Assembly (NCBI GenBank): GCA_009380005.1
Contig: WHSQ01000003.1
Coordinates: 11,224-75,223, forward strand
Source of the DNA: Actinomycetota bacterium
GTDB taxonomy: Bacteria > Actinomycetota > CADDZG01 > WHSQ01
Length of the DNA stretch: 64,000 nt
Reading direction: 5' to 3'
Shown piece by piece: positions 1 through 64,000 of this stretch. The notes below the pieces were generated by a model. It did no database searches, was not told the origin of the DNA, and worked only from the letters and a program-made list of their open reading frames with translations. Position 1 is the stretch's first letter. Every line of letters begins with the position of its first letter. A program made the position numbers and the translations under genes.

Positions 1-771
1 TTCCATGATCGCTTCCCGCACTTCCGGCGCCAGCGCCGGCGACGGCGATTCCTCCACCAGCTTCTGGTGGCGTCTCTGCAACGAGCAGTCGCGTTCCGGG
101 AACGAAAGGATCGCCCCCGACGCGTCGCCCAGGACCTGGACCTCGATGTGACGAGGTCGCTCTAGGTACCGCTCGAGGTAAACGTCCGGCGAAGAGAAGT
201 AGGCCTGCGCCTCGCGAGCGGCACCGGCGAGCGCGTCGTCGATCTCATCCGCCGACTGGACCACGCGGAAGCCCTTGCCGCCGCCACCGGCCGATGCCTT
301 GATGGCCAGAGGAAGCCCGTGCTCCTCGACGAAGCTCATCACCTCCGCTCCCTCGGTGACCGGATCGGCCGTCCCGGGGACGGTGGCGACCCCGGCGTCG
401 CCGGCCGCCCGGCGAGCTGCCGTCTTGTCGCCCATAGCGTCGATCACCTCGGGCGTGGGACCGACCCAGACCAGCCCGGCGTCGATCACCGCCCGGGCGA
501 AGGCGGCGTTCTCGGCCAGGAACCCGTACCCGGGGTGGATGCCTTCCGCACCCGAACGCCGTGCCGCATCGAGGATCGCCTCGATCTTGAGGTAGGACTC
601 ACCCGCCGGCCCCGGGCCCACGTTGTAGGCCTCGTCGGCGTACTTCGTATGGACGGCGTCGGCATCGAGGTCGGAATAGACGGCGATGGACGAGATGTCG
701 AGGTCCCGGCACGCTCGCATGACGCGGACGGCGATCTCTCCGCGGTTGGCGACGAGCAGTTTCTTGAACAT
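1..771 (-). CDS. accC: Biotin carboxylase subunit of an acyl-CoA carboxylase, N-terminal part (runs off left edge)
   Basis: The visible 257 residues are the N-terminal and early ATP-grasp part of a biotin carboxylase, which carboxylates biotin on BCCP using ATP and bicarbonate. The protein opens with [16 protein letters not shown], then has the [10 protein letters not shown] motif near residue 79, the glycine-rich ATP loop AGGGGKG near 161-167 and the [12 protein letters not shown] signature near 226-237. The ATG is preceded by GGAG. It is head to head with birA, the enzyme that would attach its biotin. The C-terminal part, and whether BCCP is fused, lie outside the window, so acetyl-, propionyl- or other acyl-CoA specificity cannot be told. 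Confidence 0.93.
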
Positions 772-780
772 GGGTCTCCG

Positions 781-787
781 TATCCTA
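781..787. promoter_or_regulatory. Symmetric -10 element (TATCCTA) between accC and birA
   Basis: The 7-mer TATCCTA reads as the actinobacterial -10 pattern TANNNT on both strands (TATCCT on plus, TAGGAT on minus). Its plus-strand copy ends 9 nt before the birA ATG at 796, and its minus-strand copy ends 10 nt before the accC ATG at 771. One bidirectional promoter giving leaderless or nearly leaderless transcripts is therefore plausible. This is pattern reading only; no -35 box is evident. Confidence 0.4.
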
Positions 788-795
788 TGGGGGCC

Positions 796-1602
796 ATGCA
801 TGACCCCCTTGGTCCCGACGCCGTCGAAGCCGTCGCCCGCGGGCGCTTCGGACGACCTTGCCGCTACCTCCCCGAGGTGGGCTCCACCAATACCGAGGCC
901 CTCGCGTGGGCGGCCGACGGGGCCGATGAGGGCGCCATCGTAGTCACCGAGCATCAGACCGCGGGCCGCGGCCGACGTGGCCGGACGTGGTTCGACGAAC
1001 CCGGCACGTCGCTCCTCTTCTCGCTGATCCTTCGACCTGGGATCGCCTTCGACCGGCTGGGTCTCCTTCCGGTCGCCCTGGGCACGGCGGTCGCGACCGC
1101 CCTCGAGGATGCATGTGGCATAGCCGCTCGGACGAAGTGGCCCAACGACGTGACCGTTCGCGGTCGGAAGATAGCGGGGATCCTCGTTGAGACGAAGTTG
1201 GTGGGCTCGAACGTAGACATCGCCGTTGCCGGTGTCGGTCTGAACCACGACTGGTCCGGGGTGCAGGTTCCGGGGGGGATCGCCGACACGGCGACCAGCG
1301 TCTCTACGGAGGTCGCGGATGCGATCCCACCGCGCGCCACCATGCTCGGCGAGCTACTGGCCGCGTTCGAGCTCCTCTATCAACTGGTCGTCGGAGGATC
1401 CGATCCCGCCGAGCTATTGGATCGTGCCCGGTCCCGGTCCGGGGTGCTTGGCCAACCCGTGGGGATCAGGACCGCCGAGGGCAGCCTCGTGTCCGGGATC
1501 GCTCGCGATCTCACGGCGGACGGAGGCCTCCAGGTGGAGACGGAAGGTGGTCCACGCGTCTTCCACGTCGGAGAGGTAGAGCAACTGCGTCCGGTGCGGT
1601 AG
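796..1602 (+). CDS. birA: Biotin--[acetyl-CoA-carboxylase] ligase
   Basis: Class I (catalytic-only) biotin protein ligase of 268 aa. It activates biotin as biotinyl-AMP and transfers it to the BCCP lysine of the acyl-CoA carboxylases. Diagnostic motifs are GSTNTEA near residue 29, the biotinyl-AMP loop GRGRRGR near 57, KWPNDV and the AGILVE strand. There is no N-terminal helix-turn-helix, so it should not act as a biotin repressor. The ATG at 796 fits a leaderless start behind TATCCT; an in-frame ATG at 787 would add three residues. It sits head to head with a biotin carboxylase gene, which fits its role. Confidence 0.93.
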
Positions 1603-1609
1603 GCGTCGG

Positions 1610-3217
1610 CTAGCAGAGCAGACCGAGCAGGCCGCACTCGGTGTCCTCGACGGTGTCGACGAGGTCGCCGATGAGGTCACCGTCCGAACCATCGGAGCCC
1701 GAGTCGGAGCCGCTTCCGGAGCCCGAGTCGGAGCCGCTCCCTGAGCCCGAGTCGGAGCCGCTCCCTGAGCCCGAGTCGGAGCCGCTCCCGGAGCCCGAGT
1801 CGGAGCCGCTCCCGGAACCCGAATCATCGCTACCCGAACCGCCGGAGTCGGGGTCGGAGCCCGAGCCATCGCCGGAGCCGGTACCGGGGTCACCCGAACC
1901 CGATCCGGTGGAGCCGTCCGAGCTGGCGCCTCCGCTCGTGGCGTCCGAGCCGGCGCCGTCGCCGCGGCGCTCGCGATCGGTGCCCTCGGACGGTGTTCCT
2001 TCTTCCGGTGTCGATGTCTCGCCGTAGCCGGTCTGGGTGAACGCCTGCGTCGCGGCGGTCGTCCGGATCGGGCGCCGTTCCATGTCTCCATCGATGGCCG
2101 GGCCCCCCAACGAAGCACCCGCGATGACCACGGCTGCCCCAGCAGCGGTCGCGCCGTTCGCGATGCCGGCGACGCCGATCCTCTCCACGCCACGTCCGAT
2201 CCATCCCGTAAGCCGTTCCGGGAGCGACGCGATCACGGACCACCACGTCCGCGCTTTGCGTCCGCTGTAGTAACGGAGGAACGCTTCGACTACTTTCCCG
2301 TCGAGTTGCGCTCCCGCTTCCTTCTTGATGATGTCGAGGGCCACCTTGTGTTCGGACGCCTCGCGATACGCGCGCGTCGACGTCAACGCATCGAACGTGT
2401 CCGCGACCGCGATGATCCGAGCGCCGAGAGGTATCGCGTCTCCTGCGAGTCGATCCGGGTAGCCGCGTCCGTCGAGGCGTTCGTGGTGGTGGCGCACGAT
2501 CTCGGTGATCTCGCCGTTGTCCAGGTCGGAGGCCATGGCGGCGCCTATCGCGGGATGCTCCTTGATGATCTCGAACTCCTGATCGGTGAGTTTCCCCGGC
2601 TTCTTCAGGATCTGCGGTGGCAGGTGGAGTTTGCCGACGTCATGGATGGAAGCGGCGGTGAAAACCTTCTCCGCGTATTCGGCCGGCAGCCCCATGGCCT
2701 TGGCGATCATCAGGGAGTGACGGCCCACCCGACGGCTATGTCCGTGCGTGTACGGGTCGTTGGCCTCGAGCGCCTGCACCAGCTTCCGAAGGATCTCGGT
2801 CTGCTTCTCGGGTGGAAGGGTGATCTCTCGGGCCACGCCATCCGAGCGATCCAGGCCGAGCGCGGAAGTCGCGCGCAGGACCCGGTGCTCGTTGACCAGG
2901 CGACGCATGTAGCCCCACAACATCAGGTCTCCGAAGACGATGTCGCGGGAGCGCGGGTGGCGGATCCATATCGCCGAGCCCGCCGCACCCAGGGCGGCGC
3001 TGAGGGCTACGGCCACGGCTGCGGCCGGGATCGGACCGAGGCGAACGCCGTAGGTCGATTCGGTCCAGGCCAGGACCGCGAGAGGTGACCCGACGATGCA
3101 CGCGGTGATGCAGACGACCAGCGTCAGGTATCGCCATGAGCTCGCTTGCCTCACGTCCGCCATCGAGATCTCCCGTCGGATCGCTCGGTCCGGAGTCACT
3201 TCTCCGACCCGTTTCAT
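1610..3217 (-). CDS. Membrane HD-GYP domain protein with C-terminal Gly/Ser/Asp repeat
   Basis: This 535-aa protein starts with two predicted membrane segments (about 30-50 and 65-85). They are followed by a complete HD-GYP domain with HGHSRRV near 158, the HD pair of IHDVGK at 192-193, [12 protein letters not shown] near 243-254 and [14 protein letters not shown] domains usually hydrolyse cyclic di-GMP. After the domain come a further hydrophobic stretch (about 350-380) and a low-complexity tail rich in Gly, Ser and Asp, ending in CGLLGLLC. The ATG at 3217 is chosen because GGAG lies just upstream; an ATG at 3244 is possible. If the third hydrophobic stretch spans the membrane, the acidic tail would be outside the cell. 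Confidence 0.88.
1698..1817. repeat. Five tandem 24-bp repeats coding for the SGSGSDSG tail
   Basis: Five consecutive 24-bp units beginning cccgagtcggagccgct sit at 1698, 1722, 1746, 1770 and 1794, with only one or two base differences among them. On the minus strand they encode an 8-residue Gly-Ser-Asp unit in the HD-GYP protein. Near-identical units preserving the frame suggest recent expansion by slippage or unequal recombination, so copy number may vary between strains. Confidence 0.9.
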
Positions 3218-3553
3218 CGCTCTCCGTCCTTGTATCGGTCCCAATGTCGGCCGAGCGCATAGGCAAGATTCACCATGTGAGGAGGGGACATGGGCGCATC
3301 AGGCTCGAAACGAGCATCGGCCGGTGCCGCGGAGGCGGCTGGGGGCGGCCGTAGGATGGTCGTCACAGAGACGGGGAGCATCGGTGCAGATCACCTATCT
3401 GACCCACGACGCCTGAGTGGCGGCCCAGGTGGACCGGCTGCGGGTCGCGCAGCTGAGGCGGGAGAGGCGGGCCGGTTGGGCCCGGGGACGCCCCGCGTCC
3501 GGCGGCGCCGCCACCAGGGTCCCGGACGGAACCCGGTTCGAGGGAAGGCGGCG
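3218..3553. other. Gap between the HD-GYP gene and the carboxyltransferase gene
   Basis: This 336-bp stretch holds no convincing full gene. It has a strong Shine-Dalgarno-like AGGAGGGG before an ATG at 3290, which is in frame with the downstream carboxyltransferase. Translation from there would give an 88-residue low-complexity extension that is not typical of the family, so it is not taken as the start. It also contains a small GTG-initiated frame (3417-3557) described separately. The promoter of the acyl-CoA operon is probably here. Confidence 0.5.
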
Positions 3554-3557
3554 ATGA
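3417..3557 (+). CDS. Possible 46-aa coupled small protein upstream of the carboxyltransferase
   Basis: A GTG-initiated frame of 46 codons whose TGA overlaps the ATG of the carboxyltransferase gene (ATGA), an arrangement typical of translational coupling. The predicted peptide is Arg-rich and contains VDRLRVAQLRRERRAGWARG. The same frame upstream of the GTG is interrupted by TGA at 3414-3416. Acyl-CoA carboxylase epsilon subunits are small, basic and encoded beside beta genes, so a diverged or broken epsilon-like gene is possible, but no clear epsilon motif is visible. Could be a chance frame. Confidence 0.25.
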   Translation: MAAQVDRLRVAQLRRERRAGWARGRPASGGAATRVPDGTRFEGRRR

Positions 3558-5095
3558 GCGAGGGACCCCGCGGATCCGATCTCACCGCGGCACTGGAGCG
3601 GGCCCGCGCCGGCGGGGCGCAGAAGTACCACGACAAGCTGGCGCAGCAGAACAAGATCTTCGTGCGCGACCGCCTGGCCCTGCTCCTGGACTCGATGGAT
3701 GGGTTCGCGGAAGACGGACTGCTCGTCAACGCCATGGCGGGAGATCTGCCGGCCGACGGGGTGGTGACCGGGGTCGGCACGCTCGGGGGCCGTCCCGTAG
3801 CTGTGATGGCCAACGACCCGACCGTCAAGGCGGGATCGTGGGGAGCCCGCACGGTCGAGAAGATCGTCCGCATCATCGAACTGGCTCGGAAGCACGCCCA
3901 TCCGATCGTGTACCTGGTGGACTCGGCCGGGGCCCGCATCACCGATCAGGTGGATCTCTTCCCCGGTCGTCGCGGTGCCGGCAAGATCTTCTACAACCAG
4001 GTGCAGGCTTCCGGTCGTATCCCCCAGGTCTGTTGCCTCTTCGGACCGTCGGCGGCCGGCGGCGCGTACATCCCCGCCTTCTGTGATGTGGTCTTCATGG
4101 TCGACGGCAACGCGTCCATGTATCTGGGTTCACCGCGCATGGCCGAAGAGGTCATCGGCGAGAAGGTGACGCTCGAGGAGATGGGCGGCGCGCGCATGCA
4201 TACGGAGATCTCGGGCTGCGGGGACCTCCTGGTAGGAGACGACAAAGCTGCGATCGAGGCCGCGAAGGGGTACCTCTCCTACTTCGGGTCGTCGTGGACC
4301 GAAGCGCCGCCCACGGTCGAAGCAAGACCACCCGCGTTCCAAGGTGCGCTCGCGGAGCTCGTCCCCGAGGACGAGAGTCACGAGTTCGACATGTACTCCC
4401 TGATCGCAGGGGTCGTCGACGAGGAGTCTCTCTTCGAGATCAAGCCCGATTTCGCTCGCGAACTGATAACCGGCCTTGCCCGGATCGAGGGTCGTGTCGT
4501 CGGCGTGGTGGCGAACCAACCGAATCAGAAGGGCGGCGTGCTGTTCGTCGATTCCGCCGACAAGGCCGCTCGATTCATCTGGTTGTGCGACGCGTTCAAC
4601 ATCCCTCTCGTGTTCCTCAGCGATGTACCGGGGTTCATGATCGGGACGGCGGTCGAACGTCAGGGCATGATCCGGCACGGCGCGAAGATGATCACGGCGG
4701 TTTCCGAGGCGACGGTGCCGAAGTTCTGCGTCGTCGTCCGCAAGGCCTACGGCGCCGGCCTCTACGCCATGGCCGGTCCGGGTTTCGAACCGGACGCGAC
4801 GATCGCGCTTCCGACGGCCCGCATCGCGGTGATGGGCCCGGAACCCGCCATCAACGCCGTGTATTTCAACAAGATCCAAGCGATAGAGGACGAGGCCGAG
4901 CGCGAGCGGTTCATCGCCCAACGGCGCGCCGAGTACGAGGCCGATATCGACATCCTTCACCTGGCTTCCGAGAACGTCGTCGACGCGGTCGTGCAACCCG
5001 ATGAGCTGCGCGGCGAGCTGGTGAGACGGCTCCAGGTCGCCGGCGAAAAGGAGCGGCACTTCTCGACGCGCCGGCACGGCGTGCCTCCCGTATGA
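3554..5095 (+). CDS. Acyl-CoA carboxylase carboxyltransferase (beta) subunit
   Basis: 513-aa biotin-dependent carboxyltransferase of the propionyl-/methylcrotonyl-CoA carboxylase type. It transfers CO2 from carboxybiotin to an acyl-CoA. The N-terminal crotonase-like half has VYLVDSAGARI and the oxyanion-hole region FGPSAAGGAYIPAF. The C-terminal half has NQPNQKGGVLF, FLSDVPGFMIG and the RKAYGAGLYAM loop. It heads a plus-strand set with an enoyl-CoA hydratase (ATGA overlap), an HMG-CoA lyase-like gene and, after a convergent transporter gene, a biotin carboxylase-BCCP gene. That order resembles liuB-liuC-liuE-liuD of leucine catabolism, so methylcrotonyl-CoA is a reasonable but unproven substrate. 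Confidence 0.9.
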   Translation: MSEGPRGSDLTAALERARAGGAQKYHDKLAQQNKIFVRDRLALLLDSMDGFAEDGLLVNAMAGDLPADGVVTGVGTLGGRPVAVMANDPTVKAGSWGARTVEKIVRIIELARKHAHPIVYLVDSAGARITDQVDLFPGRRGAGKIFYNQVQASGRIPQVCCLFGPSAAGGAYIPAFCDVVFMVDGNASMYLGSPRMAEEVIGEKVTLEEMGGARMHTEISGCGDLLVGDDKAAIEAAKGYLSYFGSSWTEAPPTVEARPPAFQGALAELVPEDESHEFDMYSLIAGVVDEESLFEIKPDFARELITGLARIEGRVVGVVANQPNQKGGVLFVDSADKAARFIWLCDAFNIPLVFLSDVPGFMIGTAVERQGMIRHGAKMITAVSEATVPKFCVVVRKAYGAGLYAMAGPGFEPDATIALPTARIAVMGPEPAINAVYFNKIQAIEDEAERERFIAQRRAEYEADIDILHLASENVVDAVVQPDELRGELVRRLQVAGEKERHFSTRRHGVPPV

Positions 5096-5892
5096 GTGGA
5101 TCGGTGGAACCGCGCACCTCGTTCGTATCGGTACGGCGGGAGGGCCACGTAGCCGTCATCACGTTGAGCAGGCCCGAGGCCCATAACGCCATCTCGGGTG
5201 CTGTGGCCGACGATCTGCGTCTGGCGGCTCGGAAGGTCGCGACCGACGACGAAGCCTGGGTCGTGGTGATCGCGGCCGAAGGCGATAAGGCCTTCTGCGT
5301 CGGCGCCGACCTCAAGGAGCGCGGCTCCTTCGACCTCCAGGACTATTACGACAACCGGCGTCAGGTCCGGGAGATGTTCGGCGCTCTGCGCGCCATCCCG
5401 CAACCCACGATCGCGTCGGTCTTCGGGTTCGCTCTGGGGGGTGGGTTCGAGATAGCCCTCTCCTGCGACCTGATCGTGGCGGCGGAAGGGACGCAGATGG
5501 GGCTGCCGGAAGCGCGCGTGGGCCTCCTCCCTGCGGGCGGTGGAACGCAGCTGCTCACCCGCAGCCTGGGGCCGGCCAGGGCCAAGGAGATGATCTTCAG
5601 AGGCAGGCGCATAGATGCCGCCGAGGCGAGTGCTCTCGCACTGGTCTGCGCGGTTGCACCCCCCGACAGGTTGGACCGGGTGACGATGGAGGTGGCGTTG
5701 GAGATCTGTCGCTCGTCCCCGATCGCGGTCCGTGAAGCGAAGCGGTCGATCGACGCTGCCTTGGGCGTGTCCATGGAAGAAGGGATCGAGATCGAGAACG
5801 CGTCGTGGGAGCGAGTGATCGTCTCTGAGGATCGTGGCGAGGGTATCGCCGCCTTCAACGAGAAGCGGGAGGCGCGTTGGCGCAACGCGTGA
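5092..5892 (+). CDS. Enoyl-CoA hydratase/isomerase family protein
   Basis: 266-aa crotonase-fold enzyme. It hydrates a 2-enoyl-CoA; context suggests 3-methylglutaconyl-CoA (LiuC-like) but this is inference. The acyl-CoA site SRPEAHNAI and the oxyanion loops CVGADLKE and FGFALGGGFEIALSCD are present. Both catalytic glutamates are there, one in GGGFE and one in PEARVGLLPAGGG, so hydratase activity is expected rather than only isomerase activity. The ATG overlaps the upstream stop by 4 nt and the gene overlaps the next by 4-16 nt, indicating one coupled transcript. Confidence 0.92.
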   Translation: MSGSVEPRTSFVSVRREGHVAVITLSRPEAHNAISGAVADDLRLAARKVATDDEAWVVVIAAEGDKAFCVGADLKERGSFDLQDYYDNRRQVREMFGALRAIPQPTIASVFGFALGGGFEIALSCDLIVAAEGTQMGLPEARVGLLPAGGGTQLLTRSLGPARAKEMIFRGRRIDAAEASALALVCAVAPPDRLDRVTMEVALEICRSSPIAVREAKRSIDAALGVSMEEGIEIENASWERVIVSEDRGEGIAAFNEKREARWRNA

Positions 5893-6800
5893 CCTACCCG
5901 TCGCGCGTGCGCATCAGGGAGGTCGGCCCGCGCGATGGCATCCAGAGCGAGAAAGCTCGGGTCTCCACCGAGGACAAGATCCGTTTCTTGGATGCACTGA
6001 GTGCGACCGGCCTCCGATACATCGAGGCGGTGTCGTTCGTCTCCCCCCGGGCCGTCCCGCAGATGGCGGACGCGCGCGAGGTGTGGGCGGGGATGAGCCG
6101 GAACCCGCAGGTCTTCTACTCGGCCCTGGTCCCGAACGCCCGCGGCGCAGAAGTAGCGGTCGAGGTGGGGGCCGATGGCATGCAGGTGTTCATCTCCGCG
6201 ACGGACGGTTACAACGTGCGCAACCTCCGCAAGACCGTTCAAGACTCGTTCGAGGATGTGGCTGCCGTCGCCCGGATCGGCGCGGACGCCGGTATCCCCG
6301 TGGAGGGGACGATCTCGTGCGCGTTCGGCGATCCGTACGAAGGCGACGTCGAACCGCGGCGCGTGTGCGACGTCGCGGTGCGGATGGCGGACCTGGGGAT
6401 CGATGCCATCTCGTTCGGTGACACCACGGGGATGGGAACCCCGAGACGCGTAGAGGAGCTGATCGACGTGTTGCGCGGCCGCTTGCCGGAGCTGGAGATC
6501 AACATGCACTTCCACGACACTCGGGGGACCGGCCTGGCGAACGCGCTCAAGGCCCTGGAGCTGGGTATCGACTACTTCGACTCGTCGGTGGGCGGCATGG
6601 GCGGCAGCCCCTACGTGGCGAACGCGAGCGGGAACGTCGTGACGGAGGACCTCGTCCACATGCTGGCCGACATGGAGATCGACACCGGGATCGACCTGGA
6701 TCTCCTGCTGGAAACGGCACGCATCGCCGCGGGTTTCGTCGACGGAGAGCTCCCCAGCAAGTTGCTCAGAGCTGGGCCTCGCTGGCGCCGGCCGGGGTAG
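5877..6800 (+). CDS. HMG-CoA lyase-like protein with Cys-to-Ser change at the catalytic loop
   Basis: 307-aa DRE-TIM metallolyase. HMG-CoA lyase splits 3-hydroxy-3-methylglutaryl-CoA into acetyl-CoA and acetoacetate. The catalytic REVGPRDGIQ motif, SFGDTTGMGTP and the metal-ligand histidines of MHFHDTRGTG are intact. The signature loop reads GGMGGSPY where family members have GG-C-P, so the catalytic cysteine (Cys266 in the human enzyme) is Ser (codon AGC). Start is TTG 5877 (GGGAGG 4 nt upstream) or GTG 5889 (GTGA overlap). Its 3' end overlaps the convergent MFS gene by 35 nt. Activity may be low, or the substrate different. Confidence 0.82.
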   Translation: MAQRVTYPSRVRIREVGPRDGIQSEKARVSTEDKIRFLDALSATGLRYIEAVSFVSPRAVPQMADAREVWAGMSRNPQVFYSALVPNARGAEVAVEVGADGMQVFISATDGYNVRNLRKTVQDSFEDVAAVARIGADAGIPVEGTISCAFGDPYEGDVEPRRVCDVAVRMADLGIDAISFGDTTGMGTPRRVEELIDVLRGRLPELEINMHFHDTRGTGLANALKALELGIDYFDSSVGGMGGSPYVANASGNVVTEDLVHMLADMEIDTGIDLDLLLETARIAAGFVDGELPSKLLRAGPRWRRPG

Positions 6801-8019
6801 CAGCGACCGACTCGTCCATCTGCTTGATGCCACGTGAACGGCCGAGGACGATAGCGGAGGTCAGATAGATGGCCCCGGTTCCGAACAGCATGAGTCGTAG
6901 CCCGACCCAGGAGATGGTCCATCCGCCCGCGACCGCCCCCAGGGGCATGGCCAGCCAGGCGAACGCGCCGATCGCGCCCAACACGCGGCCCCGCAGGCGT
7001 TTCGGGACCCGCTCGAACATGACCGTGTCGATCACGGGGTTGATGGGGCCCGCCGCGAGCCCCGCGACGAACATGGCGGCGATCGCGATCGCCAGGGGTG
7101 GGAAGGTCGCAACGACCGGATACCAGATGGAGATCAGCATGAAGCTCCAGATGTAGACGGCCGAACGCCTGTGCCTGTCTCCCCTCGAGGCGAACACGAG
7201 CGCCCCCAGTACGGAACCTCCGCCCATGGCCCCCATCAGCAACCCGAGAGCGATCGGGTCGTGGTAAACGCGTCGAGCCACGACCGGTAACGCAACCGTG
7301 CCGGCCATGTCCAGGAAGTTCGTGATCATCAGGCTCAGGACCATGGCGGTGAGGAATGGGTCGCGGCGTATGAAGCGCACTGCTTCCGCGATGTCGGACA
7401 GATACGTTCCCTTCTCGGCCGGCGGGCGGACGGCGGGTTTCGCGAGAGAAGAGATCAAGGCCGCGGAGACGAGGAACGTGACGGCGTCCAGGAGCAGCAC
7501 GTTGGTGGGACCGACGAGCGCCACCAGGACGCCGGCGATGGGAGACCCGGCGAGCCGGGCACCGCGCTCGATCACCGCGTAGAGACCGGACGCGCGTTCC
7601 AAGCTCCAGCCGGCCGACTTCGAGGTGTCCGGTATGAGCGTTCCACGCGCGATCGTGCCGGGGGCGTCGAAGAGAGCACCCAGGAACGTCAAGGCTATGA
7701 GTTGCCAGAACCGGAGACCCACGGTCAGGTGCAAGAGCGGGATGGCCGCAACCGTTGCGGAGCTGAGGAGATCCGAGATGATGCTCATGCGCCGGGGTCC
7801 CAGCTGATCCACGAGCGGGCCGCCGAAGAAGCTTGCGATCACGAAAGGGGCCACGTTCGCGGCCAGGGCGAGGCCGGTCTTGGCCGGACTCCCGGTCGTG
7901 GCCAGTACGAACCAGGGGATGGCGACCAGTGCCATGACATTGCCCGTCATGGAGATGGCATTCGCGCCCAGCAGCGTGAAGAGCGGCCGTCTGGTGTGCA
8001 TCGCCGCCCATGCTTTCAC
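6766..8019 (-). CDS. MFS transporter
   Basis: 417-aa protein with about 12 hydrophobic segments and the major-facilitator layout, resembling the DHA3/enterobactin-exporter-like group often annotated as drug or macrolide efflux. The loop between TM2 and TM3 has GGPLVDQLGPRR, close to the MFS motif A, and the two halves are joined by a charged linker around residue 200 (AEKGTYLSDIAEAV). Substrate cannot be inferred. It is convergent with the HMG-CoA lyase-like gene and divergent from the biotin carboxylase gene at 8064, so it interrupts an otherwise plus-strand catabolic set. Starts at 8019 and 8001 are both possible. Confidence 0.85.
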   Translation of the reverse strand: MKAWAAMHTRRPLFTLLGANAISMTGNVMALVAIPWFVLATTGSPAKTGLALAANVAPFVIASFFGGPLVDQLGPRRMSIISDLLSSATVAAIPLLHLTVGLRFWQLIALTFLGALFDAPGTIARGTLIPDTSKSAGWSLERASGLYAVIERGARLAGSPIAGVLVALVGPTNVLLLDAVTFLVSAALISSLAKPAVRPPAEKGTYLSDIAEAVRFIRRDPFLTAMVLSLMITNFLDMAGTVALPVVARRVYHDPIALGLLMGAMGGGSVLGALVFASRGDRHRRSAVYIWSFMLISIWYPVVATFPPLAIAIAAMFVAGLAAGPINPVIDTVMFERVPKRLRGRVLGAIGAFAWLAMPLGAVAGGWTISWVGLRLMLFGTGAIYLTSAIVLGRSRGIKQMDESVAATPAGASEAQL

Positions 8020-8063
8020 GCGGGCGCGGGGGGCCCGGTGCTCGCCGGGCGTAGCATCCCGGC

Positions 8064-9722
8064 GTGTTCTCGAAGGTCCTGATCGCCAACCGAGGCGAGA
8101 TCGCCGTCCGTGTGGCTCGCACGTGCCGGGAGCTGGGCGTGAGCTCGGTCGCGGTGTACTCCGATCCGGACGCCGGCTCCCTGCACGCCGGATCGTGTGA
8201 CGAGGCCGTACATCTTCCCGGGCGAGCGCCCCGAGAGACGTATCTCGACGTCGACCGGCTCTTGGAGGCCGTCTCGTCGACGGGGGCCGAGGCCGTCCAC
8301 CCGGGATACGGGTTCCTGTCCGAGAACGCAGACTTCGCCGAGGCGGTGCTGGAGGCCGGTGCCGCGTGGGTGGGACCGCCCCCCGAAGCGATGCGAGCTC
8401 TGGGCGACAAGATCGGAGCGCGGCGGATAGCGGCAGCGGCCGGCGTCCCGGTGGTGCCGGGCATCTCGGAGCCGATCGAGGAAGTCGAAGTGCTCCGGAG
8501 CTTCGCGGCGGAGCACGGTTACCCGGTGGCCATCAAGGCCGCCGGTGGCGGCGGGGGAAGAGGCCTGAAGGTCGCGCGCTCGGCGGCCGAGCTCGAAGAC
8601 GCCCTCGACGCGGCGCGCCGCGAGGCCATCGCGTACTTCGGCTACGGCGCGGTCTTCGTGGAGCGTTACCTCGACGCGCCCAAGCACCTCGAGGTTCAAC
8701 TCCTGGCGCCTTCGCCGACCGAGGGGCTGTGGCTGGGCGTGCGCGATTGTTCCTATCAGCGTCGCCAGCAGAAGCTCATCGAGGAGACGCCGCCGCCGAT
8801 CTTCGCCGAACGCTCGAGCGAGATGGGCCGCGCCGCGGTTGCGATGTCGAAGGCGTCGGGCTACGTGAACGCAGGGACCGCGGAGTTCCTCGTCGATCGC
8901 GATGGGAACTTCTTCTTCTTGGAGGTCAACGCACGCCTCCAGGTCGAGCACACGGTTACGGAGGAGACCTACGGCGTGGATCTGGTCGCCTGTCAGCTGA
9001 AGATCGCGGCCGGCGAGCCGCTCGATATCTCACAGGAGGATCTGGTTGCACGGGGGCATTCGATCGAGTGCCGCATCAACGCCGAGGATCCAGTCCGCGA
9101 CTTCCTGCCGACTCCCGGCGCCCTACGTGGGTACGAGCCGCCCGCCGGCGAGGGGATCCGTGTCGATACGGGCTACCGGGCGGGCGACGAGATCCCTTCC
9201 GAGTACGACTCGCTGCTCGCGAAGGTGGTGGCGACGGGAGCCGATCGGGAGGAGGCGCGCGCCCGCATGATCGATGCGTTGAAGGAGATGGTCGTGGAAG
9301 GCGTGCCGACGACGATCCCGGCGCATCTGACGTTGCTCGAGCACGAGACCTTCAAGCGCGGAACCCACACGACCCGGACGGTGGAGGACTCGGGAGTACT
9401 CGGCGCTCCGCCCACCGATGTGCTGCTGGTGGTGGGGCGGCCGGTGCGGCTCTGGAACCCGGCTATGGCCGCCTCCGCGGCCGCGGCGATCCACGCGGGA
9501 TCGTCCGGTTCGGGAGAGGTGACGGCGCCGATGCAGGGGACGATCCTCAAGGTCCTGGTCGCCGACGGCGACGAGGTCGAGGCGGGCCGGGCCCTCTTGG
9601 TCCTCGAAGCCATGAAGATGGAAACCACGCTGGCGGCGCCCCGGGCGGGGAAGGTCGCGAGCCTGACGGCGACGGCGGGCGCGACGGTGGTGGCCGGCGA
9701 GACGCTCGCCGTCATCGAGTGA
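8064..9722 (+). CDS. Acyl-CoA carboxylase alpha subunit: biotin carboxylase fused to biotin carboxyl carrier domain
   Basis: 552-aa protein with a complete biotin carboxylase: [16 protein letters not shown] start, HPGYGFLSEN, ATP loop AGGGGGRG, EETPPPIF, and the EVNARLQVEHTVTEE catalytic region. A short linker leads to a C-terminal biotinyl domain with biotin lysine in EAMKMETT (about residue 517). At 552 aa it is shorter than many fused alpha subunits (about 590-670), mainly in the linker. It probably pairs with the beta subunit at 3554. It starts with GTG, and its stop overlaps the GTG of the following membrane-protein gene. The partial biotin carboxylase at the left edge is a different gene. 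Confidence 0.93.
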   Translation: MFSKVLIANRGEIAVRVARTCRELGVSSVAVYSDPDAGSLHAGSCDEAVHLPGRAPRETYLDVDRLLEAVSSTGAEAVHPGYGFLSENADFAEAVLEAGAAWVGPPPEAMRALGDKIGARRIAAAAGVPVVPGISEPIEEVEVLRSFAAEHGYPVAIKAAGGGGGRGLKVARSAAELEDALDAARREAIAYFGYGAVFVERYLDAPKHLEVQLLAPSPTEGLWLGVRDCSYQRRQQKLIEETPPPIFAERSSEMGRAAVAMSKASGYVNAGTAEFLVDRDGNFFFLEVNARLQVEHTVTEETYGVDLVACQLKIAAGEPLDISQEDLVARGHSIECRINAEDPVRDFLPTPGALRGYEPPAGEGIRVDTGYRAGDEIPSEYDSLLAKVVATGADREEARARMIDALKEMVVEGVPTTIPAHLTLLEHETFKRGTHTTRTVEDSGVLGAPPTDVLLVVGRPVRLWNPAMAASAAAAIHAGSSGSGEVTAPMQGTILKVLVADGDEVEAGRALLVLEAMKMETTLAAPRAGKVASLTATAGATVVAGETLAVIE

Positions 9723-11581
9723 ACGCTCTCAGCCTCTTCCTGCTCGGGGCGCAGCTGGCGGTTGCTGCGCTCGTGGGCACGTGCGCCGGCGAGCTCATCC
9801 GGCGATGGGTCCGGTGGGAGGAGGATCTCGGGGGGCCGGAGCGCGCCCTCGTGGCGCTGGGCGGCGGCGTGGCGTTCGCGGTCGCGTGCATGGTCGGCAA
9901 CGTCGTCACGGGGGGAGCGATCTTCGGCCTGCCGGGGGCGGTGCCGGCGCTCGGTGCCGTGACCGTGTACCTGGGGCGGAGTGGACTCCGGGTACGCCTT
10001 CCGCGCTCCGCACGAGATCGGTTCGCGCTCGCGCTCGCCGTGGTCGCGCTCGGCCTCCTTTACGTGGTGCCCGTGCTGGTGGCGGGCTCGGGCGTGCGTA
10101 CCGGCGATCCCCCGTGGCATCTCGGGTGGACGGAGCAGTTGCTGGGGGGCGAGGCGGTGCCGAACGGACCGGCCCCCGAGTACGGGCGCAACGCCTATCC
10201 CTGGGGTTGGCACGCGGTCCTGGCCACGCTGGTACGACTGGTTCCGGCTTCCGACCCCTTGATCGCTCACGACTCGTTGCACGTCGTGCTCGTGGGGGCG
10301 ATCCCGCTGGCCGCAGCCTGCCTGGCACGGCGAGTTCGCCGTGACGCCGGCTGGGCGGCCGCGGCCTCGGCGTCGGTCGTTGGCGGGTTCGGTTGGTTGG
10401 CGGCGCGCGAGCCCGCGTTCGATCCCAGTCCCCGCGCCGCACGCTTCGGCGCCGACCTCGTCGTTGCGTCTCCGAACTCCGTGTACGAGCTCATGCCGCC
10501 CGCACTGCCGCGCGAGCTGGGTCTCGTGCTGCTGGGACTCACGGGGTTGCTGGTGATCCGAGCCGCCGTGGAGCCGGAGCGTCGGAGCGCAGCGGGGGCC
10601 GGGGTCGCGCTCGGGATCGTAGGTCTCGTGAGCGTACCGATGTTCGTATCGGGTCTCGCCTGGACCGTCGCGGCGATGGTGATGGCCGGGCGTTCCGTTC
10701 GCAAGGTCCTCCTGCCGGTCGCCGTTGCGGCTCTCGCGACGTTCGGGCTGTGGGCGGGTCCCGTGGCCGCCAACTACTTCCGGTACGGGGGCTTCGTCGA
10801 CATCACGCCGAGCCTCGGCAAGGAGTGGCCGCTGGTGCAGTCGTTGTCGGCTTGGGGGATCCTCGTGCCGTTCGCGATCGCCGGTCTCATCGCGACGCGG
10901 CGATCGGGCGACGTCGCACGGCGGTACGTCCTGGCCTTCGCCACCGCCTCGGCCGCGCTGCTCGCATCCTCCATGTTGCGTGGAGCTCTCGACTGGAACC
11001 TCGCGGGGAACGCCACGGTGCTGCATCAGGGCCGGACCTGGCCGCCCGCGCATCTGATGGGAGCCGCTCTGGCCGGGGCCGGAGCCATGTGGGCCTGGGA
11101 CTGGGTGCGGCGTCGATCCCGACTCCTGGCCGGCCTGGGAGCGACGGCTGTGCTGGTGGCCGGCGCCGCCTCCCCGGTGCTGGCGGCCGACGCGATGGGC
11201 GAGATCCTGATGGATCGCCGAGCCGGCTTCATCTATTCGGCGCCCCAGTACCAACGCAACGGGTACCTCCGCGCCGCGGCCCTGCACCTCGATCCCGACG
11301 ACATCGTTAAGGCCTACGACGACGCCGTCGCGTTCGGCCTCTTCGAGCTCTCGGGTGCTCGCTTGTCGGACTTCGACCACAAGCGTCTCGGCGTCAACGA
11401 CCTGCGCATCCGGTACAAGGACCTGGCTCTCCGATGGGAAGCGAGGAAGCCGTTCTGTGTCACGCACGAGTTGATCACCATGGACCGCGTCACGCCGCGG
11501 CTCGAGGACTACGAGGTCATCGAGCCCGCGCTCGAGACCCGAGGGCTGATGCTCATCCGCTACCCCGAACCGACCTGCTAA
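9719..11581 (+). CDS. Large polytopic membrane protein, GT-C-like
   Basis: 620-aa protein with roughly a dozen hydrophobic segments followed by a soluble C-terminal tail of about 130 residues. An extracytoplasmic loop near 130-160 has DPPWHLGWTEQLLGG and NAYPWGWH, reminiscent of GT-C glycosyltransferases or lipid-linked-sugar enzymes. It is a paralogue of the protein at 18984: both share the H-GW loop, a GGFGWLA segment and a YGGF/HEGF-D-I/L block before an AWGI segment. The GTG start overlaps the carboxylase stop (GTGA). No canonical catalytic motif could be assigned, so the function is unknown. Confidence 0.75.
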   Translation: MNALSLFLLGAQLAVAALVGTCAGELIRRWVRWEEDLGGPERALVALGGGVAFAVACMVGNVVTGGAIFGLPGAVPALGAVTVYLGRSGLRVRLPRSARDRFALALAVVALGLLYVVPVLVAGSGVRTGDPPWHLGWTEQLLGGEAVPNGPAPEYGRNAYPWGWHAVLATLVRLVPASDPLIAHDSLHVVLVGAIPLAAACLARRVRRDAGWAAAASASVVGGFGWLAAREPAFDPSPRAARFGADLVVASPNSVYELMPPALPRELGLVLLGLTGLLVIRAAVEPERRSAAGAGVALGIVGLVSVPMFVSGLAWTVAAMVMAGRSVRKVLLPVAVAALATFGLWAGPVAANYFRYGGFVDITPSLGKEWPLVQSLSAWGILVPFAIAGLIATRRSGDVARRYVLAFATASAALLASSMLRGALDWNLAGNATVLHQGRTWPPAHLMGAALAGAGAMWAWDWVRRRSRLLAGLGATAVLVAGAASPVLAADAMGEILMDRRAGFIYSAPQYQRNGYLRAAALHLDPDDIVKAYDDAVAFGLFELSGARLSDFDHKRLGVNDLRIRYKDLALRWEARKPFCVTHELITMDRVTPRLEDYEVIEPALETRGLMLIRYPEPTC

Positions 11582-12768
11582 CCGATCAGGGCTCTCGCTA
11601 TCACCATGCGCTGGATCTCGGACGTGCCCTCGAACAACGTGTAGATCTTCGAGTCCCGGTACCATTTCTCTACCGGGAAGTCCTTGATGAACCCGTAGCC
11701 CCCCAGCACCTGGATCGCTTGTTCGGTGACCTTGACGGCGACCTCTCCGGCCTTGAGCTTGCTCATCGAACCCTCGGCCTTCTCGAACGGGCGCCCGCTC
11801 GCGGCGAGCCAGGCCGCGCGATGCACGAGCAGACGCGCGCACTCCACCTCGGTCGCCATGTCGGCCAGCGTGTTCTGGATCGATTGGTGCTGGGCGATCG
11901 GTACTCCGAACGCCTTGCGCTCCTTCGCGTAGTCGATCGCGAATTCGAGCGCGGCGCGAGCGATGCCCGTCGCCTGCGCGGCCACGGCGGGCCGGGTCAC
12001 CTCGAAGGTCCGCAGCGCGGCCGAGGCCCGGCCCGACGACTCGCCCTTACGCGCCTTCTCCAACTTTCCCTCGAGCTTGTCGAGTCCGCCCAGGACGCGG
12101 TCGGCCGGGATGCGACAGTCCTCGAGGATCACCTCGGAGGTGTCCGACGCCCGGATCCCGAGCTTCTTCTCCTTCTTGCCGGGCCTGATCCCGGGGTCGT
12201 CGCGGCTGATGATGAACGAGGCTTGGCCGCGATGCCCGAGCTCGGGGTCCACGGTCGCCACGACGACGTAGACGTTGGCGTACTGGCCGTTCGTGATGAA
12301 GACCTTGGTGCCGTTCAGGACCCACTCGTCACCGTCCCGGACGGCACGGGTCCGGAGGTTGCGCACGTCGGAGCCGGCCTGCGGCTCGGTGACCGCGAAC
12401 GCCCCGACCTCGGGCTTCTCCGGGGTCCCGAACATCTTGGGGGCCCATTCGAAGAGCTGCTCCGGCGTCCCGACGGCCGCCAGGGCCGAGAGGGGGAGTC
12501 CGGTGCCGAAGATCGCGAGCCCGATCCCCGCGCAGCCCCAGAAGGTCTCCTCCATGATCAAGGGCAGGGTCATCCCGGTGGGGTCCTGTTGCGCCTGCAG
12601 GTAGATGTCGACCGAATACAGCCCCGCCTCGGCCGCCTTCTTGACGACCGGCCACGGGAACTCCTCGCTCTCGTCGTACTCCGCAGCTACCGGCCGGATC
12701 TCCTTCTCGGCGAACTCGTGGGCCCACTTCTTGAGTTCGACCTGGTCTTCGCTGAGTGAGAAATCCAC
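11578..12768 (-). CDS. Acyl-CoA dehydrogenase
   Basis: 396-aa FAD-dependent acyl-CoA dehydrogenase that oxidises an acyl-CoA to the 2-enoyl-CoA, passing electrons to ETF. FAD/substrate motifs include AVTEPQAGSDVRNL and the FITNGQYA strand; the C-terminal signature is RDSKIYTLFEGTSEIQ, whose glutamate is the usual catalytic base position of short/medium-chain enzymes. The GTG at 12768 has GGAGG 8 nt upstream. The promoter region carries a perfect 7-bp inverted repeat shared with the divergent oxidase gene, suggesting repressor control. Its 3' end overlaps the convergent membrane-protein gene by 4 nt. Confidence 0.9.
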   Translation of the reverse strand: MDFSLSEDQVELKKWAHEFAEKEIRPVAAEYDESEEFPWPVVKKAAEAGLYSVDIYLQAQQDPTGMTLPLIMEETFWGCAGIGLAIFGTGLPLSALAAVGTPEQLFEWAPKMFGTPEKPEVGAFAVTEPQAGSDVRNLRTRAVRDGDEWVLNGTKVFITNGQYANVYVVVATVDPELGHRGQASFIISRDDPGIRPGKKEKKLGIRASDTSEVILEDCRIPADRVLGGLDKLEGKLEKARKGESSGRASAALRTFEVTRPAVAAQATGIARAALEFAIDYAKERKAFGVPIAQHQSIQNTLADMATEVECARLLVHRAAWLAASGRPFEKAEGSMSKLKAGEVAVKVTEQAIQVLGGYGFIKDFPVEKWYRDSKIYTLFEGTSEIQRMVIARALIG

Positions 12769-12790
12769 CGTCCTGACCTCCGGGTTGTAA

Positions 12791-12808
12791 CTTGACTCTT
12801 CAGTCAAG
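12791..12808. promoter_or_regulatory. Perfect inverted repeat CTTGACT-CTTC-AGTCAAG in a divergent promoter
   Basis: Two 7-bp arms separated by 4 bp lie between the divergent acyl-CoA dehydrogenase (start 12768) and oxidase-SCP2 (start 12865) genes. Each arm contains TTGACT, close to a -35 hexamer, one on each strand. This is what an operator overlapping two divergent promoters looks like, and dimeric TetR- or FadR-type repressors commonly control fatty-acid genes this way. The regulator itself is not in the window. Confidence 0.6.
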
Positions 12809-12864
12809 TTTCGTATGCGACAGGATAGACGACCGCACAGCCTGCCACCGACCCAGGGGAAGCC

Positions 12865-14136
12865 ATGGCCGACGAGCTGGACCGATCCGAGACCATCTCC
12901 TACGACCGCCTCTACCGGCTGTGGGAGCAGAACCCGTGGAGCGCCACCGCGATCGACTTCACGGTCGACGCCGAGCACTGGCAGACGAAGCTGGACGAGC
13001 GCCAGCGGGAATCAGCGCTGTGGAATTACGCCATGTTCCTCGTCGGGGAAGAGGCGGTCGCGCGCACGCTGACCCCCGTTCTGGACGCGGCTCCCGAGCG
13101 TGCGCAGTCCATCTTCCTGTCCACACAGATCGTCGACGAGTCCCGGCATCACGTCTTCTTCGACCGGTTCATGCGCGAGGTCGCGGGACAGGGCACCGAC
13201 ATCGACTCGACGTTGAAGTCCATGGACCGGTTCCTGACGTGGGGGTTCCAGCAGACCTTCGCCGAGCTCGACCGGATCACGGAAGCCCTCCACAAGAAAC
13301 CGAAGGACAGACCTCTGCTGGCTCAAGCGATCGCGCTCTACCACGTCATCATCGAAGGCGTCCTGGCGATCCCGGGGCAGCACTTCATCCAACGCTACGT
13401 CGAGCGTTACGAGATCCTGCCGGGTTTCCGCGAGGGGATCAACCATGTATCGCGCGACGAGTCCCGTCACGTCGCGTTCGGCATCAAGTTCCTGGGCGAT
13501 CTGATCCGGCAGGACCCCGAGTGTCGTTCCGCCGCGATCGAACTCTGGGACCGGGCACTGCGCTGGTCGATCGGCGTCTTCGTGCCACCGGACCGCGATC
13601 CCGCGTACGCGGAGTGCTTCGGCTTCACGCTCGAGGAGATATTCGCCTTCGGCATGCGCTCCTTCGAGACGAAGCTCAAGCGGCTCGGCATAGACCCCGA
13701 CGAGATCGCCATCATGCGCTACGAAGCGCGCGACGAGAGCTACGAGGAGCGCGCTCGACGCGCTTGGGTCCTGATCCATGCCGGCGTTCTGGGTGACGAC
13801 CGACGTGACCCGGAACTCGACGACGAAGCTTTCGAGATCCTCTTCGATGGGATGACCCGAGTCGTCGATATCGACGTGGCGCGACAGCTGGGTGGTCCGA
13901 TCGCGTGGAACTTCCCGGATGCCGAGCCGTGGCACCTGGTCGTGACGAACGGCCACATCGAAGCGAAGCCCGGTGGGGTCGGTGATGCTGCGTTGACCCT
14001 CGAGACGTCTTCCGCCGACTTCGCTCGTCTCGCCGTCGGCCGTACCGATCCACGCTGGGCTCTCTTGAAGCGGAGGCTTAAAGTGCAGGGGACGCTGGGA
14101 GCGAAGGCGAAGCTCCCGAAACTCTTCCGTTCCTAA
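12865..14136 (+). CDS. R2-like ligand-binding oxidase fused to an SCP2 sterol-carrier domain
   Basis: 423 aa. The first 300 residues match the ribonucleotide-reductase-R2-like ligand-binding oxidases (R2lox), which hold a Mn/Fe site and a long-chain fatty-acid-like ligand. Metal ligands fit E62, E92, H95, E164, E199 and H202. V65 and Y159 sit exactly where R2lox proteins form the Tyr-Val ether crosslink. From about residue 310 the sequence changes to an SCP2-like domain (LFDGMTRVVDIDVARQ, then WHLVVTNGHIEAKPG). The fusion joins a lipid-binding oxidase to a lipid/acyl-CoA carrier. It lies between two acyl-CoA dehydrogenase genes. The physiological substrate of R2lox is not established. Confidence 0.85.
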   Translation: MADELDRSETISYDRLYRLWEQNPWSATAIDFTVDAEHWQTKLDERQRESALWNYAMFLVGEEAVARTLTPVLDAAPERAQSIFLSTQIVDESRHHVFFDRFMREVAGQGTDIDSTLKSMDRFLTWGFQQTFAELDRITEALHKKPKDRPLLAQAIALYHVIIEGVLAIPGQHFIQRYVERYEILPGFREGINHVSRDESRHVAFGIKFLGDLIRQDPECRSAAIELWDRALRWSIGVFVPPDRDPAYAECFGFTLEEIFAFGMRSFETKLKRLGIDPDEIAIMRYEARDESYEERARRAWVLIHAGVLGDDRRDPELDDEAFEILFDGMTRVVDIDVARQLGGPIAWNFPDAEPWHLVVTNGHIEAKPGGVGDAALTLETSSADFARLAVGRTDPRWALLKRRLKVQGTLGAKAKLPKLFRS

Positions 14137-14146
14137 AGAGGCATCG

Positions 14147-15301
14147 ATGGACTTCGACATCTCCGACGAACAGAGACGATTCCAAGGCGTCGTCCGATCG
14201 TTCGTCGACGACGCGATCCGGCCGAACGTCGAGGCGTGGGACAGATCGCACGAGCTGCCGATGGATGCGGTTCGCCAGATGGCGGAGCTCGGTCTCTTCG
14301 GGCTCCCTTTTCCGGAGGAGTTCGGCGGGTCGGGCTCGGATTTCCTGACCCTTTGCCTGGCCATCGAGGAGATCGCGCGCGTCGACTCGTCGCTGGCCAT
14401 CACCCTCGAGGCAGCTGTCGGGTTGGGCTCGATGCCCGTTTACCGCTTCGGCTCGGAGTCGCAACGCAAGGAGCTGCTCCCCGAGCTCGCCGCCGGCGAG
14501 GCGCTGGCCGCCTTCGGGTTGACCGAGCCGGGCGGCGGATCCGACGCCGGCGCAACCCGCACGAGGGCCCGCCAGGATGGCGGCGAGTGGGTCATCAACG
14601 GCTCGAAGTCCTTCATAACCAACTCCGGGACGCCGATCACCAAGTTCGTCACGATCACCGCCATCACGGGTGAGGTCGACGGGAACAAGGAGATCACCGC
14701 GATCGTCGTCCCCAACGGAACGAGGGGCTTCGAGGTCGGGAAGGCTTATCGGAAGATGGGTTGGCATCATTCGGACACCCACGAGCTCGCGTTCAGCGAT
14801 TGTCGAGTCCCGCTCGACAACCAGTTGGGGGAGCGCGGCCAGGGCTTCCGCAACTTCTTAGAGATCCTCGACGACGGGCGGATCGCCATCGCCGCCCTCG
14901 CGGTGGGGCTTGCCCAGGGATGCCTCGATGAAAGCGTGAAGTACGTCCACGAGCGCACCGCGTTCGGACGGCCGATCGGCAGCTTCCAGGCGCTGCAGTT
15001 CAAGATCGCGGACATGGCGACCAAGGTCGAGCTGGCCCGGACGATGTACTACAAGGCCGCCTGGCTGAAGGAGAAGGAAAGTCCCTACAAGAAGGAGGCC
15101 GCGATGGCGAAGCTGTACGCGTCGGAGATCGCGGTCGATGTTGCTCGGGAGGCGGTTCAGGTTCATGGTGGCTACGGCTATATCGAGGAATTCGATGTCT
15201 GCCGTCACTTCAGGGATTCCAAGATCCTGGAGATCGGTGAGGGGACCTCTGAGATCATGCGGATCCTGATCGCACGCTCACTCGGGCTGCCCGAGGCTTG
15301 A
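14147..15301 (+). CDS. Acyl-CoA dehydrogenase
   Basis: 384-aa FAD-dependent acyl-CoA dehydrogenase of the usual length, beginning MDFDISDEQRRFQG. Motifs are FGLTEPGGGSDAGATRTRA, the FITNSG strand, the arginine-containing HERTAFGRPIGSFQ helix and the C-terminal EIGEGTSEIMR with the catalytic glutamate. It follows the oxidase-SCP2 gene by 10 nt with AGAGG before the ATG, so the two are probably co-transcribed from the operator-containing promoter. Chain length or branched-chain specificity cannot be told from sequence. Confidence 0.92.
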   Translation: MDFDISDEQRRFQGVVRSFVDDAIRPNVEAWDRSHELPMDAVRQMAELGLFGLPFPEEFGGSGSDFLTLCLAIEEIARVDSSLAITLEAAVGLGSMPVYRFGSESQRKELLPELAAGEALAAFGLTEPGGGSDAGATRTRARQDGGEWVINGSKSFITNSGTPITKFVTITAITGEVDGNKEITAIVVPNGTRGFEVGKAYRKMGWHHSDTHELAFSDCRVPLDNQLGERGQGFRNFLEILDDGRIAIAALAVGLAQGCLDESVKYVHERTAFGRPIGSFQALQFKIADMATKVELARTMYYKAAWLKEKESPYKKEAAMAKLYASEIAVDVAREAVQVHGGYGYIEEFDVCRHFRDSKILEIGEGTSEIMRILIARSLGLPEA

Positions 15302-15308
15302 TCGCGTC

Positions 15309-16499
15309 GTGACCCGCGTCGCCGGGACTCTCATCACCGACCAGGCGGAGTTGGATCGCGTCATCGAGGCGGCGCGTGCCCAACACCGGATCGGGCTGGA
15401 TACGGAATTCATGCGCGAGCGGACCTATGCGCCGCGGTTATGTCTCGTGCAGGTCGCGATCGGCCAAGAGGTGGCACTGATCGATCCTCTAGCCGGCGTC
15501 GACCTCGCCGGGATCGCCGAGCTCGTGGCCGATCCCGAGATAGAGACGGTGCTGCACGCGGCGAAACAGGACCTCGAGATCTTCTACCTCGGGTTCGGAA
15601 CGAAGCCCGTGAACGTCTTCGACGTGCAGCTGGCGGCAGGCTTCGCCGGTCTCGGAGCATCGCTTCCGTACGGGCGCGTGGTCGAAGAGACGACCGGTAC
15701 GCGGTTGGAGAAGGGTGAGTCGTACACGGACTGGTGCCGGCGACCCCTTACGGAGGCACAGATGCGTTACGCGGGTGACGACGTCCGGTACCTGATCCAG
15801 ATAGCCGATGACCTACTGATCAGGTTGCGGCAGCAGGGACGCGAAGACTGGGCACGGGAGGAGATGCGCGTCGCTCTGGAAGACGAGAACGCCTACGCGG
15901 GTGACCCCGACGAGGCGTGGCGGAGGGTCTCGGGCCGCGGGAGCCTCTCGGGCCGGCAGCTCACGGTCCTGGTCGAGCTCGCCCGCTGGCGGGAGCGAAC
16001 GGCCGCCCGGCGGGACATCCCCCGGGGCTGGGTCCTGAAGGACGTGGCGCTGGTGGAGATCGCACGCCGGCGCCCCCGGACCAAGGGCCAGCTGAAGGCC
16101 ATCCGGGGGATCAACGAGAAGGACGCCGAACGGATGTCGCCGGAGATCATCGCCGCGGTCGGGCGGGGGCTCGACGCTCCCGAGGTGGCCCAGCGCCCGC
16201 CACCGCCTCGTGCCGCACAGGCCCGGGCCCGGATGCTCTCCGGGCTCGCCGACGCCTTGGTCCGTGCCCGGTCTCAGCATGCCGGCATCGCGCCCGAGCT
16301 CGTGGCGACCCGGGGAGAGTTGGAGGCCGTGGTGCTCGATCTGGTGACGACCGGCGTGGACGATTCCGGCCACCGTCTGCTGCGGGGCTGGCGCCGGGAG
16401 CTGGCGGGCCAAGCCGTGCTGGACCTGGCCCAGGGCCGTATCGCCGTGAGAGCGATACCCCGGCCCCCCTATGTCGAAGAAGTCCCGCTGGGGGTGTAG
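15309..16499 (+). CDS. rnd: Ribonuclease D
   Basis: 396-aa 3'-5' exoribonuclease of the DEDDy family acting in tRNA and other structured RNA maturation. Exo motif I is IGLDTEFMRERTY (D, E), exo II lies in the TVLHAAKQDLEIF segment, and exo III is YAGDDVRYL. An HRDC domain follows (about 210-290, LARWRERTAARRDIPRGWVL). The GTG start lies 7 nt after the dehydrogenase stop. The next gene, a NYN-LOTUS protein, begins 9 nt downstream, so two RNA-acting proteins share a transcript. Confidence 0.93.
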   Translation: MTRVAGTLITDQAELDRVIEAARAQHRIGLDTEFMRERTYAPRLCLVQVAIGQEVALIDPLAGVDLAGIAELVADPEIETVLHAAKQDLEIFYLGFGTKPVNVFDVQLAAGFAGLGASLPYGRVVEETTGTRLEKGESYTDWCRRPLTEAQMRYAGDDVRYLIQIADDLLIRLRQQGREDWAREEMRVALEDENAYAGDPDEAWRRVSGRGSLSGRQLTVLVELARWRERTAARRDIPRGWVLKDVALVEIARRRPRTKGQLKAIRGINEKDAERMSPEIIAAVGRGLDAPEVAQRPPPPRAAQARARMLSGLADALVRARSQHAGIAPELVATRGELEAVVLDLVTTGVDDSGHRLLRGWRRELAGQAVLDLAQGRIAVRAIPRPPYVEEVPLGV

Positions 16500-16508
16500 A
16501 GATACGGC

Positions 16509-17501
16509 ATGGCGAACGAAGAGGAACGGATCGCGATCTTCATCGACTTCGAGAACCTCGCCCTCGGAGCCAAGGACCGTGGAGCGAAGCTCGACGCCGC
16601 GGTGATCATGGATGCACTCACCGAGCGAGGTCGCGTCGTCGTCCGGCGCTCGTACGCGGACTGGAACCTGTTCGCCGAGTACCGGCAGAGCCTGTCCGAG
16701 CAGCGCATCGAGATGATCGAGATCCCCCAGAGTCGCGGCATGCAGCGCAAGAACGCGGCCGACATCAAGCTGGCGGTCGACGCGGTCGAGCTGGCCTTCC
16801 AGCGTGACTTCGTGACCACGTTCGTGATCGCTTCCGGCGATTCCGACTTCACGCCGCTCGTCCTCAAGTTGCGCGAGCTCAACAAGCGCGTTATCGGCGT
16901 CGGCGTCGAAGGCTCAACCTCCCAGCTGTTGCCCGGCGCCTGCGATGAGTTCCTCTTCTACGAGAGCCTGGTCGCCTCCAACGCGCCCCCTGAGAACGGC
17001 CGGAGGGAGCGCGGCGAACTGCAAGACATCTCGAGACGCATCACCCGGACCCTCGCCGGCCTGCAACGGTCATCGGACGGACAGGTGCTGTCGTCGATGA
17101 TCAAACGCGCGATCGTGCGCAAGGATCCGACCTTCAATGAGACCGACTATGGATTCCGAGCGTGGGGGGAGCTGATCGCGAACCTGGCCGACCGCGGGAT
17201 CATCTCGCTCGGACCCGGGTCGGCCGAAGGCGACCCCAGTGTTACGTTCCCGACCAAGGGCGGGAGTGAAGAAGACAGCTTCAAGGCGCTGAGGGAGGTC
17301 GTTTCGGAACTCACGAAACGGGATCGGCCGCCACCCCTATCGGGCCTGAAGAACCAGATCCGTAAGCGACATCCCAACTTCACCGAGAAGGACTTCGGTT
17401 ATGGAGGCTTCCTCCAGTTCGTCAAGGCGGCAGCCGCGAAGGGCCACGTCGGTCTGGAGTGGGACGAGGACAGCGAGGACTACCACGTCACCGCGGGCTG
17501 A
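16509..17501 (+). CDS. NYN (PIN-like) domain protein with two OST-HTH/LOTUS domains
   Basis: 330-aa protein. The N-terminal 160 residues form a NYN nuclease domain: IAIFIDFENLALGAK supplies the first acidic residue, NAADIKLAVDA the middle one and VIASGDSDFTPLV the third pair. The C-terminal half holds two OST-HTH (LOTUS) modules at roughly 185-255 and 262-328, each with a phenylalanine-rich F-E-D/KDYGF/FGY-G-F pattern (FNETDYGFRAWGEL and FTEKDFGYGGFLQF). LOTUS domains bind RNA or partner proteins. A role in RNA turnover is likely, supported by the adjacent rnd gene; the target RNA is unknown. Confidence 0.87.
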   Translation: MANEEERIAIFIDFENLALGAKDRGAKLDAAVIMDALTERGRVVVRRSYADWNLFAEYRQSLSEQRIEMIEIPQSRGMQRKNAADIKLAVDAVELAFQRDFVTTFVIASGDSDFTPLVLKLRELNKRVIGVGVEGSTSQLLPGACDEFLFYESLVASNAPPENGRRERGELQDISRRITRTLAGLQRSSDGQVLSSMIKRAIVRKDPTFNETDYGFRAWGELIANLADRGIISLGPGSAEGDPSVTFPTKGGSEEDSFKALREVVSELTKRDRPPPLSGLKNQIRKRHPNFTEKDFGYGGFLQFVKAAAAKGHVGLEWDEDSEDYHVTAG

Positions 17502-17505
17502 AGCG

Positions 17506-18870
17506 CTAGGGACAGGACTGGCCCGCGCAGAACCGGTAAGTCACTAGCCGGCGCGAAAGCCGGCCGACGTTCGCCTCGGATGGCATCGTGGCGCCCTGCG
17601 CGAGCAGGTTGTTCAGCTGATAGGGATCCTCGCGTAGGTCGTAATACTCACTAGCGATCCGTTTGCCGCTCGAGTCGTAGTACTCGTTGTACTGGAAGTC
17701 CTGCGTGACGATGCTGGCCCACGGAGGGATGCCCTTCTGCTCGATCCCGAAGTGTTCCAGCAGGAGATGCTCACGGAGGCGCTCTCCTCCGGCCACATCG
17801 AGCAGCGAACGACCTTCCATAGTGCGGGGGATCTTCCCCGTGGCCGCATCCATGATGGTTGCCGCCACGTCGAGGTTCGCCACCAACGAGTCGTTGGGCC
17901 CGGACGGCTCCAGTCGCTCCGGGTAGCGCACCATCAGTGGGATCTTCGCCGCCGGCAGGTACGGCACGCTCTTGCCGCGCATCCCGTGCTCACCGAACAG
18001 ATATCCGTTGTCGCTGAGGAAGAAGGCCAGGGTGTTATCGGCGGCCTCCTGGCTCCTGAGCTCGTCGAACACTTGTCCGACCATGTCGTCGACGGACATC
18101 AGCGTCAGCTGTTGGGCGCGATGGTTGTCTCGCGTCGCCGCCTTACTCGCCTGTCGCTTGGTCACGATGGCGGGCTTATCGCTGATGTCCGTCTCCCATC
18201 GTGACGGATCCCGGGGGAGGGGTCGGGTCTCGGCATCCTCGTAGCGCGGTTCCGGAGTGGTCGGCGTGTGGGGTGCGCTCACCCAGAGGAACAGGGCCCA
18301 GGGGCCATCCTGGTCTCTTTGGCTCTTCAGGAACCTCAGGCCGTTCTCCTCGACGTAGGTCGTGGAGTATTTATCGATCACCCGTGACTCGCCCTGCACG
18401 TTCCATGTGCCCCCCGAGTAGTGTCCCCCCCCACCGGTGAGGATCGAGAAGCTGTCGAAGTAGGGGGGATCCATCCCCTCGGGCCAGAGGTTCAGGTACT
18501 TCCCGAAGATCGCCGTCTCGTATTCCTCATCCTTGAGGTACTTCGCCACGCTGGTTTCCGGGTCGAGCTTCTCCGCCCAGCCCCGCGTGTTGTTGAGCAC
18601 TCCATGGTGGTGCGCGTAGCGGCCGGAGAGGATGGATGCGCGCGATGGGCAGCACTGCGGCGTGGTCGCGTAGGCCTCTGTGAAGCTGACCCCCTGTTGT
18701 TCGAACAGCCGCTGGGTCTTCGGCATGGCGTGCATCAAGCCGATCGGCTGATCGTCCGTGAGGATCACGAGGATGTTCGGCGGGCGCTCGTCGGATGGGG
18801 AGTCGCTGGTGCACGCCGCGACGAATGCAATCGCTACGAGGGCCGGCAGGAATCGGTTGGAGACGCGCAT
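17506..18870 (-). CDS. Lipoprotein arylsulfatase-like sulfatase
   Basis: About 454-aa type I sulfatase hydrolysing sulfate esters outside the cell. An N-terminal signal ends in a lipobox-like FVAAC, so it is probably lipid-anchored. The formylglycine motif is CCPSRASILSGRY (C-x-P-S-R), the metal-binding start is ILVILTDDQP, and FLSDNGYLFGEHG supplies further metal ligands. An upstream GTG (18876) would add two residues. It needs a formylglycine-generating or anaerobic sulfatase-maturing enzyme, neither of which is in the window. Nearby UDP-sulfoquinovose synthase and sulfotransferase genes suggest sulfated surface glycans or lipids in the same biology. Confidence 0.9.
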   Translation of the reverse strand: MRVSNRFLPALVAIAFVAACTSDSPSDERPPNILVILTDDQPIGLMHAMPKTQRLFEQQGVSFTEAYATTPQCCPSRASILSGRYAHHHGVLNNTRGWAEKLDPETSVAKYLKDEEYETAIFGKYLNLWPEGMDPPYFDSFSILTGGGGHYSGGTWNVQGESRVIDKYSTTYVEENGLRFLKSQRDQDGPWALFLWVSAPHTPTTPEPRYEDAETRPLPRDPSRWETDISDKPAIVTKRQASKAATRDNHRAQQLTLMSVDDMVGQVFDELRSQEAADNTLAFFLSDNGYLFGEHGMRGKSVPYLPAAKIPLMVRYPERLEPSGPNDSLVANLDVAATIMDAATGKIPRTMEGRSLLDVAGGERLREHLLLEHFGIEQKGIPPWASIVTQDFQYNEYYDSSGKRIASEYYDLREDPYQLNNLLAQGATMPSEANVGRLSRRLVTYRFCAGQSCP

Positions 18871-18983
18871 CGTCACTCGCCCTCATGTCGCGGAAGTGCG
18901 GATCGGTATCGGATCCCGCCGGCGTCGAGGATACCTCCCGACGTTTCATCGGCAACTCGAACTACGATGGTAAAAATAGGCGG

Positions 18984-21095
18984 ATGCTGGACGCTCCCCC
19001 CACGATGGCGATGGCCGGACTCGGTTCCGTCCTGGTGAGCGCCTTGATGGTTGTCCTTGCTTATCTAACCGTGAAGGTTGTCCTGCCTCGCCGCGAGGTC
19101 GACGTGATCGTTGCGCTGGGCCTGATCCTCCCGGCCCTGCTCACGTTAACCCTCGTGTTGATGCTGGTCCACATCGCGACGGACGGGTGGTTGTTCTCGT
19201 CTCCGGGAGCCGTTCGGGTCATCACGGTCGTGATGCTGCCCGGGCTGGTGGCCCTGTCGCTGGCCCGAGCGCTCACGAAGCGTCGCCGGGTGCGGGACGA
19301 GCCCGCAGGTTCCACAGATCCGGACGTCGCCATATCGTCGACCGAGGCCGCTGCGCCGATCGGCCCGCCGGCGCCTGTCCCCGAGTCGTTCGATCCACGC
19401 GCGCTCCTGGGTCTCCTCGGGGTCCTCATCGCGGCGTGGGTGATCTGGGGTCGCGTGGTCTTCGAGATCCTCCCGGCCGGAACCGGCGGCGACACCTCGT
19501 TGCACATGGGTTGGAGTGGTCAGCTGCTGAACGGCGAGAGACTTCCGAGCAACGCTCTCGCCGGCCCGATCGAGAACTACTACCCGTGGCTCTACCACAG
19601 CGGCGTGGCGTGGCTCAGCGCCCTGACGCCGGGAGGCCGGCCCTTCCACGTCTTGGGCCCGCTCCAGCTGTTGCAGGTCACCGGCGCCGTCACTGCGCTG
19701 TACGCCCTGGGTTACACGCTGTGGAGACGATGGTACGCGGGCGCCTCGGTCGCGGTCCTGGGAGCGATCACGGGAGGTTTCGGCTGGCTTGCCGAAGCTG
19801 AACCCGAGATCGTTAAGAACGTCCGCGGGCCGGACGCCGAGGTGGGGAAGTTCTTCGGTGACTTCCTCGGTAAACGTCCGTACAACGGAGCGATGCACAA
19901 CCTGGCGCCGGTCTATCCGCGCGACGTAGCTTACGCGCTGCTTCCTGCCTTGCTTCTGCTCTTCGCGCTGTCGCTAAAGACGCGACGGCTGTCGTACTTG
20001 ATCGCCGCCGGAGTCGTGGTGGGGTTGATCGGATTGACCGGTGGAGAGGCATTCGTCGCAGCCGCGGCGGTCACGTTGGTCTTCGTGGTCACTGCGGGAG
20101 ATGTGGGCCGACTCCGAGCCGCGATGTCCATGGGCATCCCGGCCATCGCCATCTACGCGTTGTGGTTCGCGCCCCTGATGATCAACTACGCGAAGCACGA
20201 AGGTTTCTTCGACCTCTCCAGTCGCCCCGTCGTCCTTACGCCGCTGCAGGTACTGGGTGCGTGGGGGATAGTGACCCCGCTCGCCGTGCTGGGAATCGTC
20301 CTGCTCGCATTCCGGTTAAGACGCAATGACGGAAGCCGGGTGGCGTTGATCTATCTGATCACGCTCGCAATTCTGACGGCGCTGGTGATCTACCTCTCCG
20401 CTCGGTTATCAGGCGGTTTCGAGACGCTCGGTAGGCCGCACCGCTACTTTCCGATGTTCTTCCAGGCGGCGGCGATCTGCGGTGGGATCGGGATCGCATG
20501 GGTCTTCGAACGCCTAGCGCGCTTCACGATGATTCCGGCGATCCTCATCGCGGCCATGCTCGCGTACGCCGCTTTCGCGTCGCCGTGGCAAATCAGTCGG
20601 ATCTTGCCGGACGATCTCTTCCTGGATCCTCTTCTCGTGTCGGCGCTGCACGGCGAAGAGGACCCGTGGATGGCCGCGCTGTCTCCGAACACCGGTGAGC
20701 GATGCGTCGTCGCCGTGCCGGGTTGGATCACCGGCAAGGCGTTCGCTTACTCCGGTTATCGCCTCGTCTGGTACGTGTGGACGAAGCCGCGCCGGAACTC
20801 GGCCCGCGTTCGCTGGCGGAACATCTACTCGCTCATCGTGCCGGATCTGGATCGGCGGGCCGACGTCGCGCGTTTGACGGAAGGCATCGGCCCCCCCCGG
20901 TTGTTCAGGGACGCCATCGAGCGCTACGGAGTGGATAGGATCGTGGTCCCGAAACGGTTCGCGTCGTCACCTGTCTACAAGGGATATCCGAGGATCTGGG
21001 CGAGGAGTCCTCGGGGTGGCGAGATGGCGATCGTCGAAGTGGACGGCTGCGGCGATCGTGAGTCGGAGAGCTTCGGCGAGGCGGCTGCGTCCTAG
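18984..21095 (+). CDS. Large polytopic membrane protein, GT-C-like (paralogue of the 9719 gene)
   Basis: 703 aa with many hydrophobic segments and a soluble tail of about 150 residues. An extracytoplasmic loop has GGDTSLHMGWSGQLLNGE and NYYPWLYHSGVAWL, matching the loop of the protein at 9719 (GDPPWHLGWTEQLLGGE, NAYPWGWH). Other shared blocks are GGFGWLAEAEPE, a YPRDVAYALLPALLLL segment and HEGFFDLS before LGAWGIVTPLAVLG. The ATG at 18984 is chosen because TACGAT at 18963 is a good -10 and earlier in-frame starts fall in the promoter of the divergent sulfatase. Neighbouring lipid-linked-sugar genes favour a glycosyltransferase, but the acceptor and donor are unknown. Confidence 0.75.
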   Translation: MLDAPPTMAMAGLGSVLVSALMVVLAYLTVKVVLPRREVDVIVALGLILPALLTLTLVLMLVHIATDGWLFSSPGAVRVITVVMLPGLVALSLARALTKRRRVRDEPAGSTDPDVAISSTEAAAPIGPPAPVPESFDPRALLGLLGVLIAAWVIWGRVVFEILPAGTGGDTSLHMGWSGQLLNGERLPSNALAGPIENYYPWLYHSGVAWLSALTPGGRPFHVLGPLQLLQVTGAVTALYALGYTLWRRWYAGASVAVLGAITGGFGWLAEAEPEIVKNVRGPDAEVGKFFGDFLGKRPYNGAMHNLAPVYPRDVAYALLPALLLLFALSLKTRRLSYLIAAGVVVGLIGLTGGEAFVAAAAVTLVFVVTAGDVGRLRAAMSMGIPAIAIYALWFAPLMINYAKHEGFFDLSSRPVVLTPLQVLGAWGIVTPLAVLGIVLLAFRLRRNDGSRVALIYLITLAILTALVIYLSARLSGGFETLGRPHRYFPMFFQAAAICGGIGIAWVFERLARFTMIPAILIAAMLAYAAFASPWQISRILPDDLFLDPLLVSALHGEEDPWMAALSPNTGERCVVAVPGWITGKAFAYSGYRLVWYVWTKPRRNSARVRWRNIYSLIVPDLDRRADVARLTEGIGPPRLFRDAIERYGVDRIVVPKRFASSPVYKGYPRIWARSPRGGEMAIVEVDGCGDRESESFGEAAAS

Positions 21096-21853
21096 CGTTT
21101 CCGGAACGCGCGCTCGCTCCAGCCCCATCTCGTGACGTGCCACAGGGCTTCCAGGATCGTTTTGCGGTCGATCTTGGACTCACCGTGCTCCCGCTCGGTG
21201 AAAGAGATGGGAACCTCGGTCACGGTTCCTCCCGCGGCCTTCACCCGCCTGACCATCTCGATCTGGAAACCGAAGCCTTCGAGGTGCGGGCCGGGCAGAT
21301 CAAGTCGCCGGAGGATCGTCGCGCTGTAGGCACGGTAACCACTCGTCGCGTCCTTCACTCCGAGGCGCAGCATGGCGTGCTGATACGCGTTACCTCCCCG
21401 GGACAGCGCCCGTCGGAAGGCGTTCCACCGGGGGATCTCTCCGCCCGGGACGTAACGGGATCCCACCACCAGATCGTGGCTTCGTGCCGCGGCCAACAGC
21501 TCCGGCAACGCGGACGGGTCGTGGGATAGGTCGGCATCCATGGTCACGAGCATCGTGGCGCCGCGTTCGAGTCCCAACTGCAGCCCATCGATGAGAGCCG
21601 AACCCAAACCCTGCTTCTCGCTCCGTTCGATCAGGTGCAAACGCGGCTCGTCCGCCTGGAGCCGCCGTATCGTGGCCGCGGTTCCGTCCGGTGAGTTGTC
21701 GTCCACGATCACGATCTGGGCGTCCGGCAGCGCAGCGAAGGTGCGGCCAACCAGCGTGGCCACGTTGTGCTGCTCGTTGAAGGTGGGCACGACCACCATG
21801 ACGCCGGGTTCCAAGGCTCTAGTTTCGCCGGAGGGGCTGCCTTTCGGCCCCAT
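21092..21853 (-). CDS. Polyprenyl-phosphate mannose/glucose synthase (Dpm1/Ppm1-like GT2)
   Basis: 253-aa soluble GT2 glycosyltransferase that loads a hexose, usually mannose from GDP-mannose, onto polyprenyl phosphate for GT-C enzymes. Motifs are VVVPTFNEQHNV, VIVDDNSPDGTA, the metal-binding TMDADLSHDP and VVGSRYVPGGEIP, with SGYRAYSATILRRL and EIPISF-type C-terminal strands typical of Dpm1. No C-terminal membrane segments are fused. It is tail to tail (4-nt overlap) with the GT-C-like membrane gene, which may use its product. Confidence 0.9.
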   Translation of the reverse strand: MGPKGSPSGETRALEPGVMVVVPTFNEQHNVATLVGRTFAALPDAQIVIVDDNSPDGTAATIRRLQADEPRLHLIERSEKQGLGSALIDGLQLGLERGATMLVTMDADLSHDPSALPELLAAARSHDLVVGSRYVPGGEIPRWNAFRRALSRGGNAYQHAMLRLGVKDATSGYRAYSATILRRLDLPGPHLEGFGFQIEMVRRVKAAGGTVTEVPISFTEREHGESKIDRKTILEALWHVTRWGWSERAFRKR

Positions 21854-21871
21854 CTACGTGTAAGAATCCTG

Positions 21872-21909
21872 GGTGGCTCGAAGCCGCCTGGGCCCGCGAT
21901 CGTGGGCCC
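21872..21909. promoter_or_regulatory. Two inverted repeats in the Dpm1-like/sqdB divergent region
   Basis: The 93-bp divergent gap carries two palindromic elements. One at 21872-21888 has 7-nt arms (GGTGGCT and AGCCGCC, one G-T pair) around CGA. The other at 21890-21909 reads GGGCCCGCGATCGTGGGCCC, a 20-bp palindrome with one mismatched pair. The second could be an operator; the first could form an RNA hairpin in the sqdB leader. Neither can be assigned to a known regulator. Confidence 0.45.
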
Positions 21910-21946
21910 GATGACTTTTTCCAGAACCATCGAGGAAGGTGGATCC

Positions 21947-23131
21947 ATGCGAGTTTTCATACCTGGGGTAGACGGTTACCTCGGCTGGTCGTTGGCCCTG
22001 TACCTGGCTGCTCGTGGTCACGAGGTTGCGGGCGCCGACGCGGGCTTCCGGAGGCGCTGGGTGGAGGAGATGGGCTCCGACAGCGCAACTCCGATCCTTC
22101 CGATAGAGGAGCGTCTGCTCGTCTTCAAGGAGACCTTCGACGGTGAGCTTCGCTTCTGGGACGGTGACCTGTGCGATTGGGATCTGGTTGAGGAGATCTT
22201 CACGGAGTTCCGGCCGGAAGCCGTTGTGCACCTCGGCGAGTGTCCCTCCGCTCCGTACTCCATGATCGATCGCGAGCACACGACGTTCGTTCAGCGCAAC
22301 AATGTCATGAACACGCTCAATATCATCTTCGCGATGCGCGACTTTGCCCCGGATGCTCAGCTCGTGAAGCTGGGGACGATGGGTGAGTACGGCACTCCGA
22401 ACATAGATATCCCGGAAGGCTTCTTCGAGGTCGAGTACAGGGGGCGAAAGGACCGCCTGCCGTTCCCGCGTCAAGCGGGATCCTGGTACCACTGGAGCAA
22501 GGTGCATGGCTCGAACAACATCATGTTCGCATGCAAGCTATATGGGTTGCGCGCCACGGACGTCATGCAAGGTGTTGTGTTCGGCACCCGCATCGACGAG
22601 ATGGGCGACGACGAGCGTCTCCTGACCCGTCTCGACTTCGATGAAGCATTCGGAACGGCGATCAATCGGTTCTCATGCCAGGCCGTCATCGGCGACCCGC
22701 TAACGCCTTTCGGGAAGGGTCACCAACGTCGTGGTTTCCTTCCACTGCGCGATTCGATGCAATGCCTGACGCTCGCCGTCGACAATCCCCCCGAGGCGAG
22801 TGAGTACCGTGTGTTCAACCAGTTCGAAGAGACCTACGACGTCACGGAGTTGGCTCGGAAGGTCCAGAAGGTGTCCGGCGACCTCGGCATGGACGTCGAA
22901 GTGATCAATGTCGAGAATCCGCGCCTCGAACTGGAGGAGCATTACTACACGCCGGATCATCAGAACCTGCTGGATCTCGGTTATCAGCCTACGCACGATG
23001 TGGAGGCCGAGATGAAGGTCATGCTCGAGGACCTGCTCCGGTACAAGGACCGGATCGAGGCTCACAAGGACGCGCTGCTACCGCAGATGCGCTGGGATGG
23101 CCGCCATGAGAAGGTGCACTACCTCAAGTAG
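21947..23131 (+). CDS. sqdB: UDP-sulfoquinovose synthase (SQD1/SqdB family)
   Basis: 394-aa extended short-chain dehydrogenase. It converts UDP-glucose and sulfite to UDP-sulfoquinovose, the head-group donor for sulfolipid. Family-specific blocks are IPGVDGYLGW (NAD loop), VVHLGECPSAPYSM, KLGTMGEYGTPNIDIPEG and SWYHWSKVHGSNNI. The catalytic residues of plant SQD1 (Thr145, Tyr182, Lys186) correspond to T144, Y181 and K185. Length matches the family. GAGGAAGG precedes the ATG. No sulfoquinovosyl-diacylglycerol transferase (sqdX) was recognised here, so UDP-sulfoquinovose may feed a lipid or a surface glycan through one of the local glycosyltransferases. Confidence 0.9.
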   Translation: MRVFIPGVDGYLGWSLALYLAARGHEVAGADAGFRRRWVEEMGSDSATPILPIEERLLVFKETFDGELRFWDGDLCDWDLVEEIFTEFRPEAVVHLGECPSAPYSMIDREHTTFVQRNNVMNTLNIIFAMRDFAPDAQLVKLGTMGEYGTPNIDIPEGFFEVEYRGRKDRLPFPRQAGSWYHWSKVHGSNNIMFACKLYGLRATDVMQGVVFGTRIDEMGDDERLLTRLDFDEAFGTAINRFSCQAVIGDPLTPFGKGHQRRGFLPLRDSMQCLTLAVDNPPEASEYRVFNQFEETYDVTELARKVQKVSGDLGMDVEVINVENPRLELEEHYYTPDHQNLLDLGYQPTHDVEAEMKVMLEDLLRYKDRIEAHKDALLPQMRWDGRHEKVHYLK

Positions 23132-23139
23132 GTCGCGAA

Positions 23140-24336
23140 CTAGGGCGTCGCTGCCTTATCGTCCCCTTCGGCAGGCCCCGGTTCCTTCTGGGGCTGTAGC
23201 CGGTCCGCCAGCTTCGATCTGCCGTTGCCGGCGTTGGTCGCGATCGAGTTGGCCAACCACCGGGGTTCGAGCGGGATCTCTCGCTTGCCGGGGGGCTGCC
23301 GTAGCCACGTGCCGATGATGGCCTTGGTGAATCCGTAGGCGTACCGGAACGTGGTGCCTTTCTTCGACGTCCCCGAGGCTCTCCGGCGCACGGTGATCGG
23401 GACCTCGATCACGCGTAGTCCCTTGTTGGCTGCGTCGATGACGAACTCGGCTACGAAGAATTGATCCTGGGTTAGGTCGAGCCTGCGCAGGCCCTCCGGG
23501 GACACCGCGCGGTAACCGTTGGACGGGTCCGTGATCTTGGTGCGACCCAGGACGGTCATCACCTTGGAGAAGAACGTGACTCCTCGCTTGCGGATGTTGG
23601 ACTCGACCTCGAAGGAGCCCATGACCCGGGAGCCCTGCACCATGTCGGCGGTCCCGTCGAGGATCGGCCGGATAACCCGCTCCAGCTCGTTCGGATCGTG
23701 TTGTCCGTCCGCGTCGAGGCTCACGATCACCCGCGCGTCCGCCTCGAGGGCGGCGAGGTAGCCGAGCCGGATCACGGCTCCCTGACCACGCCGCAGGTCG
23801 GAGCCGATCACCATCGCTCCGTGGGACTGAGCCTCGGCTTCGGTCGCGTCCGTGCACCCATCGGCACACACGATCGTCATGACCGGCAGTCCGCAGACCT
23901 CTTTCGGGATCTCATCGAGCACCGCCGGCAGGTTGTCGGCCTCGTTGTAGGCGGGGATGATCAATGCGCACGATCCCGGTACCGGCTTCCACCCGGATTC
24001 CTCCACCCGTCGCAGGGCGAGGAAGTCGACCAGCCGGCTCATGTTGTCGGTCAGAACGTCGTCCTTCGTGAAGCCTCGGAAGACGAGCGCGAGCGTGAAG
24101 AAGTTAGAGAGTACGAGAAGGGCGATCAGCCGGCGTTGATTGCCGGGCTCGGCCCCCAGCGCGTCGAAGAGCGGGTTGAAAACCGTGGGCGCCACGGCTG
24201 CAACGATCAGGCCGAAGGCGACGACCACCATGGCGAAGAGCTCACCTCGCCGGAGTTGGTGCCTACCGTAGCGGCGCACGGCGTAGGCCGCGAGCAGCAC
24301 TGAAAGCACCGCGCCGAGTATCCGTAAGCCGGTCAT
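23140..24336 (-). CDS. DUF2304 membrane domain fused to a GT2 glycosyltransferase
   Basis: 398 aa. The first ~110 residues contain three hydrophobic segments and look like the DUF2304 family (AYAVRRYGRHQLRRGEL and LALVFRGFTKDDVL), small membrane proteins often encoded beside GT2 enzymes. Residues ~120-330 are a Dpm-type GT2: CALIIPAYNEADNLPAVL, VCADGCTDATE, VSLDADGQHDPNELE and DPSNGYRAVS. The natural fusion supports a working partnership between the two domains. It probably makes a polyprenyl-linked sugar at the membrane. It is convergent with sqdB, 8 bp from it. Confidence 0.85.
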   Translation of the reverse strand: MTGLRILGAVLSVLLAAYAVRRYGRHQLRRGELFAMVVVAFGLIVAAVAPTVFNPLFDALGAEPGNQRRLIALLVLSNFFTLALVFRGFTKDDVLTDNMSRLVDFLALRRVEESGWKPVPGSCALIIPAYNEADNLPAVLDEIPKEVCGLPVMTIVCADGCTDATEAEAQSHGAMVIGSDLRRGQGAVIRLGYLAALEADARVIVSLDADGQHDPNELERVIRPILDGTADMVQGSRVMGSFEVESNIRKRGVTFFSKVMTVLGRTKITDPSNGYRAVSPEGLRRLDLTQDQFFVAEFVIDAANKGLRVIEVPITVRRRASGTSKKGTTFRYAYGFTKAIIGTWLRQPPGKREIPLEPRWLANSIATNAGNGRSKLADRLQPQKEPGPAEGDDKAATP

Positions 24337-24439
24337 GCGGGCCGCCTCCAGTTAGCCATCCGGTGGGGCGATGAGAGGATCGTGTCCCTCTCGATCTGTG
24401 CAAGCAGGCTAGCACGCAGCTCTTGGATACCTACGGCGA

Positions 24440-25141
24440 CTAGGTGTTCAGGTAGGGCCGTTTGGGCCTATCGACCTTGTCGATCTCACGAGCATCGAGC
24501 ACGATCTCACGGCCCAGGGGATAGATGGAACCGCGCACGCGAACCCATTCATCCTTCTCGAGCTCCCCGGGCGTGGCTCCGACAACGCGCACTTGAACGC
24601 TGAGCGCGTCGGCGACGCAACAAGAGATCAGGAAGCGGGTCAATTGGAACTGATCGGCCGGCATCCCGCGTTCACGGGCGACGAAGCCGACGAAAGTCAC
24701 CTCGGTCCCGGCTCGATCCGCGAGCGCCTTCGCACCCTCGTTCGAGCGCAGGGCGCCGGCGACGTCGGCCAGGTCGAGCCGGCCGGTGGCGATCGACGCT
24801 GGGTCGGCCGCGATCCCACCGCTGACGAAGGTGGAACGGCGTGATGCCGCATAGGTCCCGAGGGACGTCGGCGGCAGCGCCAGAACCGCCACGATCGGGA
24901 TCGCGACGACTGCGGTCCGCACCGCATCCCGGGCTCCGAAGGGTTCTGCATGAGCGGTCCGTGAGGTAAGCAGGCGTCCGATCGCGGCGATCGTCATGAG
25001 GATCGCGCCGACCGGCACGATCCAGTCGGTCCGAGCCGAAAGGTACAGGGAGGTCCGGCCGCCGAGTATCAGGAACCAGAACAGCACGGCCCACGCCGTG
25101 AGGACGGCCGAGGTCAACAGGCGCATCGGGCTCCAACTCAT
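24440..25141 (-). CDS. TIGR03943/DUF1980 (YcgQ-like) family membrane protein, copy 1
   Basis: 233-aa protein with about four N-terminal hydrophobic segments and a soluble C-terminal domain containing the paired cysteines SCCVADA and a final DEWVRVRGSIYP strand. The family is almost always encoded beside a DUF318/YraQ-type permease; the permease gene lies immediately upstream (ATGA overlap at 25138-25141). The function of the pair is not settled; metal-related transport has been suggested for homologues. It is a paralogue of the protein at 28399 (SCCAADA, DQWLRVRGRI). No signal for its regulation is visible. Confidence 0.82.
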   Translation of the reverse strand: MSWSPMRLLTSAVLTAWAVLFWFLILGGRTSLYLSARTDWIVPVGAILMTIAAIGRLLTSRTAHAEPFGARDAVRTAVVAIPIVAVLALPPTSLGTYAASRRSTFVSGGIAADPASIATGRLDLADVAGALRSNEGAKALADRAGTEVTFVGFVARERGMPADQFQLTRFLISCCVADALSVQVRVVGATPGELEKDEWVRVRGSIYPLGREIVLDAREIDKVDRPKRPYLNT

Positions 25142-26130
25142 CCGAGCAGCACCTCCAACCACAGCGTCCCCACCAGCGTCACCGCGGCGACGATGACGAC
25201 GACCGTTCGGAAGAAGCCGCGCGTGAACGTCGCGGCGTAGAGGAAGCCCAATTTCGTATCGACCATCGGGCCGAAGACGAGGAATGCGAGCTGGGACGCG
25301 GGCCCGAACTGAACGAACGACGCCGCGACGAAGGCATCCGACTCCGAGCACAGCGACAACACGAAGGCCAGCCCCATCATCGCCGCCAGGTTCACGATGG
25401 GCGTGTTCGCGATCGCTCCGAGCACCGACTGCGGCACGAACGTCTGCATCGCCGCCGCGACCGCCGCGCCGAGGACCAGGAACCGCGCCATGAAGCTGAA
25501 GTCTCCGGCCAGGTGACCGAAGAAGCGCGCCGAGCGGGTGCCTTCCTCGCCGTGGTGGTGCTCGTCTTCCGGGCGTGGCTTGAGGATGCTTCCCGGAGCG
25601 CGTCCACCGATCACCCAGCCGACGGCCATCGCCGCGACGAGGCCCAGGACGGCGCGGCCCGCGACCATCGGAACCATCACATCGCGGCCCCGGTAGGCGA
25701 CGACCGTCGAGACCAGCACGATCGGGTTGAGGATCGGCGCGGCCAGCATGAACGTGACCGCAGCGGCCGGCGAGAGACCCTTGGCGGCCAGGCGGCGGGC
25801 GACCGGCACCGACCCGCATTCGCACACCGGGAACGCCAATCCCGCCAGACCCGAGGCCGGGAGCTGCAGGGGCTCCGGGAGCCTGGTGAGGCGCTCGAAC
25901 GCCGTGGCCGGGACGAAGACCTCTATCGCCGCGCTCACCAGCGCGCCCAACAACACGAACGGAGCGGCTTCGATCATCAGGGAGTTGAAGACCAGCAGGA
26001 AGTTCTGGAGGCCGGGGATGCCGGTCCAGATCGCTATGGCACCGACCATGATGGCGACCAGGCCGGCGGTGCCCCAGGCCAGGGCGCGCCACGGGGTGCG
26101 GGCAGCCAACGGCTGTGCGAGGTCCGCCAT
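25138..26130 (-). CDS. DUF318/YraQ-type permease, copy 1
   Basis: About 330-aa polytopic membrane protein with two related halves. The family signature FPVCECGSVPVARRLAAKG and the MLAAPILNPIVLVSTVVAYRG segment are in the first half; VLSLCSESDAFVAASF and GPMVDTKLGFLY are in the second. A histidine/acid-rich cytoplasmic loop (DEHHHGEEG) separates them. Relatives include ArsP-like permeases. The ATG at 26130 touches the upstream stop (TGATG); a TTG at 26136 is an alternative. Cysteines in CEC and LCSESD could handle a soft metal or thiol substrate, but that is speculation. Confidence 0.85.
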   Translation of the reverse strand: MADLAQPLAARTPWRALAWGTAGLVAIMVGAIAIWTGIPGLQNFLLVFNSLMIEAAPFVLLGALVSAAIEVFVPATAFERLTRLPEPLQLPASGLAGLAFPVCECGSVPVARRLAAKGLSPAAAVTFMLAAPILNPIVLVSTVVAYRGRDVMVPMVAGRAVLGLVAAMAVGWVIGGRAPGSILKPRPEDEHHHGEEGTRSARFFGHLAGDFSFMARFLVLGAAVAAAMQTFVPQSVLGAIANTPIVNLAAMMGLAFVLSLCSESDAFVAASFVQFGPASQLAFLVFGPMVDTKLGFLYAATFTRGFFRTVVVIVAAVTLVGTLWLEVLLG

Positions 26131-27392
26131 CAGCAATACCTTCCGAACGCCAGCGAGATGCCGGTGAAGACGTCGGCGAACAGCCGTCGACCGTCGACCT
26201 CGATCGCCTTCAACGCCTCCACCAGAGCATCCTCCGAGGTGCCGGTGCGAGCCAGCGCCTTCTGATCGAGGAAGAAGCCCCCCGCCACGGTCCGTTCGAT
26301 CAGGTCGGCCGCTTCGCCGAGCCGGGCGATCAGCTCACGCTCGTCCATCACCGGCTCGGGCCGCTCGCCGGTGCCCACGACGACCGTCAACATGTCGCCG
26401 CCCGATACGCGCTCCACGACGCGAAGAGCTCGTGCGACCGCGGCGTTCACGCGTCGCATCCCTTCGTCCAGGTCCAGGCTGAGGGCGTACAGCGCGCTCT
26501 GATCTCCCTCTTTCACGATGCGTTCGAAGGCGCGGCCGGCCCGCCCGGGATGGGGCTGGACGACGAACGCGTCGCGGTCGGTGTCCACGTACCAGCCGTT
26601 CCCGATCAGGCCCCGGTCGGTGGGCGCGTGAGCCACCATGGCAACCGTCGCCTCCTGGCCCGAGAGCTCGTCGAGATCGTCCGCGAGGGTCGCGATGACG
26701 CTCGTGGGTGCTCCCGGTCGCCACGACGATCTCGCGACCCCGTCCGCATCGCGGATGACCGAGCCTGTGATCCCGTGCTGGCGGGGGACTCCACCCGTTC
26801 CCACCGTCGTGAAGAGCGCGGCCGGATCGGCGGGGATCGAACCCGGCGAAACCTCCCAAGCTCGGCCGGCGTCCACCACCGCCTGGAGGGCGGGTGGTGC
26901 CGCCTCGAGATCGTCCCACCCCTTCAACCCGACGAGGAGGACCACGCGCGGCCGGTCGCCGCCGGGCGCCGAACGGAGGGGCATTGCCTTGCCGGATCTC
27001 ACCTCGGGATGGGCCCGCTCCAGGCCGATGAGGGCCGCGACCGTGGGCGCGATCTGATCGAGCCGAGGGCGATCCGGCGGATCGACCACGGCCGGCATCA
27101 CCACCGGTAGTCCTCCGACGCGCGCATCGATCCCCGGCCACCGCCCGTCGCCCACCTTCAGCGCGCCTTCCGTGCGAGCAACGGCGAACACGTCCGGCGA
27201 GCGGCCCTGCTGGTACCCATCGATGAGGCCGCGCCGTATTTCCGGCGGGAGCCGGCAGAACGGGGCCGAACCGGCGGCCTTGGCCGGCGCGTCGCAGGAA
27301 TGGCCGACGCACAGGGCTCGCATGAGCAACGCCGGCGTTCCGACCAGGCCCAGCAGGATGAGGAGGGTGAGCGTTCGGCGCCCGACGGACAT
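26130..27392 (-). CDS. Degenerate alkaline-phosphatase-superfamily protein (probable pseudoenzyme)
   Basis: About 420-aa protein with an N-terminal membrane anchor or signal (TLTLLILLGLVGTPALLM). It aligns in domain order with the permuted phosphodiesterase-like proteins at 29141, 32176 and 42527, but each catalytic position is altered. The N-terminal HxxPWxY is ARVGGLPV, the first metal Asp (DGGGW) is GLKGW, the nucleophile block is IPADPAALFTTVGTGG, D-xxx-H is DLDEGM and DHG is GTG. The GTG-GxP-xHG tail after the nucleophile region remains, so the fold is probably kept. It leads the minus-strand module with the permease and TIGR03943 genes, suggesting a binding or regulatory role. An ATG at 27422 would overlap the divergent gene, so 27392 is preferred. 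Confidence 0.72.
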   Translation of the reverse strand: MSVGRRTLTLLILLGLVGTPALLMRALCVGHSCDAPAKAAGSAPFCRLPPEIRRGLIDGYQQGRSPDVFAVARTEGALKVGDGRWPGIDARVGGLPVVMPAVVDPPDRPRLDQIAPTVAALIGLERAHPEVRSGKAMPLRSAPGGDRPRVVLLVGLKGWDDLEAAPPALQAVVDAGRAWEVSPGSIPADPAALFTTVGTGGVPRQHGITGSVIRDADGVARSSWRPGAPTSVIATLADDLDELSGQEATVAMVAHAPTDRGLIGNGWYVDTDRDAFVVQPHPGRAGRAFERIVKEGDQSALYALSLDLDEGMRRVNAAVARALRVVERVSGGDMLTVVVGTGERPEPVMDERELIARLGEAADLIERTVAGGFFLDQKALARTGTSEDALVEALKAIEVDGRRLFADVFTGISLAFGRYC

Positions 27393-27403
27393 CCGACCCA
27401 GGC

Positions 27404-27410
27404 TAGCGTA
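27404..27410. promoter_or_regulatory. Symmetric -10 element (TAGCGTA) between the two duplicated modules
   Basis: TAGCGTA reads TAGCGT on plus and TACGCT on minus, both TANNNT. The plus copy ends 7 nt before the GTG at 27416, ideal for a leaderless transcript. The minus copy ends 12 nt before the ATG at 27392. Only 23 bp separate the two starts, so a single bidirectional promoter driving both modules is the simplest reading. Confidence 0.45.
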
Positions 27411-27415
27411 GGGGC

Positions 27416-28402
27416 GTGGCATACCAGCAGGTGGCGGTGCCGGCCCGCTCGACCACGCCCGGCGTCCTCATCGGAGTGGCCGGGCTGACGGTGCTCGTGC
27501 TGGCGGTGCGCGTGACGGGGGCCGGCGAGGCACCCGCCGTCGAGATCTTCGCCTTGATCGCCACCTCGATCATCGTCGAGGCACTGCCCTTCGTGCTTCT
27601 CGGGTCGCTGGTGTCGGCGCTGATCGAGGTTTACGTGCCGGAGCGCGCCCTCGACCGGATCGCCGGCTTCCCACTCTCGGTCCAGATCCCCGGCGCCGCT
27701 CTCGGCGGGCTGGCGTTCCCGGTGTGCGAATGTGGCTCGGTCCCGGTAGCGCGCCGCCTGATAGCGCGAGGCGTCCATCCGTCCGCCGCCGTCGCCTTCA
27801 TGCTGGCCGCGCCGATCGTGAACCCCGTCGTGCTGCTGTCGACGTGGATCGCGTACCGCGGTTTCGGCATCGGGCCCCAGATGGTGGGGGGCCGGGCGCT
27901 CCTGGGCCTCGTCGTCGCCGTCGCGGCGGGCTGGGCCCTGGGAGCGGATAGGGCGACGATCGTCCTCAAGCGAGCGCCCTCGGATGAGCACGCGGGTGGT
28001 TCGCGCGGGGGTGGGTTCGTCGCACACCTCTCGTCGGAGTTCGCGTACATGGCGAAGTTCGTCGTGATCGGAGCGGCCCTGGCGGCCGCCTTGCAGACGA
28101 TCGTTCCGCAGAACATCATCGCCGGCCTCGCGAGCAACACCGTGATCGCGTCGCTGGCCTTGATGGCCCTGGCGTTCGTCCTCTCGCTGTGTTCGGAGGC
28201 GGACGCGTTCGTCGCGATCTCGTTCACGCAGTTCTCGCCCGCAGCACAGCTCGCTTTCCTGGTCTCCGGGCCCGTCCTCGATACGAAGCTGGGCTTCCTC
28301 TACGGGGCGAGCTTCGGCGTCCGGTTCGTGCCGCGCCTGATCATGGTGGTCGTACCGATCGTGCTCGCCGGCGCGCTGTGGTTCGAGGTGCTGATCACAT
28401 GA
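27416..28402 (+). CDS. DUF318/YraQ-type permease, copy 2
   Basis: 328-aa paralogue of the permease at 25138, with the same signatures: LAFPVCECGSVPVARRLIAR, MLAAPIVNPVVLLSTWIAYRG, VLSLCSEADAFVAISF and GPVLDTKLGFLYGASF. Identity is high around the motifs and lower in the loops; the histidine-rich loop of copy 1 is replaced by DEHAGGSRGGG. The GTG is placed for a leaderless transcript (-10 TAGCGT 7 nt upstream). The following TIGR03943 gene overlaps it by 4 nt (ATGA), mirroring copy 1. A duplicated transport unit with different loop chemistry may handle a different substrate. Confidence 0.85.
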   Translation: MAYQQVAVPARSTTPGVLIGVAGLTVLVLAVRVTGAGEAPAVEIFALIATSIIVEALPFVLLGSLVSALIEVYVPERALDRIAGFPLSVQIPGAALGGLAFPVCECGSVPVARRLIARGVHPSAAVAFMLAAPIVNPVVLLSTWIAYRGFGIGPQMVGGRALLGLVVAVAAGWALGADRATIVLKRAPSDEHAGGSRGGGFVAHLSSEFAYMAKFVVIGAALAAALQTIVPQNIIAGLASNTVIASLALMALAFVLSLCSEADAFVAISFTQFSPAAQLAFLVSGPVLDTKLGFLYGASFGVRFVPRLIMVVVPIVLAGALWFEVLIT

Positions 28403-29097
28403 GACTCGACGGTCGTATCGCCGTGCGCTTCGTCCTTCTGCTCGCGTGGGCGTCGTTCCTGGCGTGGCTGTGGTTCTCGGGGGAGATGGTCCGCTACCTG
28501 GGCCCCCGCACGTACTGGGTCATCCCGTTCGGCGCGCTCACGCTGGGAGGAGCCGCTCTGGCGCACCTTCCGTGGCTGCGGGGCGGGCCGAGCGAACCGG
28601 TTCGGAGGTCGGATCTCGTGTCCGGGTTGATCGTGGTCGCCCCTCTTCTGCTGGTGCTCGCGGTCCCGCAGCCGGATCTCGGGTCCCTGGCTGCGTCGCG
28701 TAAGGCATCCTTCGGCGGCGGAGGCGGGCCCGCTCTGATCGTGCCGGGGGCCGGGCACGATGGAGAAGTGGCCTTCATCGACCTCTCCTACGCGAACGAG
28801 TCCGAGGAATATGCCTTGAAGGCCGGCGTCGTCGAGGACGAGATCGTTCATCTCACGGGCTTCGTGAGCGAGGTTTCGCCCGATCGTGTGCGTCTGACCC
28901 GCTTCTACGTCTCGTGCTGCGCGGCTGATGCCGTGCCCTACTCGGCCGACATCCTGTTATCGCCGCGCATGGGCGGCTACTCGCAGGATCAGTGGCTGCG
29001 GGTCCGGGGCCGCATCGCGAAGGACGACGACGGCAGGTACGTCGTGGAGCCGACGATGATCGAGCCCGTAGCCGGGCCCAGGGACCCCTACCTGTAG
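28399..29097 (+). CDS. TIGR03943/DUF1980 (YcgQ-like) family membrane protein, copy 2
   Basis: 232-aa paralogue of the protein at 24440, with hydrophobic N-terminal segments and a soluble C-terminal half. The paired-cysteine motif is FYVSCCAADAVPYS and the terminal strand DQWLRVRGRIAKDDDG. The start codon overlaps the permease stop (ATGA). Compared with copy 1 it has a longer glycine-rich linker (FGGGGGPALIVPGAGHDGE) after the membrane region. It is followed after 43 bp by a permuted phosphatase-superfamily gene. Function as for copy 1 is unassigned. Confidence 0.82.
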   Translation: MRLDGRIAVRFVLLLAWASFLAWLWFSGEMVRYLGPRTYWVIPFGALTLGGAALAHLPWLRGGPSEPVRRSDLVSGLIVVAPLLLVLAVPQPDLGSLAASRKASFGGGGGPALIVPGAGHDGEVAFIDLSYANESEEYALKAGVVEDEIVHLTGFVSEVSPDRVRLTRFYVSCCAADAVPYSADILLSPRMGGYSQDQWLRVRGRIAKDDDGRYVVEPTMIEPVAGPRDPYL

Positions 29098-29140
29098 TCT
29101 CGGGCGGCCCCGTTCGACGGTCCCTCATGGGAGAGATCCT

Positions 29141-30874
29141 TTGGCTAAACGCGTCCTAGCCATACTCGTCGCGGCCGCTGTGGTCGCGGCGGCGGGCGCC
29201 GTGGCGCTTCGGCTCCGGCGCGCCGCAGAACTGGACGGGCCGAGCCAGGCCATCATGGCGAAACAGGCCGGCTCCGACGTCATGGAACACGTCTACCGCG
29301 GGCACGTGGAGGGACGATCCGGCGAGATCTACCTCGTGCCTCGGCCTCACTTCTACATCGTGCCGGGCACCCTCGCCGACCTGCGGAAGCTCTGGACGGA
29401 CGAGCCCGTGTTGATCAACTCCCACCCGAACCCATGGGACTACCTGACACGCGTCCCGATCATCATGAACGGTGAGAGGTGGGCCGAGCCCGGCGTCACC
29501 AACTACGACGTGGTCGACATCGCCGACGTACCCGCCACGTACGCCGAGCTCCTCGACATCGAGACCGAGCAGCAGCTGGACGGCGAGCCGCTTCCCGGCT
29601 TCGATACGTCCGGACCGGATCCCAAGGTCGTGTTCACGGTGGTGATCGACGGCGGCGGGTGGAACGTGCTGCAGCAGCATGTCTCGGCTCATCCGTTCAT
29701 CGATTCGTTGCGTGCGGGCGGGACCACCTACATGAACGCGACGATCGCGTCGGCTCCGTCGATCACCGGCGCGCTTCATGCCACGTTCGGGACCGGCGTC
29801 TATCCGAACAAGCACGGCCTGCCCGGCAACCAGATGCGAGGGCCGGACGGCGAGAACACCGATGCGTGGCGCGACGCCGCGGATCCTCGTTACATGGAGG
29901 TTCCGGCCGTCGCCGAGCTCTGGGACGAACAGCAGGAGAACCGTCCCGTCGTTGCCACCATCTCGTACGAGGGATGGCATCTCGGGATGATCGGCCATGG
30001 CGCTCAGCGCGACGGCGGCGATGAGGACATCGCAGCCCTGTGGGAACAGGAGCCCGGGGAGTGGTGGATCAACGAGAACTACTACCGTCTTCCGCGCGCC
30101 ATCGAAGAGACCGATCTCGAGCGTCTCGAGTCGTACGAGGAAGAGCTCGATCCGCGCGACGGGTTGGCCGACGGGTCGTGGTTCGGCCACGAGTTGGAGT
30201 ATCTGCAGGAGCCGATCGTACGTCCCGGTACTCCGGCGTTCGTTCGCTTCACCGGCGACGCCGTGGTCGACATGCTGCGGGACGAGGGCATCGGCACCGA
30301 CGACGTCACGGACTTCGTCTGGATCGAGATGAAGATGCCCGATTACGCCGGCCACGCGTGGAACATGATCAACCCCGAGCAGGGTGACGTCCTGCGCGAG
30401 ACCGACCGTCAGCTCGCTCGCTTCAAGGACGAACTCGATCGGCTGGTAGGCGCGGGCGACTACCTGTACGCGGTCAGCGCCGACCACGGTCAACAGCCGC
30501 TGCCTGACCTCCTGGGCGGATGGCGCATCAACCAGAAAGAGATGGAGGATGACATCGCCGACGCCTTCGGAGACGTGCTCGAGAAGTCGACGCCGGTCGA
30601 TCTCTACGTCGACCGCGACGCGATGGAAACAGAGGGCGTCGGCCTTGACGACATCGCCCGCTTCCTCGGGGCTTACACGATCGGGGACAACATCCCCGAC
30701 GACGCGCCGGGGGCCGATCGGGTACCGGAGGAGTGGCTGGACGAGCGGATCTTCGTCGGCGCCTTCTCGACGGACTACCTCCTCGGCTTGGATCCGGACG
30801 CGATCGAGGCCTTCGGAGACGGGGACCATCCGGAAGGGCGTCTCACGATCGGCTCCGACGGCGGAGGCGGATAG
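29141..30874 (+). CDS. Circularly permuted alkaline-phosphatase-superfamily phosphodiesterase-like protein A
   Basis: 577 aa with an N-terminal membrane anchor (about 5-22), probably facing outside. The residues that bind two zinc ions in type I phosphodiesterases are all present, but in rotated order. The block EGRSGEIYLVPRPHF, then H95 in NSHPNPWDYLTRVP, comes first; it is normally C-terminal. Then D170 (VVIDGGGWN), the Ser/Thr nucleophile region APSITGALHATFGTG (near 206-219), D401/H405 (PDYAGH) and D448/H449 (ADHGQQ). It should hydrolyse a phosphate mono- or diester. TTG start with GGGAG 6 nt upstream. It is downstream of the permease/TIGR03943 pair and 9 nt before an MFS gene. Confidence 0.83.
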   Translation: MAKRVLAILVAAAVVAAAGAVALRLRRAAELDGPSQAIMAKQAGSDVMEHVYRGHVEGRSGEIYLVPRPHFYIVPGTLADLRKLWTDEPVLINSHPNPWDYLTRVPIIMNGERWAEPGVTNYDVVDIADVPATYAELLDIETEQQLDGEPLPGFDTSGPDPKVVFTVVIDGGGWNVLQQHVSAHPFIDSLRAGGTTYMNATIASAPSITGALHATFGTGVYPNKHGLPGNQMRGPDGENTDAWRDAADPRYMEVPAVAELWDEQQENRPVVATISYEGWHLGMIGHGAQRDGGDEDIAALWEQEPGEWWINENYYRLPRAIEETDLERLESYEEELDPRDGLADGSWFGHELEYLQEPIVRPGTPAFVRFTGDAVVDMLRDEGIGTDDVTDFVWIEMKMPDYAGHAWNMINPEQGDVLRETDRQLARFKDELDRLVGAGDYLYAVSADHGQQPLPDLLGGWRINQKEMEDDIADAFGDVLEKSTPVDLYVDRDAMETEGVGLDDIARFLGAYTIGDNIPDDAPGADRVPEEWLDERIFVGAFSTDYLLGLDPDAIEAFGDGDHPEGRLTIGSDGGGG

Positions 30875-30883
30875 GTTGCCGGC

Positions 30884-32179
30884 GTGGGCATGATCAAACA
30901 GGCGCTGGGCCTCGTCCGGAGCTCGCGCGATTTCGCCCTCCTGCTCGGAACCCAGGTGTTCGCGCAGGCCGGCGATGGGATCGTCCAGGCCGCCCTCGCC
31001 AAGTACATCGCCTTCGGAGGCCAGGAGGGCTTCGATCTCGAGGGCGCTCGCTCACCGGACGAGCTTCTGCGGATCGCGCTCTACATCTTCGTGCCGTACA
31101 CGATCCTCAGCCCGTTCTTCGGCGTGGTCATAGACCGTTGGGATCGACGTCGTCTCCTGTTCCTGGCGAACGGTCTGAGGGCCGTGGTGGTCGCCCTCAT
31201 CGCGTTGTGGGGCATCGGCCGGACCGGCGACGTCGCGCTGTTCGCCGCGTTCCTGCTCACGCTGTCGTCGACCCGGGTGGTGCTCGCGACGAAGGCCGCG
31301 GCCCTCCCGGCAACGCTGGGCGGCAGGGATCTGGTCATCGGTAACGCGGTGTCCCAGATGCTCGGCGCCATGTTCCAGATCGCGGGCGTCGCCTTCGCAT
31401 TCATCGCGGCCGGCCTCGTCGAGGTCGCACCCATCGTCATCATCGGCTGCGTCGTATATGGGATCGGCGCCGCCCTCGCGTTGTCGATGCAGCGGGCCGG
31501 AGAACATGTCGTCAAGAGCGGCCTCGGCCGAGAGATCGCGCGCGTCGCCGCCAACATCGCTGCGGGGATCCGAGAGGTCGCACAGCATCCGAAGGCTGCA
31601 GCTTCGATCACCACCTACTTCTGGTTGCGCCTGTTGTGGAGCTTCGCGATCGCGGCGGTCGGTTTCGTTGCGCGAGAGCTCCTGACGGATGACAACTTCG
31701 CCATCGCGATCCTGACCGGGGGCGCGCTGGCGGCCGGCGGAGGTTTGGGCTTCCTCCTGGCGCGGTCGCTGCACGAACGCGCTCGTACCTCGGCCCACCT
31801 CGTCGTCGGGTCCGCGATCGTGGCCGGCGTCGCGATGCTGGTCCTCGGCCCCCTCAAGTTCCAGGCGGGCATCGCGCTGTTGATGTTCTTCCTGGGTCTC
31901 GGGTTCTTCCTGGGCAAGATCTCCCTGGACACGATGGTGCAGGAGGCCCTGGGCGACGACTTCCGGGGGCGTGCGTTCTCCCTCTACGACATCTCCTACA
32001 ACCTGGCCTGGGTGGCGGCTGCCTCCATACTCAAGATCTTCTGGGCGGATGAGGGACAGAGCGTCTTGCTCTCCGGCATGGGCCTCGTGTTCCTGATCGG
32101 GGTCGCCATCCTGGCGGCGTGGTACCGGCGCGCCGGGTTGTTCACCCTGACCGTACCGAGTGGGGGAAGCGGCCCATAA
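30884..32179 (+). CDS. MFS transporter
   Basis: 431-aa, 12-segment major-facilitator protein with motif A-like GVVIDRWDRRRLLFLANG after TM2 and a long first extracytoplasmic loop (about residues 40-65, GGQEGFDLEGARSPDE). Similarity is to the same broad DHA3-like group as the protein at 6766, but they are not close. It lies between two permuted phosphatase-family genes and its TAA overlaps the proposed ATA start of the next one, so the three are probably translated from one message. Substrate unknown; lipid or phospho-compound export is only a guess from context. Confidence 0.83.
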   Translation: MGMIKQALGLVRSSRDFALLLGTQVFAQAGDGIVQAALAKYIAFGGQEGFDLEGARSPDELLRIALYIFVPYTILSPFFGVVIDRWDRRRLLFLANGLRAVVVALIALWGIGRTGDVALFAAFLLTLSSTRVVLATKAAALPATLGGRDLVIGNAVSQMLGAMFQIAGVAFAFIAAGLVEVAPIVIIGCVVYGIGAALALSMQRAGEHVVKSGLGREIARVAANIAAGIREVAQHPKAAASITTYFWLRLLWSFAIAAVGFVARELLTDDNFAIAILTGGALAAGGGLGFLLARSLHERARTSAHLVVGSAIVAGVAMLVLGPLKFQAGIALLMFFLGLGFFLGKISLDTMVQEALGDDFRGRAFSLYDISYNLAWVAAASILKIFWADEGQSVLLSGMGLVFLIGVAILAAWYRRAGLFTLTVPSGGSGP

Positions 32180-33807
32180 AGAGCAGCACCGGGCGTATCG
32201 CGCTGGTCGTTCTGGTCTCCCTGGCCCTCGGGCTCGGTGCCTACGTCGGCGTGGGACGTCTCATCGAGGAAGACGTCCCGGGGTTCAGGGAGCAGGCCTG
32301 CAGCCTGCCGCGCGAGTGGCTCGAGCTCACCCGGCGTGGGCATTTCGAAGCTCGGTCCGGCCAGATCTCGCTGCTTCCTCGGACGCCGGCGTACATGCAA
32401 CAGGGCAGGAGTGGGTGGAGCCATTCCGGGCCGTGGCCGTACCTGCAGGACGTACCACTGGTTTTCTACGGACCGGGGGTGCTCGACGAGGGCGTCGAGG
32501 TGGATCGCCCGGTCGACCTCGCCGACGTGGCGCCTACGATGGCCACGTTGCTCAAGGGAGGCCTGGCCGCCGACGGCGCCTCCCTGGACGAAGTCGCCAT
32601 GGTGGACGAGGAGTTCGTCACCAGGCCGAACCTCAAGCTGATCGTCACCATCGTCTGGGACGGCGGTGGATGGAACACCTTGCGCCAGTGGCCCGACGAC
32701 TGGCCGAACCTGAAGGCCATGATGGAAGGGGGCGTTACCTACACGGCTGCCACCGCCGGATCGTCGCCGTCGGTCACGCCGGCGGTGCACACGACGATCG
32801 GTACGGGCTTCTATCCGGCGACGCACGGTGTCACCGGGGTCCCGGTCCGAGATGAGGAAGGCGAGGTCGTCGACGCCTTCCTCGACGGCGAGTCCTCTCG
32901 GTTCATCCAGGTGCCCGCGCTCGCCGAACGGTGGGACGTTCAGAACGGCAACGAGGCGCTCGTCGGTATGGTCGGCTACGAGCCGTGGCACCTCGGCATG
33001 ATCGGCAAGGGGGCCGAGTCCCAGGGCGGCGACAAGGATCACGCCGCGTGGCTGAACGTCGAGACGAACGAGTGGAAGACGAACGCCGACCACTACGAGT
33101 TGCCGCGATCGCTCCGCGAGACCGGCGGGCTCGAAGAGGATCTGGACGAGCTGGATGCGGCGGACGGTGCCCGCGACCGCGCCTGGGGGCCGCACGCGAT
33201 CCTGGACGACCCATCCCGGATCGAGGAAACGCCCGCCTTCATCCGCTATCACACGCGCGCCATGCTGAACTTGCTGGAGCAGGAGGGTTACGGGGACGAT
33301 GACATCACCGACCTACTCTTCACCAACTACAAACAGATAGATCGCGTCGGGCACTACTTCAACATGGCATCGGATGAGGTTCGCCAATCCTTGGTCGAGA
33401 CCGACGACCAGCTCGGGGTGATCCTCGATCATCTGGATCGCGACGTCGGCCGAGGTCGCTACGCGGTCGTGCTCACGGCCGACCACGGCCAACAGCCCGA
33501 CGCCGGGCCGATCGACGGCTATCCGATCGATCCCAACGAGGTCAAGGCAGATATCGCCGGACGTTTCGGACCGATCGTGAGGGCCGTATGGCCCACGGAG
33601 GTCTTCCTGCTGCCCGATGAGATGGACGAGCGCGGCGTTACCGTTGAAGACGTCGCGCGTTTCCTGAGCGGCTATCGCCTCCGGGACAACGTCAAGGGTC
33701 CCGCCGCCCTCTACAAATCCGCGGGCTCGTTCGGGCCCTCAAGCAGGCTCTTCGACCTCGCGATCCCGGCGGCGATCCTCCCGGGGATGTCCTGTGGGCC
33801 CGGTTAG
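32176..33807 (+). CDS. Circularly permuted alkaline-phosphatase-superfamily phosphodiesterase-like protein B (non-standard start likely)
   Basis: About 543 aa, membrane-anchored at its N-terminus. Same rotated motif order as protein A: RRGHFEARSGQISLLPRT, then H83 in WSHSGPWPYLQDVPLVFYGPG (normally C-terminal) and VDLADVAPTMATLL. Next come D162 (IVWDGGGWN), SSPSVTPAVHTTIGTG, QIDRVGHYFNM (D..H) and TADHGQQ. No ATG, GTG or TTG lies between a GTG at 32119 and the membrane segment. An ATA at 32176 overlaps the upstream stop (ATAA), has GGGGGA 8 nt upstream and aligns with the start of protein A. AUA initiation is therefore proposed; GTG 32119 would add 19 residues inside the MFS gene. Confidence 0.8.
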   Translation: MKSSTGRIALVVLVSLALGLGAYVGVGRLIEEDVPGFREQACSLPREWLELTRRGHFEARSGQISLLPRTPAYMQQGRSGWSHSGPWPYLQDVPLVFYGPGVLDEGVEVDRPVDLADVAPTMATLLKGGLAADGASLDEVAMVDEEFVTRPNLKLIVTIVWDGGGWNTLRQWPDDWPNLKAMMEGGVTYTAATAGSSPSVTPAVHTTIGTGFYPATHGVTGVPVRDEEGEVVDAFLDGESSRFIQVPALAERWDVQNGNEALVGMVGYEPWHLGMIGKGAESQGGDKDHAAWLNVETNEWKTNADHYELPRSLRETGGLEEDLDELDAADGARDRAWGPHAILDDPSRIEETPAFIRYHTRAMLNLLEQEGYGDDDITDLLFTNYKQIDRVGHYFNMASDEVRQSLVETDDQLGVILDHLDRDVGRGRYAVVLTADHGQQPDAGPIDGYPIDPNEVKADIAGRFGPIVRAVWPTEVFLLPDEMDERGVTVEDVARFLSGYRLRDNVKGPAALYKSAGSFGPSSRLFDLAIPAAILPGMSCGPG

Positions 33808-33808
33808 G

Positions 33809-35860
33809 ATGCCGCCCTCCATGACCCACGACACCTTGACCGAACGCGCCCGGGAACCATCGGGACCCGGCGCCACCGCCCGGCCCCCTGCGCAACGTCC
33901 GGCCCATCCCGCCGCCATCCTGGCGACGGCGGGGGTCCTGCTGGCCATCTTCGGGTGGACCTTCGTGACCAACCCGGAGCGCGTCGCTCCGACGAAGGAT
34001 CCCGCCTACTACAACTGGCGGACCGAGGCGTTGATCTCGGAGGAGCCTCGGACCCTCCTCGAGCTCGAGGGGGCCTTCGAGATGTTCGCCGGCGGTTACC
34101 GGGTCGCCGCTCCCGTCATCGGCGGTCTGCTCCGGCAGATCCCGAGGGTCTCACAGCTCAACGTCACCATCGTCTTGATGATGGTGGTCCCGGTTCTGAC
34201 CTCGTTGCTCCTGGCCGGGTTCGCCTACCGGCAGCTGCGCGACCCGCTCGCCTTCCACGCGGTCGCGTTCGGCGTCGCGAGTCTGTATCTGGCCCCGCCG
34301 TTCGTCGGTTACCTGGACAACGTCTTGTGTCTGATGTTCCTCGCCGCCTCGTTGCACTTCATGCGGGGCACGCGTGATTCGTGGGCGATGCGCATCGCCT
34401 TCGGTGGCGCGCTCCTGCTTGCGGGCTTCACTCACCCCACGACGCTGGTGATCTTCTGTCTCACGTTGGGTTTGATCGCCGCCCTGCGGCTCGTCTTTCG
34501 TCGCTTCGACCTGAAGGGCGTGCTTCGGGACGACGGTCCGATGTTGCTCACGGCTTTCGCCGCCGCCGGGCTCACGGCCGTCATATGGACGGTCGGGATC
34601 TGGGGGGTGAGCGCGTCGCTGACCGAGTCGGCCCTGCCCCCGCCGTACGGGAGCGCTTTCTTCCTGGCACGGATGCTCGACTGGATAGCGGCCATGCGTC
34701 CCGCGTTGAACCTGCCGCTGCTCGCCCTCGGACTGGTCGCGGTGCTGCTCGGGGGGCGTCGCTGGATCGAGAACGACCTATCGGCCGTCTCCATCGCGTG
34801 GCTGGCTCCGTTGGCCGGCTCGCTGGGCTTCGTCGCCGGGCTCGCCTTCCCCTATTACCGATTCTTCAACACGACGCTCGCATGGGTCCTCCTCGTCGGC
34901 GTGGGGATCTTCGTGGCGACGAGGTTCTTCCTGCTGATCGCGCAGCGCGGTGGGTTCAATCGTCTGGCGCTTCTGGGCGTCGTGGCGATCGTCCTGGTGA
35001 TCGCCACGAACTTCACGACGCAGTTGAGGCTGTCGGGTTGGAACGATCCGAAGAAGGGTTGGCTGTCCTCCGTCCACAAGCAGGACCTGATGGCGCTGCG
35101 CTCGAACCTGGAGGCTCGAGCGACGGAAGACACCCCGGTGGTCTTCGTCATCGACGACGAGCCCGCCCGTCCGTTCCAGATCTGGGGCTTTACGAAGCTG
35201 TCGGGGAACACGTCCCGCTTCGGGATGCCGTCCGGCCAGATCGATCGCGCCTACCTCTACCTCGGCTCGCTCGAGAACTATCTCGCCGGCGTGCCCACCG
35301 AGAGGGGCGAGGAGACCTACGACGAGCTGTCGCCGGCCCTCCTCGAAGATGCCGAGGCCGGCATCGAGGCCTCGGGAGAAGAGCCCATCCCGGTGGTCGC
35401 CCGGATCTTCAACCTGAAGGGAGCGAACGCAGCGGTTGCGTCCGGAGAGGAGACCCCCTCGGTGGGGGCCGACGACTCCGTCTGGGTTCTGCGCGACGGG
35501 GCGGTCACGGAGGTGACGGGGGACGGTCCCGTGCAGCGCGGGGTGCTCGACGTTCAGGTGGCGTCGTCCGGCCCCCTCCACCTCGTCTGGGTCCTCATTG
35601 CGCTGACCGCGCTGCTGGTACCCGGGTACCTGTTGCTGCGCTGGGCCCTGCCCGATGCAGACCTGGCGGTGGCCGTCGGTATGGCTCCCGTCATGTCGAT
35701 CTCCGCGCTGACGCTGGTGGGGATAGCGATGCTGGCCGTGGCGCGCGCTCCGATGTCATCCCCGATCGCCTGGGCCACCGCGGCCATCGCCCTGGGCCTC
35801 GCCTGGGTCGCCGGCACGCGCGGACCTCGACGACGCGGCGAGAGCCCCGCTCCGGCTTGA
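33809..35860 (+). CDS. Large polytopic membrane protein of unknown function
   Basis: About 683 aa. Some 10 hydrophobic segments (residues ~35-420) are followed by a soluble domain (~430-585) and then three more hydrophobic segments near the C-terminus. The N-terminal part resembles the membrane core of GT-C-like enzymes (an early loop with NPERVAPTKDPAYYNW), but no catalytic motif is certain. It starts two bases after the upstream stop (ATG 33809; ATG 33821 also possible), and its stop overlaps the TTG of the O-antigen-ligase-like gene (TTGA). Place and company suggest envelope polysaccharide or glycolipid assembly. Confidence 0.72.
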   Translation: MPPSMTHDTLTERAREPSGPGATARPPAQRPAHPAAILATAGVLLAIFGWTFVTNPERVAPTKDPAYYNWRTEALISEEPRTLLELEGAFEMFAGGYRVAAPVIGGLLRQIPRVSQLNVTIVLMMVVPVLTSLLLAGFAYRQLRDPLAFHAVAFGVASLYLAPPFVGYLDNVLCLMFLAASLHFMRGTRDSWAMRIAFGGALLLAGFTHPTTLVIFCLTLGLIAALRLVFRRFDLKGVLRDDGPMLLTAFAAAGLTAVIWTVGIWGVSASLTESALPPPYGSAFFLARMLDWIAAMRPALNLPLLALGLVAVLLGGRRWIENDLSAVSIAWLAPLAGSLGFVAGLAFPYYRFFNTTLAWVLLVGVGIFVATRFFLLIAQRGGFNRLALLGVVAIVLVIATNFTTQLRLSGWNDPKKGWLSSVHKQDLMALRSNLEARATEDTPVVFVIDDEPARPFQIWGFTKLSGNTSRFGMPSGQIDRAYLYLGSLENYLAGVPTERGEETYDELSPALLEDAEAGIEASGEEPIPVVARIFNLKGANAAVASGEETPSVGADDSVWVLRDGAVTEVTGDGPVQRGVLDVQVASSGPLHLVWVLIALTALLVPGYLLLRWALPDADLAVAVGMAPVMSISALTLVGIAMLAVARAPMSSPIAWATAAIALGLAWVAGTRGPRRRGESPAPA

Positions 35861-37554
35861 ACCCGCCGGCAGCGGCCCCGAAGGTTCTCCGCGGGCTCGT
35901 CGCCCTCAGCCTCGCCGCCGGCATCGCGCTGTGGCTCGTCAGCGTGGTCTCCGGCGCCGTGGGCCCGGGCATCGCAGCGATGTGGTGCTTCGTGGCGGCC
36001 GCCGTCGCGCTGGGGCTCGTGCTTCCCTTCCGGCTGGCGCTCGTATCGCCGCTGTACGCGGGCGGACTCGCGTGGCTCGTCGACATGCTGCCGTTGGTGA
36101 TGCTCGCCGGATGGGCGACCGTGGTCGTGCGCTGGGCCGTGGAGTTGTGGCGCGAGCGCCGGTGGCCCGCGGGCGGGCGGTGGCTCTGGCTGCCGGTGGC
36201 GCTCACCGCGTGGACCGCACTCGGCGTCCTGGTCGTGCCGCGCTACGACATCCGCCACTTCCTGCTCCTGCTCGGCATCCAGGGACTGATCGCCGGGATC
36301 TGGCTCGCGGCGATCGACCGGCTGCAGCGGCTCGAGGATCGCGCGGCGGTGATCTCGGGACTGCTCGTGTACGTGATCATCATGACTACCGCAGTTTCCC
36401 TGCAGTGGATCGGCGTTCCCATCCAGGACCTCCAGAACCCCGAGATCAGCGATGTGGCCGAGGAGGCCTACGGCGTCGACGCGTTCCCAAACTCGATCGG
36501 GCTGATCAAGTACGCACGCTCCATACGTCCGGGTGACGACCGGCTGCAGTCGCGGCTCGATCGCCTGAGGGAGCGCACGCCCGGGATGCCGAAGGCTCGA
36601 GCGTTCCTCCCGCGGTTGCAGGCGTTCGAGAACCAGCTGCTCGTGCGGTTCTTGGGCGATGCGAGCGCGTACGAGGAAGAGCTGCGGCGACTGGATATCA
36701 CGCTCATCCACGACAACGTCGGCCTTGCTCCCGCCAACTCCGTCCCCCGCTTACGTTCGATCGCACGCAATGCCCTCACCTACGCAGGTATCGCGGCGGC
36801 TCTGCTGCCGCTGGCGTTCTACCTGGCATGGTCGGGGACCGACCGACGCAGGTTGATAGGCCGGCTCGGCGTGGCGGCGTGTCTGTTCGGGATCGCGATG
36901 TCTCTCGCCCGCGGCGCATGGGCCGCGGTCGCGATCGGCATCGTCTATCTCTTAGTGGACGGGCCGCTGGGTCGGACCCGCAAACGTCGAGTCGTGGCTG
37001 CGTTCCTGGCCACCGCGGTCCTACTGACCGGGTTCTTCCTGATCCGGTACCGCGTCGATCCGTTGACGGGAAGAGCCGGCGGCGGAGCCAGCGTCAGCAC
37101 GCGCGGCAGCCTCTACGAAGAGACCCTCGACGCCGTGAAGGGCATCCATATCGTCGTCGGTTTCGGTACCGAGCGGCCACGGACCGAGAGCGGGGGAGTC
37201 ACGGAAGGCGTTGCCGGCGGCAAGTACGTGCCGCGTGCGGGGACCCATTCGACATTCCTCAACTACGTCTTCCGAACGGGAGTGCCGGGCGCGCTGGCGA
37301 TCTTCGTCATCTACGCCCTGGCCTGGCTCCACTCCCGCGCCGCGGCGTGGCGGAAACGCGACGAGGAGCGATTGATGGCCACGATGCTGGCGACATCGGT
37401 CGTCATCTTCACCGCACATGCCGTGATCCTCAGCCTCTACGTCGAGCCCATCTACACCCTGACCATCAGCCTGCTGGTCGGGATGGCCATGGCATCGGGG
37501 CAGGGACTCGCCGGCCCCGTGTGGCCTCCGAAGCCGCGCCCGGGGAGGGTCTAG
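35857..37554 (+). CDS. O-antigen ligase/polymerase-like (Wzy/WaaL) membrane protein
   Basis: 565-aa polytopic protein with a large extracytoplasmic region (about 200-300) between hydrophobic segments and a second conserved area (about 420-465) reading STRGSLYEETLDAVKG, VVGFGTERPR and GTHSTFLNYVFRTG. The G-THS-FLN-GxxG pattern after the large loop is characteristic of the O-antigen ligase/polymerase family, where the loop binds the lipid-linked sugar. It starts at a TTG overlapping the previous stop and ends directly before the ATG of a flippase-like gene. A Wzy-Wzx pairing indicates a lipid-linked repeat-unit polysaccharide pathway. Confidence 0.85.
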   Translation: MNPPAAAPKVLRGLVALSLAAGIALWLVSVVSGAVGPGIAAMWCFVAAAVALGLVLPFRLALVSPLYAGGLAWLVDMLPLVMLAGWATVVVRWAVELWRERRWPAGGRWLWLPVALTAWTALGVLVVPRYDIRHFLLLLGIQGLIAGIWLAAIDRLQRLEDRAAVISGLLVYVIIMTTAVSLQWIGVPIQDLQNPEISDVAEEAYGVDAFPNSIGLIKYARSIRPGDDRLQSRLDRLRERTPGMPKARAFLPRLQAFENQLLVRFLGDASAYEEELRRLDITLIHDNVGLAPANSVPRLRSIARNALTYAGIAAALLPLAFYLAWSGTDRRRLIGRLGVAACLFGIAMSLARGAWAAVAIGIVYLLVDGPLGRTRKRRVVAAFLATAVLLTGFFLIRYRVDPLTGRAGGGASVSTRGSLYEETLDAVKGIHIVVGFGTERPRTESGGVTEGVAGGKYVPRAGTHSTFLNYVFRTGVPGALAIFVIYALAWLHSRAAAWRKRDEERLMATMLATSVVIFTAHAVILSLYVEPIYTLTISLLVGMAMASGQGLAGPVWPPKPRPGRV

Positions 37555-39138
37555 ATGTCTGGTCCGCCGGACCCGTTCCGCGATGAGGGCCTGACCCGGG
37601 GAGCCGCGGAAGACATCCGGACCGTGGCGAAGGGCGGCGCGGTCCAGATCGCGGGTCAGGTCGTCTCGAGGAGCCTGTCGTTCCTGTTCTACGCGGTGGC
37701 TTTCCGGCTCGTTGGCGTGGCCACCGTGGGCCGGTACCGCCAGGTCTCGCAGGCACTCACGATCGCCGGCCAGGTGGCGCTACTGGGCTTCAACTACGCC
37801 GCTATGCGCTTCATCGCCCGCGCCCGCGCCCAGGGGCGCCACGAGGAGGTCCGGGGCGCCATGCGCGTCGCCGTGACGGGCGTGCTGCTCGCGTCCCTCT
37901 TCGTGACGGTCGCGATCGTCGTCCTGGCGGAACCGCTCGGCCGTCTGTTCGCGGAAGAGGGACAGGATCCGGGAAGCATCGCGACCTTCTTCCGGATCGG
38001 CGTGGCGTACGTGCCGCTTTTCGCTCTCACACAGGTCCTTCGCTACTGCACCCAGGCCTACAAGACGATGGTGCCCTCGGTGATGGTGGGCGGGATCATC
38101 CAGCCGGTGGCGCGCTTCGTCTTCGGGATCGCGCTGTTGATCGCAGGACTCGCCGTCACCGGGCTACTCGCGAGCCTCGTGGTCAGCGTGGCCGTGGGGG
38201 CCGTGGCCGCGGCCTGGTACGTGCGCCGGATGCTGACGGAGGACGAACGAGCGGCATCCCCTCGGGCGGACGCCGGGGCGATGGTCCGCTTCGCCCTGCC
38301 GCAGGCGGGCGCGTCGTTGCTCTCGATCCAGGACCTCGGGCTCGGCATCATCCTGCTGGGCGTCTCCGGCACGGACCTCCAGGTCGGGGTGTTCACGGCC
38401 GGCCTCGCCCTCCAGGGCCCGGCCACCGTGTTCCTGGGCGGGATAGTCAACATCTGGGCCCCCGTGGTGAGCGATCTCCACGGCCGGGGTGAGATCGGGC
38501 GGCTCGGCGACCTCTACAAGACCATCAACCGCTGGGTGGCGACCTTCTCGTTCCCGGTGATCGCGGTGCTGATCCTCGAGGGTGATCTGTTCATCGAGCT
38601 CTTCGCGAAGACGAGGGATCCGTCCGCCGGGGCTGTCGTCGTCTGGTTGGCGATCGGCAACATCTTCTACACCGGAACGGGACCGACCGGCTACGTGCTC
38701 TCGATGACGGGGCGCCCCGGCGTGAACTTCATGAACTCGGCGGTGGGCGTCGCTCTCTACATAGTCCTCGGCCTCTGGGTGATCCCGGAGCACGGCGTCG
38801 TGGGGATGGCGATCGTCACGGCCGGCATCACCGCCGCCGTCAACCTCGCAAGGGTGATCGAGGCGAAGATCCTCGTCGGCATTCAGCCGTTCGGGCGAAC
38901 GTTCTACAAGCCGGTCGTCGCCACCCTGGGAGGAAGCGCCGTGTTGCTCGCGTGGCGACTCGTGCCCGGCGAGTCCATCCCCATCGAGATCGCAGGGATC
39001 CTCTTGGGAGCGCTCGCATACCTGGCCATCCTGAAGATGTTGGGCCTCGATCCCGAAGAGCGTCACGTCTACGACCGGATCCGTAAGCGCATGTTCCGGC
39101 GCTCAGCAGGCAAGGGAGGAGATGGTGATGCTGACTAG
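37555..39138 (+). CDS. Polysaccharide flippase-like protein (Wzx/MATE-like MOP superfamily)
   Basis: 527-aa, 12-14-segment membrane protein of the MOP flippase superfamily, beginning with IRTVAKGGAVQIAGQVVSRSLSFLFYAVAFR, a typical first-helix pattern (segment quoted in part). Members move undecaprenyl- or lipid-linked sugars across the membrane. The ATG follows the upstream TAG with no gap, and the 3' end overlaps the YjbQ-like gene by 11 nt. With the neighbouring ligase/polymerase-like gene it forms the export/polymerisation core of the cluster. Substrate not predictable. Confidence 0.87.
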   Translation: MSGPPDPFRDEGLTRGAAEDIRTVAKGGAVQIAGQVVSRSLSFLFYAVAFRLVGVATVGRYRQVSQALTIAGQVALLGFNYAAMRFIARARAQGRHEEVRGAMRVAVTGVLLASLFVTVAIVVLAEPLGRLFAEEGQDPGSIATFFRIGVAYVPLFALTQVLRYCTQAYKTMVPSVMVGGIIQPVARFVFGIALLIAGLAVTGLLASLVVSVAVGAVAAAWYVRRMLTEDERAASPRADAGAMVRFALPQAGASLLSIQDLGLGIILLGVSGTDLQVGVFTAGLALQGPATVFLGGIVNIWAPVVSDLHGRGEIGRLGDLYKTINRWVATFSFPVIAVLILEGDLFIELFAKTRDPSAGAVVVWLAIGNIFYTGTGPTGYVLSMTGRPGVNFMNSAVGVALYIVLGLWVIPEHGVVGMAIVTAGITAAVNLARVIEAKILVGIQPFGRTFYKPVVATLGGSAVLLAWRLVPGESIPIEIAGILLGALAYLAILKMLGLDPEERHVYDRIRKRMFRRSAGKGGDGDAD

Positions 39139-39535
39139 CGAGATCGACCTCGACACGTCCAACCGCCGCTTCGTCGACGTGACCCGCGAAGCCGAACGGT
39201 TCCTGTCGGAGGCCCGCGCCGCCGACGGACTACTGAACGTCTACGCGCCGCACGCAACCGCCGGCGTAGCGCTGATGGAGACCGGCTCGGGGAGCGAGAG
39301 CGACCTCGAGGAGGCGATCGATCGTCTGTTGCCGCGCGAGGACATCTACACCCACCGGCACGGCTCCAAGGGCCACGGAGCGGATCATCTGATCCCCGCC
39401 TTCATCTCCCCGTCGGTGACGATCCCGATCGTGGAGGGCAAGCCGGCGTTCGGAACGTGGCAGAGCATCGTCCTGGTGGACCTGAACCGCGACAACCCCC
39501 GGCGCAAGCTGCGCTTCTCGTTCCTGCCGGGGTGA
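39128..39535 (+). CDS. YjbQ/UPF0047 family protein
   Basis: 135-aa protein of the YjbQ (secondary thiamine-phosphate synthase-like) family. It has NVYAPHATAGVALME and the metal-binding pattern H..HGSKGHGADHL, followed by the TWQSIVLVDLNRDNPRRKL end motif typical of these trimeric proteins. The ATG at 39128 is preferred over 39122 because GGAGG then lies at normal spacing. It overlaps the flippase gene by 11 nt. E. coli YjbQ has weak thiamine-phosphate synthase activity; the true role is unknown and no link to the envelope genes is obvious. Confidence 0.9.
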   Translation: MLTSEIDLDTSNRRFVDVTREAERFLSEARAADGLLNVYAPHATAGVALMETGSGSESDLEEAIDRLLPREDIYTHRHGSKGHGADHLIPAFISPSVTIPIVEGKPAFGTWQSIVLVDLNRDNPRRKLRFSFLPG

Positions 39536-39551
39536 TCGCGGATACCGCCCG

Positions 39552-40451
39552 CTACCGGGATGGGCTCGATCTCAGCTTCGCGACCGGCGCTCCGGCCTTG
39601 CCGAGCGCGGCCAGCATCTTGGCCTTCCCGCTGGGGCTCGGGAACCGCCGTTCGTAGCCGAGCTCGCTCAGGGTGTCTCCTGCGACCGCCTCGAAGATCT
39701 CGACGTGCTCGTCGGGCATCTCCGTCTGCCAGGCTCGGACCGCATGCGGCTTCTCGGAGACGTGCGGGTTGAGCGTCTTGGCGCTGGGCAGCATCGCCGA
39801 GCGCGCCTTCTCGGTGTAATCCAGCATGTCCGGCTCGAACTCCAGGTCGATGAATTCGCACAACGTCTTCACCTCGCCGAGCGGGTCCTCGACCAGGTCC
39901 TCGTAGACGATCTCGATGTAGTGGCCGGGCTCCATCGATCGCCCTTCCTGCATCCCGATCCGCACGCGCCGCGCCCAGAGATCTGCCGCCTTGGCCACCG
40001 TCTTCGGCCCGAACGGGACGTCCGCGTAGCTGAGTGCCACGTTGCGCCCGTCGCGGACGAGATGAACGAACCTGGCGCCGGGGAAGAGGCTCAGGATCAG
40101 CGGCATGCACTCAATGTAGCGCGGGGTCTTGTCCCCCCACCGGCTCTTCCCATGGACGCGCGCCCACGCGTGGAAGGTGGCGTCGATCGCCTCGGCGAAC
40201 CTCATGCGGTCCCTATCGCCGATCTCCGCCCGCACGATGTGGACCGGCAGGTCCCACAGCTGGTAGCGCTTGTGGGTTGCCAGCTGCGTGAGGTAGTCGG
40301 TCACATCGATGTCGGCCTCGCCGGTCCAGAACTCGCAGATGAAGCGGGACTCGGGCGGCACCGCCACCCGAGAGTGCGCGTTCAGCATCAGGCGCAGCAA
40401 CGTCGTGCCGGAACGGGCGGAGCCGACGATGAAGAACGGTACGTCCGTCAT
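39552..40451 (-). CDS. PAPS-dependent sulfotransferase family protein
   Basis: 299-aa cytoplasmic sulfotransferase. The 5'-phosphosulfate loop is IVGSARSGTTLLRLMLNAH near residue 8 and the 3'-phosphate site FVHLVRDGRNVALSY near 126; WGDKTPRY is the usual block between them. It would transfer sulfate from PAPS to a hydroxyl of a carbohydrate or lipid. It lies 3 nt downstream of the sulfatase-like gene on the same strand, and near UDP-sulfoquinovose synthase and a sulfatase. A sulfated envelope glycan or glycolipid is a reasonable inference; the acceptor is unknown. Confidence 0.88.
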   Translation of the reverse strand: MTDVPFFIVGSARSGTTLLRLMLNAHSRVAVPPESRFICEFWTGEADIDVTDYLTQLATHKRYQLWDLPVHIVRAEIGDRDRMRFAEAIDATFHAWARVHGKSRWGDKTPRYIECMPLILSLFPGARFVHLVRDGRNVALSYADVPFGPKTVAKAADLWARRVRIGMQEGRSMEPGHYIEIVYEDLVEDPLGEVKTLCEFIDLEFEPDMLDYTEKARSAMLPSAKTLNPHVSEKPHAVRAWQTEMPDEHVEIFEAVAGDTLSELGYERRFPSPSGKAKMLAALGKAGAPVAKLRSSPSR

Positions 40452-40454
40452 CGG

Positions 40455-41687
40455 TCAGAGATAGCCGAGGTCCCGGAGGTGCTGTTCCACCAAGGCCTCC
40501 TCGTCCGAGGTCATCCCCGAGCCGGTGTGCTCGAGCGCGGTCGCGGAGATCTCGTCGACGAACGTCTCGAGGCGGTGAGCGACCTCCGGATGACGTGTCG
40601 CGACGTCGTGCTTCTCGTCCGGCGCCTGGCTCCCGTTCAAACGGTAGAGCTCGGAACGGGTCGAGCCCCGACGCAGCAGTTTCCAATCCGGCTCGCGCGC
40701 TCCGACTATGCGATCGCCCTCGAGTTTCACGCCGACGGCCTCCATGTACGCGGGTTCCTCCGGCAACGTCCCTCCCATCATCAGGGGAACGACGCTGCGT
40801 CCATCGATCGCCTGCGGTTCGGGCAGGTCGCACAGCTCTGCCAGCGTGGGGTACAGATCGACGTGTCGGACTTGATCCTGCACCTCTGTCGCGTTGATCC
40901 CCGGGCCGGCGATGATGAGTGGGACCCGCACCAGATGCTCGTGCAGTGCGAAACCGTGACCCACGGTCAATTCCGCCAGGCGCTTGTCCAGCGCCGGCAA
41001 CCACTTGCCGGTCTTGAGGGTGCCGCGCGCCCGCCGGGCGAGCCGGATCATCTTGTGCTGGAGCTTCGTCTCCGGGTACTCCTCGCCGTGGTCTCCGGTG
41101 ATCACGACGATCGTGTTGTCCGGAAGCGCTTCGAAGACCGGGCCCAGCCAACCGTCGGTGGCGCCGATGGCCGCCTCGTACCCGGAGCGATCCCAGCGCT
41201 TCTCGAAGTCCGGCGGGGCGCGATAGGGACGGTGCACCTCCCAGATGTGCAGGAGGAGGAACCACGGATCGACGAACCCGGCGAGCTTCTCGAGCACGTC
41301 GGCGCGCCAGTTGAAGAAGGGGACGCGGTAGGCCTGGCGATGGTTGGCGCCGGCGAAGCCGCGCAGCACGCCGGTCTCCGGAAGGAGGGGCCCCGTTACC
41401 TCCGCATGCGTCCCGTAACCGGCCTCGGCGAACGCCTCGGCCATCGTCTTCAGCTCCGAAGAGAGGGAATAGCCCTGCAAGCCCCGGACCCCGTGCCGGG
41501 GCGGGTAGCAACCGGTGAGCATCGAGGAAAACGAGGGGGTCGTGGACGTCGTGGTGGCCACCGCCTGGACGAAGTTCGCCCCGCTGCCGGCGTAACGATC
41601 CATGTTCGGCGTTGGCGGTACCGTCGAGTGGAGGGCGTCGGCTCGCAGGGAGTCGACGGCCAGGAAGAAAACGTTCGGCGCGCTCAA
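40455..41687 (-). CDS. Sulfatase-fold hydrolase without the formylglycine cysteine; LGYL tail
   Basis: 410 aa, no signal peptide seen. It has the sulfatase-family layout: NVFFLAVDSLRADAL (metal Asp), TTPSFSSMLTGCYPPRHG, VVITGDHGEEYPE and HEHLVRVPLIIAGPG. The nucleophile position, Cys in true sulfatases (C-x-P-S-R), is Thr here (TTPSF), and the Arg is Phe. It is therefore more likely a phosphoester hydrolase or phosphotransferase than a sulfate-ester hydrolase. It ends in EQHLRDLGYL, a tail shared with two other phosphodiesterase-like proteins in this window. TTG start at 41687. It is co-transcribed with the sulfotransferase gene. Confidence 0.82.
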   Translation of the reverse strand: MSAPNVFFLAVDSLRADALHSTVPPTPNMDRYAGSGANFVQAVATTTSTTPSFSSMLTGCYPPRHGVRGLQGYSLSSELKTMAEAFAEAGYGTHAEVTGPLLPETGVLRGFAGANHRQAYRVPFFNWRADVLEKLAGFVDPWFLLLHIWEVHRPYRAPPDFEKRWDRSGYEAAIGATDGWLGPVFEALPDNTIVVITGDHGEEYPETKLQHKMIRLARRARGTLKTGKWLPALDKRLAELTVGHGFALHEHLVRVPLIIAGPGINATEVQDQVRHVDLYPTLAELCDLPEPQAIDGRSVVPLMMGGTLPEEPAYMEAVGVKLEGDRIVGAREPDWKLLRRGSTRSELYRLNGSQAPDEKHDVATRHPEVAHRLETFVDEISATALEHTGSGMTSDEEALVEQHLRDLGYL

Positions 41688-41786
41688 TCGACCTCCGCTC
41701 GACTCCGGGACCCGCCGCCCAACCGGCTCAGCGTGTGCGTGCGCGTATCCTACCGGCGCTCCTACCTCGGCTCAGAAAGGCTGTCC

Positions 41787-42530
41787 GTGGACCGCTCCGT
41801 TCCGTCGCTCGACATCCTGGGCGTGCCCGTGGCACTCCTGTCGCGCGCCGAGGCTCTCGATCGGATCCAGGAGCTCTACGAGGCGCCCGGCACGTCCTCG
41901 GTCGCCTACGCGAACGCCCACGCCCTGAACCTGGCGTTCGAGGACGTCGAGTACCACAAGGTCTTGAACGCGGCGGCCCTCGTGCTGAACGACGGCGCCG
42001 GAGTGGCGATGGCGGCTCGGATGAAGGGCGTGCGGTTCCCCGAGAACCTCAACGGCAGCGATCTGAACCCCTTGATCGTCGAGCGTGCCGCCACGCAGGG
42101 ATGGCCGGTGTACTTCCTGGGGGCCCGCGACGGGGTCGCCGAGCGGGCCGCGGCGGCGATGCGAAGTCGATACCCGGGTCTCCAGGTGGCGGGGGTCCAC
42201 CACGGGTTCTTCCCGGAGACGAGCTCCGGGACGGTCGCGGAGCTCGTCCGGACGTCGGGGGCCGGGCTGCTCATGGTGGCGATGGGGAACCCGCGTCAGG
42301 AGCTGTGGCTCGCCGAGCATCTGCCGGCCACGGGGGCGAGCGTCGGCATCGGGGTCGGGGCGTTCTTCGATTTCTCGGCCGGCGAGGTGCCGAGGGCGCC
42401 CGCGTGGATGAACCGCGCCGGCATCGAATGGGTGTACAGGCTCGGTCGGGAGCCACGGCGGCTCTTCCGTCGGTACATGGTCGGTAACCCGACCTTCGTC
42501 GTGCGAGCCTGGCGCGATCGCAAGGTTTAA
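41787..42530 (+). CDS. WecG/TagA/CpsF family glycosyltransferase
   Basis: 247-aa GT26 enzyme. Relatives add ManNAc or ManNAcA (TagA, WecG) to lipid-linked GlcNAc early in teichoic acid or enterobacterial common antigen synthesis. Motifs are YANAHALNLAFED, the catalytic-region LNDGAGVAMAARMKG, NLNGSDL, VYFLGARDGVAE and VGIGVGAFFDFSAGEVPRAP, ending with the basic WVYRLGREPRRLFRRY membrane-association segment. The GTG has GAAAGG 6 nt upstream. It is divergent from the sulfatase-like gene. It is strong support for a lipid-linked polymer with a teichoic-acid-like linkage unit. Confidence 0.9.
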   Translation: MDRSVPSLDILGVPVALLSRAEALDRIQELYEAPGTSSVAYANAHALNLAFEDVEYHKVLNAAALVLNDGAGVAMAARMKGVRFPENLNGSDLNPLIVERAATQGWPVYFLGARDGVAERAAAAMRSRYPGLQVAGVHHGFFPETSSGTVAELVRTSGAGLLMVAMGNPRQELWLAEHLPATGASVGIGVGAFFDFSAGEVPRAPAWMNRAGIEWVYRLGREPRRLFRRYMVGNPTFVVRAWRDRKV

Positions 42531-44200
42531 CCCTGTTCCCTGCGTGCGCAGGACAGAGCCTCCTCGAGCTGCTCGGGCGTCAACGCGGTCAGGTACAAAC
42601 GCTGGTTCCGTCGCGGTTCGAACCTGGGCCTCAGCTCGTTCGTCGGCGACAGGTTGTCGTGGATGCGGTAGTCGCGGATGTAGGCGGCGATGTCCTCGGC
42701 CGTGAGGTCTTCCTTACGCATCTCGTCCTCGTCCAACCATATGTAGTAGCCGCGGTTGGATTGGACGATCGAGCGCGCCGGAGTCACCTTGTCGAACCTT
42801 TCGCCAAGGTCCTTGGTCACCTCTCGCATCTCGATCGACCAGCCGTCGAGCACCCGGGCGTACGGCTGCATCCCGTGGTCGGCGGTGAACGCCAGTACGT
42901 AATTGTCCTTGCCCACGAGACGATCCAAGCCCTCGACGATCTTCGGGATCTGCCGGTCCTGCTCCCGTACGACGTCTCGCATCTCCGGCTCTTCCATGTT
43001 CCAGAGATGGCCGGCCAGATCGGCGCTCTTGTAGTTCGTGTAGAAGAGGTCGGGCATCTCGTCCGCACCGAACCTCTCGTTCCGCAGTATCTGGAACATC
43101 CGTTCCGTTTGGTAGATGGGCCATGCCGGACCGAACCGGATCTCGCCGGTGTAGGGAAGCAACTGGTTGCCGAGCCATTCGTCGTCGTCCTCACCGTCGC
43201 GCAGGTCGATCTCGTCGATGGCTTCCTGCAGGCCTTCTTCGTTTTCCAGGTACTCCGGCATGTAATAGAACGGCGTCCGAGTGCGGAAGTTCACGTCCCC
43301 GAGGTGGTCGAACACCCCCAGGTCTGCGTCGCCGCCTTCCAGCTGAGCACCATGGCCGATCATCCCGGCGTGCCATGAATCGCGAGCGAAAACGCCCACG
43401 ATCGGCTCGTTGTCGTTGGCTCTATCCCACATATCGCCCAGCGTCTGGCGCTCGAGGTACCGAGGTGAGAAGCCTTGCCACGAGTCGATCATCGATCCCT
43501 TGATCCTGATCTTCGTGTCCGGCATCCCGTGCTTGTTCGCGAAGTCTCCGGTGCCGATCGTTGCGTGCACCGTGGGGGTGATCGATGGGCTCGACCCCAC
43601 GGTGGCTTCGGTGTAGCTGGCGCTGCGATCCATGAGCTGTTGAAGCTCGGGCCACGCGTCCGGCCACCTTTCCAGCACGTTGTCCCCGCCGCCATCCCAG
43701 ACGAGGGTGAAGATCAGACGCGGCTTACCGTTCCGTTGGGCCTTGGGCAACAGGGCTTCCTCGAGGACGCGCCCATCCCTCTTGCCGAACTCATCGGTGA
43801 AGTCCAGGAGCTCGGCGAACGTCGGGGCGAGGTCGGCGACGGTCACCGGTCGGTCGAACGTCGTCCCCCCCTCGATGTAGCCGGGTCCGTAGAGGAACAG
43901 AGGCACCTCCTGGGTGTAGGGCCACGGAGTCGCGTGGCGGTTGCCGTAGATCGCGGGGAACTGCTCGATCGTGATGATGTCGCCGGAGCGGCCGGGGTAA
44001 TAGCCCCTCCACATCCGCTCGAGCAACTCGAGAGGCACGTCGCAGGCATCCACGTCCGCCACGAGCGAAGGATCGACCTCGGGGATATCGTCGTCTCTGA
44101 ACCAGACGACCGACGCCGTGCCCGCCACGGCCACGACCAGGGTGGCGGCGAGCGTCCGGCGCAGTCGGCGCGCACGGGTGATGCTCGTCGTGGGGTTCAG
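42527..44200 (-). CDS. Circularly permuted alkaline-phosphatase-superfamily phosphodiesterase-like protein C (CTG start likely)
   Basis: 557 aa from the proposed start, with an N-terminal membrane anchor (about 15-34). Rotated motif order as in proteins A and B: YYPGRSGDIITIEQFP, then H89 in NRHATPWPYTQEVPLFLYGPG and VTVADLAPTFAELL. D169 (LVWDGGGDN), SSPSITPTVHATIGTG, SADLAGHLWNM (D..H) and TADHGMQ follow. A near-perfect GGAGGG lies 6 nt before a CTG at 44200; no ATG, GTG or TTG sits at suitable spacing. An ATG at 44281 would overlap the divergent glycosyltransferase start. It overlaps the 3' end of the WecG-like gene by 4 nt. Confidence 0.8.
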   Translation of the reverse strand: MNPTTSITRARRLRRTLAATLVVAVAGTASVVWFRDDDIPEVDPSLVADVDACDVPLELLERMWRGYYPGRSGDIITIEQFPAIYGNRHATPWPYTQEVPLFLYGPGYIEGGTTFDRPVTVADLAPTFAELLDFTDEFGKRDGRVLEEALLPKAQRNGKPRLIFTLVWDGGGDNVLERWPDAWPELQQLMDRSASYTEATVGSSPSITPTVHATIGTGDFANKHGMPDTKIRIKGSMIDSWQGFSPRYLERQTLGDMWDRANDNEPIVGVFARDSWHAGMIGHGAQLEGGDADLGVFDHLGDVNFRTRTPFYYMPEYLENEEGLQEAIDEIDLRDGEDDDEWLGNQLLPYTGEIRFGPAWPIYQTERMFQILRNERFGADEMPDLFYTNYKSADLAGHLWNMEEPEMRDVVREQDRQIPKIVEGLDRLVGKDNYVLAFTADHGMQPYARVLDGWSIEMREVTKDLGERFDKVTPARSIVQSNRGYYIWLDEDEMRKEDLTAEDIAAYIRDYRIHDNLSPTNELRPRFEPRRNQRLYLTALTPEQLEEALSCARREQG

Positions 44201-44264
44201 TGGGGGCCCTCCAGCGGGGTAGGCGACCGTAGCGGGCAAGTATCCCAGTCCGGCGGGCAAACGG

Positions 44265-44270
44265 TAGCCT
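44265..44270 (+). promoter_or_regulatory. -10 element TAGCCT for leaderless transcription of the GT2 gene
   Basis: TAGCCT matches TANNNT and ends 9 nt before the ATG at 44280, so the transcript probably begins at or just before the start codon. No Shine-Dalgarno sequence is visible before this ATG, consistent with a leaderless message. Confidence 0.4.
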
Positions 44271-44279
44271 GCCTGTCGC

Positions 44280-45239
44280 ATGGCAGAACGAGCTACGGCG
44301 GCGTCGGCCTTCATCATCGCGACCCGCAACCGCCCCGAGGACCTGGTCCGCACGGTCGAGAGCCTCGTCGCACAGACGGTCCTCCCGTCCGAGTTGTGCA
44401 TCGTCGATTCGAGCGATGCGACACCCACGCGCCCGCGGATCGAGGAGTTGTGCTCGGGGGCCGGGATCGAGCTCGACTATCACCATCCCGCTCCCCGGGG
44501 CCTGACCATCCAGCGCAACGCCGGAGTGGATCGGACGGAGGGCGATCCGGTCTTCTTCGTCGACGACGACGTGTGGCTCGCCGACGATTGTCACGAGCGC
44601 ATCCTGGAGGAGTACGAGCGAGGGTGGCCGAACCTGGGCGGCGTCAGGGCCGCTCCCGTGCGCCCGGCGCGTCCGGCCTGGTACACGCGGTCGTTCCGCA
44701 AGCTGTTCGGCTTGGGCGGATGGTGGCCCGAGGCCAGCGGCAGGGTGCGGCCCGGGTTCTACGTCGAGGGGATCTCGGAATCGTTGGGACCTCGCCGCGT
44801 CGAGTACTTCAACGGCTGGTTCATGTCCTACGCGCGCGAGGTGTTCGAGCACGAGTGCTTCGATGAAGCGCTGGCAGGCTACGGTTTCAAGGAGGACATC
44901 GACTTCTCCTACCGCGTCGCGAAGCGCGGGTATACGTTGGTGCAGACGCCGAAGGCGAAGTGCGATCACCTGAAGAGTGCTTCGGCGCGCCTCGACTCCC
45001 ACAACCTGCAGCGCATGAACATGGCGAATCAGTTCTACCTTCACCGCAAGAACATGCCGCAGTCGACCAAGTACAAGGCGGCGTTGTGGTGGGCGTGGGT
45101 CGGGCTGTTCTTGCTGAACGCCGGCAAGGCCCTGCGCGTGCGCGATCCCGGCCTCGTGACGGGACTGGTCGAGGGCGCGTTCGAGCAGGCGCGCGGCAAG
45201 GGGCTCATCGATCCGCCGACGCAGGCGCCGAAGACTTGA
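44280..45239 (+). CDS. GT2 family glycosyltransferase
   Basis: 319-aa GT2 enzyme: AFIIATRNRPEDLVRTVESL start, CIVDSSDATP, GLTIQRNAGVDRT (nucleotide-sugar region) and the metal-binding FFVDDDVWLADD. The acceptor-side block GYGFKEDIDFSYRVAKRG is of the type seen in rhamnosyl- and galactosyl-transferases of surface glycans. A C-terminal hydrophobic stretch (AALWWAWVGLFLLNAG) may attach it to the membrane. Its stop overlaps the TTG of the CDP-alcohol phosphotransferase gene (TTGA), making a coupled trio with the following phosphodiesterase. Confidence 0.9.
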   Translation: MAERATAASAFIIATRNRPEDLVRTVESLVAQTVLPSELCIVDSSDATPTRPRIEELCSGAGIELDYHHPAPRGLTIQRNAGVDRTEGDPVFFVDDDVWLADDCHERILEEYERGWPNLGGVRAAPVRPARPAWYTRSFRKLFGLGGWWPEASGRVRPGFYVEGISESLGPRRVEYFNGWFMSYAREVFEHECFDEALAGYGFKEDIDFSYRVAKRGYTLVQTPKAKCDHLKSASARLDSHNLQRMNMANQFYLHRKNMPQSTKYKAALWWAWVGLFLLNAGKALRVRDPGLVTGLVEGAFEQARGKGLIDPPTQAPKT

Positions 45240-45961
45240 CCTTCGAGGCCGACGAGCGCGGGGCCAAGAAGCGCGACTACTGGTTCACCGTCCTGCTCGC
45301 CGATCCGCTGGCGACGCCGCTGGCGGGGCTGCTCGCGAAGCGGAGATGGTTGACCCCGGATCAGGTGACGATCCTGTCGCTGATCGCCGGGCTATCGGTC
45401 GGTTTCTTCTTCGCCGCTGGCGCGCGCTGGGGACTGATCGCTGGGGGAGTCGCGTTCTACGTCGCCTTCGTGCTGGATTGTACGGATGGAAAACTCGCCA
45501 GGGCGACCGGGGTCACTAGCGCCAAAGGCCGGGGCCTGGATGCGCTGGCGGACGGAGGACGACGAGCGAGTGCGATCTTGGGCCTGGGCATCCTCTACTG
45601 GCGGCTCTCGTCACAGGGTGATGGCCCTCATTCGGGTTTCGATCCCGCGACTCCTCTATGGGACCGCTTCGACGGATGGTTCTTGGACGGATTCCTCTTG
45701 CTGACCGTGTACGCGGTGCTGGCGTACTACTTCCTCGAGATCTCCGGCGCCGCTAAGGGCGACCCGGCCGGCGGCGTTCGAGGCAGATGGTCGCAGGCCC
45801 TCGCCAGGCACAGGCTTCTGCCGACCCCGGGCATGCCGGACGTGCAAGCCGTCGTCTTCATCTTCGGGCCGGTCACCGGGTTCGTGGTCCCGGCCCTGTA
45901 CGTCGCTATCGCGATGGTGTCGGTGGCTATCCTGCTGACCGTGATCAGGAGACTGCGGTGA
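45236..45961 (+). CDS. CDP-alcohol phosphatidyltransferase family protein
   Basis: 241-aa membrane enzyme. It moves a phospho-alcohol from a CDP-alcohol to another alcohol. The catalytic pattern D-x2-D-G-x2-A-R-x8-G-x3-D-x3-D is complete: DCTDGKLAR, eight residues, then GRGLDALAD. LTPDQVTILSL is the usual first-helix motif. Relatives include phosphatidylglycerol-phosphate, phosphatidylinositol-phosphate and di-inositol-phosphate synthases. A nucleotidyltransferase and a glycerol-1-phosphate dehydrogenase-like gene 8 kb away could supply a CDP-activated alcohol. The TTG start and GTGA overlap with the next gene show tight coupling. Confidence 0.88.
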   Translation: MTFEADERGAKKRDYWFTVLLADPLATPLAGLLAKRRWLTPDQVTILSLIAGLSVGFFFAAGARWGLIAGGVAFYVAFVLDCTDGKLARATGVTSAKGRGLDALADGGRRASAILGLGILYWRLSSQGDGPHSGFDPATPLWDRFDGWFLDGFLLLTVYAVLAYYFLEISGAAKGDPAGGVRGRWSQALARHRLLPTPGMPDVQAVVFIFGPVTGFVVPALYVAIAMVSVAILLTVIRRLR

Positions 45962-47574
45962 CGCAGACGAAGCCCCGCGTGTTGATGCTGGGCCTCGACG
46001 GCATGACCTACAACGTCCTGGAGCCGGCCTTCGACGCGGGGCACATGCCCAACCTCCGCGCGCTGATGGAGCGCAGCGCGTCCGGCGTGTTGACCTCCAC
46101 GGTGCCCCCCTACACGCCGCCGGGGTGGACCTCGATCTTCACCGGCGTCAATCCCGGCAAGCACGGGATCTTCGGCTTCACCCTGGGGAACCGGCAACGG
46201 CCCGGTGGTCTGGTTCGTCTCGACAAGGTGAAGGCGCCCGCGATCTGGAACGCGGCCAACCACCAGGGCGCGCGCATGGGCGTCTTCAACGTACCCATGA
46301 CCTATCCGGCCCCCGTCCTCGACGGATGGTCGGTCTCCGGGATGCTCACGCCGGAGGGCGGGGGGGCGACGCCCGAGAGCTTCACGTACCCGGCCGAGCT
46401 CGCGGCGGAGATCTCCGCGAGGGTGGGTGAATACCGCATCGACATCGACGTGGACTACGACAACGATTGGAAGTCCACCGACATCATCGAACGTCTGTCG
46501 CGCAACCTGGCACTCAAGCGGAAGGCTCTGGAGCTCCTGCTGGAAGCCGACGGTGATCTCCCGATCCTGTTCGCCGTGCTCGAAGCGCCCGATCGGTTGA
46601 TGCACGTCCACTACAAGTACATCGACCCCAAGCTCGAGCACTTCGATCGCGACGAAGCACGCCTCATCCGGGAGCGGGCGTGGAGCTTCTTCGACGAGAT
46701 GGACGCGGTCGTCGGTGACCTGATCGGCTGGGCGGGCTCGGACGGATACGTGGTCACGATGTCCGACCACGGCTTCGGGCCCAAGCACAAGACGGTCAAC
46801 GTCAACATGGCCCTGCGTGAGTGGGGTCTCCTCGCCGTCGGCGGCGCCGGAGCCGTCACGAAGTCCGCCGGGGTCCGGAGGATCGCACGGCGGGCCAAGA
46901 AGGCGCTGCCGAAGAGCGTCTGGAAGAGGGCCAAGTCGGTCGCGCAGGGCTCGATCGACTGGTCCCGCACGAAGGCCTTCTCGGCCCCCATCCCGCAGCA
47001 AGGGGTCTACGTGAACCTGAAGGGTCGCGAGCCGAACGGCATCGTCTCCCGATCTCACTACGAAGACGTGCGCAACGATGTGATCGCGGGCTTCGAGGCC
47101 CTCGTAGACCCGAGCGACGGCGGCAGCGTCACCGATCACGTTCACCGGCGCGAGGACGTCGTCTGGGGTCCCGAAGCGGAGCGGGCGCCCGACCTCTTCC
47201 CGGTCTGTCGCGCCTACTCCTACGAGCTCTCCGACGGCCTCTACTCTCCCGCGATCCTCGACGACTACCGAGCTCAGCCGCGCGGCTTCCATCAGATGGA
47301 CGGGATCTTCGGCCTCGCCGGCCCCGGCATCGCATCGGCCGAGGGACTCGTCGCGCGCATCTACGACATCGCACCCACGACGCTGTACCTGGCGGGCCTC
47401 GCGATCCCCGAGATGGACGGCCGGGTCATACCGGAGGCCGTCTCTCCCGACCGGGCTCCCGAGACCGAAGCCATGGACCTCTCGCTTCCCGGGGAGGGCT
47501 CGGCCGCCGCCGCGTACTCACCCGAGGAGGAGGCCCAGATCGAGGAGTCGCTGCGCAACCTCGGCTACCTCTAA
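45958..47574 (+). CDS. Type I phosphodiesterase/nucleotide pyrophosphatase-like AP-superfamily protein, LGYL tail (copy 1)
   Basis: 538 aa, in the ordinary (non-permuted) order: metal Asp in VLMLGLDGMTYN near residue 13, nucleophile region PPYTPPGWTSIFTGVNPGKHG, D..H in EAPDRLMHVHY and VTMSDHGFG. No signal peptide, so probably cytoplasmic. It ends in EESLRNLGYL. The family acts on phosphodiesters such as nucleotide sugars or glycerol-phosphate compounds; the substrate is unknown. It is a close paralogue of the protein at 51494, and its GTG overlaps the CDP-alcohol phosphotransferase stop, pointing to a shared CDP- or phospho-alcohol substrate. Confidence 0.87.
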   Translation: MTQTKPRVLMLGLDGMTYNVLEPAFDAGHMPNLRALMERSASGVLTSTVPPYTPPGWTSIFTGVNPGKHGIFGFTLGNRQRPGGLVRLDKVKAPAIWNAANHQGARMGVFNVPMTYPAPVLDGWSVSGMLTPEGGGATPESFTYPAELAAEISARVGEYRIDIDVDYDNDWKSTDIIERLSRNLALKRKALELLLEADGDLPILFAVLEAPDRLMHVHYKYIDPKLEHFDRDEARLIRERAWSFFDEMDAVVGDLIGWAGSDGYVVTMSDHGFGPKHKTVNVNMALREWGLLAVGGAGAVTKSAGVRRIARRAKKALPKSVWKRAKSVAQGSIDWSRTKAFSAPIPQQGVYVNLKGREPNGIVSRSHYEDVRNDVIAGFEALVDPSDGGSVTDHVHRREDVVWGPEAERAPDLFPVCRAYSYELSDGLYSPAILDDYRAQPRGFHQMDGIFGLAGPGIASAEGLVARIYDIAPTTLYLAGLAIPEMDGRVIPEAVSPDRAPETEAMDLSLPGEGSAAAAYSPEEEAQIEESLRNLGYL

Positions 47575-47601
47575 TGGGGTTCGTAACGGCCTATGGGAAG
47601 G

Positions 47602-47615
47602 TGACTTCTCAGTCA
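47602..47615. promoter_or_regulatory. TGACT-N4-AGTCA inverted repeat upstream of the CDF gene
   Basis: TGACT, four bases (TCTC), then AGTCA: the same 5-bp arms and spacing as the core of the repeat at 12791-12808. It lies in the 112-bp gap between the phosphodiesterase gene and the CDF transporter gene, about 70 bp before the latter. It could be a second operator for the same regulator or a chance match. Confidence 0.35.
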
Positions 47616-47686
47616 GCCGGAGGGTGAGGACCGAGTTACTTCGAGACCGCGAGCCTTAGTGCTGGTCGGGCGAATACCATCAGGGC

Positions 47687-48328
47687 ATGTCTCACACCGC
47701 GACCTGTTATCTCGATCCGGCACATACGCACGACGAGCCCGAGCTTGATGCTCGGACGCGGGAGGGGCTTCTCGCCGTCGGAGTTTCGCTGGCGATTCTG
47801 GGATTTACCGCGATCGCGCAGTTCCTGGTTTTTCTCGCTTCGGGGAGCGCGGCCCTGTTTGCTGACTTGGTCCATAACGTTGGCGATGCCCTCACCGCGG
47901 TTCCCGTAGGGCTGGCCTTCCTGCTCCGTTCACAACGAGCCGAACGATACGCAGGCTTGATGGTTGTCTTCGCCATCGCCGTGAGTGGTGTGGTCGCCGG
48001 GGGGGTCGCCGTAGATAAACTGATCAATGGGCACACCCCGGACCATCTTCTAGTTCTTGCGGTAGCAGGGGCCATAGGAGTGGTCGGCAATGGGATTGCC
48101 GCCCGGGTCCGAACACGAGCGGGCAAGAAGCTGAACAGTCCCGCATTGGTCGCCGATGGTCACCACGCGAAGGTCGACGCCGTGGTCAGTGGTGGCGTCG
48201 CGCTGAGCTCGGTCCTTGTGGGTGTGGGTTTGCCCATTGCCGACCCGCTGATCGCCTTGGCCATTACCGCGATGATAGGCCACATAACCTGGGAAGCCTG
48301 GAGGACCGTGCATGGTCACGGTCACTAG
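47687..48328 (+). CDS. Short cation diffusion facilitator (CDF) family transporter
   Basis: 213-aa membrane protein with about five to six segments. CDF site-A ligands are seen as H-x3-D in FADLVHNVGDA and again H-x3-D in ADGHHAKVDA, the usual Zn/Cd/Co-binding pattern of these metal/proton antiporters. It stops right after the last segment, so the cytoplasmic metal-sensing C-terminal domain is absent; a few His (CYLDPAHTHDE, HGHGH) sit at the ends. Codons are less GC-biased than neighbours (more T/A at third positions), hinting at later acquisition. A TGACT-N4-AGTCA element precedes it. Confidence 0.85.
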   Translation: MSHTATCYLDPAHTHDEPELDARTREGLLAVGVSLAILGFTAIAQFLVFLASGSAALFADLVHNVGDALTAVPVGLAFLLRSQRAERYAGLMVVFAIAVSGVVAGGVAVDKLINGHTPDHLLVLAVAGAIGVVGNGIAARVRTRAGKKLNSPALVADGHHAKVDAVVSGGVALSSVLVGVGLPIADPLIALAITAMIGHITWEAWRTVHGHGH

Positions 48329-48676
48329 GAGCTCTGCGAACGAACACCACAAGTCGTATCTAGCCCAGCTGAACTAGTTGGGGAAGAAGGAACGCATCCG
48401 TTTCCGGATCATCGTCTTGGCCGGCTGCTGAAGCTAGCCCGGCCAGTCCCTCCGCCACCGCCTCGTAACCGACCTTCCCTATCTGCCTCCCGGTCGACGA
48501 CTTGACGGCTAGGACGGTGGGATATCTAGCGCTCGCCGAACGCCGGGTGGTTCTACAGACTGCGCTACATGGGCAATCTCTGGGGCACTCGGCGGGTTTT
48601 ACGATGTCCGGGCGGGTATATGTGGCATCACCGCCCACACCGGAAGTGGGCCGGCTCTGGCAGGAAGGGGTGGCGC
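48329..48676. other. Intergenic stretch of unknown content
   Basis: 348 bp without a convincing gene. Composition is less GC-rich than the flanking genes, like the CDF gene before it. A minus-strand open frame (48360-48686) has a short block, GRQIGKVGYEAVAEGLAGL, that looks protein-like but matches nothing recognised; it may be a remnant of an older gene. The right end contains GGAAGGGG, the ribosome binding site of the next gene. Confidence 0.4.
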
Positions 48677-49117
48677 ATGACGACAACGCCTGTGACGAGC
48701 ACGACGGAAAAGACGCCCGGCCAGATGTTCGCCCTCGTCATCGGGGTCGTCTATCTGCTGGTGGGGATAGCCGGGTTCTTCGTGGCGGGCAGCTTCACCG
48801 GCGGGAGCGCCGACGACAAGCTGATCCTCTTCCCGATCAACCACCTCCACAACATCATCCATGTCGCGCTGGGCGTCGGATGGATCTGGGGATCGCGCAC
48901 GGTCGCAACGGCGAAGCAGATCAACACGTTGTTCGGGATAGTGCTCCTGGCCGTGGCCGTCTTGGGCTTCGTCGTGCCGGACTTCATGCAGGACCTGATC
49001 AACGTCCAGAGCGCTGGCGACGCCGACAACTTCTTGCACCTCGTCACCGGAGCCCTGGGCCTCTACTTCGGAACCGCGGGGGCGGGGGACCGCATCAGAA
49101 CCGGGACGACCTCGTAG
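48677..49117 (+). CDS. DUF4383 domain membrane protein, copy 1
   Basis: 146-aa protein with four hydrophobic segments of the DUF4383 family (function unknown), common in actinobacteria. Family hallmarks are the first helix (ALVIGVVYLLVGIAGFF), INHLHNIIHVALGVGWIWGS with its conserved N-x2-H-N-x2-H, and a last helix with HLVTGALGLYFG. The ATG has GGAAGGGG upstream. The next gene is a second copy. No catalytic residues are evident; the histidines between helices could bind haem or metal, but that is speculative. Confidence 0.85.
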   Translation: MTTTPVTSTTEKTPGQMFALVIGVVYLLVGIAGFFVAGSFTGGSADDKLILFPINHLHNIIHVALGVGWIWGSRTVATAKQINTLFGIVLLAVAVLGFVVPDFMQDLINVQSAGDADNFLHLVTGALGLYFGTAGAGDRIRTGTTS

Positions 49118-49200
49118 CCGGAGCTCGGCTCGAGACCGTCGATGGCCCCGCTCCGGTGGAGCCCTTCTCGCCTCCCAGGGACGGTTAGAGTGCGGCCGCA

Positions 49201-49617
49201 ATGGCGGTCAGGGTCCACGACAGAACACCGGCACAGGGTTTCGCCTTCGCTTTCGGCGTCGCCTATCTCGCGGTGGGGATCCTGGGGTTCGCCCTGACCG
49301 GCTGGGATCGTTTCTTCGGCGACACGGGCGAGAAGCTCGTCATCTTCGAGCTCAATCCGTTCCACAATGTCGTTCACCTGCTCCTCGGGGGCGTCTGGCT
49401 CGTAGCCTCGGACGACCACTACAGGGCCAGGACGGTGAACCTCGCCTTCGGGGCCGCCTATGCCCTGGTGGGGCTGCTCGGGGTGTTCGGCCTCCTGGAC
49501 TCGATCCTCAGCACGAACTCGGCCGACCACGGCCTCCACTTCGTGAGCGCGGCGCTCGCGCTTTACTTCGGGACCTTCGGTGCGGAGTTCCCGCAGATGG
49601 CGCAGGAAGATATCTAG
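49201..49617 (+). CDS. DUF4383 domain membrane protein, copy 2
   Basis: 138-aa tandem paralogue of the preceding gene, with the same four-helix plan: FAFGVAYLAVGILGFAL, LNPFHNVVHLLLGGVWLVAS (the N-x2-H-N-x2-H motif kept) and FVSAALALYFGTFG. ATG start with no strong ribosome-binding site. The 3' end overlaps the convergent ACT-domain gene by 4 nt. Function unknown. Confidence 0.85.
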   Translation: MAVRVHDRTPAQGFAFAFGVAYLAVGILGFALTGWDRFFGDTGEKLVIFELNPFHNVVHLLLGGVWLVASDDHYRARTVNLAFGAAYALVGLLGVFGLLDSILSTNSADHGLHFVSAALALYFGTFGAEFPQMAQEDI

Positions 49618-49991
49618 GCGCGCCCGGCGCTCTCGAGGTCGTCGACGGCGAAGATGATCTCGGTCTCTCCGTTGCCGCGTCTCCCCAGGTACGCGGAGGA
49701 GATCACGACGCCTGCATCGGTCAATCTCCTGCAGTAGCGGCCGAGCTCGCCGGGCCGGTCGTCGAGCGTCGCGGCCATCACCGGACGCACCCCGTCGACC
49801 TTGAAGCCGTTCGCCGACAAGACCTCTCCGGCCTCCTCGCCGTCGTCGACGACCAGATGAACGACCCCGCGGCCGTCGAAGGTGGTCGCCGCGAGGGTCT
49901 CGATGTTGACGCGGTTGGCGCCCAATAGCTCACCGATATCGGCCAGGACCCCGGCTCGATCGTCGACGATGACGGTGATCTCTTCGAGCAT
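49614..49991 (-). CDS. Tandem ACT domain protein
   Basis: 125 aa made of two ACT domains: first ITVIVDDRAGVLADIGELLG (about 5-65), second AATLDDRPGELGRYCRRLTD (about 73-120). ACT pairs bind amino acids or other small ligands and regulate metabolic enzymes; no catalytic domain is attached, so it is probably a stand-alone ligand-sensing protein. It is the last gene of the minus-strand run from 59907, 22 nt after the sugar-phosphate transferase gene. Partner and ligand are unknown. Confidence 0.85.
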   Translation of the reverse strand: MLEEITVIVDDRAGVLADIGELLGANRVNIETLAATTFDGRGVVHLVVDDGEEAGEVLSANGFKVDGVRPVMAATLDDRPGELGRYCRRLTDAGVVISSAYLGRRGNGETEIIFAVDDLESAGRA

Positions 49992-50013
49992 GGTCGAACA
50001 TTACTCCGGTTGG

Positions 50014-51477
50014 TCAGTGCGCGCCTTCGCCCGAGACCACCGCTCGGAACGTTCGCCACAGGATCCAGAGGTCCAGGGAGAGCGACCAGTTCTGGATGTA
50101 GAACAGGTCGAATCGGACGTAGTCCGAGAAGGACGTTTCGGCTCGTCCGCTAACCTGCCAGAGCCCCGTCATCCCCGGTTTCACGTTGAGCCGGTTGCGA
50201 ACCCAGTGGTCGTACTGCTCGACCTCGGAGGGAAGGGCAGGCCGCGGCCCCACGAGGCTCATCTCCCCCCGGAACACGTTGATCAGCTGGGGAAGCTCGT
50301 CCAGCGAATAGCGGCGCAGGAAGCGCCCGGCCCCCGTGACGCGGGGGTCCTCCTTGAGCTTGAAGAGCAGGCCCGGGCCCTCCGACTGCGCCTCCAGCTC
50401 GGCCCGCTTATCCTCCGCGTCTCTCACCATCGTCCGGAACTTCCAGACGACGAACGGCTCGCCGTCCCGGCTCACTCTCACCTGCCGGAAGTAGACGGGA
50501 CCCTCGGAGTCCCGCTTGATCCACAGCGAGAAGACGGCGAACACGGGGGAGAGCAGCACCAGTCCCAGCGTCGAACCGAGCAGGTCGATGGCTCGTTTCA
50601 GGGCGCGCTGGAACGGGTTGATACCGGAACGCCGCACGTACAGCAACGGGATGCCCGCCACCGACTGCACGATCACCCGCGAAGCGAGCAGGTCCATGGT
50701 CCCGGACGTGATCTGCAGATCGACGTCGGCGTCCTGCAACTCCCAGAACAACCGGTTCAGCCGGCCGGCGTCGAACGCCGACGCCGCGACCAGCACGAGG
50801 CCCACGTGGTGCCGGCGGATCAGGTCCTCGAGGTCCTGGGTCGAGCCCAGCACCTTCTTGTCTCCGACGACTTCCTGCCCGGGTTGTACCTCGTCGTCGA
50901 CGAAGCCAACGATCCGGTACCCGAGCCAACCCTCCCGTTCCAGCGTTCGAACCATCGTCCGCGCTTCCTGGTTGGCGCCCAACACGATCGTGCTCGTGGT
51001 GTCTCCGCCACGACGTCGCAGGAAATGCAGGATCTTGCGGACGAGGAGGCGCTCGCCGCCGACGATCACCAGGCCCGACCCGAGAGCCAGCAAGCCCCAA
51101 CCGCGCGCGAGGTCGCCTCCGAACAACTTCAGCGCGTCCGCGACGAAGATCGTGATGGTCCCGGCCACGACGCCGTTGAACACCTGTTTGAACTCGTTGA
51201 CGGGCCCCAACACCTGGCGGGGCTCGTACAGGCCGTACAGCCAGAAGAGCAGCAGCCACACGGGGGTGGCTACCAGCGCGATCATGCCGTAGTCGACGCC
51301 CCGAGCCGGCGAGCCCGGCATGAGCTCGAACCGGACGATGGAGGCCACGAAGAGCGCTGCCGACACCGCCAGGCCGTCGGCCAGGACCCGGAGCGCGATC
51401 CGCTTGAAGCTGCGACGCGCCGCGGGCGTGCGAGTGGGCTGCGAGGAGGGCTCGAGCGAGCGAGCCGGTTCGGCCAT
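50014..51477 (-). CDS. Polyprenyl-phosphate sugar phosphotransferase (WcaJ/WbaP-like)
   Basis: 487-aa initiating enzyme that puts a hexose-1-phosphate on undecaprenyl/polyprenyl phosphate to start a surface polysaccharide. Four to five N-terminal membrane segments, a Rossmann-like CoA-binding-type region (about 140-270) and the C-terminal bacterial sugar transferase domain are all present. Motifs are KRAIDLLGSTLGLVLLSP, VWKFRTMVRDAE, RRYSLDELPQLINVFRGEMS and LVGPRPALPSEV. It is a full-length member. Together with Wzx- and Wzy-like genes at 35857-39138 it gives a complete lipid-linked assembly line. Confidence 0.92.
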   Translation of the reverse strand: MAEPARSLEPSSQPTRTPAARRSFKRIALRVLADGLAVSAALFVASIVRFELMPGSPARGVDYGMIALVATPVWLLLFWLYGLYEPRQVLGPVNEFKQVFNGVVAGTITIFVADALKLFGGDLARGWGLLALGSGLVIVGGERLLVRKILHFLRRRGGDTTSTIVLGANQEARTMVRTLEREGWLGYRIVGFVDDEVQPGQEVVGDKKVLGSTQDLEDLIRRHHVGLVLVAASAFDAGRLNRLFWELQDADVDLQITSGTMDLLASRVIVQSVAGIPLLYVRRSGINPFQRALKRAIDLLGSTLGLVLLSPVFAVFSLWIKRDSEGPVYFRQVRVSRDGEPFVVWKFRTMVRDAEDKRAELEAQSEGPGLLFKLKEDPRVTGAGRFLRRYSLDELPQLINVFRGEMSLVGPRPALPSEVEQYDHWVRNRLNVKPGMTGLWQVSGRAETSFSDYVRFDLFYIQNWSLSLDLWILWRTFRAVVSGEGAH

Positions 51478-51493
51478 GGCTGGAATCTTAGGC

Positions 51494-53101
51494 CTAGAGA
51501 TAGCCGAGGCCCCGTAGGGCGTCTTCTATCTGTTCCTCCTCTTCGGCGGAGTAGGGAGAGTCCTCGCCGTCCCCCGAGCGGGCCGGAGGTTCCGTCCACG
51601 TGATCGGGTTCGCATCGAGGTGGGAGGGAGAGAACGCGCCCCTCAGCACCTCGCCGTCGAGGCCCGTCGGTACGTCCAGGCCCGCCTGGTAGAGGAGCGT
51701 CGGGGTCACGTCCATCACGGTTCCTTCGATGCGCCCGCCGGCCTCGACGCCCGCGCCGGCGACGATCACGATCCCGTCCGGGTGATGGACGCCGCGGGGG
51801 AGGTCGGCGACGTTGGTGAAGCGCTCGTGGTGGAAGATCTCGTCGTCGAGCTCGTAGGTGTGATCGCGCAGCACCGGGAAGAGGTCGGGCGCGCGCTCCA
51901 GCTCCGATCCGCTCAACACGTCCTCGCGCTTGTGCACGACGTCGGTGACTGGCTTCCCATCCGGCCCCCGCAGTTCTTCGAAGCGCGCTATCAACTCGTC
52001 ACGGACGGCGTCGATCTCGGCGGCCTCGACGATGCCGAATCGTTCGCGACCCTTCACGTTCACATGCACGCCCTGCTGGGGGATGTTGGAGGCGAACGCT
52101 CTGGTGCGCGACCAATCGATCGCCTTGAACGTGTGCCCCTTCGCCTGCCGGGCGATGCGCCGCGACAACACGCGCTTAGCGACCGGCACCATCGCCCGCG
52201 CGAGCTTCGTCCGCATCAGGCGCGCCGTCGGCCTGGTGCGCATGTATCCCCACTCCGCCAACAGCGCGTTGGTGCGAACCGTGACCAGCCACGCGGTGAA
52301 GCCGTGATCCGAGCACACGATCGCACCTCCGTCCGGGCCGGCCCAGTCGCCCAGCAGGCCTACGACGCGATCGAGCGCGGCGAAGCACGTCTCTACCTCC
52401 GGCCGGATCCGCTTCGCAGCCGCGGTGTCGTAGAGCTCGTCCGAGGGATCCAGGTAGCGGTAGTAGACGTGCTGCAGCCGGTCGGGGGCCTCCATCACCG
52501 AGAACACGACGTCGACGGGGTCGTCCTGCAACAGTCGCTCCAGGACGACGTATCGCTGTTCTATCGACGCCAACCCCCGCCGGCAGAGCTCGGCGTCGCG
52601 CCAGTCGGTCTCGTAGTTGGCGCTCAGGTCGATCACGTAACCGGGAGCCCACCGTTCGATCCGCTGCGTCAGCTCCGCGGGGTACGCGAACCCGCGCTGC
52701 CGTTCGCCGAAGCCGGGGGTCATCATCCCCGCGACCATCCAACCGTCCACGGGCTGAGGGGGATACGTCAGCGGGATGTTGTAGGCGCCGACGCGCACCC
52801 CTTGCGCACGGGTCATGTCCCACAACGTCGGGGCCTTCACCTTCCCCGCGTGCATCAGCTCCACGGGTTCGTCCTGGATGTTCCCGAACTGGAACCCATA
52901 GATGCCGTGCCGGCCCGGGTTGACGCCGGTGACGGCCGAGGTCCACGCCGGTGGCGTGTAGGTCGGGACCGTGGAGCGCAACGTCCCCCATGCTCCCCGG
53001 TCCCGCAGGGCTGCGAGACGAGGCATGACTCCGGCCTCGATCAGCGGATCGATCAGGTGCCAGGCGGCCCCGTCGAGGCCGATCACCGCCGCCCTAGCCA
53101 T
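51494..53101 (-). CDS. Type I phosphodiesterase/nucleotide pyrophosphatase-like AP-superfamily protein, LGYL tail (copy 2)
   Basis: 535 aa, ordinary motif order: AAVIGLDGAAWH near residue 5, PTYTPPAWTSAVTGVNPGRHG, EAPDRLQHVYY (D..H) and IVCSDHGFT. No signal peptide. Ends in EDALRGLGYL. Paralogue of the protein at 45958 with the same length and block order, including SRTRAFASNIPQQGVHVN against SRTKAFSAPIPQQGVYVN. The ATG overlaps the glycerol-1-phosphate dehydrogenase-like gene by 8 nt, so the pair is translationally coupled, while the other copy is coupled to a CDP-alcohol phosphotransferase. Substrate probably a phospho-alcohol diester; inferred only. Confidence 0.87.
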   Translation of the reverse strand: MARAAVIGLDGAAWHLIDPLIEAGVMPRLAALRDRGAWGTLRSTVPTYTPPAWTSAVTGVNPGRHGIYGFQFGNIQDEPVELMHAGKVKAPTLWDMTRAQGVRVGAYNIPLTYPPQPVDGWMVAGMMTPGFGERQRGFAYPAELTQRIERWAPGYVIDLSANYETDWRDAELCRRGLASIEQRYVVLERLLQDDPVDVVFSVMEAPDRLQHVYYRYLDPSDELYDTAAAKRIRPEVETCFAALDRVVGLLGDWAGPDGGAIVCSDHGFTAWLVTVRTNALLAEWGYMRTRPTARLMRTKLARAMVPVAKRVLSRRIARQAKGHTFKAIDWSRTRAFASNIPQQGVHVNVKGRERFGIVEAAEIDAVRDELIARFEELRGPDGKPVTDVVHKREDVLSGSELERAPDLFPVLRDHTYELDDEIFHHERFTNVADLPRGVHHPDGIVIVAGAGVEAGGRIEGTVMDVTPTLLYQAGLDVPTGLDGEVLRGAFSPSHLDANPITWTEPPARSGDGEDSPYSAEEEEQIEDALRGLGYL

Positions 53102-54125
53102 CGGCGAACGCGTCCTTGATCAGGGCGCGGGCCCCGGCTTCATCCAGGTCCGAGTGCTCGAGGACCGTGAAGCGACCGGGCCGTGTATCCGGAGCGTGCA
53201 GGACGACCCTCACGAGATCATCTTCATCGAGGCCGAGATCGCTCGGTGCACTGGGCAGTCCGATCGCCCGGAGCCGGCCGCGCAGCTCCGCGACGTCGTC
53301 GCCGTAGAGCGCCGCGGAGATGATGCAACCGAAGGCCACCTGTTCGCCGTGGAGTGCCCGGCCCCCGTACAACTCGTCGATGGCGTGGGAGATCTCGTGC
53401 TCCCCGCCGGACGCCGGGCGCGAGCTGTGAGCGTGGATCATCGCCATCCCCGACAGCACCAAGCCGTCGGCGAGTCTCGGCAGGATCTCGAGTCGCGCCC
53501 CGAGGTTCGCGTTCTCGATGATGTCCTGGACGAGCTCGTACGCCTGCACCGAGAGGTCCCACGAGCGATCGTCGGTGTCTTCGAGTCCTCGTTCCGCCGC
53601 CAGCTTCCAATCCCGCAACGCGTAGGGGTTGGCGAGCAGGTCGCCGAGCCCGGCGCGCAGGGAGGCCTCGGGGGCACCGAGCAAGGTCGGCATCGACAGG
53701 AACAACGCCGCCGGCATGATGGCGCCCACGCTTTCGGGCCGGCCTTCGTGGTCGGGGACGACCGCGATCGGGGAGCAGATCCCGTCGTGGGAGAGCTGGG
53801 TGGGGACGCTGACGATGGCGATGCCGGCTCGCGCCGCGGCGAGCTTGCCGACGTCCAGGGTCCTTCCGCCCCCGATCGCGACGATGGCATCGGCTCCGCC
53901 TCGTCGAGCCGCCGACCCCAGGGCAGAAGACCAGTCCTGGTTCGCGCCCTCGGATACGGGACGGCTGTCGAGGGCGTCGTCGATCCCGGACGCCAGCGTC
54001 TTTCCATGCGTGCCGACCAACAGCAGCGGCGACGAGATGTTCAGGGAACCCAGGCTCTCTGCGAGCCGGGACGCGGCGATCGTCTCGTCGCCCTCCGTGA
54101 ACGTGAATACCCGAGGTTGATCCAA
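53094..54125 (-). CDS. egsA: sn-Glycerol-1-phosphate dehydrogenase-like protein (EgsA/AraM family)
   Basis: 343-aa member of the iron-alcohol-dehydrogenase-like superfamily. G1P dehydrogenase reduces dihydroxyacetone phosphate to sn-glycerol-1-phosphate, the archaeal lipid backbone stereoisomer, also made by Bacillus AraM. The NAD(P) site is IVAIGGGRTLDVGK. The family hallmark QLSHDGICSPIAV carries the first metal Asp, SRPASGGEHEISHAID the first metal His and ALHGEQVAFG the second. TTG start at 54125, just after the nucleotidyltransferase stop. Homologues can act on other phospho- or phosphono-aldehydes, so G1P is likely but not certain. Confidence 0.83.
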   Translation of the reverse strand: MDQPRVFTFTEGDETIAASRLAESLGSLNISSPLLLVGTHGKTLASGIDDALDSRPVSEGANQDWSSALGSAARRGGADAIVAIGGGRTLDVGKLAAARAGIAIVSVPTQLSHDGICSPIAVVPDHEGRPESVGAIMPAALFLSMPTLLGAPEASLRAGLGDLLANPYALRDWKLAAERGLEDTDDRSWDLSVQAYELVQDIIENANLGARLEILPRLADGLVLSGMAMIHAHSSRPASGGEHEISHAIDELYGGRALHGEQVAFGCIISAALYGDDVAELRGRLRAIGLPSAPSDLGLDEDDLVRVVLHAPDTRPGRFTVLEHSDLDEAGARALIKDAFADG

Positions 54126-54129
54126 GCCG

Positions 54130-54882
54130 CTAGACGGCCGCCTGCGGGCGGACCCACGCGTCTTCGTGCCGCCGCACCACCGCGGCGGCGACCTCCATGT
54201 CCGACCAAACGTCGACCTCCGCGTACTCCCCAGGCTCCACGAATGCGGCTCGAGCATCGATGCGATCGAGGATGCGGCCGTAGACGTCTTCGTAGTAGAG
54301 GTCCGTATCCGCACGCCATTCCAGGGCCGTGGATCCGTCCAGATACGCTCGGGCGGCCGCAGGCCGGACCAGAGAGACGCCGTCGTACTCACCGTGGCCG
54401 TGCGCCCGCTTCAAAGACTTGCCGATGTCCATCACGCGCCGGCCCTGGAGCCGCACGCGCATGTCTTCTTGGTCGAGGTCGTCCCTGCGTTCAACCGCCA
54501 GGACCAGATCGCCCTCGGTCTCGAGCACGCGGTTGAAAACGTCGGGGTGGATGACTACGTCGCAGTTGACGACCAAGACGTCGGAGCCGGGGGCCTGGTC
54601 GAGCCCCATGCGCAGCGAATGGAAGTTCCCCCACGAGGCGAATCGTGCGTTGAAGATGAACTGAGCCTCACCGTCCCAGTGCTCGTTCACGTACTCCTGG
54701 ATCGCGGCGGGTTTGTATCCGGTGATGACCATGAGGTCGTCGATCCCCGCCTTCTTCAACCCCACCATCAGATAGTGAAGAAGCGGTTCGTTGCCGCGCA
54801 CCGGGATGAGGGTCTTGGGCTGATCGCCGCCGATACGCACCCCGCGCCCAGCCGCAAGGATCACCGCCTTCACGTTCGCCAC
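54130..54882 (-). CDS. Nucleotidyltransferase of the sugar/alcohol-phosphate cytidylyl type
   Basis: 250-aa NTP-transferase: NVKAVILAAGRGVRIGGDQP with the downstream K of PKTLIPV, DLMVITGYKP, LVVNCDVVIHPDVF (metal Asp) and a C-terminal EYAEVDVWSDMEVA strand. Nearest in style to enzymes that make CDP-inositol, CDP-choline or nucleotide-alditols rather than large hexose pyrophosphorylases. GTG 54882 is preferred (GGAGG 4 nt upstream); GTG 54873 is possible. Directly upstream of the G1P dehydrogenase-like gene, it is well placed to activate glycerol-1-phosphate (for example as CDP-glycerol) for the CDP-alcohol phosphotransferase at 45236. Confidence 0.85.
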   Translation of the reverse strand: MANVKAVILAAGRGVRIGGDQPKTLIPVRGNEPLLHYLMVGLKKAGIDDLMVITGYKPAAIQEYVNEHWDGEAQFIFNARFASWGNFHSLRMGLDQAPGSDVLVVNCDVVIHPDVFNRVLETEGDLVLAVERRDDLDQEDMRVRLQGRRVMDIGKSLKRAHGHGEYDGVSLVRPAAARAYLDGSTALEWRADTDLYYEDVYGRILDRIDARAAFVEPGEYAEVDVWSDMEVAAAVVRRHEDAWVRPQAAV

Positions 54883-56873
54883 GAAACCTCCAGAACGAGA
54901 TCGCTCTTCAATCTTTGTTCGAACAACATCACCCGGCCATCCCGGCGCCATCCCGGAGCCTTCACGTTACGGGCCCCGTCGGGCAGGTGGAAGCGCACGA
55001 TCAGGTCGTCGGGCCGTACCTTCGGCTGCCACTGGATCGCCAGACGGTAAACGCTGCGATCGCCGATGGTTCTGATCGCCCCCGGTACGAGGTAGTCGAA
55101 GCCTAGCGAACCCGTCTGGTTGGGGGCGATCTGCAAGGTACCGCTCCAGACCTTGGCTCCGCGTTCCCGGTGCTCGGATGGCCTTCCTCCGGCCCACACC
55201 GCCGGAGACGGCGTCTCCAGACGCCCCGAGCGGAACTGGGCGGGAGACCACGCGTTGAGGCCCTGCACCACCCGCGGGGCCGTGGCCGATAGGAGGCGAG
55301 CATCGGGCCGGACGTACACGTTCACCATCGGCCGGTGCCGCGATTTCGAGTCGCCCATCGACCAGCGCGGCTGGGGCAGGAAGACCCCGTTGTGGACGGA
55401 TACCTCCGTCGAGACCCGTGCGTTCGACGCGTCGGGCCTGACGTCCATCTGGTAGGTGTGCTGCTGGAAGTAGTCGAGCTTGTTCCCGCCGACGTTCTGC
55501 TCGACGACGTAGAGATAGTCCGACCTCTCCGGAACATCGATCGCGCCGTCCCAGTTCATCTCCTCGACGAAGCGTTGTTCGGCCGGATCGGTCAGCCACA
55601 GCAACATGTGCTTGCTCCCCAACGCGTTACCCGCGCCCGAGACCAGCCGGGAGGGGTGGCGGGGATCGAACAGTCGCTCGTAGAACCCGTCGACGATCTG
55701 GCGCAGGACCGCTCGACGGTGGCCGGGGATCGGGTAGCGCGCGTAGGCCTTGTACAGGAGGAAGTGCAGTACCCGGCGCGCTTTCATCACGTGTCCGGCT
55801 GGTATCCGGTACTTCCCGGCCGCGGGCATCAGCTCCTTCATCGTGACGGGATCGACGCCGATCACTCCGTCGATGCGATCGGGGAAGGGAACCCCGAACT
55901 CATCGGCCGAAGCCCGTCCGTAGCGGACCGTGAGCTGGGCGCTGAGCGGCCAGTCCGGAGACCAGTTCGCATTGCCGAAACGCTGAGCGTCGGGGATCTC
56001 ACGCACGTACCAGGCGTCCCGCGGGATGGGGATGTCGACGGTCCGCCGGTCGGTGTCGACGTTGTAGATCGAGCCGGTCTCGTCGAGCTCCAATCTCCCG
56101 TCGGTAGCCGTCAGGTACGCCATCTGCAACATCGCGCCGCCGGTACCGCGCAGCTCGGCCGGGTTCTGCATCCCGAGCAGGTAGGTGCGGCGGCCGTCTG
56201 CTCCGAGGAAGCCCGGAAGCACGTCGAGACCGTCGCGGGCCTGTCCCAGCACGACCTGGGTCTCTTCCGCCTGCCGGATGGAGCGTCGCACGTTGCTGTG
56301 GAACCGCGCCGGAAGGTTCGTTAGTTTCACGTCCTGGAGCCGGTTCGCGGCACGATCGAGCAGGCTCATGATCTCGATCACCTCTGCCCGGAGCTCGTCG
56401 ATCTCGTCGATCACGATGCGGGATCCGTCCTCCGATCTCTCGATGATCGGACTCCGCGGGCCCAGGCTGTCCTGCGCAAGCCGGATGCTTCGCTGCGCCG
56501 CCCCCGTAGCGGCCTCTCCCGCGACGAGCAGGTCGGGCAACTCCAGGGTCAAGCCCCGAAGCTTCGGAAGTGCCAGGGCCAGATCGAATATCGGCGCACC
56601 CCACCTGTGACCGTCGGAAGCGCGACGAGCGGCCGCCACGGCAGCGTTCGCCTCGGCGTGGGCCCGATCGCCGGCCTCGGTCGATCGTCGATTCAGGGGG
56701 GCGTTGAGCTCGGTTCGGAAAGCACGCTCCATCTCTCGCAGATGCGAGCGGGCGCCCAGCAGTCCGGTGGCCACGCGGACGGGACCTGCGAGCATCACTA
56801 TCCACGTGAGTGCGCCCAGGGCGGTCAGGAAGAATGCGGCCGTCCCCAGGCCCGTGCCGGGGCGAGACGCCAC
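54870..56873 (-). CDS. DUF4012 domain membrane-anchored protein
   Basis: 667 aa. One N-terminal membrane segment (about 10-30) precedes a long helical region (about 45-200) and the DUF4012 core with TYLLGMQNPAELRGTGGAML and RIDGVIGVDPVTMKELM. A C-terminal beta-rich part follows. DUF4012 proteins recur in actinobacterial exopolysaccharide loci; some relatives resemble LytR-CpsA-Psr attachment enzymes in context, but activity is not established. It overlaps the downstream nucleotidyltransferase start by 13 nt and begins 3 nt after the LLM gene, so it belongs to the same transcript. Probably extracytoplasmic. Confidence 0.85.
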   Translation of the reverse strand: MASRPGTGLGTAAFFLTALGALTWIVMLAGPVRVATGLLGARSHLREMERAFRTELNAPLNRRSTEAGDRAHAEANAAVAAARRASDGHRWGAPIFDLALALPKLRGLTLELPDLLVAGEAATGAAQRSIRLAQDSLGPRSPIIERSEDGSRIVIDEIDELRAEVIEIMSLLDRAANRLQDVKLTNLPARFHSNVRRSIRQAEETQVVLGQARDGLDVLPGFLGADGRRTYLLGMQNPAELRGTGGAMLQMAYLTATDGRLELDETGSIYNVDTDRRTVDIPIPRDAWYVREIPDAQRFGNANWSPDWPLSAQLTVRYGRASADEFGVPFPDRIDGVIGVDPVTMKELMPAAGKYRIPAGHVMKARRVLHFLLYKAYARYPIPGHRRAVLRQIVDGFYERLFDPRHPSRLVSGAGNALGSKHMLLWLTDPAEQRFVEEMNWDGAIDVPERSDYLYVVEQNVGGNKLDYFQQHTYQMDVRPDASNARVSTEVSVHNGVFLPQPRWSMGDSKSRHRPMVNVYVRPDARLLSATAPRVVQGLNAWSPAQFRSGRLETPSPAVWAGGRPSEHRERGAKVWSGTLQIAPNQTGSLGFDYLVPGAIRTIGDRSVYRLAIQWQPKVRPDDLIVRFHLPDGARNVKAPGWRRDGRVMLFEQRLKSDLVLEVSWRT

Positions 56874-56876
56874 TCG

Positions 56877-57914
56877 TTAGCCGCCCGCCACTTCACGCAG
56901 CCGGGGCGCGACCTCGCGCGCGTAGAGCTCGATCGCCCGTGCCGCAGGCTCGGCCGTCATCCCCGGGTAGTGGAGCCGGACGACCAGGTGCGCTTCGTCG
57001 TAGGAGGCAAGCTCCTCGACGATCGGTGTCAGGAACCCGACGACATCGTCGGGGGTCCCGAACGCGGTCGCCCGCCGGATATCGCCCTCCGGCGGCGGGA
57101 GGATGTCGAGTACCGTGCCGGGGACGTCGGTCCCCGCCCGCCATCCCGCGTAGACGCCTAGCTGATGGCCGACGCCGTCGCGAACGGCCGGCCAATCGCG
57201 TTGGGGATCGTCCGTCACGAAGCCGTTCTGGAGCAGTCCTACGACGGGTTGCCCGGGCTTCCCGGCCTTCGCCCGTTCTTCCGCTGCCATGCGGAACGAT
57301 TCCGCAACGCGTGCAAGATCGCCCCGCGACGAGATGTAGCCGTCTCCGATGCGTCCCGCCCTGCGGATAGCGTCGTCGACGAAACCTCCGATCAAGATCG
57401 GAGGGACGCGGGCGGGCTTCGGGGTTACCGCGACGCCCGAGTACGAATAGTGGCGGCCGGCGAAGTCGAAACGATCCTCGCCCCAAGCGAGCCTCAGGAT
57501 CTCGACGATCTCCTCGAGTCTCTTCACGCGGCTCTTCACGTCGATGTTGAACTCCCGGAACTCCTCCTCGCGCCAACCGATGCCCAAACCGCAGATCACC
57601 CGACCGCCGGCGATCTGATCGACCACGGCGTAGTCCTCGGCGAGACGGATCGGATCGTGGAACGGCGCCAGCACCACGCCGGTCCCCAGTTCGATGCGTT
57701 CCGTGGCGGCGGCGAAGGCCCCGAGCATCACCAGTAAGGAAGGCAGGTAACCGTCGGCAGAGAAATGGTGCTCGGAGACCCACGCGCTGTCCAGACCCTC
57801 GCTCTCGACCAGCTGCACCAGCTCGAGGACGTCCCGGTACTCACGATGGAACGTGCGATCGGAGCCGGGCGGTATCTGACCCGTGAACAGACCGACCCCA
57901 AGCTTGACGCCCAT
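56877..57914 (-). CDS. LLM-class (luciferase-like) F420/flavin-dependent oxidoreductase
   Basis: 345-aa TIM-barrel flavin oxidoreductase. Typical blocks are VQLVESEGLDSAWVSEHHF (segment of helix and EHH), TGVVLAPFHDPIRLAEDYAVVD and GGRVICGLGIGWREEEF, with PPILIGGFVDDAIRRAGRIGDG later. Actinobacterial members mostly use coenzyme F420, but FMN use cannot be excluded. Substrate unknown. It starts 7 nt after the mutase gene and ends 3 nt before the DUF4012 gene, linking acyl-CoA metabolism to the envelope genes in one transcript. Confidence 0.88.
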   Translation of the reverse strand: MGVKLGVGLFTGQIPPGSDRTFHREYRDVLELVQLVESEGLDSAWVSEHHFSADGYLPSLLVMLGAFAAATERIELGTGVVLAPFHDPIRLAEDYAVVDQIAGGRVICGLGIGWREEEFREFNIDVKSRVKRLEEIVEILRLAWGEDRFDFAGRHYSYSGVAVTPKPARVPPILIGGFVDDAIRRAGRIGDGYISSRGDLARVAESFRMAAEERAKAGKPGQPVVGLLQNGFVTDDPQRDWPAVRDGVGHQLGVYAGWRAGTDVPGTVLDILPPPEGDIRRATAFGTPDDVVGFLTPIVEELASYDEAHLVVRLHYPGMTAEPAARAIELYAREVAPRLREVAGG

Positions 57915-57921
57915 GTGCCGT

Positions 57922-59907
57922 CTAACCGCGCCCGTTCGCCGCGACGAGGTCGGCGATCTCGCCCATCATCCGGGTCAGATCGAAGTCCTTCGGTGTGTAG
58001 ACCCGGGCCACCCCAAGCTCGCGCAGCTTGTCCGCGTCCTCGTCCGGGATGACGCCGCCGACGACCACCGGGGTGACGGCGGGGTCGATCCCCTCGGTGC
58101 GGAGCTGTTCGATCACGTCGGGGACGAGGAGGTTGTGGGCGCCGGACAGTATGGAGATCCCGATCACGTGCGCGTCCTCGTCGACGGCGGCACGGGCGAT
58201 CTGCTGCGGGGTCAACCGGATGCCCTGGTAGATGACCTCGAAGCCGACGTCTCGGGCTCGGATGGCGACCTGCTCGGCCGCGTTGGAGTGTCCATCCAGG
58301 CCCGGCTTCGCGACGAGCATCCGGAGCTTCGCCACCCCCGCGCGCTCCCGAGCGGCCTTCACGCGGGCCCGGACCTCTTCGACGACGTTCGTGTCACCGG
58401 CGGAGGTGTGAGCCCCGATCCCGGTGGGGGGCCGGTACTCCCCGAACACGTCGCGGAGAGCATCGGACCATTCGCCGGTCGTCACGCCGGCATGCGCGGC
58501 GGCGATCGACGCGGGAAGGATGTTCTGGTCGGTAGTTGCGACCCGCTTCAGCTCGTCCAACGCGACGGTCACCGCGGCGCGGTCACGCTCCCTCCGCCAC
58601 CTGTTCAGGGTGTCGATCTGGCCGGCTTCGGCAGCAGGGTCGATCTTCTCGAACGCCAACTCGTCCAGGCCCGCCACGAGCGGCGATGGCTCGGTTCCTT
58701 CGTAACGGTTGAGGCCCACGACGGTCTTGGCGCCCGACTCGATCGCACGCCTGCGCTCCGCGTGCGCCGCGACGAGCTTCTGCTTCATGTAGCCGAGCGC
58801 GTCCACCGATCCACCCATCTCCAGGACGCGATCTAGTTCGGCCCACGCGGCATCGGCGATCTCGGCGGTCTTCGATTCGATCACCATAGAGCCCTCGAAG
58901 ATGTCGTCGTATTCCAGCAGATCCGTCTCCAACGCCAGGATCTGCTGCGCGCGCAGCGACCATTGCTGGTCCCATGCACGCGGGAGGCCCATGGCCTCGT
59001 TCCAAGCAGGCAGTTGGACCGCGCGCGCACGTGCGTCCTTGGATTGAGTCACCGCGAGCATCTCCAGCAGGATCCGGTACACGTTGTTCTCCGGCTGCGC
59101 GGCGGTGAGGCCGAGGGAGTTCACCTGCACGCCGTAGCGAAAACGGCGGAACTTCTCTTCGTCGACGCCGTAACGCTCGCCGACGAGTCGACCCCACAAC
59201 CGGTTGAAGGCCCGCATCTTGCAGGTCTCTTCGATGTAACGGATGCCGGCGTTCACGAAGAAAGAGATCCGTCCGACGAGCCGCGGGAAGTCGCCGTCCG
59301 ACACGCGACCGGTCGCCTTCACCGCATCCAGCACGGTCACCGCGTTCGCCAGTGCGTAGGCGACCTCGAGGACCGGGCCGGCGCCGGCCTCCTGGAGGTG
59401 GTACGAGCACACGTTGATCGGATTCCACTTCGGAGCCTCGTGCAGCGTCCAGGTGATGAGGTCGGCCGTCAGCCGGATCGAAGCCTCCGGCGGGAATATG
59501 TACGTGCCGCGAGAGAGATACTCCTTCAGGATGTCGTTCTGGGTCGTGCCGGCCAGCGCCGCGCGGCTCGCGCCCTGATCGTCGGCCGCCGCGGCGTAGA
59601 GCGCCAGCAGCCATACGGCCGTCGCATTGATGGTCATCGAGGTGTTCATCTCGCCGAGAGGGATGCCGTCGAACACGCCTCGCATGTCGCCGAGATGGCC
59701 GATGGGGACGCCGACCTTGCCGACCTCACCTCGAGCCATCTCGTGGTCCGAGTCGTACCCGGTTTGGGTCGGGAGGTCGAAGGCAACCGAAAGACCCGTC
59801 TGTCCCTTCGCGAGGTTCGCCTTGAACCGGGCGTTCGTTGCTTCGGGCGTCGCGTATCCCGCGTAGGTCCGGAAGATCCAGGGCTTGTCGCGCTCGGGGA
59901 TGCTCAT
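57922..59907 (-). CDS. Ethylmalonyl-CoA mutase-like B12-dependent acyl-CoA mutase
   Basis: 661-aa adenosylcobalamin mutase in one chain. The catalytic barrel carries GQTGLSVAFDLPTQTGYDSD, NTSMTINATAVWLLAL, GTTQNDILKEYLSRGTYIFPP (in part) and NVCSYHLQEAGAG; these match ethylmalonyl-CoA mutase/MeaA rather than methylmalonyl-CoA mutase. The C-terminal B12 domain has AKPGLDGHSNAAEQ, where the base-off motif DxHxxG ends in Ala instead of Gly, followed by ISILSGAH and VVVGGVIPDED. The enzyme converts ethylmalonyl-CoA to methylsuccinyl-CoA in acetyl-CoA assimilation. Crotonyl-CoA carboxylase/reductase was not found in the window. Confidence 0.87.
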   Translation of the reverse strand: MSIPERDKPWIFRTYAGYATPEATNARFKANLAKGQTGLSVAFDLPTQTGYDSDHEMARGEVGKVGVPIGHLGDMRGVFDGIPLGEMNTSMTINATAVWLLALYAAAADDQGASRAALAGTTQNDILKEYLSRGTYIFPPEASIRLTADLITWTLHEAPKWNPINVCSYHLQEAGAGPVLEVAYALANAVTVLDAVKATGRVSDGDFPRLVGRISFFVNAGIRYIEETCKMRAFNRLWGRLVGERYGVDEEKFRRFRYGVQVNSLGLTAAQPENNVYRILLEMLAVTQSKDARARAVQLPAWNEAMGLPRAWDQQWSLRAQQILALETDLLEYDDIFEGSMVIESKTAEIADAAWAELDRVLEMGGSVDALGYMKQKLVAAHAERRRAIESGAKTVVGLNRYEGTEPSPLVAGLDELAFEKIDPAAEAGQIDTLNRWRRERDRAAVTVALDELKRVATTDQNILPASIAAAHAGVTTGEWSDALRDVFGEYRPPTGIGAHTSAGDTNVVEEVRARVKAARERAGVAKLRMLVAKPGLDGHSNAAEQVAIRARDVGFEVIYQGIRLTPQQIARAAVDEDAHVIGISILSGAHNLLVPDVIEQLRTEGIDPAVTPVVVGGVIPDEDADKLRELGVARVYTPKDFDLTRMMGEIADLVAANGRG

Positions 59908-59975
59908 AGCGGCACAATCGTAGTCGTCATGCGCTGCGTTTAGGCTCGCTGCCGTCGACCGAACAAGGAGCGGAT

Positions 59976-61739
59976 GTGGCAGAGATCAAAACCGTGGGCG
60001 TCGTCGGGTGCGGGACAATGGGTTCCGGCATCTGCGAGATCGTCGCCCGGGGTGGCTACGACGTCGTCTTCCAGGAGACCACCGACGAGACCGTCCAGGC
60101 GGGCCTGGAACGGATCCAGCGGAGCCTGGACAGGGGCGTCCGCCGGGACAAGATCACTCGTGAGGCGGCCGACGAGGTTCTAGCGCGCATCTCGGGCACG
60201 ACGGATCCGGCCACCCTGGCTCAGTGTCAGCTCGTGTTCGAAGCGGTGCCGGAGAGCCTCGAGCTCAAGAAGCAGGTCTTCATGCGCCTGGATGAGATCC
60301 TCCCCGAAACGACCATCCTTGCCACCAACACGTCTTCACTGCCGGTCATCGACATGGCGGTCGCCACCAAACGCCCGGCGAATGTGATCGGGTTCCACTT
60401 CTTCAATCCCGCGCAAGTCATGAAGCTCGTCGAGCTCGTTCACACGGTCGCGACCGAGCAGGAGGTCATCGACACGACGCGCGCCTTCGCCGAGGGCCTC
60501 GGAAAGAGTCCCGTACTGGCGCGCGATCGTGCCGGCTTCATCGCCAACCTGCTGCTGTTCCCGTACCTCAACTCTGCCGTAAGGATGTTCGAGCAAGGCT
60601 TTGCTTCGCGCGAAGACATCGACGCGGCCATGCAGCTCGGTTGCGCCCATCCCATGGGCCCACTCGCGCTGCTGGATCTGATAGGTCTCGATTCCGCCTA
60701 CGAGATCTGCGAGGCATTGTGGCGACAGTTCCGGGACGCGACGGATGCTCCCGCGCCTTTGCTCAAGCAGTACCTGGTCGCCGGCTATCTGGGCCGCAAG
60801 ACGGGACGCGGCTTCTACCGCTACGAATCGCCCGAATCGAGCAACATCGTCGACTCGAGCGAGTCCCATGACGACGATGCCTCATCCAACATCGCGACCG
60901 TGGGCATCGTCGGCACCGGGCTCATGGCCGCCGGCATCGCAGAGGTCGTCGCCAAGGCCGGCGGGGAGGTCGTCGTGCGCGGCCGCAGCGAGGCATCGAT
61001 CAAGAGGGCTAAGGGCGCGGTTCGGAAGAGCCTCGACAAGGCGGTCTCGCGCGGCAAGCTCGAGCGTGCGGAGGCGGACGGGGTACTGGGTCGCGTCACG
61101 ACCAGCCTCGAGTTCTCCGACCTGGCCGAGTGTGACCTGGTCGTGGAGGCGGTGGCCGAGGATCTGGAGACGAAGCTGGGCGTGTTCGAGGAGCTCGACC
61201 GTTCCGTGAAGCCGGACGCGGTCCTGGCGACGACGACCTCGTCGTTGCCGGTGGTCGATATGGCCGCCGTCACGGACCGGCCCGACCGCGTGCTGGGGTT
61301 GCACTTCTTCAATCCGGCCCCCGTGATGAAGCTCGTCGAGATCGTCCGCACCGTAGCGACCTCCAACGAGGCGGAGAAGCGCTCGATCGCCTGGGCGCGT
61401 GAGATCGGCAAACACCCGGTCCGGTGCCGCGACCGCGCCGGCTTCATCGTCAACATGCTGCTGTTCCCATACCTGAACGACGCCGTGCGCATGCACGAGC
61501 AGGGTTACAGCAAGCCGGAGGACATCGACACGGCCATGAAGCTGGGCTGTGGCCACCCGATGGGTCCGTTCGAGCTCATGGACATCGTCGGACTCGACGT
61601 CACGTACGCCATCCTCAGCTCGCTCCACGAAGAGTTCCGCGAGCCTCGCCACGCACCGGCCCCGCTGCTCGAGCACATGGTGCGAGCCGGCTACCTGGGA
61701 CGCAAGACCGGCCGCGGCTTCTACGACTACAGCACCTAG
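59976..61739 (+). CDS. Tandem-duplicated 3-hydroxyacyl-CoA dehydrogenase (two full domains)
   Basis: 587 aa formed by two head-to-tail copies of 3-hydroxybutyryl-CoA dehydrogenase, about 1-285 and 300-587. Copy 1 has VGVVGCGTMGSGI, TNTSSLPVIDMA, GFHFFNPAQVMKLVELV and GLDSAYEICEAL. Copy 2 has VGIVGTGLMAAGI, TTTSSLPVVDMA, GLHFFNPAPVMKLVEIV and GLDVTYAILSSL. Catalytic His and the following NPxxxMKLVE are intact in both; in copy 2 the dinucleotide loop ends in Ala (GTGLMA). A Ser/Asp-rich linker joins them. GTG start with AAGGAG 5 nt upstream; divergent from the mutase gene by 68 bp. Confidence 0.92.
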   Translation: MAEIKTVGVVGCGTMGSGICEIVARGGYDVVFQETTDETVQAGLERIQRSLDRGVRRDKITREAADEVLARISGTTDPATLAQCQLVFEAVPESLELKKQVFMRLDEILPETTILATNTSSLPVIDMAVATKRPANVIGFHFFNPAQVMKLVELVHTVATEQEVIDTTRAFAEGLGKSPVLARDRAGFIANLLLFPYLNSAVRMFEQGFASREDIDAAMQLGCAHPMGPLALLDLIGLDSAYEICEALWRQFRDATDAPAPLLKQYLVAGYLGRKTGRGFYRYESPESSNIVDSSESHDDDASSNIATVGIVGTGLMAAGIAEVVAKAGGEVVVRGRSEASIKRAKGAVRKSLDKAVSRGKLERAEADGVLGRVTTSLEFSDLAECDLVVEAVAEDLETKLGVFEELDRSVKPDAVLATTTSSLPVVDMAAVTDRPDRVLGLHFFNPAPVMKLVEIVRTVATSNEAEKRSIAWAREIGKHPVRCRDRAGFIVNMLLFPYLNDAVRMHEQGYSKPEDIDTAMKLGCGHPMGPFELMDIVGLDVTYAILSSLHEEFREPRHAPAPLLEHMVRAGYLGRKTGRGFYDYST

Positions 61740-62169
61740 CGGCTCCGGGCCCGGCTACCGCTCCCGCGGCCGACCGGGCGTCCTTACTCGCCGCCTCCGG
61801 CCGCGCTGCGCACGCCCTCGGCTCTTCGCGAGCACTCGCTGCGCTCGTTAGGGCTCAGACTCGACGGACGCGCCGCCCGGCCGCTCCGCTATCGGTCGCG
61901 GGGACGCATGATCGCCTCCCGAGCCCCCGAGCGGCGGCGGTTCTCGTCCGGGGGACCTCGGGAGGGGCGCCGCCGCGGGCCGCGCCCCGGACGGAGCGAA
62001 GTTCCGCACGGCGAAGCCGTGCGGCACGTGGCGTGTCCAACCGGGCGAGGATCGTCGCCGCGGGAGAGCCAGGCCGCGTTCTCGCTCTGCGCGACTCGCG
62101 ACGGATCGTCACCTCGTCGGGCTTTCTGCCTGGTTCCTAAAGGGCCTCTGCCCTAGGGTCGATTCCGAG
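61740..62169. other. 430-bp GC-rich intergenic region with a strong hairpin
   Basis: No gene is supported. The region is very GC-rich and full of short imperfect palindromes. The clearest, at 62004-62024, is CCGCACGGC-GAA-GCCGTGCGG: a perfect 9-bp stem with a 3-nt loop. No T-run follows, so it is not a classical terminator, but it could end or protect the dehydrogenase transcript. A TTCCTAAAGGGCCTC stretch near 62132 may be part of the promoter region of the downstream glycosidase gene. Confidence 0.5.
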
Positions 62170-63495
62170 ATGGTGAAGCGGGCGATGATCACCCTTGCGT
62201 TGCTCGTCGCCCTGATGGCCGGCGTGATCGTTCCGCCGGCGGGGGTCGGCGCCGCTGCGCGCGTCCGGAGGCGGACGATCGCCCCGGGCGTCGTCTACAA
62301 GCGCATGATCTTCAGACGCCCGGCTCAGCGTGTGCACGTCGTGTCGATCAAGCCCGGCGCCCGCTCCACGCTCGATACCGTTCTCGCAGCCAACTCCCTG
62401 CCGGGGTTCGAGCGCACATCCTCGATGGCGAAGCGATCCAGGGCTCTGGTCGCGATCAACGCCGACTACGCGCGCCCGTCGGGCCGTCCGGTGCATCTGT
62501 TCGCGCGCGATGGCAGTCTCCTTCAGACCGCGCTGGTGTACGGACGGAACTTCGCCATCAACCGGACCGAGACGCAGACGTACTTCGGTCACCCCAAGCC
62601 GAGGATCTACGCGAGCGAGATCGACGACCTGATCGAACACAGGATCGATCGGATCAACAACCGCCACCCCGGCTACCGTCAACTGGCTCTGTACTCGCCC
62701 GAATCGAAAGGCGTTGCCAGTGTCCCGGAGGACGCATGTTCCGCACGCATGTATCCGACGGGTCCGACCAGTCTCAGCTCGGACGGCGTCCCCGGAAGGC
62801 AGTACGAGGTCGGAACCGTGTTCTGTCGCAGGAGACGTATGGCGCGCATGGACGGAACGATCCTGTCCGCGCAGATGAACGGTAGTCGCGCCGGTGAGTT
62901 CGCCGTCCCCGGCTTCGCGAGGGGCGACCGCGTCACGGTCGGATGGACCCTCGGGTGGCCGAACGTGACCGATACGGTCGGTGGGAATCCGATCTTGGTA
63001 CGGGAAGGCAAGATCGTGTGGAGCGACGTGCAGGGACGTCACCCGTTCTTCGCACGCAATCCACGGACGGGCATCGGCGTTACGAAGTCGGGCAAGGTGC
63101 TCCTCGTCGTCGTCGACGGGCGGCGCAGGAAGGCCAAGGGGATGACCCTCGCCCGGTTCGCTCGGCTCTTCCGCGATCTCGGAGCCACGTGGGCACTGAA
63201 CCTCGACGGCGGTGGCTCCAGCACGATGGTCATCAGGGGCGAGGTAAAGAACCGGCCGTCCGACGGGCGCGAACGGGGGGTTTCCTCGGCCCTCGTCCTG
63301 CTGGCGGGACCGGACCCCGGTGAGGGCGAGACCCAGGCGCCGGTGCCGATGACCACCGCCGACGGGGGCGGCGAAGCGGCCCTGGCCGACCCGGCATCTA
63401 CGGGCGGACTGGTGTCGGTGGCGGTAGAGGGGGGCGCCGCCGCATCACCCCTCGTGAGGCGCTTGGCCCGGCGCTTCGACACCCGCCGGCGCTGA
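62170..63495 (+). CDS. Secreted phosphodiester glycosidase family protein (NAGPA-like)
   Basis: 441 aa with an N-terminal signal peptide (MITLALLVALMAGVIVPP). The catalytic-fold markers of the phosphodiester glycosidase (NAGPA, PF09992) family are ALVAINADYARPSG, then GRHPFFARNPRTGIGVT, and the hallmark ALNLDGGGSSTMVIRGEV. Human NAGPA removes GlcNAc from GlcNAc-1-phospho-mannose; bacterial members are thought to cut sugar-1-phosphodiesters in envelope polymers. It fits a window rich in phosphodiester enzymes. A low-complexity tail follows residue ~385. It is convergent with the carboxylase epsilon gene with no gap. The start at 62170 (ATG) is taken because the signal peptide follows directly. 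Confidence 0.88.
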   Translation: MVKRAMITLALLVALMAGVIVPPAGVGAAARVRRRTIAPGVVYKRMIFRRPAQRVHVVSIKPGARSTLDTVLAANSLPGFERTSSMAKRSRALVAINADYARPSGRPVHLFARDGSLLQTALVYGRNFAINRTETQTYFGHPKPRIYASEIDDLIEHRIDRINNRHPGYRQLALYSPESKGVASVPEDACSARMYPTGPTSLSSDGVPGRQYEVGTVFCRRRRMARMDGTILSAQMNGSRAGEFAVPGFARGDRVTVGWTLGWPNVTDTVGGNPILVREGKIVWSDVQGRHPFFARNPRTGIGVTKSGKVLLVVVDGRRRKAKGMTLARFARLFRDLGATWALNLDGGGSSTMVIRGEVKNRPSDGRERGVSSALVLLAGPDPGEGETQAPVPMTTADGGGEAALADPASTGGLVSVAVEGGAAASPLVRRLARRFDTRRR

Positions 63496-63786
63496 CTACT
63501 TCGTGTCGCCCCGGCCCCCGCGTCCGGGATACTCACGGCCCCCGAACGGGAATCGCGTGGACAGTCTCCAGGCATCCTCGTTGCTGAAGCGATCGCGATA
63601 GTCGAGCATCCCGAGTCGACGGCCCTGAGCTCGAGCCGCCCGCTTCCACACCGAGGGGGCGGCGATCTCCCGGTCGCGTTCGATCATGTCCTCCAGGGCC
63701 GCCCTGATCGCGCGCTCCTCCTCCTTGGTGGGAGAGCCCTCAACCGACACCAGCTCCAGGTGCGGCTTGTGATGACGCCGGCTCAC
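63496..63786 (-). CDS. Acyl-CoA carboxylase epsilon subunit
   Basis: 96-aa small subunit found with actinobacterial acyl-CoA carboxylases, where it helps hold the alpha and beta subunits together. The family pattern V-x-G-x-PT-x-EE is seen as VEGSPTKEEERAI, followed by a helix and a C-terminal SVWKRAARAQGRRLG block. The GTG overlaps the stop of the upstream beta gene (GTGA), so it is translationally coupled. The C-terminal extension (DYRDRFSNEDAWRLSTRF, then a Gly-rich end) is longer than in many epsilon subunits. Confidence 0.85.
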   Translation of the reverse strand: MSRRHHKPHLELVSVEGSPTKEEERAIRAALEDMIERDREIAAPSVWKRAARAQGRRLGMLDYRDRFSNEDAWRLSTRFPFGGREYPGRGGRGDTK

Positions 63787-64000
63787 AGCGCGATGTTCCC
63801 GTGCTTGCGCTGCGGGATCGTCTCTCGCTTGGACCGCAACATGTCCAACGATCGGGCCAGATAGCGGCGCGTCTCCTGCGGCTCGATCACGTCGTCCACG
63901 TACCCGCGCTCCGCCGCGATGTAGGGGTTGGAGAACCTCCGTTCGTAGTCGTGGATCAACTCGTTGCGCTTCTTTTCGGGAACGCCGGCACCGGCGATCT
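63783..64000 (-). CDS. Acyl-CoA carboxylase beta subunit, C-terminal part (runs off right edge)
   Basis: Only the last 71 residues are visible. They match the C-terminus of propionyl-/acetyl-CoA carboxylase beta chains: RRFSNPYIAAERGYVDDVIE, then LARSLDMLRSKRETIPQRKH and the terminal GNIAL. This end sequence is characteristic of AccD5/PccB-type actinobacterial subunits. With the coupled epsilon gene it represents a carboxylase distinct from the one at 3554-9722. The rest lies beyond the window. Confidence 0.9.
   Translation of the reverse strand, partial: IAGAGVPEKKRNELIHDYERRFSNPYIAAERGYVDDVIEPQETRRYLARSLDMLRSKRETIPQRKHGNIAL

What the first reader, a model, noticed from the sequence alone, without database searches (positions are those of the whole stretch)
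24440..33807. Divergent duplicated module: permease + TIGR03943 protein + AP-superfamily genes
Seen: minus strand carries AP-like pseudoenzyme, permease, TIGR03943; plus strand carries permease, TIGR03943, AP protein A, MFS, AP protein B. Permease and TIGR03943 pairs are clear paralogues with the same ATGA coupling, and the two arms share a 23-bp promoter gap. Known: the permease/TIGR03943 pair is a recurrent unit of uncertain substrate. Inference: paired with surface phosphodiesterases, the modules may form a transport-and-hydrolysis system, one arm using a non-catalytic subunit. This is the best candidate here for an undescribed system.
Basis: partly seen in the sequence, partly recalled or inferred. 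Interest (0 to 1): 0.75.

Follow-up and report, generated by a model that had tools for sequence, protein, structure and literature searches.

The report
Zinc-linked permease with inactive phosphatase partner
An uncultured actinobacterium carries a conserved three-gene unit in which a dead, rearranged alkaline-phosphatase-like protein is tied to a poorly understood membrane permease pair; relatives place the unit between live phosphatases of the same rearranged kind and a zinc-uptake operon, which suggests that the permease handles zinc for those outside-the-cell enzymes.

Summary
The genes are as described: two permease (PF03773) + TIGR03943/DUF1980 pairs with ATGA overlaps, divergent across 23 bp, an AP-like pseudoenzyme on the minus arm, and AP A-MFS-AP B on the plus arm. 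Two readings change. (1) It is not a recent local duplication: the two permeases belong to different, well-supported clades. Only the minus arm is a tight module: pseudo-AP-permease-TIGR03943 is contiguous wherever contigs allow the test, and its permeases form one clade. The plus-arm pair comes and goes beside a conserved surface-glycan cluster. (2) The substrate hint is zinc, not an AP product. In 9 relatives of a second family the module lies between divergent AP genes and zur-znuB-znuC-znuA. Generic permease/TIGR03943 pairs lack AP neighbours (0/79) but 36/79 have Zur/Znu/COG0523 genes nearby. The APs are circularly permuted relative to PafA and keep all metal ligands; the partner has lost all seven active-site residues in 21/21 homologues but has four invariant cysteines. 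Best guess (confidence 0.4): a zinc-handling permease that metallates extracytoplasmic permuted APs through the pseudo-AP. Transport, metal and direction are untested.

The parts
24440..25141 (-). TIGR03943/DUF1980 subunit of the pseudo-AP module (N-terminal TM helices, then a domain with the conserved CC motif)
   Evidence: TIGR03943 108.9 bits over cut-off 88.8; PF21537 58.1; alignment A4; hydropathy
25138..26130 (-). Permease of the ArsP_1/DUF318 family (FPVCECGSVPVARRL and CSESDAFV motifs), pseudo-AP-linked clade; ATGA overlap with TIGR03943 gene
   Evidence: PF03773 158.6 bits; clade of all 22 pseudo-AP-linked permease rows, support 99/96; overlap read
26130..27392 (-). Conserved pseudo-alkaline-phosphatase: one N-terminal TM helix, permuted AP fold, no metal ligands or nucleophile, four invariant Cys; TGATG overlap with permease
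   Evidence: contiguous with permease in 22 rows
27393..27415 (.). 23-bp divergent promoter gap with back-to-back TANNNT boxes (TAGCCT 7 nt from the minus ATG, TAGCGT 6 nt from the plus GTG): probably leaderless on both sides
   Evidence: sequence; the spacing recurs upstream of 13 of 20 pseudo-AP genes, shuffled mean 0.48
27416..28402 (+). Second ArsP_1/DUF318 permease, of a different clade that also holds AP-free pairs of Gaiellaceae/Solirubrobacterales
   Evidence: PF03773 149.1 bits; tree
28399..29097 (+). Second TIGR03943/DUF1980-like subunit, ATGA overlap
   Evidence: PF21537 34.1 over 25.9; TIGR03943 77.6, below cut-off 88.8
29141..30874 (+). AP A: circularly permuted PafA-type alkaline-phosphatase-superfamily enzyme, all seven active-site residues present
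30884..32179 (+). MFS transporter, conserved between AP A and AP B in family f1
   Evidence: PF07690 53.3 bits; synteny
32119..33807 (+). AP B: second circularly permuted AP (start codon uncertain; alignable from about 32176)
   Evidence: PF01663 103 bits; permutation; residues
33794..35857 (+). Multi-TM protein with no Pfam family, conserved downstream of AP B and, with AP genes, also in family f9

Best explanation
The functional unit is the minus-arm operon pseudo-AP / DUF318 permease / TIGR03943. I propose that the permease and TIGR03943 subunit move zinc across the cytoplasmic membrane and hand it to the permuted alkaline-phosphatase-type enzymes, which need two metal ions and act outside the membrane, probably on the surface glycan made by the neighbouring cluster. 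The membrane-anchored pseudo-AP, which keeps the permuted fold but none of the catalytic metal ligands, would serve as docking subunit or chaperone so that zinc is released where AP folds. Shown here: operon, linkage, permutation, loss of the active site, and the zinc neighbourhood in relatives. Inferred: that the metal is zinc, that the direction is outward, that the pseudo-AP contacts the APs, and that the APs work on the glycan.
For: Pseudo-AP/permease/TIGR03943 contiguous wherever testable; permeases monophyletic. Within families f1 and f9, pseudo-AP and DUF1980 genes occur together or not at all (23 both, 8 neither, 2 discordant; Fisher p = 5.6e-6), while permuted APs are present in all these genomes, so the pseudo-AP goes with the permease. 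In 9 f9 genomes the unit lies between divergent AP genes and convergent zur-znuB-znuC-znuA, confirmed by Pfam FUR, ABC-3, ABC_tran and ZnuA at two loci, with Zur-box-like palindromes at znuA. Generic permease/TIGR03943 pairs: zinc genes in 19/13/13% of 2-kb bins within 6 kb against about 2% at 6-10 kb, and no AP (0/79). APs keep all ligands (55-57 of 57 rows); the pseudo-AP has none in 21/21 rows, with four invariant Cys. Precedents by mechanism: TerC proteins MeeF/MeeY supply Mn to LtaS (PMC10550928); ZNT5-6/ZNT7 supply zinc to AP-like PIGN/PIGO/PIGG (PMC9168625).
Against: Nothing here shows transport, metal specificity or direction. In the window's own family Znu genes are mostly not next to the module (own znuA lies on another contig). 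No Zur box lies between AP and pseudo-AP genes. Nine f1/f9 genomes have permuted APs but no pseudo-AP, so the APs do not need it everywhere. Permeases are far below the SO_0444 Cu/Zn efflux cut-off (52-67 of 300 bits). The f9 synteny may be one inherited arrangement.
Confidence: 0.4

Rival explanations
1. Zinc recovery: the permease/TIGR03943 pair takes zinc in, with the surface APs serving as zinc store or the pseudo-AP docking on them to recover zinc when it is scarce.
For: Adjacency to Zur/ZnuABC, a zinc-uptake system; several Bacillaceae pairs have Zur-box-like palindromes upstream of the permease (weak scan).
Against: No Zur box at the pseudo-AP promoter in f9 or f1 while znuA in the same loci has one; the promoter looks constitutive and leaderless; characterised ArsP_1 members are exporters (general knowledge).
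Confidence: 0.2
2. Transport-and-hydrolysis: the permease moves a phosphorylated glycan, lipid or the product of the phosphodiesterases, and the pseudo-AP is a substrate-binding subunit.
For: Conserved linkage of AP genes, permease and a Wzy/Wzx surface-glycan cluster in f1; an inactive AP could still bind substrate.
Against: The same permease family occurs without APs in other taxa and near zinc genes instead; the conserved Cys motifs of permease and TIGR03943 protein suit a soft metal better.
Confidence: 0.2
3. Passive neighbours: a zinc-homeostasis island and a surface-glycan/AP cluster happen to be adjacent and were inherited together.
For: In f1 the plus-arm pair and AP core separate freely; f9 synteny may reflect one ancestor.
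Against: The pseudo-AP is itself an AP homologue, coupled by gene overlap to the permease in the window and contiguous with it in two families that differ elsewhere in synteny, and lost or kept together with it.
Confidence: 0.2

Closest known systems
ScfAB / YcgR-YcgQ (DUF318 permease + TIGR03943 protein of Gram-positives)
   Same: Same two protein families in adjacent genes (identification of ScfAB with these families is from my own knowledge plus the topology and B. subtilis names in the paper), function unknown; scfAB needed for group A streptococcus fitness in vivo (PMC5584981)
   Different: No pseudo-AP gene in the operon and no AP neighbours reported; here the unit is extended by a dedicated inactive AP homologue
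PafA/PhoK-type alkaline phosphatases
   Same: Sequence match to PafA over three blocks; all metal ligands and nucleophile kept in AP A and AP B
   Different: The C-terminal block with the third His ligand is moved to the N-terminus (circular permutation); far below the PafA equivalog cut-off (82-109 of 650 bits)
TerC family MeeF/MeeY (Mn supply to LtaS, an extracytoplasmic enzyme)
   Same: Proposed role: membrane transporter metallating an extracytoplasmic enzyme of the AP superfamily (PMC10550928; that LtaS belongs to the AP superfamily is general knowledge)
   Different: Unrelated transporter family, manganese not zinc, no pseudoenzyme partner
ZNT5-6 / ZNT7 of the animal secretory pathway
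   Same: Zinc transporters that activate alkaline phosphatase and the AP-like PIGN/PIGO/PIGG (PMC9168625)
   Different: CDF family, organelle membrane; analogy of role only

Membership tests
DUF318 (ArsP_1) permease + TIGR03943 pair | Permease matches PF03773 over its cut-off | tested here: met
   158.6 and 149.1 bits, cut-off 32.3
DUF318 (ArsP_1) permease + TIGR03943 pair | Adjacent protein matches TIGR03943 over its cut-off | tested here: inconclusive
   Minus arm 108.9 (met), plus arm 77.6 (below 88.8) but PF21537 met on both
Alkaline-phosphatase superfamily, active enzyme (AP A, AP B) | Two-metal site and nucleophile: D, T/S, D-H, D-H, H | tested here: met
   All seven present in AP A and AP B and in 55-57 of 57 homologue rows
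Alkaline-phosphatase superfamily, active enzyme (pseudo-AP) | Two-metal site and nucleophile | tested here: not met
   None of seven in 21/21 rows: D to K/A, T to P, DxxxH deleted, DH to TG, H lost
PafA family | Canonical order of blocks (N-terminal nucleophile, C-terminal His ligand) | tested here: not met
   Query 145-222 = PafA 11-90, 359-503 = 267-415, 46-131 = 435-521; N-terminal profile alone hits PafA 439-531, E 4e-12
PafA family | NCBIfam PafA equivalog score | tested here: not met
   82.5 and 109 of 650 bits
SO_0444 Cu/Zn efflux transporters | NF033936 equivalog score | tested here: not met
   52.1 and 67.4 of 300 bits
Exoenzyme-metallating transporters (role, as TerC Mee proteins) | Loss of transporter leaves an exported metalloenzyme without metal | not testable with these tools
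   Needs a mutant and metal analysis
Zur regulon | Zur box at the promoter of the pseudo-AP operon | tested here: not met
   Six znuA-linked sites score 21.6-25.6 bits (they are the training set); none between AP and pseudo-AP genes

The most novel reading that the evidence does not exclude
A bacterial system dedicated to loading zinc into extracytoplasmic phosphatases, in which a conserved, catalytically dead and circularly permuted AP paralogue is a permanent subunit of a DUF318/TIGR03943 transporter; this would give a substrate and a client to a widespread permease pair of unknown function.
Probability: 0.3. Interest if true: 0.85.

Novelty: new variant of a known kind. Interest (0 to 1): 0.6.

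Why it matters
DUF318/TIGR03943 (ScfAB, YcgRQ) pairs are found from Bacillota to Actinomycetota and matter for streptococcal fitness, yet have no assigned substrate. The zinc neighbourhood, and a subclade tied to a dead phosphatase beside live ones, turn the question into a direct test: does the pair handle zinc for exported enzymes? The permuted AP family and its uniformly inactivated paralogue are also a clean natural case of a pseudoenzyme that appears to have been recruited as a transporter partner.

Tried and rejected
Recent local duplication of the two arms: rejected by the permease tree. The pseudo-AP as a merely decaying gene: rejected, the same degenerate motifs recur in 21/21 homologue rows of two main families, although single genomes (G005, G007) do have broken copies. 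Zur control of the module: no box found; boxes upstream of generic pairs were too weak to use. G286 (family f47) as independent support: dropped, its permeases are identical to those of G009, so bin contamination is likely. AlphaFold model of AP B: the job's rule allowed only four rows, pLDDT 55; best Foldseek match PafA, not relied on for the permutation. Solved structures for permease and TIGR03943 protein: none found. Literature: no paper found under TIGR03943, COG3689/DUF1980 or COG0701/DUF318 that gives a substrate, and none describing a permuted AP of this kind; subscription journals are not covered. Permuted APs in another phylum could not be searched.

Full report
1. What is there. and the translations give, on the minus strand, an AP-like gene (26130-27392), a permease (25138-26130) and a TIGR03943 gene (24440-25141); on the plus strand a permease (27416-28402), a TIGR03943-like gene (28399-29097), AP A (29141-30874), an MFS gene (30884-32179) and AP B (about 32119-33807). 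Both permease/TIGR03943 junctions are ATGA overlaps and the AP-like stop overlaps the minus permease ATG. The 23-bp gap has a TANNNT box 6-7 nt before each start. The same spacing precedes 13 of 20 pseudo-AP genes against a shuffled mean of 0.48, so leaderless transcription from a conserved promoter is likely.

2. The AP genes are circularly permuted. A profile of four homologues matches solved PafA in three blocks out of order: query 145-222 to PafA 11-90, 359-503 to 267-415, and 46-131 to 435-521. A profile of the N-terminal block alone (15 sequences) hits PafA 439-531 with E 4e-12 and PhoK at the same C-terminal place. All 15 of those N-terminal blocks match the PhoY model and 14 the PafA model at E up to 0.1; the first one, printed in full, matches PafA model positions 462-537 of 554. 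The AlphaFold model is poor (pLDDT 55); its best PDB match is PafA, but I do not rest on it. Full-length permuted APs were found in families f1, f9, f51 and f58, in 35 of 396 sampled genomes of the phylum, with up to eleven matches of the family (pieces included) in one genome.

3. The AP-like gene is a conserved pseudoenzyme. In 57 AP rows the seven metal and nucleophile residues are nearly invariant (55-57 of 57). In 21 of 21 AP-like rows none survives, and the replacements are themselves conserved (D to K in 19, T to P, DH to TG, the DxxxH stretch deleted). Four cysteines are invariant in 21/21; at three of these columns the APs have almost none. Two of the 21 rows are copies of others (L047/L083 are one contig; L163 is a copy of L036), so 19 are distinct. 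The protein has one N-terminal TM helix.

4. What it travels with. The pseudo-AP, permease and TIGR03943 gene are contiguous in every locus where the contig allows the test. The 22 pseudo-AP-linked permease rows (20 distinct) form one clade (99/96), separate from the plus-arm permeases, whose clade (100/99) also contains AP-free pairs of Gaiellaceae, Solirubrobacterales and other Actinomycetota. So the arms are not a recent duplication. By presence and absence in f1 and f9, pseudo-AP and DUF1980 agree in 31 of 33 genomes (p = 5.6e-6; genomes are related, so the value is indicative), while APs are present in all. The AP A-MFS-AP B core with downstream polymerase/flippase-type genes (Wzy_C, Polysacc_synt) is conserved in f1 with or without the plus-arm pair.

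5. The zinc link. Among the 79 nearest named permease loci outside the AP-linked group, 74 have a DUF1980 neighbour, none has an AP or pseudo-AP, and 36 have a Fur/Zur, Znu or COG0523 gene in the stretch held. The frequency falls from 19/13/13% per 2-kb bin within 6 kb to about 2% at 6-10 kb. The profiles used were built from genes found within 6 kb, and many loci are related (for example seven Glycomyces), so this is an enrichment, not a count of independent events. In nine f9 genomes (including KatS3mg013, L083) the module lies between divergent AP genes and convergent zur-znuB-znuC-znuA. Pfam confirms FUR, ABC-3, ABC_tran and ZnuA at L083 and L165, and Zur-box-like palindromes lie at znuA in six of the loci. 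None lies at the module's promoter. In f1, the window's family, a Znu piece was seen near the module only in G008.

6. Mechanism. The linked facts are: enzymes that keep a two-metal site and carry export signals, a dead homologue fixed to a permease, and a permease family that sits by zinc genes. Zinc supply to the APs, with the pseudo-AP as docking subunit, explains all three and has two precedents for the role in other transporter families: MeeF/MeeY for LtaS (PMC10550928) and ZNT5-6/ZNT7 for alkaline phosphatase and PIGN/PIGO/PIGG (PMC9168625). The absence of a Zur box at the module's promoter fits a housekeeping supply role better than starvation-induced recovery, but direction is not shown. 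I give this 0.4.

7. Novelty. Components are known families; the permuted AP family, its uniformly inactivated paralogue, and the fixed unit of that paralogue with a ScfAB-type permease were not found described in the papers searched. I rate it a new variant of a known kind.

Noticed in passing
   Followed up: partly
window 51494-53101 (-): Another PF01663 phosphodiesterase, apparently not permuted (match starts at residue 5), near a bacterial sugar transferase (50014-51477) and a DUF4012 gene (54870-56873).
   Followed up: no
window 17506-18876 (-): Sulfatase (PF00884, 141.5 bits) with a lipoprotein-like N-terminus, about 6 kb from the module.
   Followed up: no
window 33794-35857 (+): 688-aa multi-TM protein with no Pfam match that accompanies permuted APs in both f1 and f9.
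   Followed up: partly
L173:10405-18707: Five permuted AP genes in tandem beside the pseudo-AP module in G068.
   Followed up: no
L163 (G286) and L036 (G009): Identical permeases in genomes assigned to different families (f47, f1): probable contamination of the G286 bin.
   Followed up: partly
L177 and L179: Pseudo-AP genes broken by an internal stop or frameshift in G007 and G005, so the unit is decaying in some f1 genomes.
   Followed up: no

Follow-up and report, generated by a model that had tools for sequence, protein, structure and literature searches.

Predicted circular permutants of the alkaline phosphatase superfamily in Actinomycetota

An Actinomycetota genome encodes three proteins that are very probably natural circular permutants of the PafA/PhoK branch of the alkaline phosphatase superfamily (probability about 0.96 for the permutation alone, judged from sequence). 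It is highly likely that the rearrangement and a working two-metal site coexist in these proteins. The kind of superfamily is well known, and to our knowledge one chain order is common to every described branch. No circular permutation in the superfamily was found described in the open-access literature, Pfam or NCBIfam, nor any family with the order reported here, as the earlier note on this DNA had supposed in calling the family distinct; within that literature, the chain order appears to be undescribed.

Proteins with the last metal-binding block first

The genes lie in the 64,000 nucleotides of contig WHSQ01000003.1 (assembly GCA_009380005.1, positions 11,224 to 75,223, forward strand) that were analyzed as a whole, here called the window. 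Coordinates of the proteins A, B and C and of a decayed paralogue, D, are window positions. X denotes the relocated last block, C1 the Asp1/nucleophile segment, and C2 the segment with the D-x3-H and D-H motifs.

29141..30874, + strand: protein A, 577 aa, TTG start, N-terminal hydrophobic anchor, order X-C1-C2
29288..29575, + strand: block X of A (RSGEI ... H95 ... VP ... DVPAT), metal His H95 at codon 29423-29425
29627..30500, + strand: core C1-C2 of A, with D170 (29648), nucleophile T209 (29765), D401/H405 (30341/30353) and D448/H449 (30482/30485)
32119..33807, + strand: protein B, permuted, 562 aa from GTG 32119; the true start could be a later codon
32299-32301 and 33793-33795, + strand: terminal Cys pair of B, Cys61 and Cys559
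32299..32562, + strand: block X of B, metal His H102 at codon 32422-32424; matches PafA 443-519 and a PhoK-like THGSPW
32632..33510, + strand: core of B, with D181 (32659), T220 (32776), K405 (33331), D408/H412 (33340/33352) and D455/H456 (33481/33484)
42527..44428, - strand: protein C, permuted, 633-aa ORF with an internal ATG at 44314 and an N-terminal anchor helix
44042-44044 and 42548-42550, - strand: terminal Cys pair of C, Cys129 and Cys627
43800..44044, - strand: block X of C, metal His H165 (ORF numbering) at codon 43934-43936; matches PafA 434-519 and PhoK 452-547
42860..43720, - strand: core of C, with D245 (43694), T284 (43577), invariant K467 (43028), D470/H474 (43019/43007) and D517/H518 (42878/42875)
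26130..27422, - strand: decayed permuted paralogue D, X and half of the core, both terminal Cys retained

All three proteins match the type I phosphodiesterase/NPP profile PF01663 above its cut-off (A 2e-26, B 4e-29, C 3e-24). This profile presumes the canonical order, whereas the matches start only at residue 166-242 and stop at profile positions 229, 223 and 302 of 342 for A, B and C, respectively. Block X, ~95 residues long and lying ahead of the match, is complete and consists of a helix, an RSG-D/E/Q-I strand, H-x(2-3)-PW-x-Y, a VP strand and a D-x-APT helix. The earlier note had proposed such an out-of-order block in A, B and C, and its motifs are all where it placed them, with X ahead of the core; the D-x-APT motif holds overall except in A, which reads D-V-P-A-T. 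As for the nucleophile of A, given there as S207/T209, it is T209 that stands and S207 that falls, since the PafA T79S entry (5too) alters the Thr aligned with T209. A, B and C are secreted or membrane-anchored and would face outward from the membrane. The genome holds five intact permuted copies and the decayed sixth, two of the intact ones (L004 and L008) lying beyond the window.

Homology and rotation of the chain

Protein B matches PafA in permuted order (phmmer), with residues 170-247 on PafA 16-95 (i-E 0.038), 389-468 on 275-354 (6.6e-10) and 70-148 on 443-519 (0.002). For C, residues 448-585 fall on PafA 272-413 and X (129-211) on 434-519, the latter with an i-E of 0.075, and a further segment (235-303 on 17-87) scores 0.2 bits, which alone is not significant. 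A yields two core segments only, its X being below threshold. Among solved chains, the equivalents of X are PafA 434-519 and PhoK 452-547, the C-terminal block in both enzymes. X is thus homologous to that block, and the order is X-C1-C2 rather than C1-C2-X.

The rotation proposed in the earlier note is also borne out by a scan in which the start point of 37 homologues was slid round the circle and each version was globally aligned to a canonical PafA (L159) and a PhoK-like protein (L161). Scores peak at a shift of 100-120, the X/core junction, where the mean rises from 171 to 227 against PafA and from 204 to 276 against the PhoK-like protein; at the native order the score does not exceed that of the median shift. 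In the controls PhoK-PafA and PhnA-PhnA the maximum is at about shift 0, and the distant PhnA-PafA pair is uninformative. Global alignment was used since single-domain HMM scores on rotated profiles are uninformative, HMMER splitting the match locally.

HMMs for X, C1 and C2 found the order X-C1-C2 in 97 ORFs of the fetched loci, none of which repeats an X-like block at its C-terminal end; a lone C1-X match is a conventional sulfatase. In the A, B, C family the last His is therefore not near the C-terminus, as the canonical order would have it; homologous segments are rotated instead, with no copy in the old place, and the chain stops about where the PafA block would start. Nearly all permuted homologues come from metagenome-assembled genomes. 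An assembly artefact is ruled out by the identical order in dozens of independent assemblies, and a frame error or gene fusion by the intactness of each ORF.

A phylogenetic tree places the permuted family (UFBoot 100) beside PafA/PhoK (98). PafA (5tj3) and PhoK/SPAP (3q3q, 5xwi) are its closest relatives by sequence, tree and fold search, and share with it the same seven positions and the RSGD...H-x-x-PW-x-Y...VP block. The permuted family differs from them in its N-terminal X, a new invariant Lys, the terminal Cys pair and the membrane anchor. Against the NCBIfam PafA model (NF042991), A, B and C reach 82-109 bits, below the curated cut-off of 650, with the match broken into three pieces (A and B) or two (C). 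No protein in 247 Actinomycetota genomes exceeds this cut-off, and the best matches are members of the permuted family. Phosphonoacetate hydrolase (PhnA) has weak core similarity to the permuted proteins, but it has the canonical order and is a structural outlier of the superfamily via insertion, not permutation (PMC3779223).

New chain ends and paired cysteines

In a permuted chain, the short linker from X to C1 would join the old ends, and the new ends would fall past the strand downstream of the D-H region and ahead of the helix leading into the RSGD strand (~437-455 in the canonical PafA of L159). Most members carry one Cys near each terminus. Among 88 distinct full-length proteins, 61 have both, 27 (A included) have neither and none has a single one, and the 61 paired proteins have no Cys elsewhere in the body. 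With the terminal columns left out of the tree, the pair changes jointly twice on it and never separately. A disulfide linking the new ends would produce this paired-or-absent pattern, so such a bridge is probably present in most members, and the cysteines fit rejoined chain ends. The independent evidence is modest in amount, though all of it points the same way.

Catalytic residues and gene neighborhood

Across 73 divergent homologues (30-58% identical to C), H53, D133, D358, H362, D405 and H406 (A3 numbering) are invariant and T172 is kept in 72, which agrees with the completeness of the seven catalytic positions described in the earlier note. These correspond to the zinc ligands and nucleophile of PhoK, His491, His304, Asp300, His346, Asp345, Asp49 and Thr89 (PMC3145672), and compose the D, T/S, D, H, D, H, H set of the superfamily. 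The N-terminal His of X, present in 73/73, aligns with the last His of PafA and PhoK. The only invariant histidines are H53 in X, H176 (four residues after the nucleophile, equivalent to PhoK His93), H362 and H406; a C-terminal His therefore cannot serve as ligand. The fold would close as usual, the same seven side chains would hold two metals and a Thr nucleophile, and the Thr would form the phospho-enzyme. From these residues we infer that A, B and C are very likely active enzymes.

In PhoK, Asn110, Lys171 and Arg173 bind the monoester phosphate, and Lys171, Arg173 and Tyr301 obstruct the diester R' site of NPP enzymes (PMC3145672). The Asn110 equivalent is Asn in only 12/73 permuted homologues, and W-H-L-G-M replaces the stretch with Lys171 and Arg173 (K-x-R), leaving Thr alone of the PhoK-class signature (PMC3145672). 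The absence of Lys171 and Arg173 equivalents suggests a phosphodiesterase or transferase. All 73 permuted proteins carry a Lys (K467 in C, 43028-43030) at the third position upstream of the D-x3-H Asp. The PafA and PhoK-like references lack this Lys, which is a candidate replacement for the phosphate-binding Lys171.

The surroundings of the genes are conserved as well. In many genomes C stands in the series PDE - CDP-alcohol phosphotransferase - GT2 - C - WecG - sulfatase - sulfotransferase, and A and B recur in the series ArsP-type permease - DUF1980 - A - MFS - B - membrane protein - Wzy - flippase. Taken with the lost monoester residues, the glycan and phospho-alcohol neighbors favor action on phosphodiesters of surface glycans or lipids. 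A role as envelope diesterase or transferase on such phosphodiester-linked groups is a tentative assignment, to which we give slightly less than even odds. That the permuted proteins are instead PafA-like phosphate monoesterases scavenging phosphate is somewhat unlikely: their nearest canonical relatives, PafA and PhoK, are monoesterases and the new Lys could stand in for Lys171, but the three phosphate-binding residues are not conserved and the neighbors are not phosphate uptake genes.

Two further features of these clusters were observed. The pair of an ArsP_1-type permease and a DUF1980 (YcgQ-like) protein at window positions 27416-29097 is conserved directly before A; such pairs are linked to metal handling, and this one may bear on zinc supply. 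The conserved cluster of C also contains superfamily members of canonical order, a sulfatase and a PF01663 protein, at 40455-41687 and 45787-47574.

Distribution

Full-length members occur in 35 of 397 sampled Actinomycetota genomes. These fall in four family-level groups (f1, f9, f51 and f58), with all 16 genomes of f1 positive, and the family is absent from the sampled genomes of other families in the same class. Within the reach of its two peptide patterns, a scan of 84,980 species, one genome per species, gave matches only in records titled Actinomycetota/Actinobacteria or unclassified bacterium. A phage search gave no matches to the family, and the permuted order was not found in plasmids, where matches were only to canonical-order PafA, PhoK-like and PhnA genes, some of them used here as references. 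Throughout one actinobacterial lineage the rearrangement is fixed.

A second permuted family and two-domain proteins

Distant matches led to a second family of ~490-520 aa, EHGS (L090-L092, L102, L105-L107 and L182-L184), in which X (GEHGSLxVVQSRAPL...VDVAPT) again comes first and the chain stops at the strand after the D-H region. No variation occurs among the ten aligned members at the seven positions or at the NPP-type Asn, and the PF01663 match starts at residue 203-231. Rotation raises the alignment score against the canonical protein of L128 from 133-170 to 239-290. The AlphaFold2 model (pLDDT 89.8, pTM 0.91) is nearest to the solved NPP3, NPP1 and Xac NPP. EHGS thus shares the Asn with its closest solved relatives, Xanthomonas NPP and mammalian NPP1/NPP3, but has X at the N-terminus, and its breakpoint is unlike that of A, B and C. 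EHGS occurs in 11 of 397 genomes, in six family-level groups other than those of the A, B, C family. Its members have no obvious signal peptide and are possibly cytoplasmic. In L101-L104, EHGS adjoins an opposite-strand ORF (VPHTHWDREWYEP), which we take to resemble a glycosyl hydrolase family 38 mannosidase.

The two families are cut at different places, since the strand that matches residue 438 of the L159 PafA lies at the C-terminal end in the A, B, C family and at the N-terminal end in EHGS. The tree places the A, B, C family with PafA/PhoK (98) and EHGS elsewhere. The EHGS permutation is probably independent, and two origins are favored. A single permutation event giving rise to both families is doubtful: X is joined to C1 in both, and the full-length rotated alignment does not reject a common origin (AU p 0.0715), but core-only columns do (AU p 0.027), and the opposite placement of the residue-438 strand, the different solved relatives (PafA/PhoK and NPP) and the separation on the tree all argue against it.

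Three proteins of 1181-1343 aa have two cores and two X blocks, in the order X1-C1b-C2b-X2-C1c-C2c:

L121, 716-4744: two-domain protein
L122, 2074-5616: two-domain protein, ending in an Ig/carboxypeptidase-regulatory-like tail
L123, 1121-4948: two-domain protein

Ligands are present in each core. X1 with the c core aligns end to end with EHGS and groups with it (100), and the b core with X2 groups with the canonical single-domain protein of L097 (100). Such an arrangement could be a stage in permutation by duplication, or the result of inserting a canonical domain at the joint of a permuted one.

Paralogues without ligands

Paralogue D has lost the metal Asp (now LKG), the nucleophile Thr and the His of X. 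Ligand-less paralogues of this type adjoin A in several genomes, and in the homologues read the metal Asp is changed to Lys:

L027, 1471-2922, - strand: D-type homologue
L031, 1-969, - strand: D-type homologue
L038, 3-1067, - strand: D-type homologue
L064, 2734-3882, - strand: D-type homologue

The D-type paralogue would be a conserved pseudoenzyme, perhaps a partner of A or B. Its retention despite lost ligands, together with the loss of the phosphate-binding N, K and R of PafA/PhoK, could mean that the whole family is permuted but catalytically dead or repurposed for binding. We consider this improbable, given the invariant metal ligands, the near-invariant Thr and the equally invariant Lys before the D-x3-H Asp.

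Predicted fold

AlphaFold2, given 73 sequences, folds the stretch of C encoded by 42530-44092 into a single confident domain (mean pLDDT 95.2, pTM 0.94). The best solved matches of this model (Foldseek) are PafA and then PhoK, with PhnA and NPP also found, placing the predicted model in the superfamily fold; PafA itself aligns with a TM of no more than 0.53 (rmsd 8.3 Å) when sequence order alone is followed, a value that fits a rotated chain and is not proof of one. This low whole-model TM and the modest X-PafA similarity of each single protein could also arise if X were an added domain of separate origin, or a partial duplicate, in front of an ordinary core with its own diverged C-terminal His. 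That reading is very improbable against a single-domain model, a rotation-scan maximum at the X/core junction, a chain that ends about where the PafA block would start, no homologue with a second X-like block and no invariant His left at the C-terminus.

Implications

For the study of how enzymes on one scaffold change function, the alkaline phosphatase superfamily is a textbook case. Natural permutation of its chain means that the metal site tolerates a chain break separating the last His from the D-H motif. It also accounts for the clipping of A, B and C by profile tools, which miss the last ligand, and the paired cysteines offer a built-in test. Taking the observations together, we think it reasonably likely that at least two permutations of the superfamily occurred in Actinomycetota, at different breakpoints and in different branches (PafA/PhoK-like and NPP-like), that one lineage acquired a terminal disulfide, and that the two-domain X-C1-C2-X-C1-C2 proteins preserve the duplication step or a nested derivative. 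EHGS and the two-domain proteins could make the origin of natural permutations testable with living intermediates.

Follow-up and report, generated by a model that had tools for sequence, protein, structure and literature searches.

The window analysed here, a 64,000-nucleotide stretch of an uncultured actinobacterium's genome, contains genes for a dehydrogenase, a nucleotidyltransferase (NTase) and a CDP-alcohol phosphotransferase (CDP-OH-PT), and this three-gene module lies inside a surface-polysaccharide gene region. The glycan genes of the window encode a polyprenyl-phosphate sugar-1-phosphate transferase, the initiating enzyme (50014..51477, minus strand; TIGR03025, 428 bits, above cut-off), a WecG/TagA/CpsF-family glycosyltransferase (41790..42530, plus; PF03808, 204 bits; TIGR00696, above cut-off), a GT2 glycosyltransferase (44280..45239, plus; PF00535), a Wzx-like polysaccharide flippase (37555..39138, plus; PF01943), and an open reading frame with a candidate start (34381..37554, plus) whose 3' part encodes a Wzy_C/O-antigen ligase domain (PF04932, residues 830-974). 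The region also encodes a PafA-like alkaline phosphatase-superfamily protein (42527..44428, minus; PF01663; NF042991, 85.7 bits, under cut-off) with a TM-like N-terminal segment by hydropathy.

The module is divided between two compact runs. On the plus strand, the GT2 gene is followed by the genes for CDP-OH-PT (45236..45961; PF01066, 42.8 bits) and phosphodiesterase 1 (45958..47574; PF01663, 106 bits). The TTG start of the CDP-OH-PT gene sits on the GT2 stop codon, and its own stop codon overlaps the start codon (GTG) of the phosphodiesterase 1 gene. The second run lies 7-8 kb from CDP-OH-PT on the minus strand and is led by a gene for a membrane-anchored DUF4012 protein with one TM-like segment (54870..56873; PF13196). 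This is followed by the NTase (54130..54882; a second start, GTG at 54873, is possible), the dehydrogenase (53094..54125), phosphodiesterase 2 (51494..53101; PF01663, 125 bits) and the sugar transferase, the last four forming a single tight run; overlaps or gaps at the junctions are 4-16 bases. Both couplings reported in the first-pass annotation, that of the EgsA/AraM-like dehydrogenase and adjacent NTase to one phosphodiesterase and that of CDP-OH-PT to its paralogue, are present. Gene order and coupling, including the position of the DUF4012 gene, are retained among genomes of the window's family, and the link between NTase and dehydrogenase recurs across the phylum, so the arrangement is not a matter of chance.

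The dehydrogenase resembles glycerol-1-phosphate (G1P) dehydrogenases (G1PDHs) of the EgsA/AraM type, and reduction of DHAP to sn-glycerol-1-phosphate is its putative activity. Its start was placed at the TTG at 54125, as a longer open reading frame (to 54392) lacked support from orthologues. The best PDB matches were the archaeal G1PDHs 4rfl, 4rgq and 5fb3 (1.7e-34), whereas glycerol dehydrogenases matched at 3e-15 or weaker. The one exception, 3ce9, is annotated as a glycerol dehydrogenase, yet the tree groups it with archaeal G1PDHs. Match strengths and tree together led us to reject a glycerol dehydrogenase identity and place the enzyme closer to the solved G1PDHs, in line with the type first assigned to it. 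The window dehydrogenase and G1PDHs have the stretch SSRPASGxEH in common, and the motifs AGLGD, SGGEH and LHGEQ are conserved. Residues D162, H243 and H259 are invariant and align with the corresponding motifs of 4rfl and 5fb3; these positions (one Asp and two His in AGxGD, SGxEH and LHGxQ) are the metal ligands of such enzymes. Against NCBIfam NF002022, the window dehydrogenase scored 219.7 bits, short of the curated equivalog cut-off of 413, and a Streptomyces-like copy and the L046 copy scored 246.6 and 262.4 bits, respectively. The G1PDH label is therefore given by similarity only, and full membership is not claimed.

G1P is the archaeal stereoisomer of glycerol phosphate, and bacterial G1PDHs usually come up in discussions of the lipid divide and of lipids like those of archaea. 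The existence of a G1PDH homologue would fit a route like that of AraM and PcrB in Bacillus, with G1P going into archaeal-type ether lipids or heptaprenylglyceryl phosphate. However, no PcrB/GGGPS match was found in the window's genome, and in the family only partial fragments of 47-65 positions were detected (three of 16 genomes). With no full match we rejected this route, which would also leave the NTase link unexplained and is very improbable. The module shares a bacterial G1PDH with the Bacillus system but pairs it with a cytidylyltransferase instead of PcrB.

The NTase is a LicC/IPCT/PntC-type cytidylyltransferase by fold, sequence and motif class. LicC was the best match in the profile search (3.9e-25), followed by PntC and IPCT, and the folds closest to the AlphaFold2 model (pLDDT 91) were those of LicC and IPCT. 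The nearest enzymes by profile and fold, LicC, IPCT and IPCT-DIPPS, are all cytidylyltransferases for small alcohol phosphates; the NTase is predicted to use CTP and G1P, i.e., to be a CTP:glycerol-1-phosphate cytidylyltransferase. Arg16, Lys23, Asp108, Lys155 and Glu222-x-Asp224 are invariant across 38 NTase sequences, and Tde-PntC is reported to require R15, K25 and K153 (PMC6697681).

Residue 106 is Asn in 38/38 G1PDH-linked NTases, which are mutually related and do not represent 38 independent events, and Asp in all four transaminase-linked NTases described below. The equivalent residue is Asp in LicC and Glu in PntC, and both enzymes hold the amine end of the substrate at this place (PMC6697681). 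CpgD, the phosphoglycerate cytidylyltransferase of Caulobacter, was compared by its description: it has a LicC-related fold and a three-carbon phosphate substrate (PMC13228409, PMC12275187), but this substrate is 2-phosphoglycerate and serves a sphingolipid. Two Asn residues hold glycerate in CpgD as it makes CDP-glycerate (PMC13228409), and its Asn90/Asn110 match the Asn spacing of the NTase, a correspondence of spacing and not of alignment. An Asn preceding the catalytic Asp is also found in the sugar-type NTase of locus L086, which weakens Asn106 as proof of glycerol; the residue is a better argument against an amine substrate than for glycerol.

The position of the NTase in a polysaccharide region and its weak matches to many sugar-1-phosphate NTase models could mean that it activates a sugar-1-phosphate for the polysaccharide, with G1PDH and CDP-OH-PT serving separate tasks. 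However, the LicC-type E-x-D motif occurs in 38/38 NTases, as against D-x-G in L086, the sole sugar-type comparator that aligns there, and the NTase is repeatedly linked with both G1PDH and CDP-OH-PT. A sugar phosphate substrate, a concern raised in the first-pass annotation, is improbable.

The CDP-OH-PT carries the complete motif D81-x2-D84-G85-x2-A88-R89-x8-G98-x3-D102-x3-D106, and this DxxDGxxARx8GxxxDxxxD signature (residues 81-106) is invariant in alignment A3. A simple hydropathy scan gave four clear membrane segments; CDP-alcohol phosphotransferases have about six membrane helices. The nearest profiles were AF2299 (4o6m, 1.6e-19) and IPCT-DIPPS (4mnd). IPCT-DIPPS, the CTP:inositol-1-phosphate cytidylyltransferase/CDP-inositol:inositol-1-phosphate transferase of Archaeoglobus, Thermotoga and Thermococcales, is one of the nearest solved relatives for NTase and CDP-OH-PT alike, and likewise joins a LicC-fold NTase to a CDP-OH-PT through a soluble CDP-alcohol donor. 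On this profile and fold likeness, the two enzymes of the module each resemble one half of a known pair for making and using a CDP-alcohol. They differ in being separate genes with a G1PDH neighbour in a surface-glycan setting, whereas the substrate maker of IPCT-DIPPS is inositol-phosphate synthase and its product a soluble solute.

A soluble phosphodiester product, for example glycero-phospho-inositol formed in the manner of di-myo-inositol phosphate, would be in keeping with the likeness to both halves of IPCT-DIPPS and with the inositol-1-phosphate synthase encoded in the genome. The synthase gene occurs in 14 of the 16 family genomes but is unlinked, the window's genome having it on a different contig, whereas the glycan genes are linked, and we give a soluble product only a slim chance. 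Inositol, suggested earlier as another possible NTase substrate, becomes less likely through this separation.

G1PDH was retained in 15 of the 16 genomes of the window's family, and of 396 Actinomycetota genomes sampled about 11% had a G1PDH of this kind, so that the description of G1P as rare in bacteria needs qualifying. Among sampled Actinomycetota with this NTase, 28 of 32 had G1PDH; outside the window's family the proportion was 20/24 (Fisher 1e-22, on genomes that are not independent). NTase and G1PDH were both found in eight families, and 20 distinct loci beyond the window's orthologous set held all three gene types together. G1PDH adjoins the same NTase and a CDP-OH-PT in distant Actinomycetota as well, among them Streptomyces-like genomes, where GT2 and TagGH-like exporter genes lie next to them.

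The four NTase genomes without G1PDH served as a control. In these, NTase and CDP-OH-PT adjoin a 2-aminoethylphosphonate transaminase-like gene in place of G1PDH, indicating that the two form an exchangeable unit for activation and transfer, with the gene beside them as a pointer to the substrate. These four genomes, and PntC among the NTase relatives, could also hint at a phosphonate-tailoring (Pnt) pathway with the dehydrogenase acting on a phosphonate, an alternative substrate considered in the first-pass annotation. However, residue 106 differs in class, and no phosphoenolpyruvate mutase scored above cut-off in the 16 family genomes (24 bits in the window's genome vs 319 needed). We rejected a phosphonate in the window's organism, and a Pnt role for the module is scarcely credible. 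The Pnt (phosphonate) and Lic (phosphocholine) systems do resemble the module as proposed, in that a LicC-type enzyme activates a small head group with CMP for glycans or lipids (PMC6697681), but the module has no such mutase, carries Asn where those enzymes contact the amine through Asp/Glu, and has a CDP-OH-PT as its transferase.

The two phosphodiesterases are 44% identical paralogues of the type I phosphodiesterase/nucleotide pyrophosphatase fold. A fold search with phosphodiesterase 2 returned only the broad NPP/phosphonoacetate hydrolase group at low TM-scores (about 0.5). The hydropathy scan found no signal peptide or membrane segment in either protein, and both look cytosolic. At the module loci tested beyond the window's family no homologues were detected, so the co-occurrence expected of all four gene types holds for G1PDH, NTase and CDP-OH-PT and stops short of the phosphodiesterases. 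Their proposed turnover of a surface product is therefore unsupported, and we rejected them as extracellular turnover enzymes.

We consider it probable that the module makes and spends sn-glycerol-1-phosphate. The dehydrogenase would convert DHAP to sn-glycerol-1-phosphate, from which, with CTP, the NTase would form CDP-glycerol in the sn-1 form. The membrane-embedded CDP-OH-PT, as a CDP-glycerol phosphoglyceroltransferase, would then pass phosphoglycerol to a hydroxyl group on a surface glycan that is lipid-linked or growing. The sugar transferase nearby would build this acceptor together with the GT2 and WecG-type enzymes, and its handling would fall to Wzx/Wzy-type proteins or, in other lineages, to TagGH-like exporters. 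A GT2 gene also adjoins the module in loci L086, L091 and L102, and in the latter two TagGH-like ABC exporter genes lie beside it as well. The recurrence of the three enzyme types in a surface-glycan setting suggests that the idea of a G1P-based surface polymer survives in its biosynthetic part.

The same activation could instead serve a lipid, with CDP-glycerol (sn-1) and diacylglycerol combining in a Kennedy-type route to phosphatidylglycerol or a lipid akin to it. CDP-OH-PTs include the diacylglycerol-using choline/ethanolamine phosphotransferases, which came lower among the profile matches, and an NTase and a CDP-OH-PT occur in a proposed inositol-lipid cluster of alternative type in Bacteroidetes (PMC9246714). 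The phosphatidylglycerol head group is, moreover, normally sn-1 phosphoglycerol (PMC7086022). However, three further CDP-OH-PT genes of the genome are available for phospholipids, and the module adjoins glycan genes in several lineages; we regard a diacylglycerol acceptor as unlikely and favour the glycan.

Like the proposed module, the TagD/TagF wall teichoic acid system has a CDP-glycerol donor for a glycerol-phosphate-bearing wall polymer. TagD has a different fold and uses sn-glycerol-3-phosphate. The difference in fold is noted in PMC13228409. A TagB/TagF-family glycerophosphotransferase (PF04464) was found in 0/16 family genomes, and a TagF-type teichoic acid was rejected.

More tentatively, and with a chance we put slightly below even, many Actinomycetota lineages, Streptomyces-like ones included, may make G1P and its CDP form in the cytosol to place sn-1 phosphoglycerol on an envelope glycan. 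The polymers would then have lipoteichoic-type stereochemistry, reached through CDP-glycerol but by a pathway with no relation to TagD/TagF. In the literature, we found no bacterium in which G1P has been shown to be used for attachment to a cell-surface molecule. If Actinomycetota G1PDHs mostly feed opposite-hand CDP-glycerol for envelope glycans, the broad scatter of bacterial G1PDHs would be simply explained, and CDP-glycerol would have a second origin. The gene types of the module also appear in a 2026 synteny paper (PMC13118837), which describes a conserved region of Streptomyces with a CDP-alcohol phosphatidyltransferase, GT2, tagG, tagH, araM and a sugar-phosphate nucleotidyltransferase; the passages on this region present it as synteny around orphan clusters, and a G1P activation pathway is not among their proposals. 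Our term Streptomyces-like is a label of likeness, covering one genus with a neighbourhood that matches the region described there. Were the proposed pathway correct, this Streptomyces gene neighbourhood without an assigned role would become testable by ordinary knock-outs.

The dehydrogenase (G1PDH; 53094..54125, minus strand), the nucleotidyltransferase (NTase; 54130..54882, minus strand), the CDP-alcohol phosphotransferase (CDP-OH-PT; 45236..45961, plus strand) and two paralogous type I phosphodiesterases (1, 45958..47574, plus strand; 2, 51494..53101, minus strand) reported in the first-pass annotation were all recovered by gene calls and family scans. Both runs are tightly coupled by start/stop overlaps, and the dehydrogenase starts with TTG at 54125, at about the same place as its orthologues. 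The source genome comprises 3.8 Mb in 639 contigs, with the window at positions 11224-75223 of contig C333. According to family scans, the three enzyme genes lie in a Wzx/Wzy-type polysaccharide region with genes for Wzy_C, Wzx, a sulfotransferase, a sulfatase, a WecG/TagA-type GT, GT2, a polyprenyl-phosphate sugar transferase and DUF4012. Phosphodiesterase/sulfatase-superfamily genes appear crowded in the window (17506-18876, placed in this group from its sequence only; 32119-33807; 40455-41687; 42527-44428; 45958-47574; 51494-53101), and the sulfatase at 40455-41687 is 3 bases from the sulfotransferase at 39552-40451.

The closest solved relatives of the dehydrogenase were archaeal G1PDHs, and its sequence contains the metal-ligand motifs as well as the stretch SRPASGxEH. 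Neither it nor two other actinobacterial copies scanned reached the curated equivalog score, so the enzyme is named G1PDH-like. In the G1PDH tree, the family clade was modestly supported (79/82) and joined Acidimicrobiales-type copies at 96/98, with GldA-like sequences separated by a very long branch. The window's genome also has two very similar second iron-ADH-type genes (contigs C49 and C626; loci L026 and L029), with a SRRPIGAGSEHLF or SPSPLGAGGEHLF stretch, which are divergent from both G1PDH and GldA.

Of the 16 genomes in the window's family, 15 have the dehydrogenase and the remaining one is 81% complete; a search of eight genomes sampled elsewhere in the class found none. Where contigs allow, the family keeps the order DUF4012-NTase-G1PDH-phosphodiesterase 2-sugar transferase-ACT, apart from minor reshuffling in a few genomes, and the GT2-CDP-OH-PT-phosphodiesterase 1 group is found near this run. 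Family genome G005 has a second G1PDH-like gene (L045 9163-10822; 40% identical to the window's) that overlaps its own CDP-alcohol phosphotransferase, with no NTase adjacent.

G1PDH was found at E 1e-20 or better in 44 of 396 sampled Actinomycetota genomes. When the NTase from G065, a distant genome, was searched against the same sample, it matched 32 genomes, and 28 of these have G1PDH. The sole match in the window's genome was the window's NTase. Outside the family, G1PDH occurred in 20 of 24 NTase genomes (Fisher 1e-22, same-genus genomes not being independent). Profile searches of fetched neighbourhoods, with the window's orthologous set left out, placed all three genes together in 20 distinct loci and two of the three in five more (L067, L069, L090, L094, L101). 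The 4.3 kb contig of L085 held the transferase and G1PDH only, G1PDH copies were isolated or divergent in L092, L104 and L106, and L068, L103, L105 and L107 end close to contig edges. Gene order and strand vary between loci, which argues for shared function and not mere descent of a single operon. L091 (7.8 Mb genome) contains CDP-OH-PT, NTase, G1PDH, a second CDP-OH-PT, GT2 and TagGH-like genes, and L102 contains GT2, CDP-OH-PT, G1PDH, NTase and TagHG-like genes. In the Streptomyces-like L091, the upstream CDP-alcohol phosphotransferase (6950-8809) is fused to a DUF5941 domain. The same gene neighbourhood is listed for Streptomyces in PMC13118837.

Phosphodiesterase homologues were not detected at the tested loci of the module outside the family. 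A simple hydropathy scan showed no hydrophobic N-terminus in either phosphodiesterase, so both are predicted to be cytosolic. Together, these observations make a local role more likely than turnover of an exported product.

By profile, the NTase was nearest to LicC, PntC and IPCT, and by fold to LicC and IPCT; CDP-OH-PT was nearest to AF2299, then IPCT-DIPPS. The pair thus looks like IPCT-DIPPS in two separate pieces. Four genomes (G027, G046, G177, G319) encode the NTase without G1PDH, and in all four a class V aminotransferase adjoins NTase and CDP-OH-PT, with 2-aminoethylphosphonate aminotransferase as best model (230-312 bits vs a cut-off of 361). The pair therefore occurs with different substrate makers. 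This arrangement, with an aminoethylphosphonate transaminase-like gene beside the pair (loci L129, L130, L131 and L132), represents a phosphonate-type version of the module in other Actinomycetota. All 38 G1PDH-linked NTases have Asn at position 106, and all four transaminase-linked ones have Asp; in the same order, position 86 is Asn vs Thr and position 141 is Met vs Ile/Val. Position 106 aligned to LicC Asp105 and PntC Glu104, whose side chains are close to the substrate amine (PMC6697681). In CpgD, glycerate is held by Asn90 and Asn110 (PMC13228409), which have the same twenty-residue spacing as NTase Asn86/Asn106, a likeness by spacing only. However, Asn also occurs at position 86 in LicC and Thermotoga IPCT and at position 106 in the sugar-type NTase of L086, although the latter has D-x-G instead of E-x-D. 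These residues together fit a neutral polyol phosphate; alone they do not name glycerol.

From enzyme family and linkage, we infer that the module would convert DHAP to sn-glycerol-1-phosphate and then to the sn-1 form of CDP-glycerol. The glycan-gene neighbours suggest that phosphoglycerol would then be transferred to a hydroxyl of a surface glycan. A lipid acceptor is possible, as is a soluble product. PcrB, TagB/F and phosphoenolpyruvate mutase were absent or below cut-off in family genomes. GpsA was found in the window's genome, which makes G1P unnecessary there for ordinary phospholipids. If phosphoglycerol is transferred to a glycan, the product's stereochemistry would match lipoteichoic, not wall teichoic acid (PMC7086022). 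The open-licence full-text literature on G1PDH with CDP-alcohol phosphotransferase, nucleotidyltransferase or CDP-glycerol yielded a Streptomyces synteny paper and general papers, in none of which a proposal of this pathway was found; a subscription-journal description is possible. GpsA (PF07479) was not found in five family genomes 89-98% complete (G002, G010, G011, G012, G015). In the G1PDH tree, the last four cluster with the window. All five encode full-length GlpK, which shares one contig with a CDP-alcohol phosphotransferase in G002, G010 and G011.
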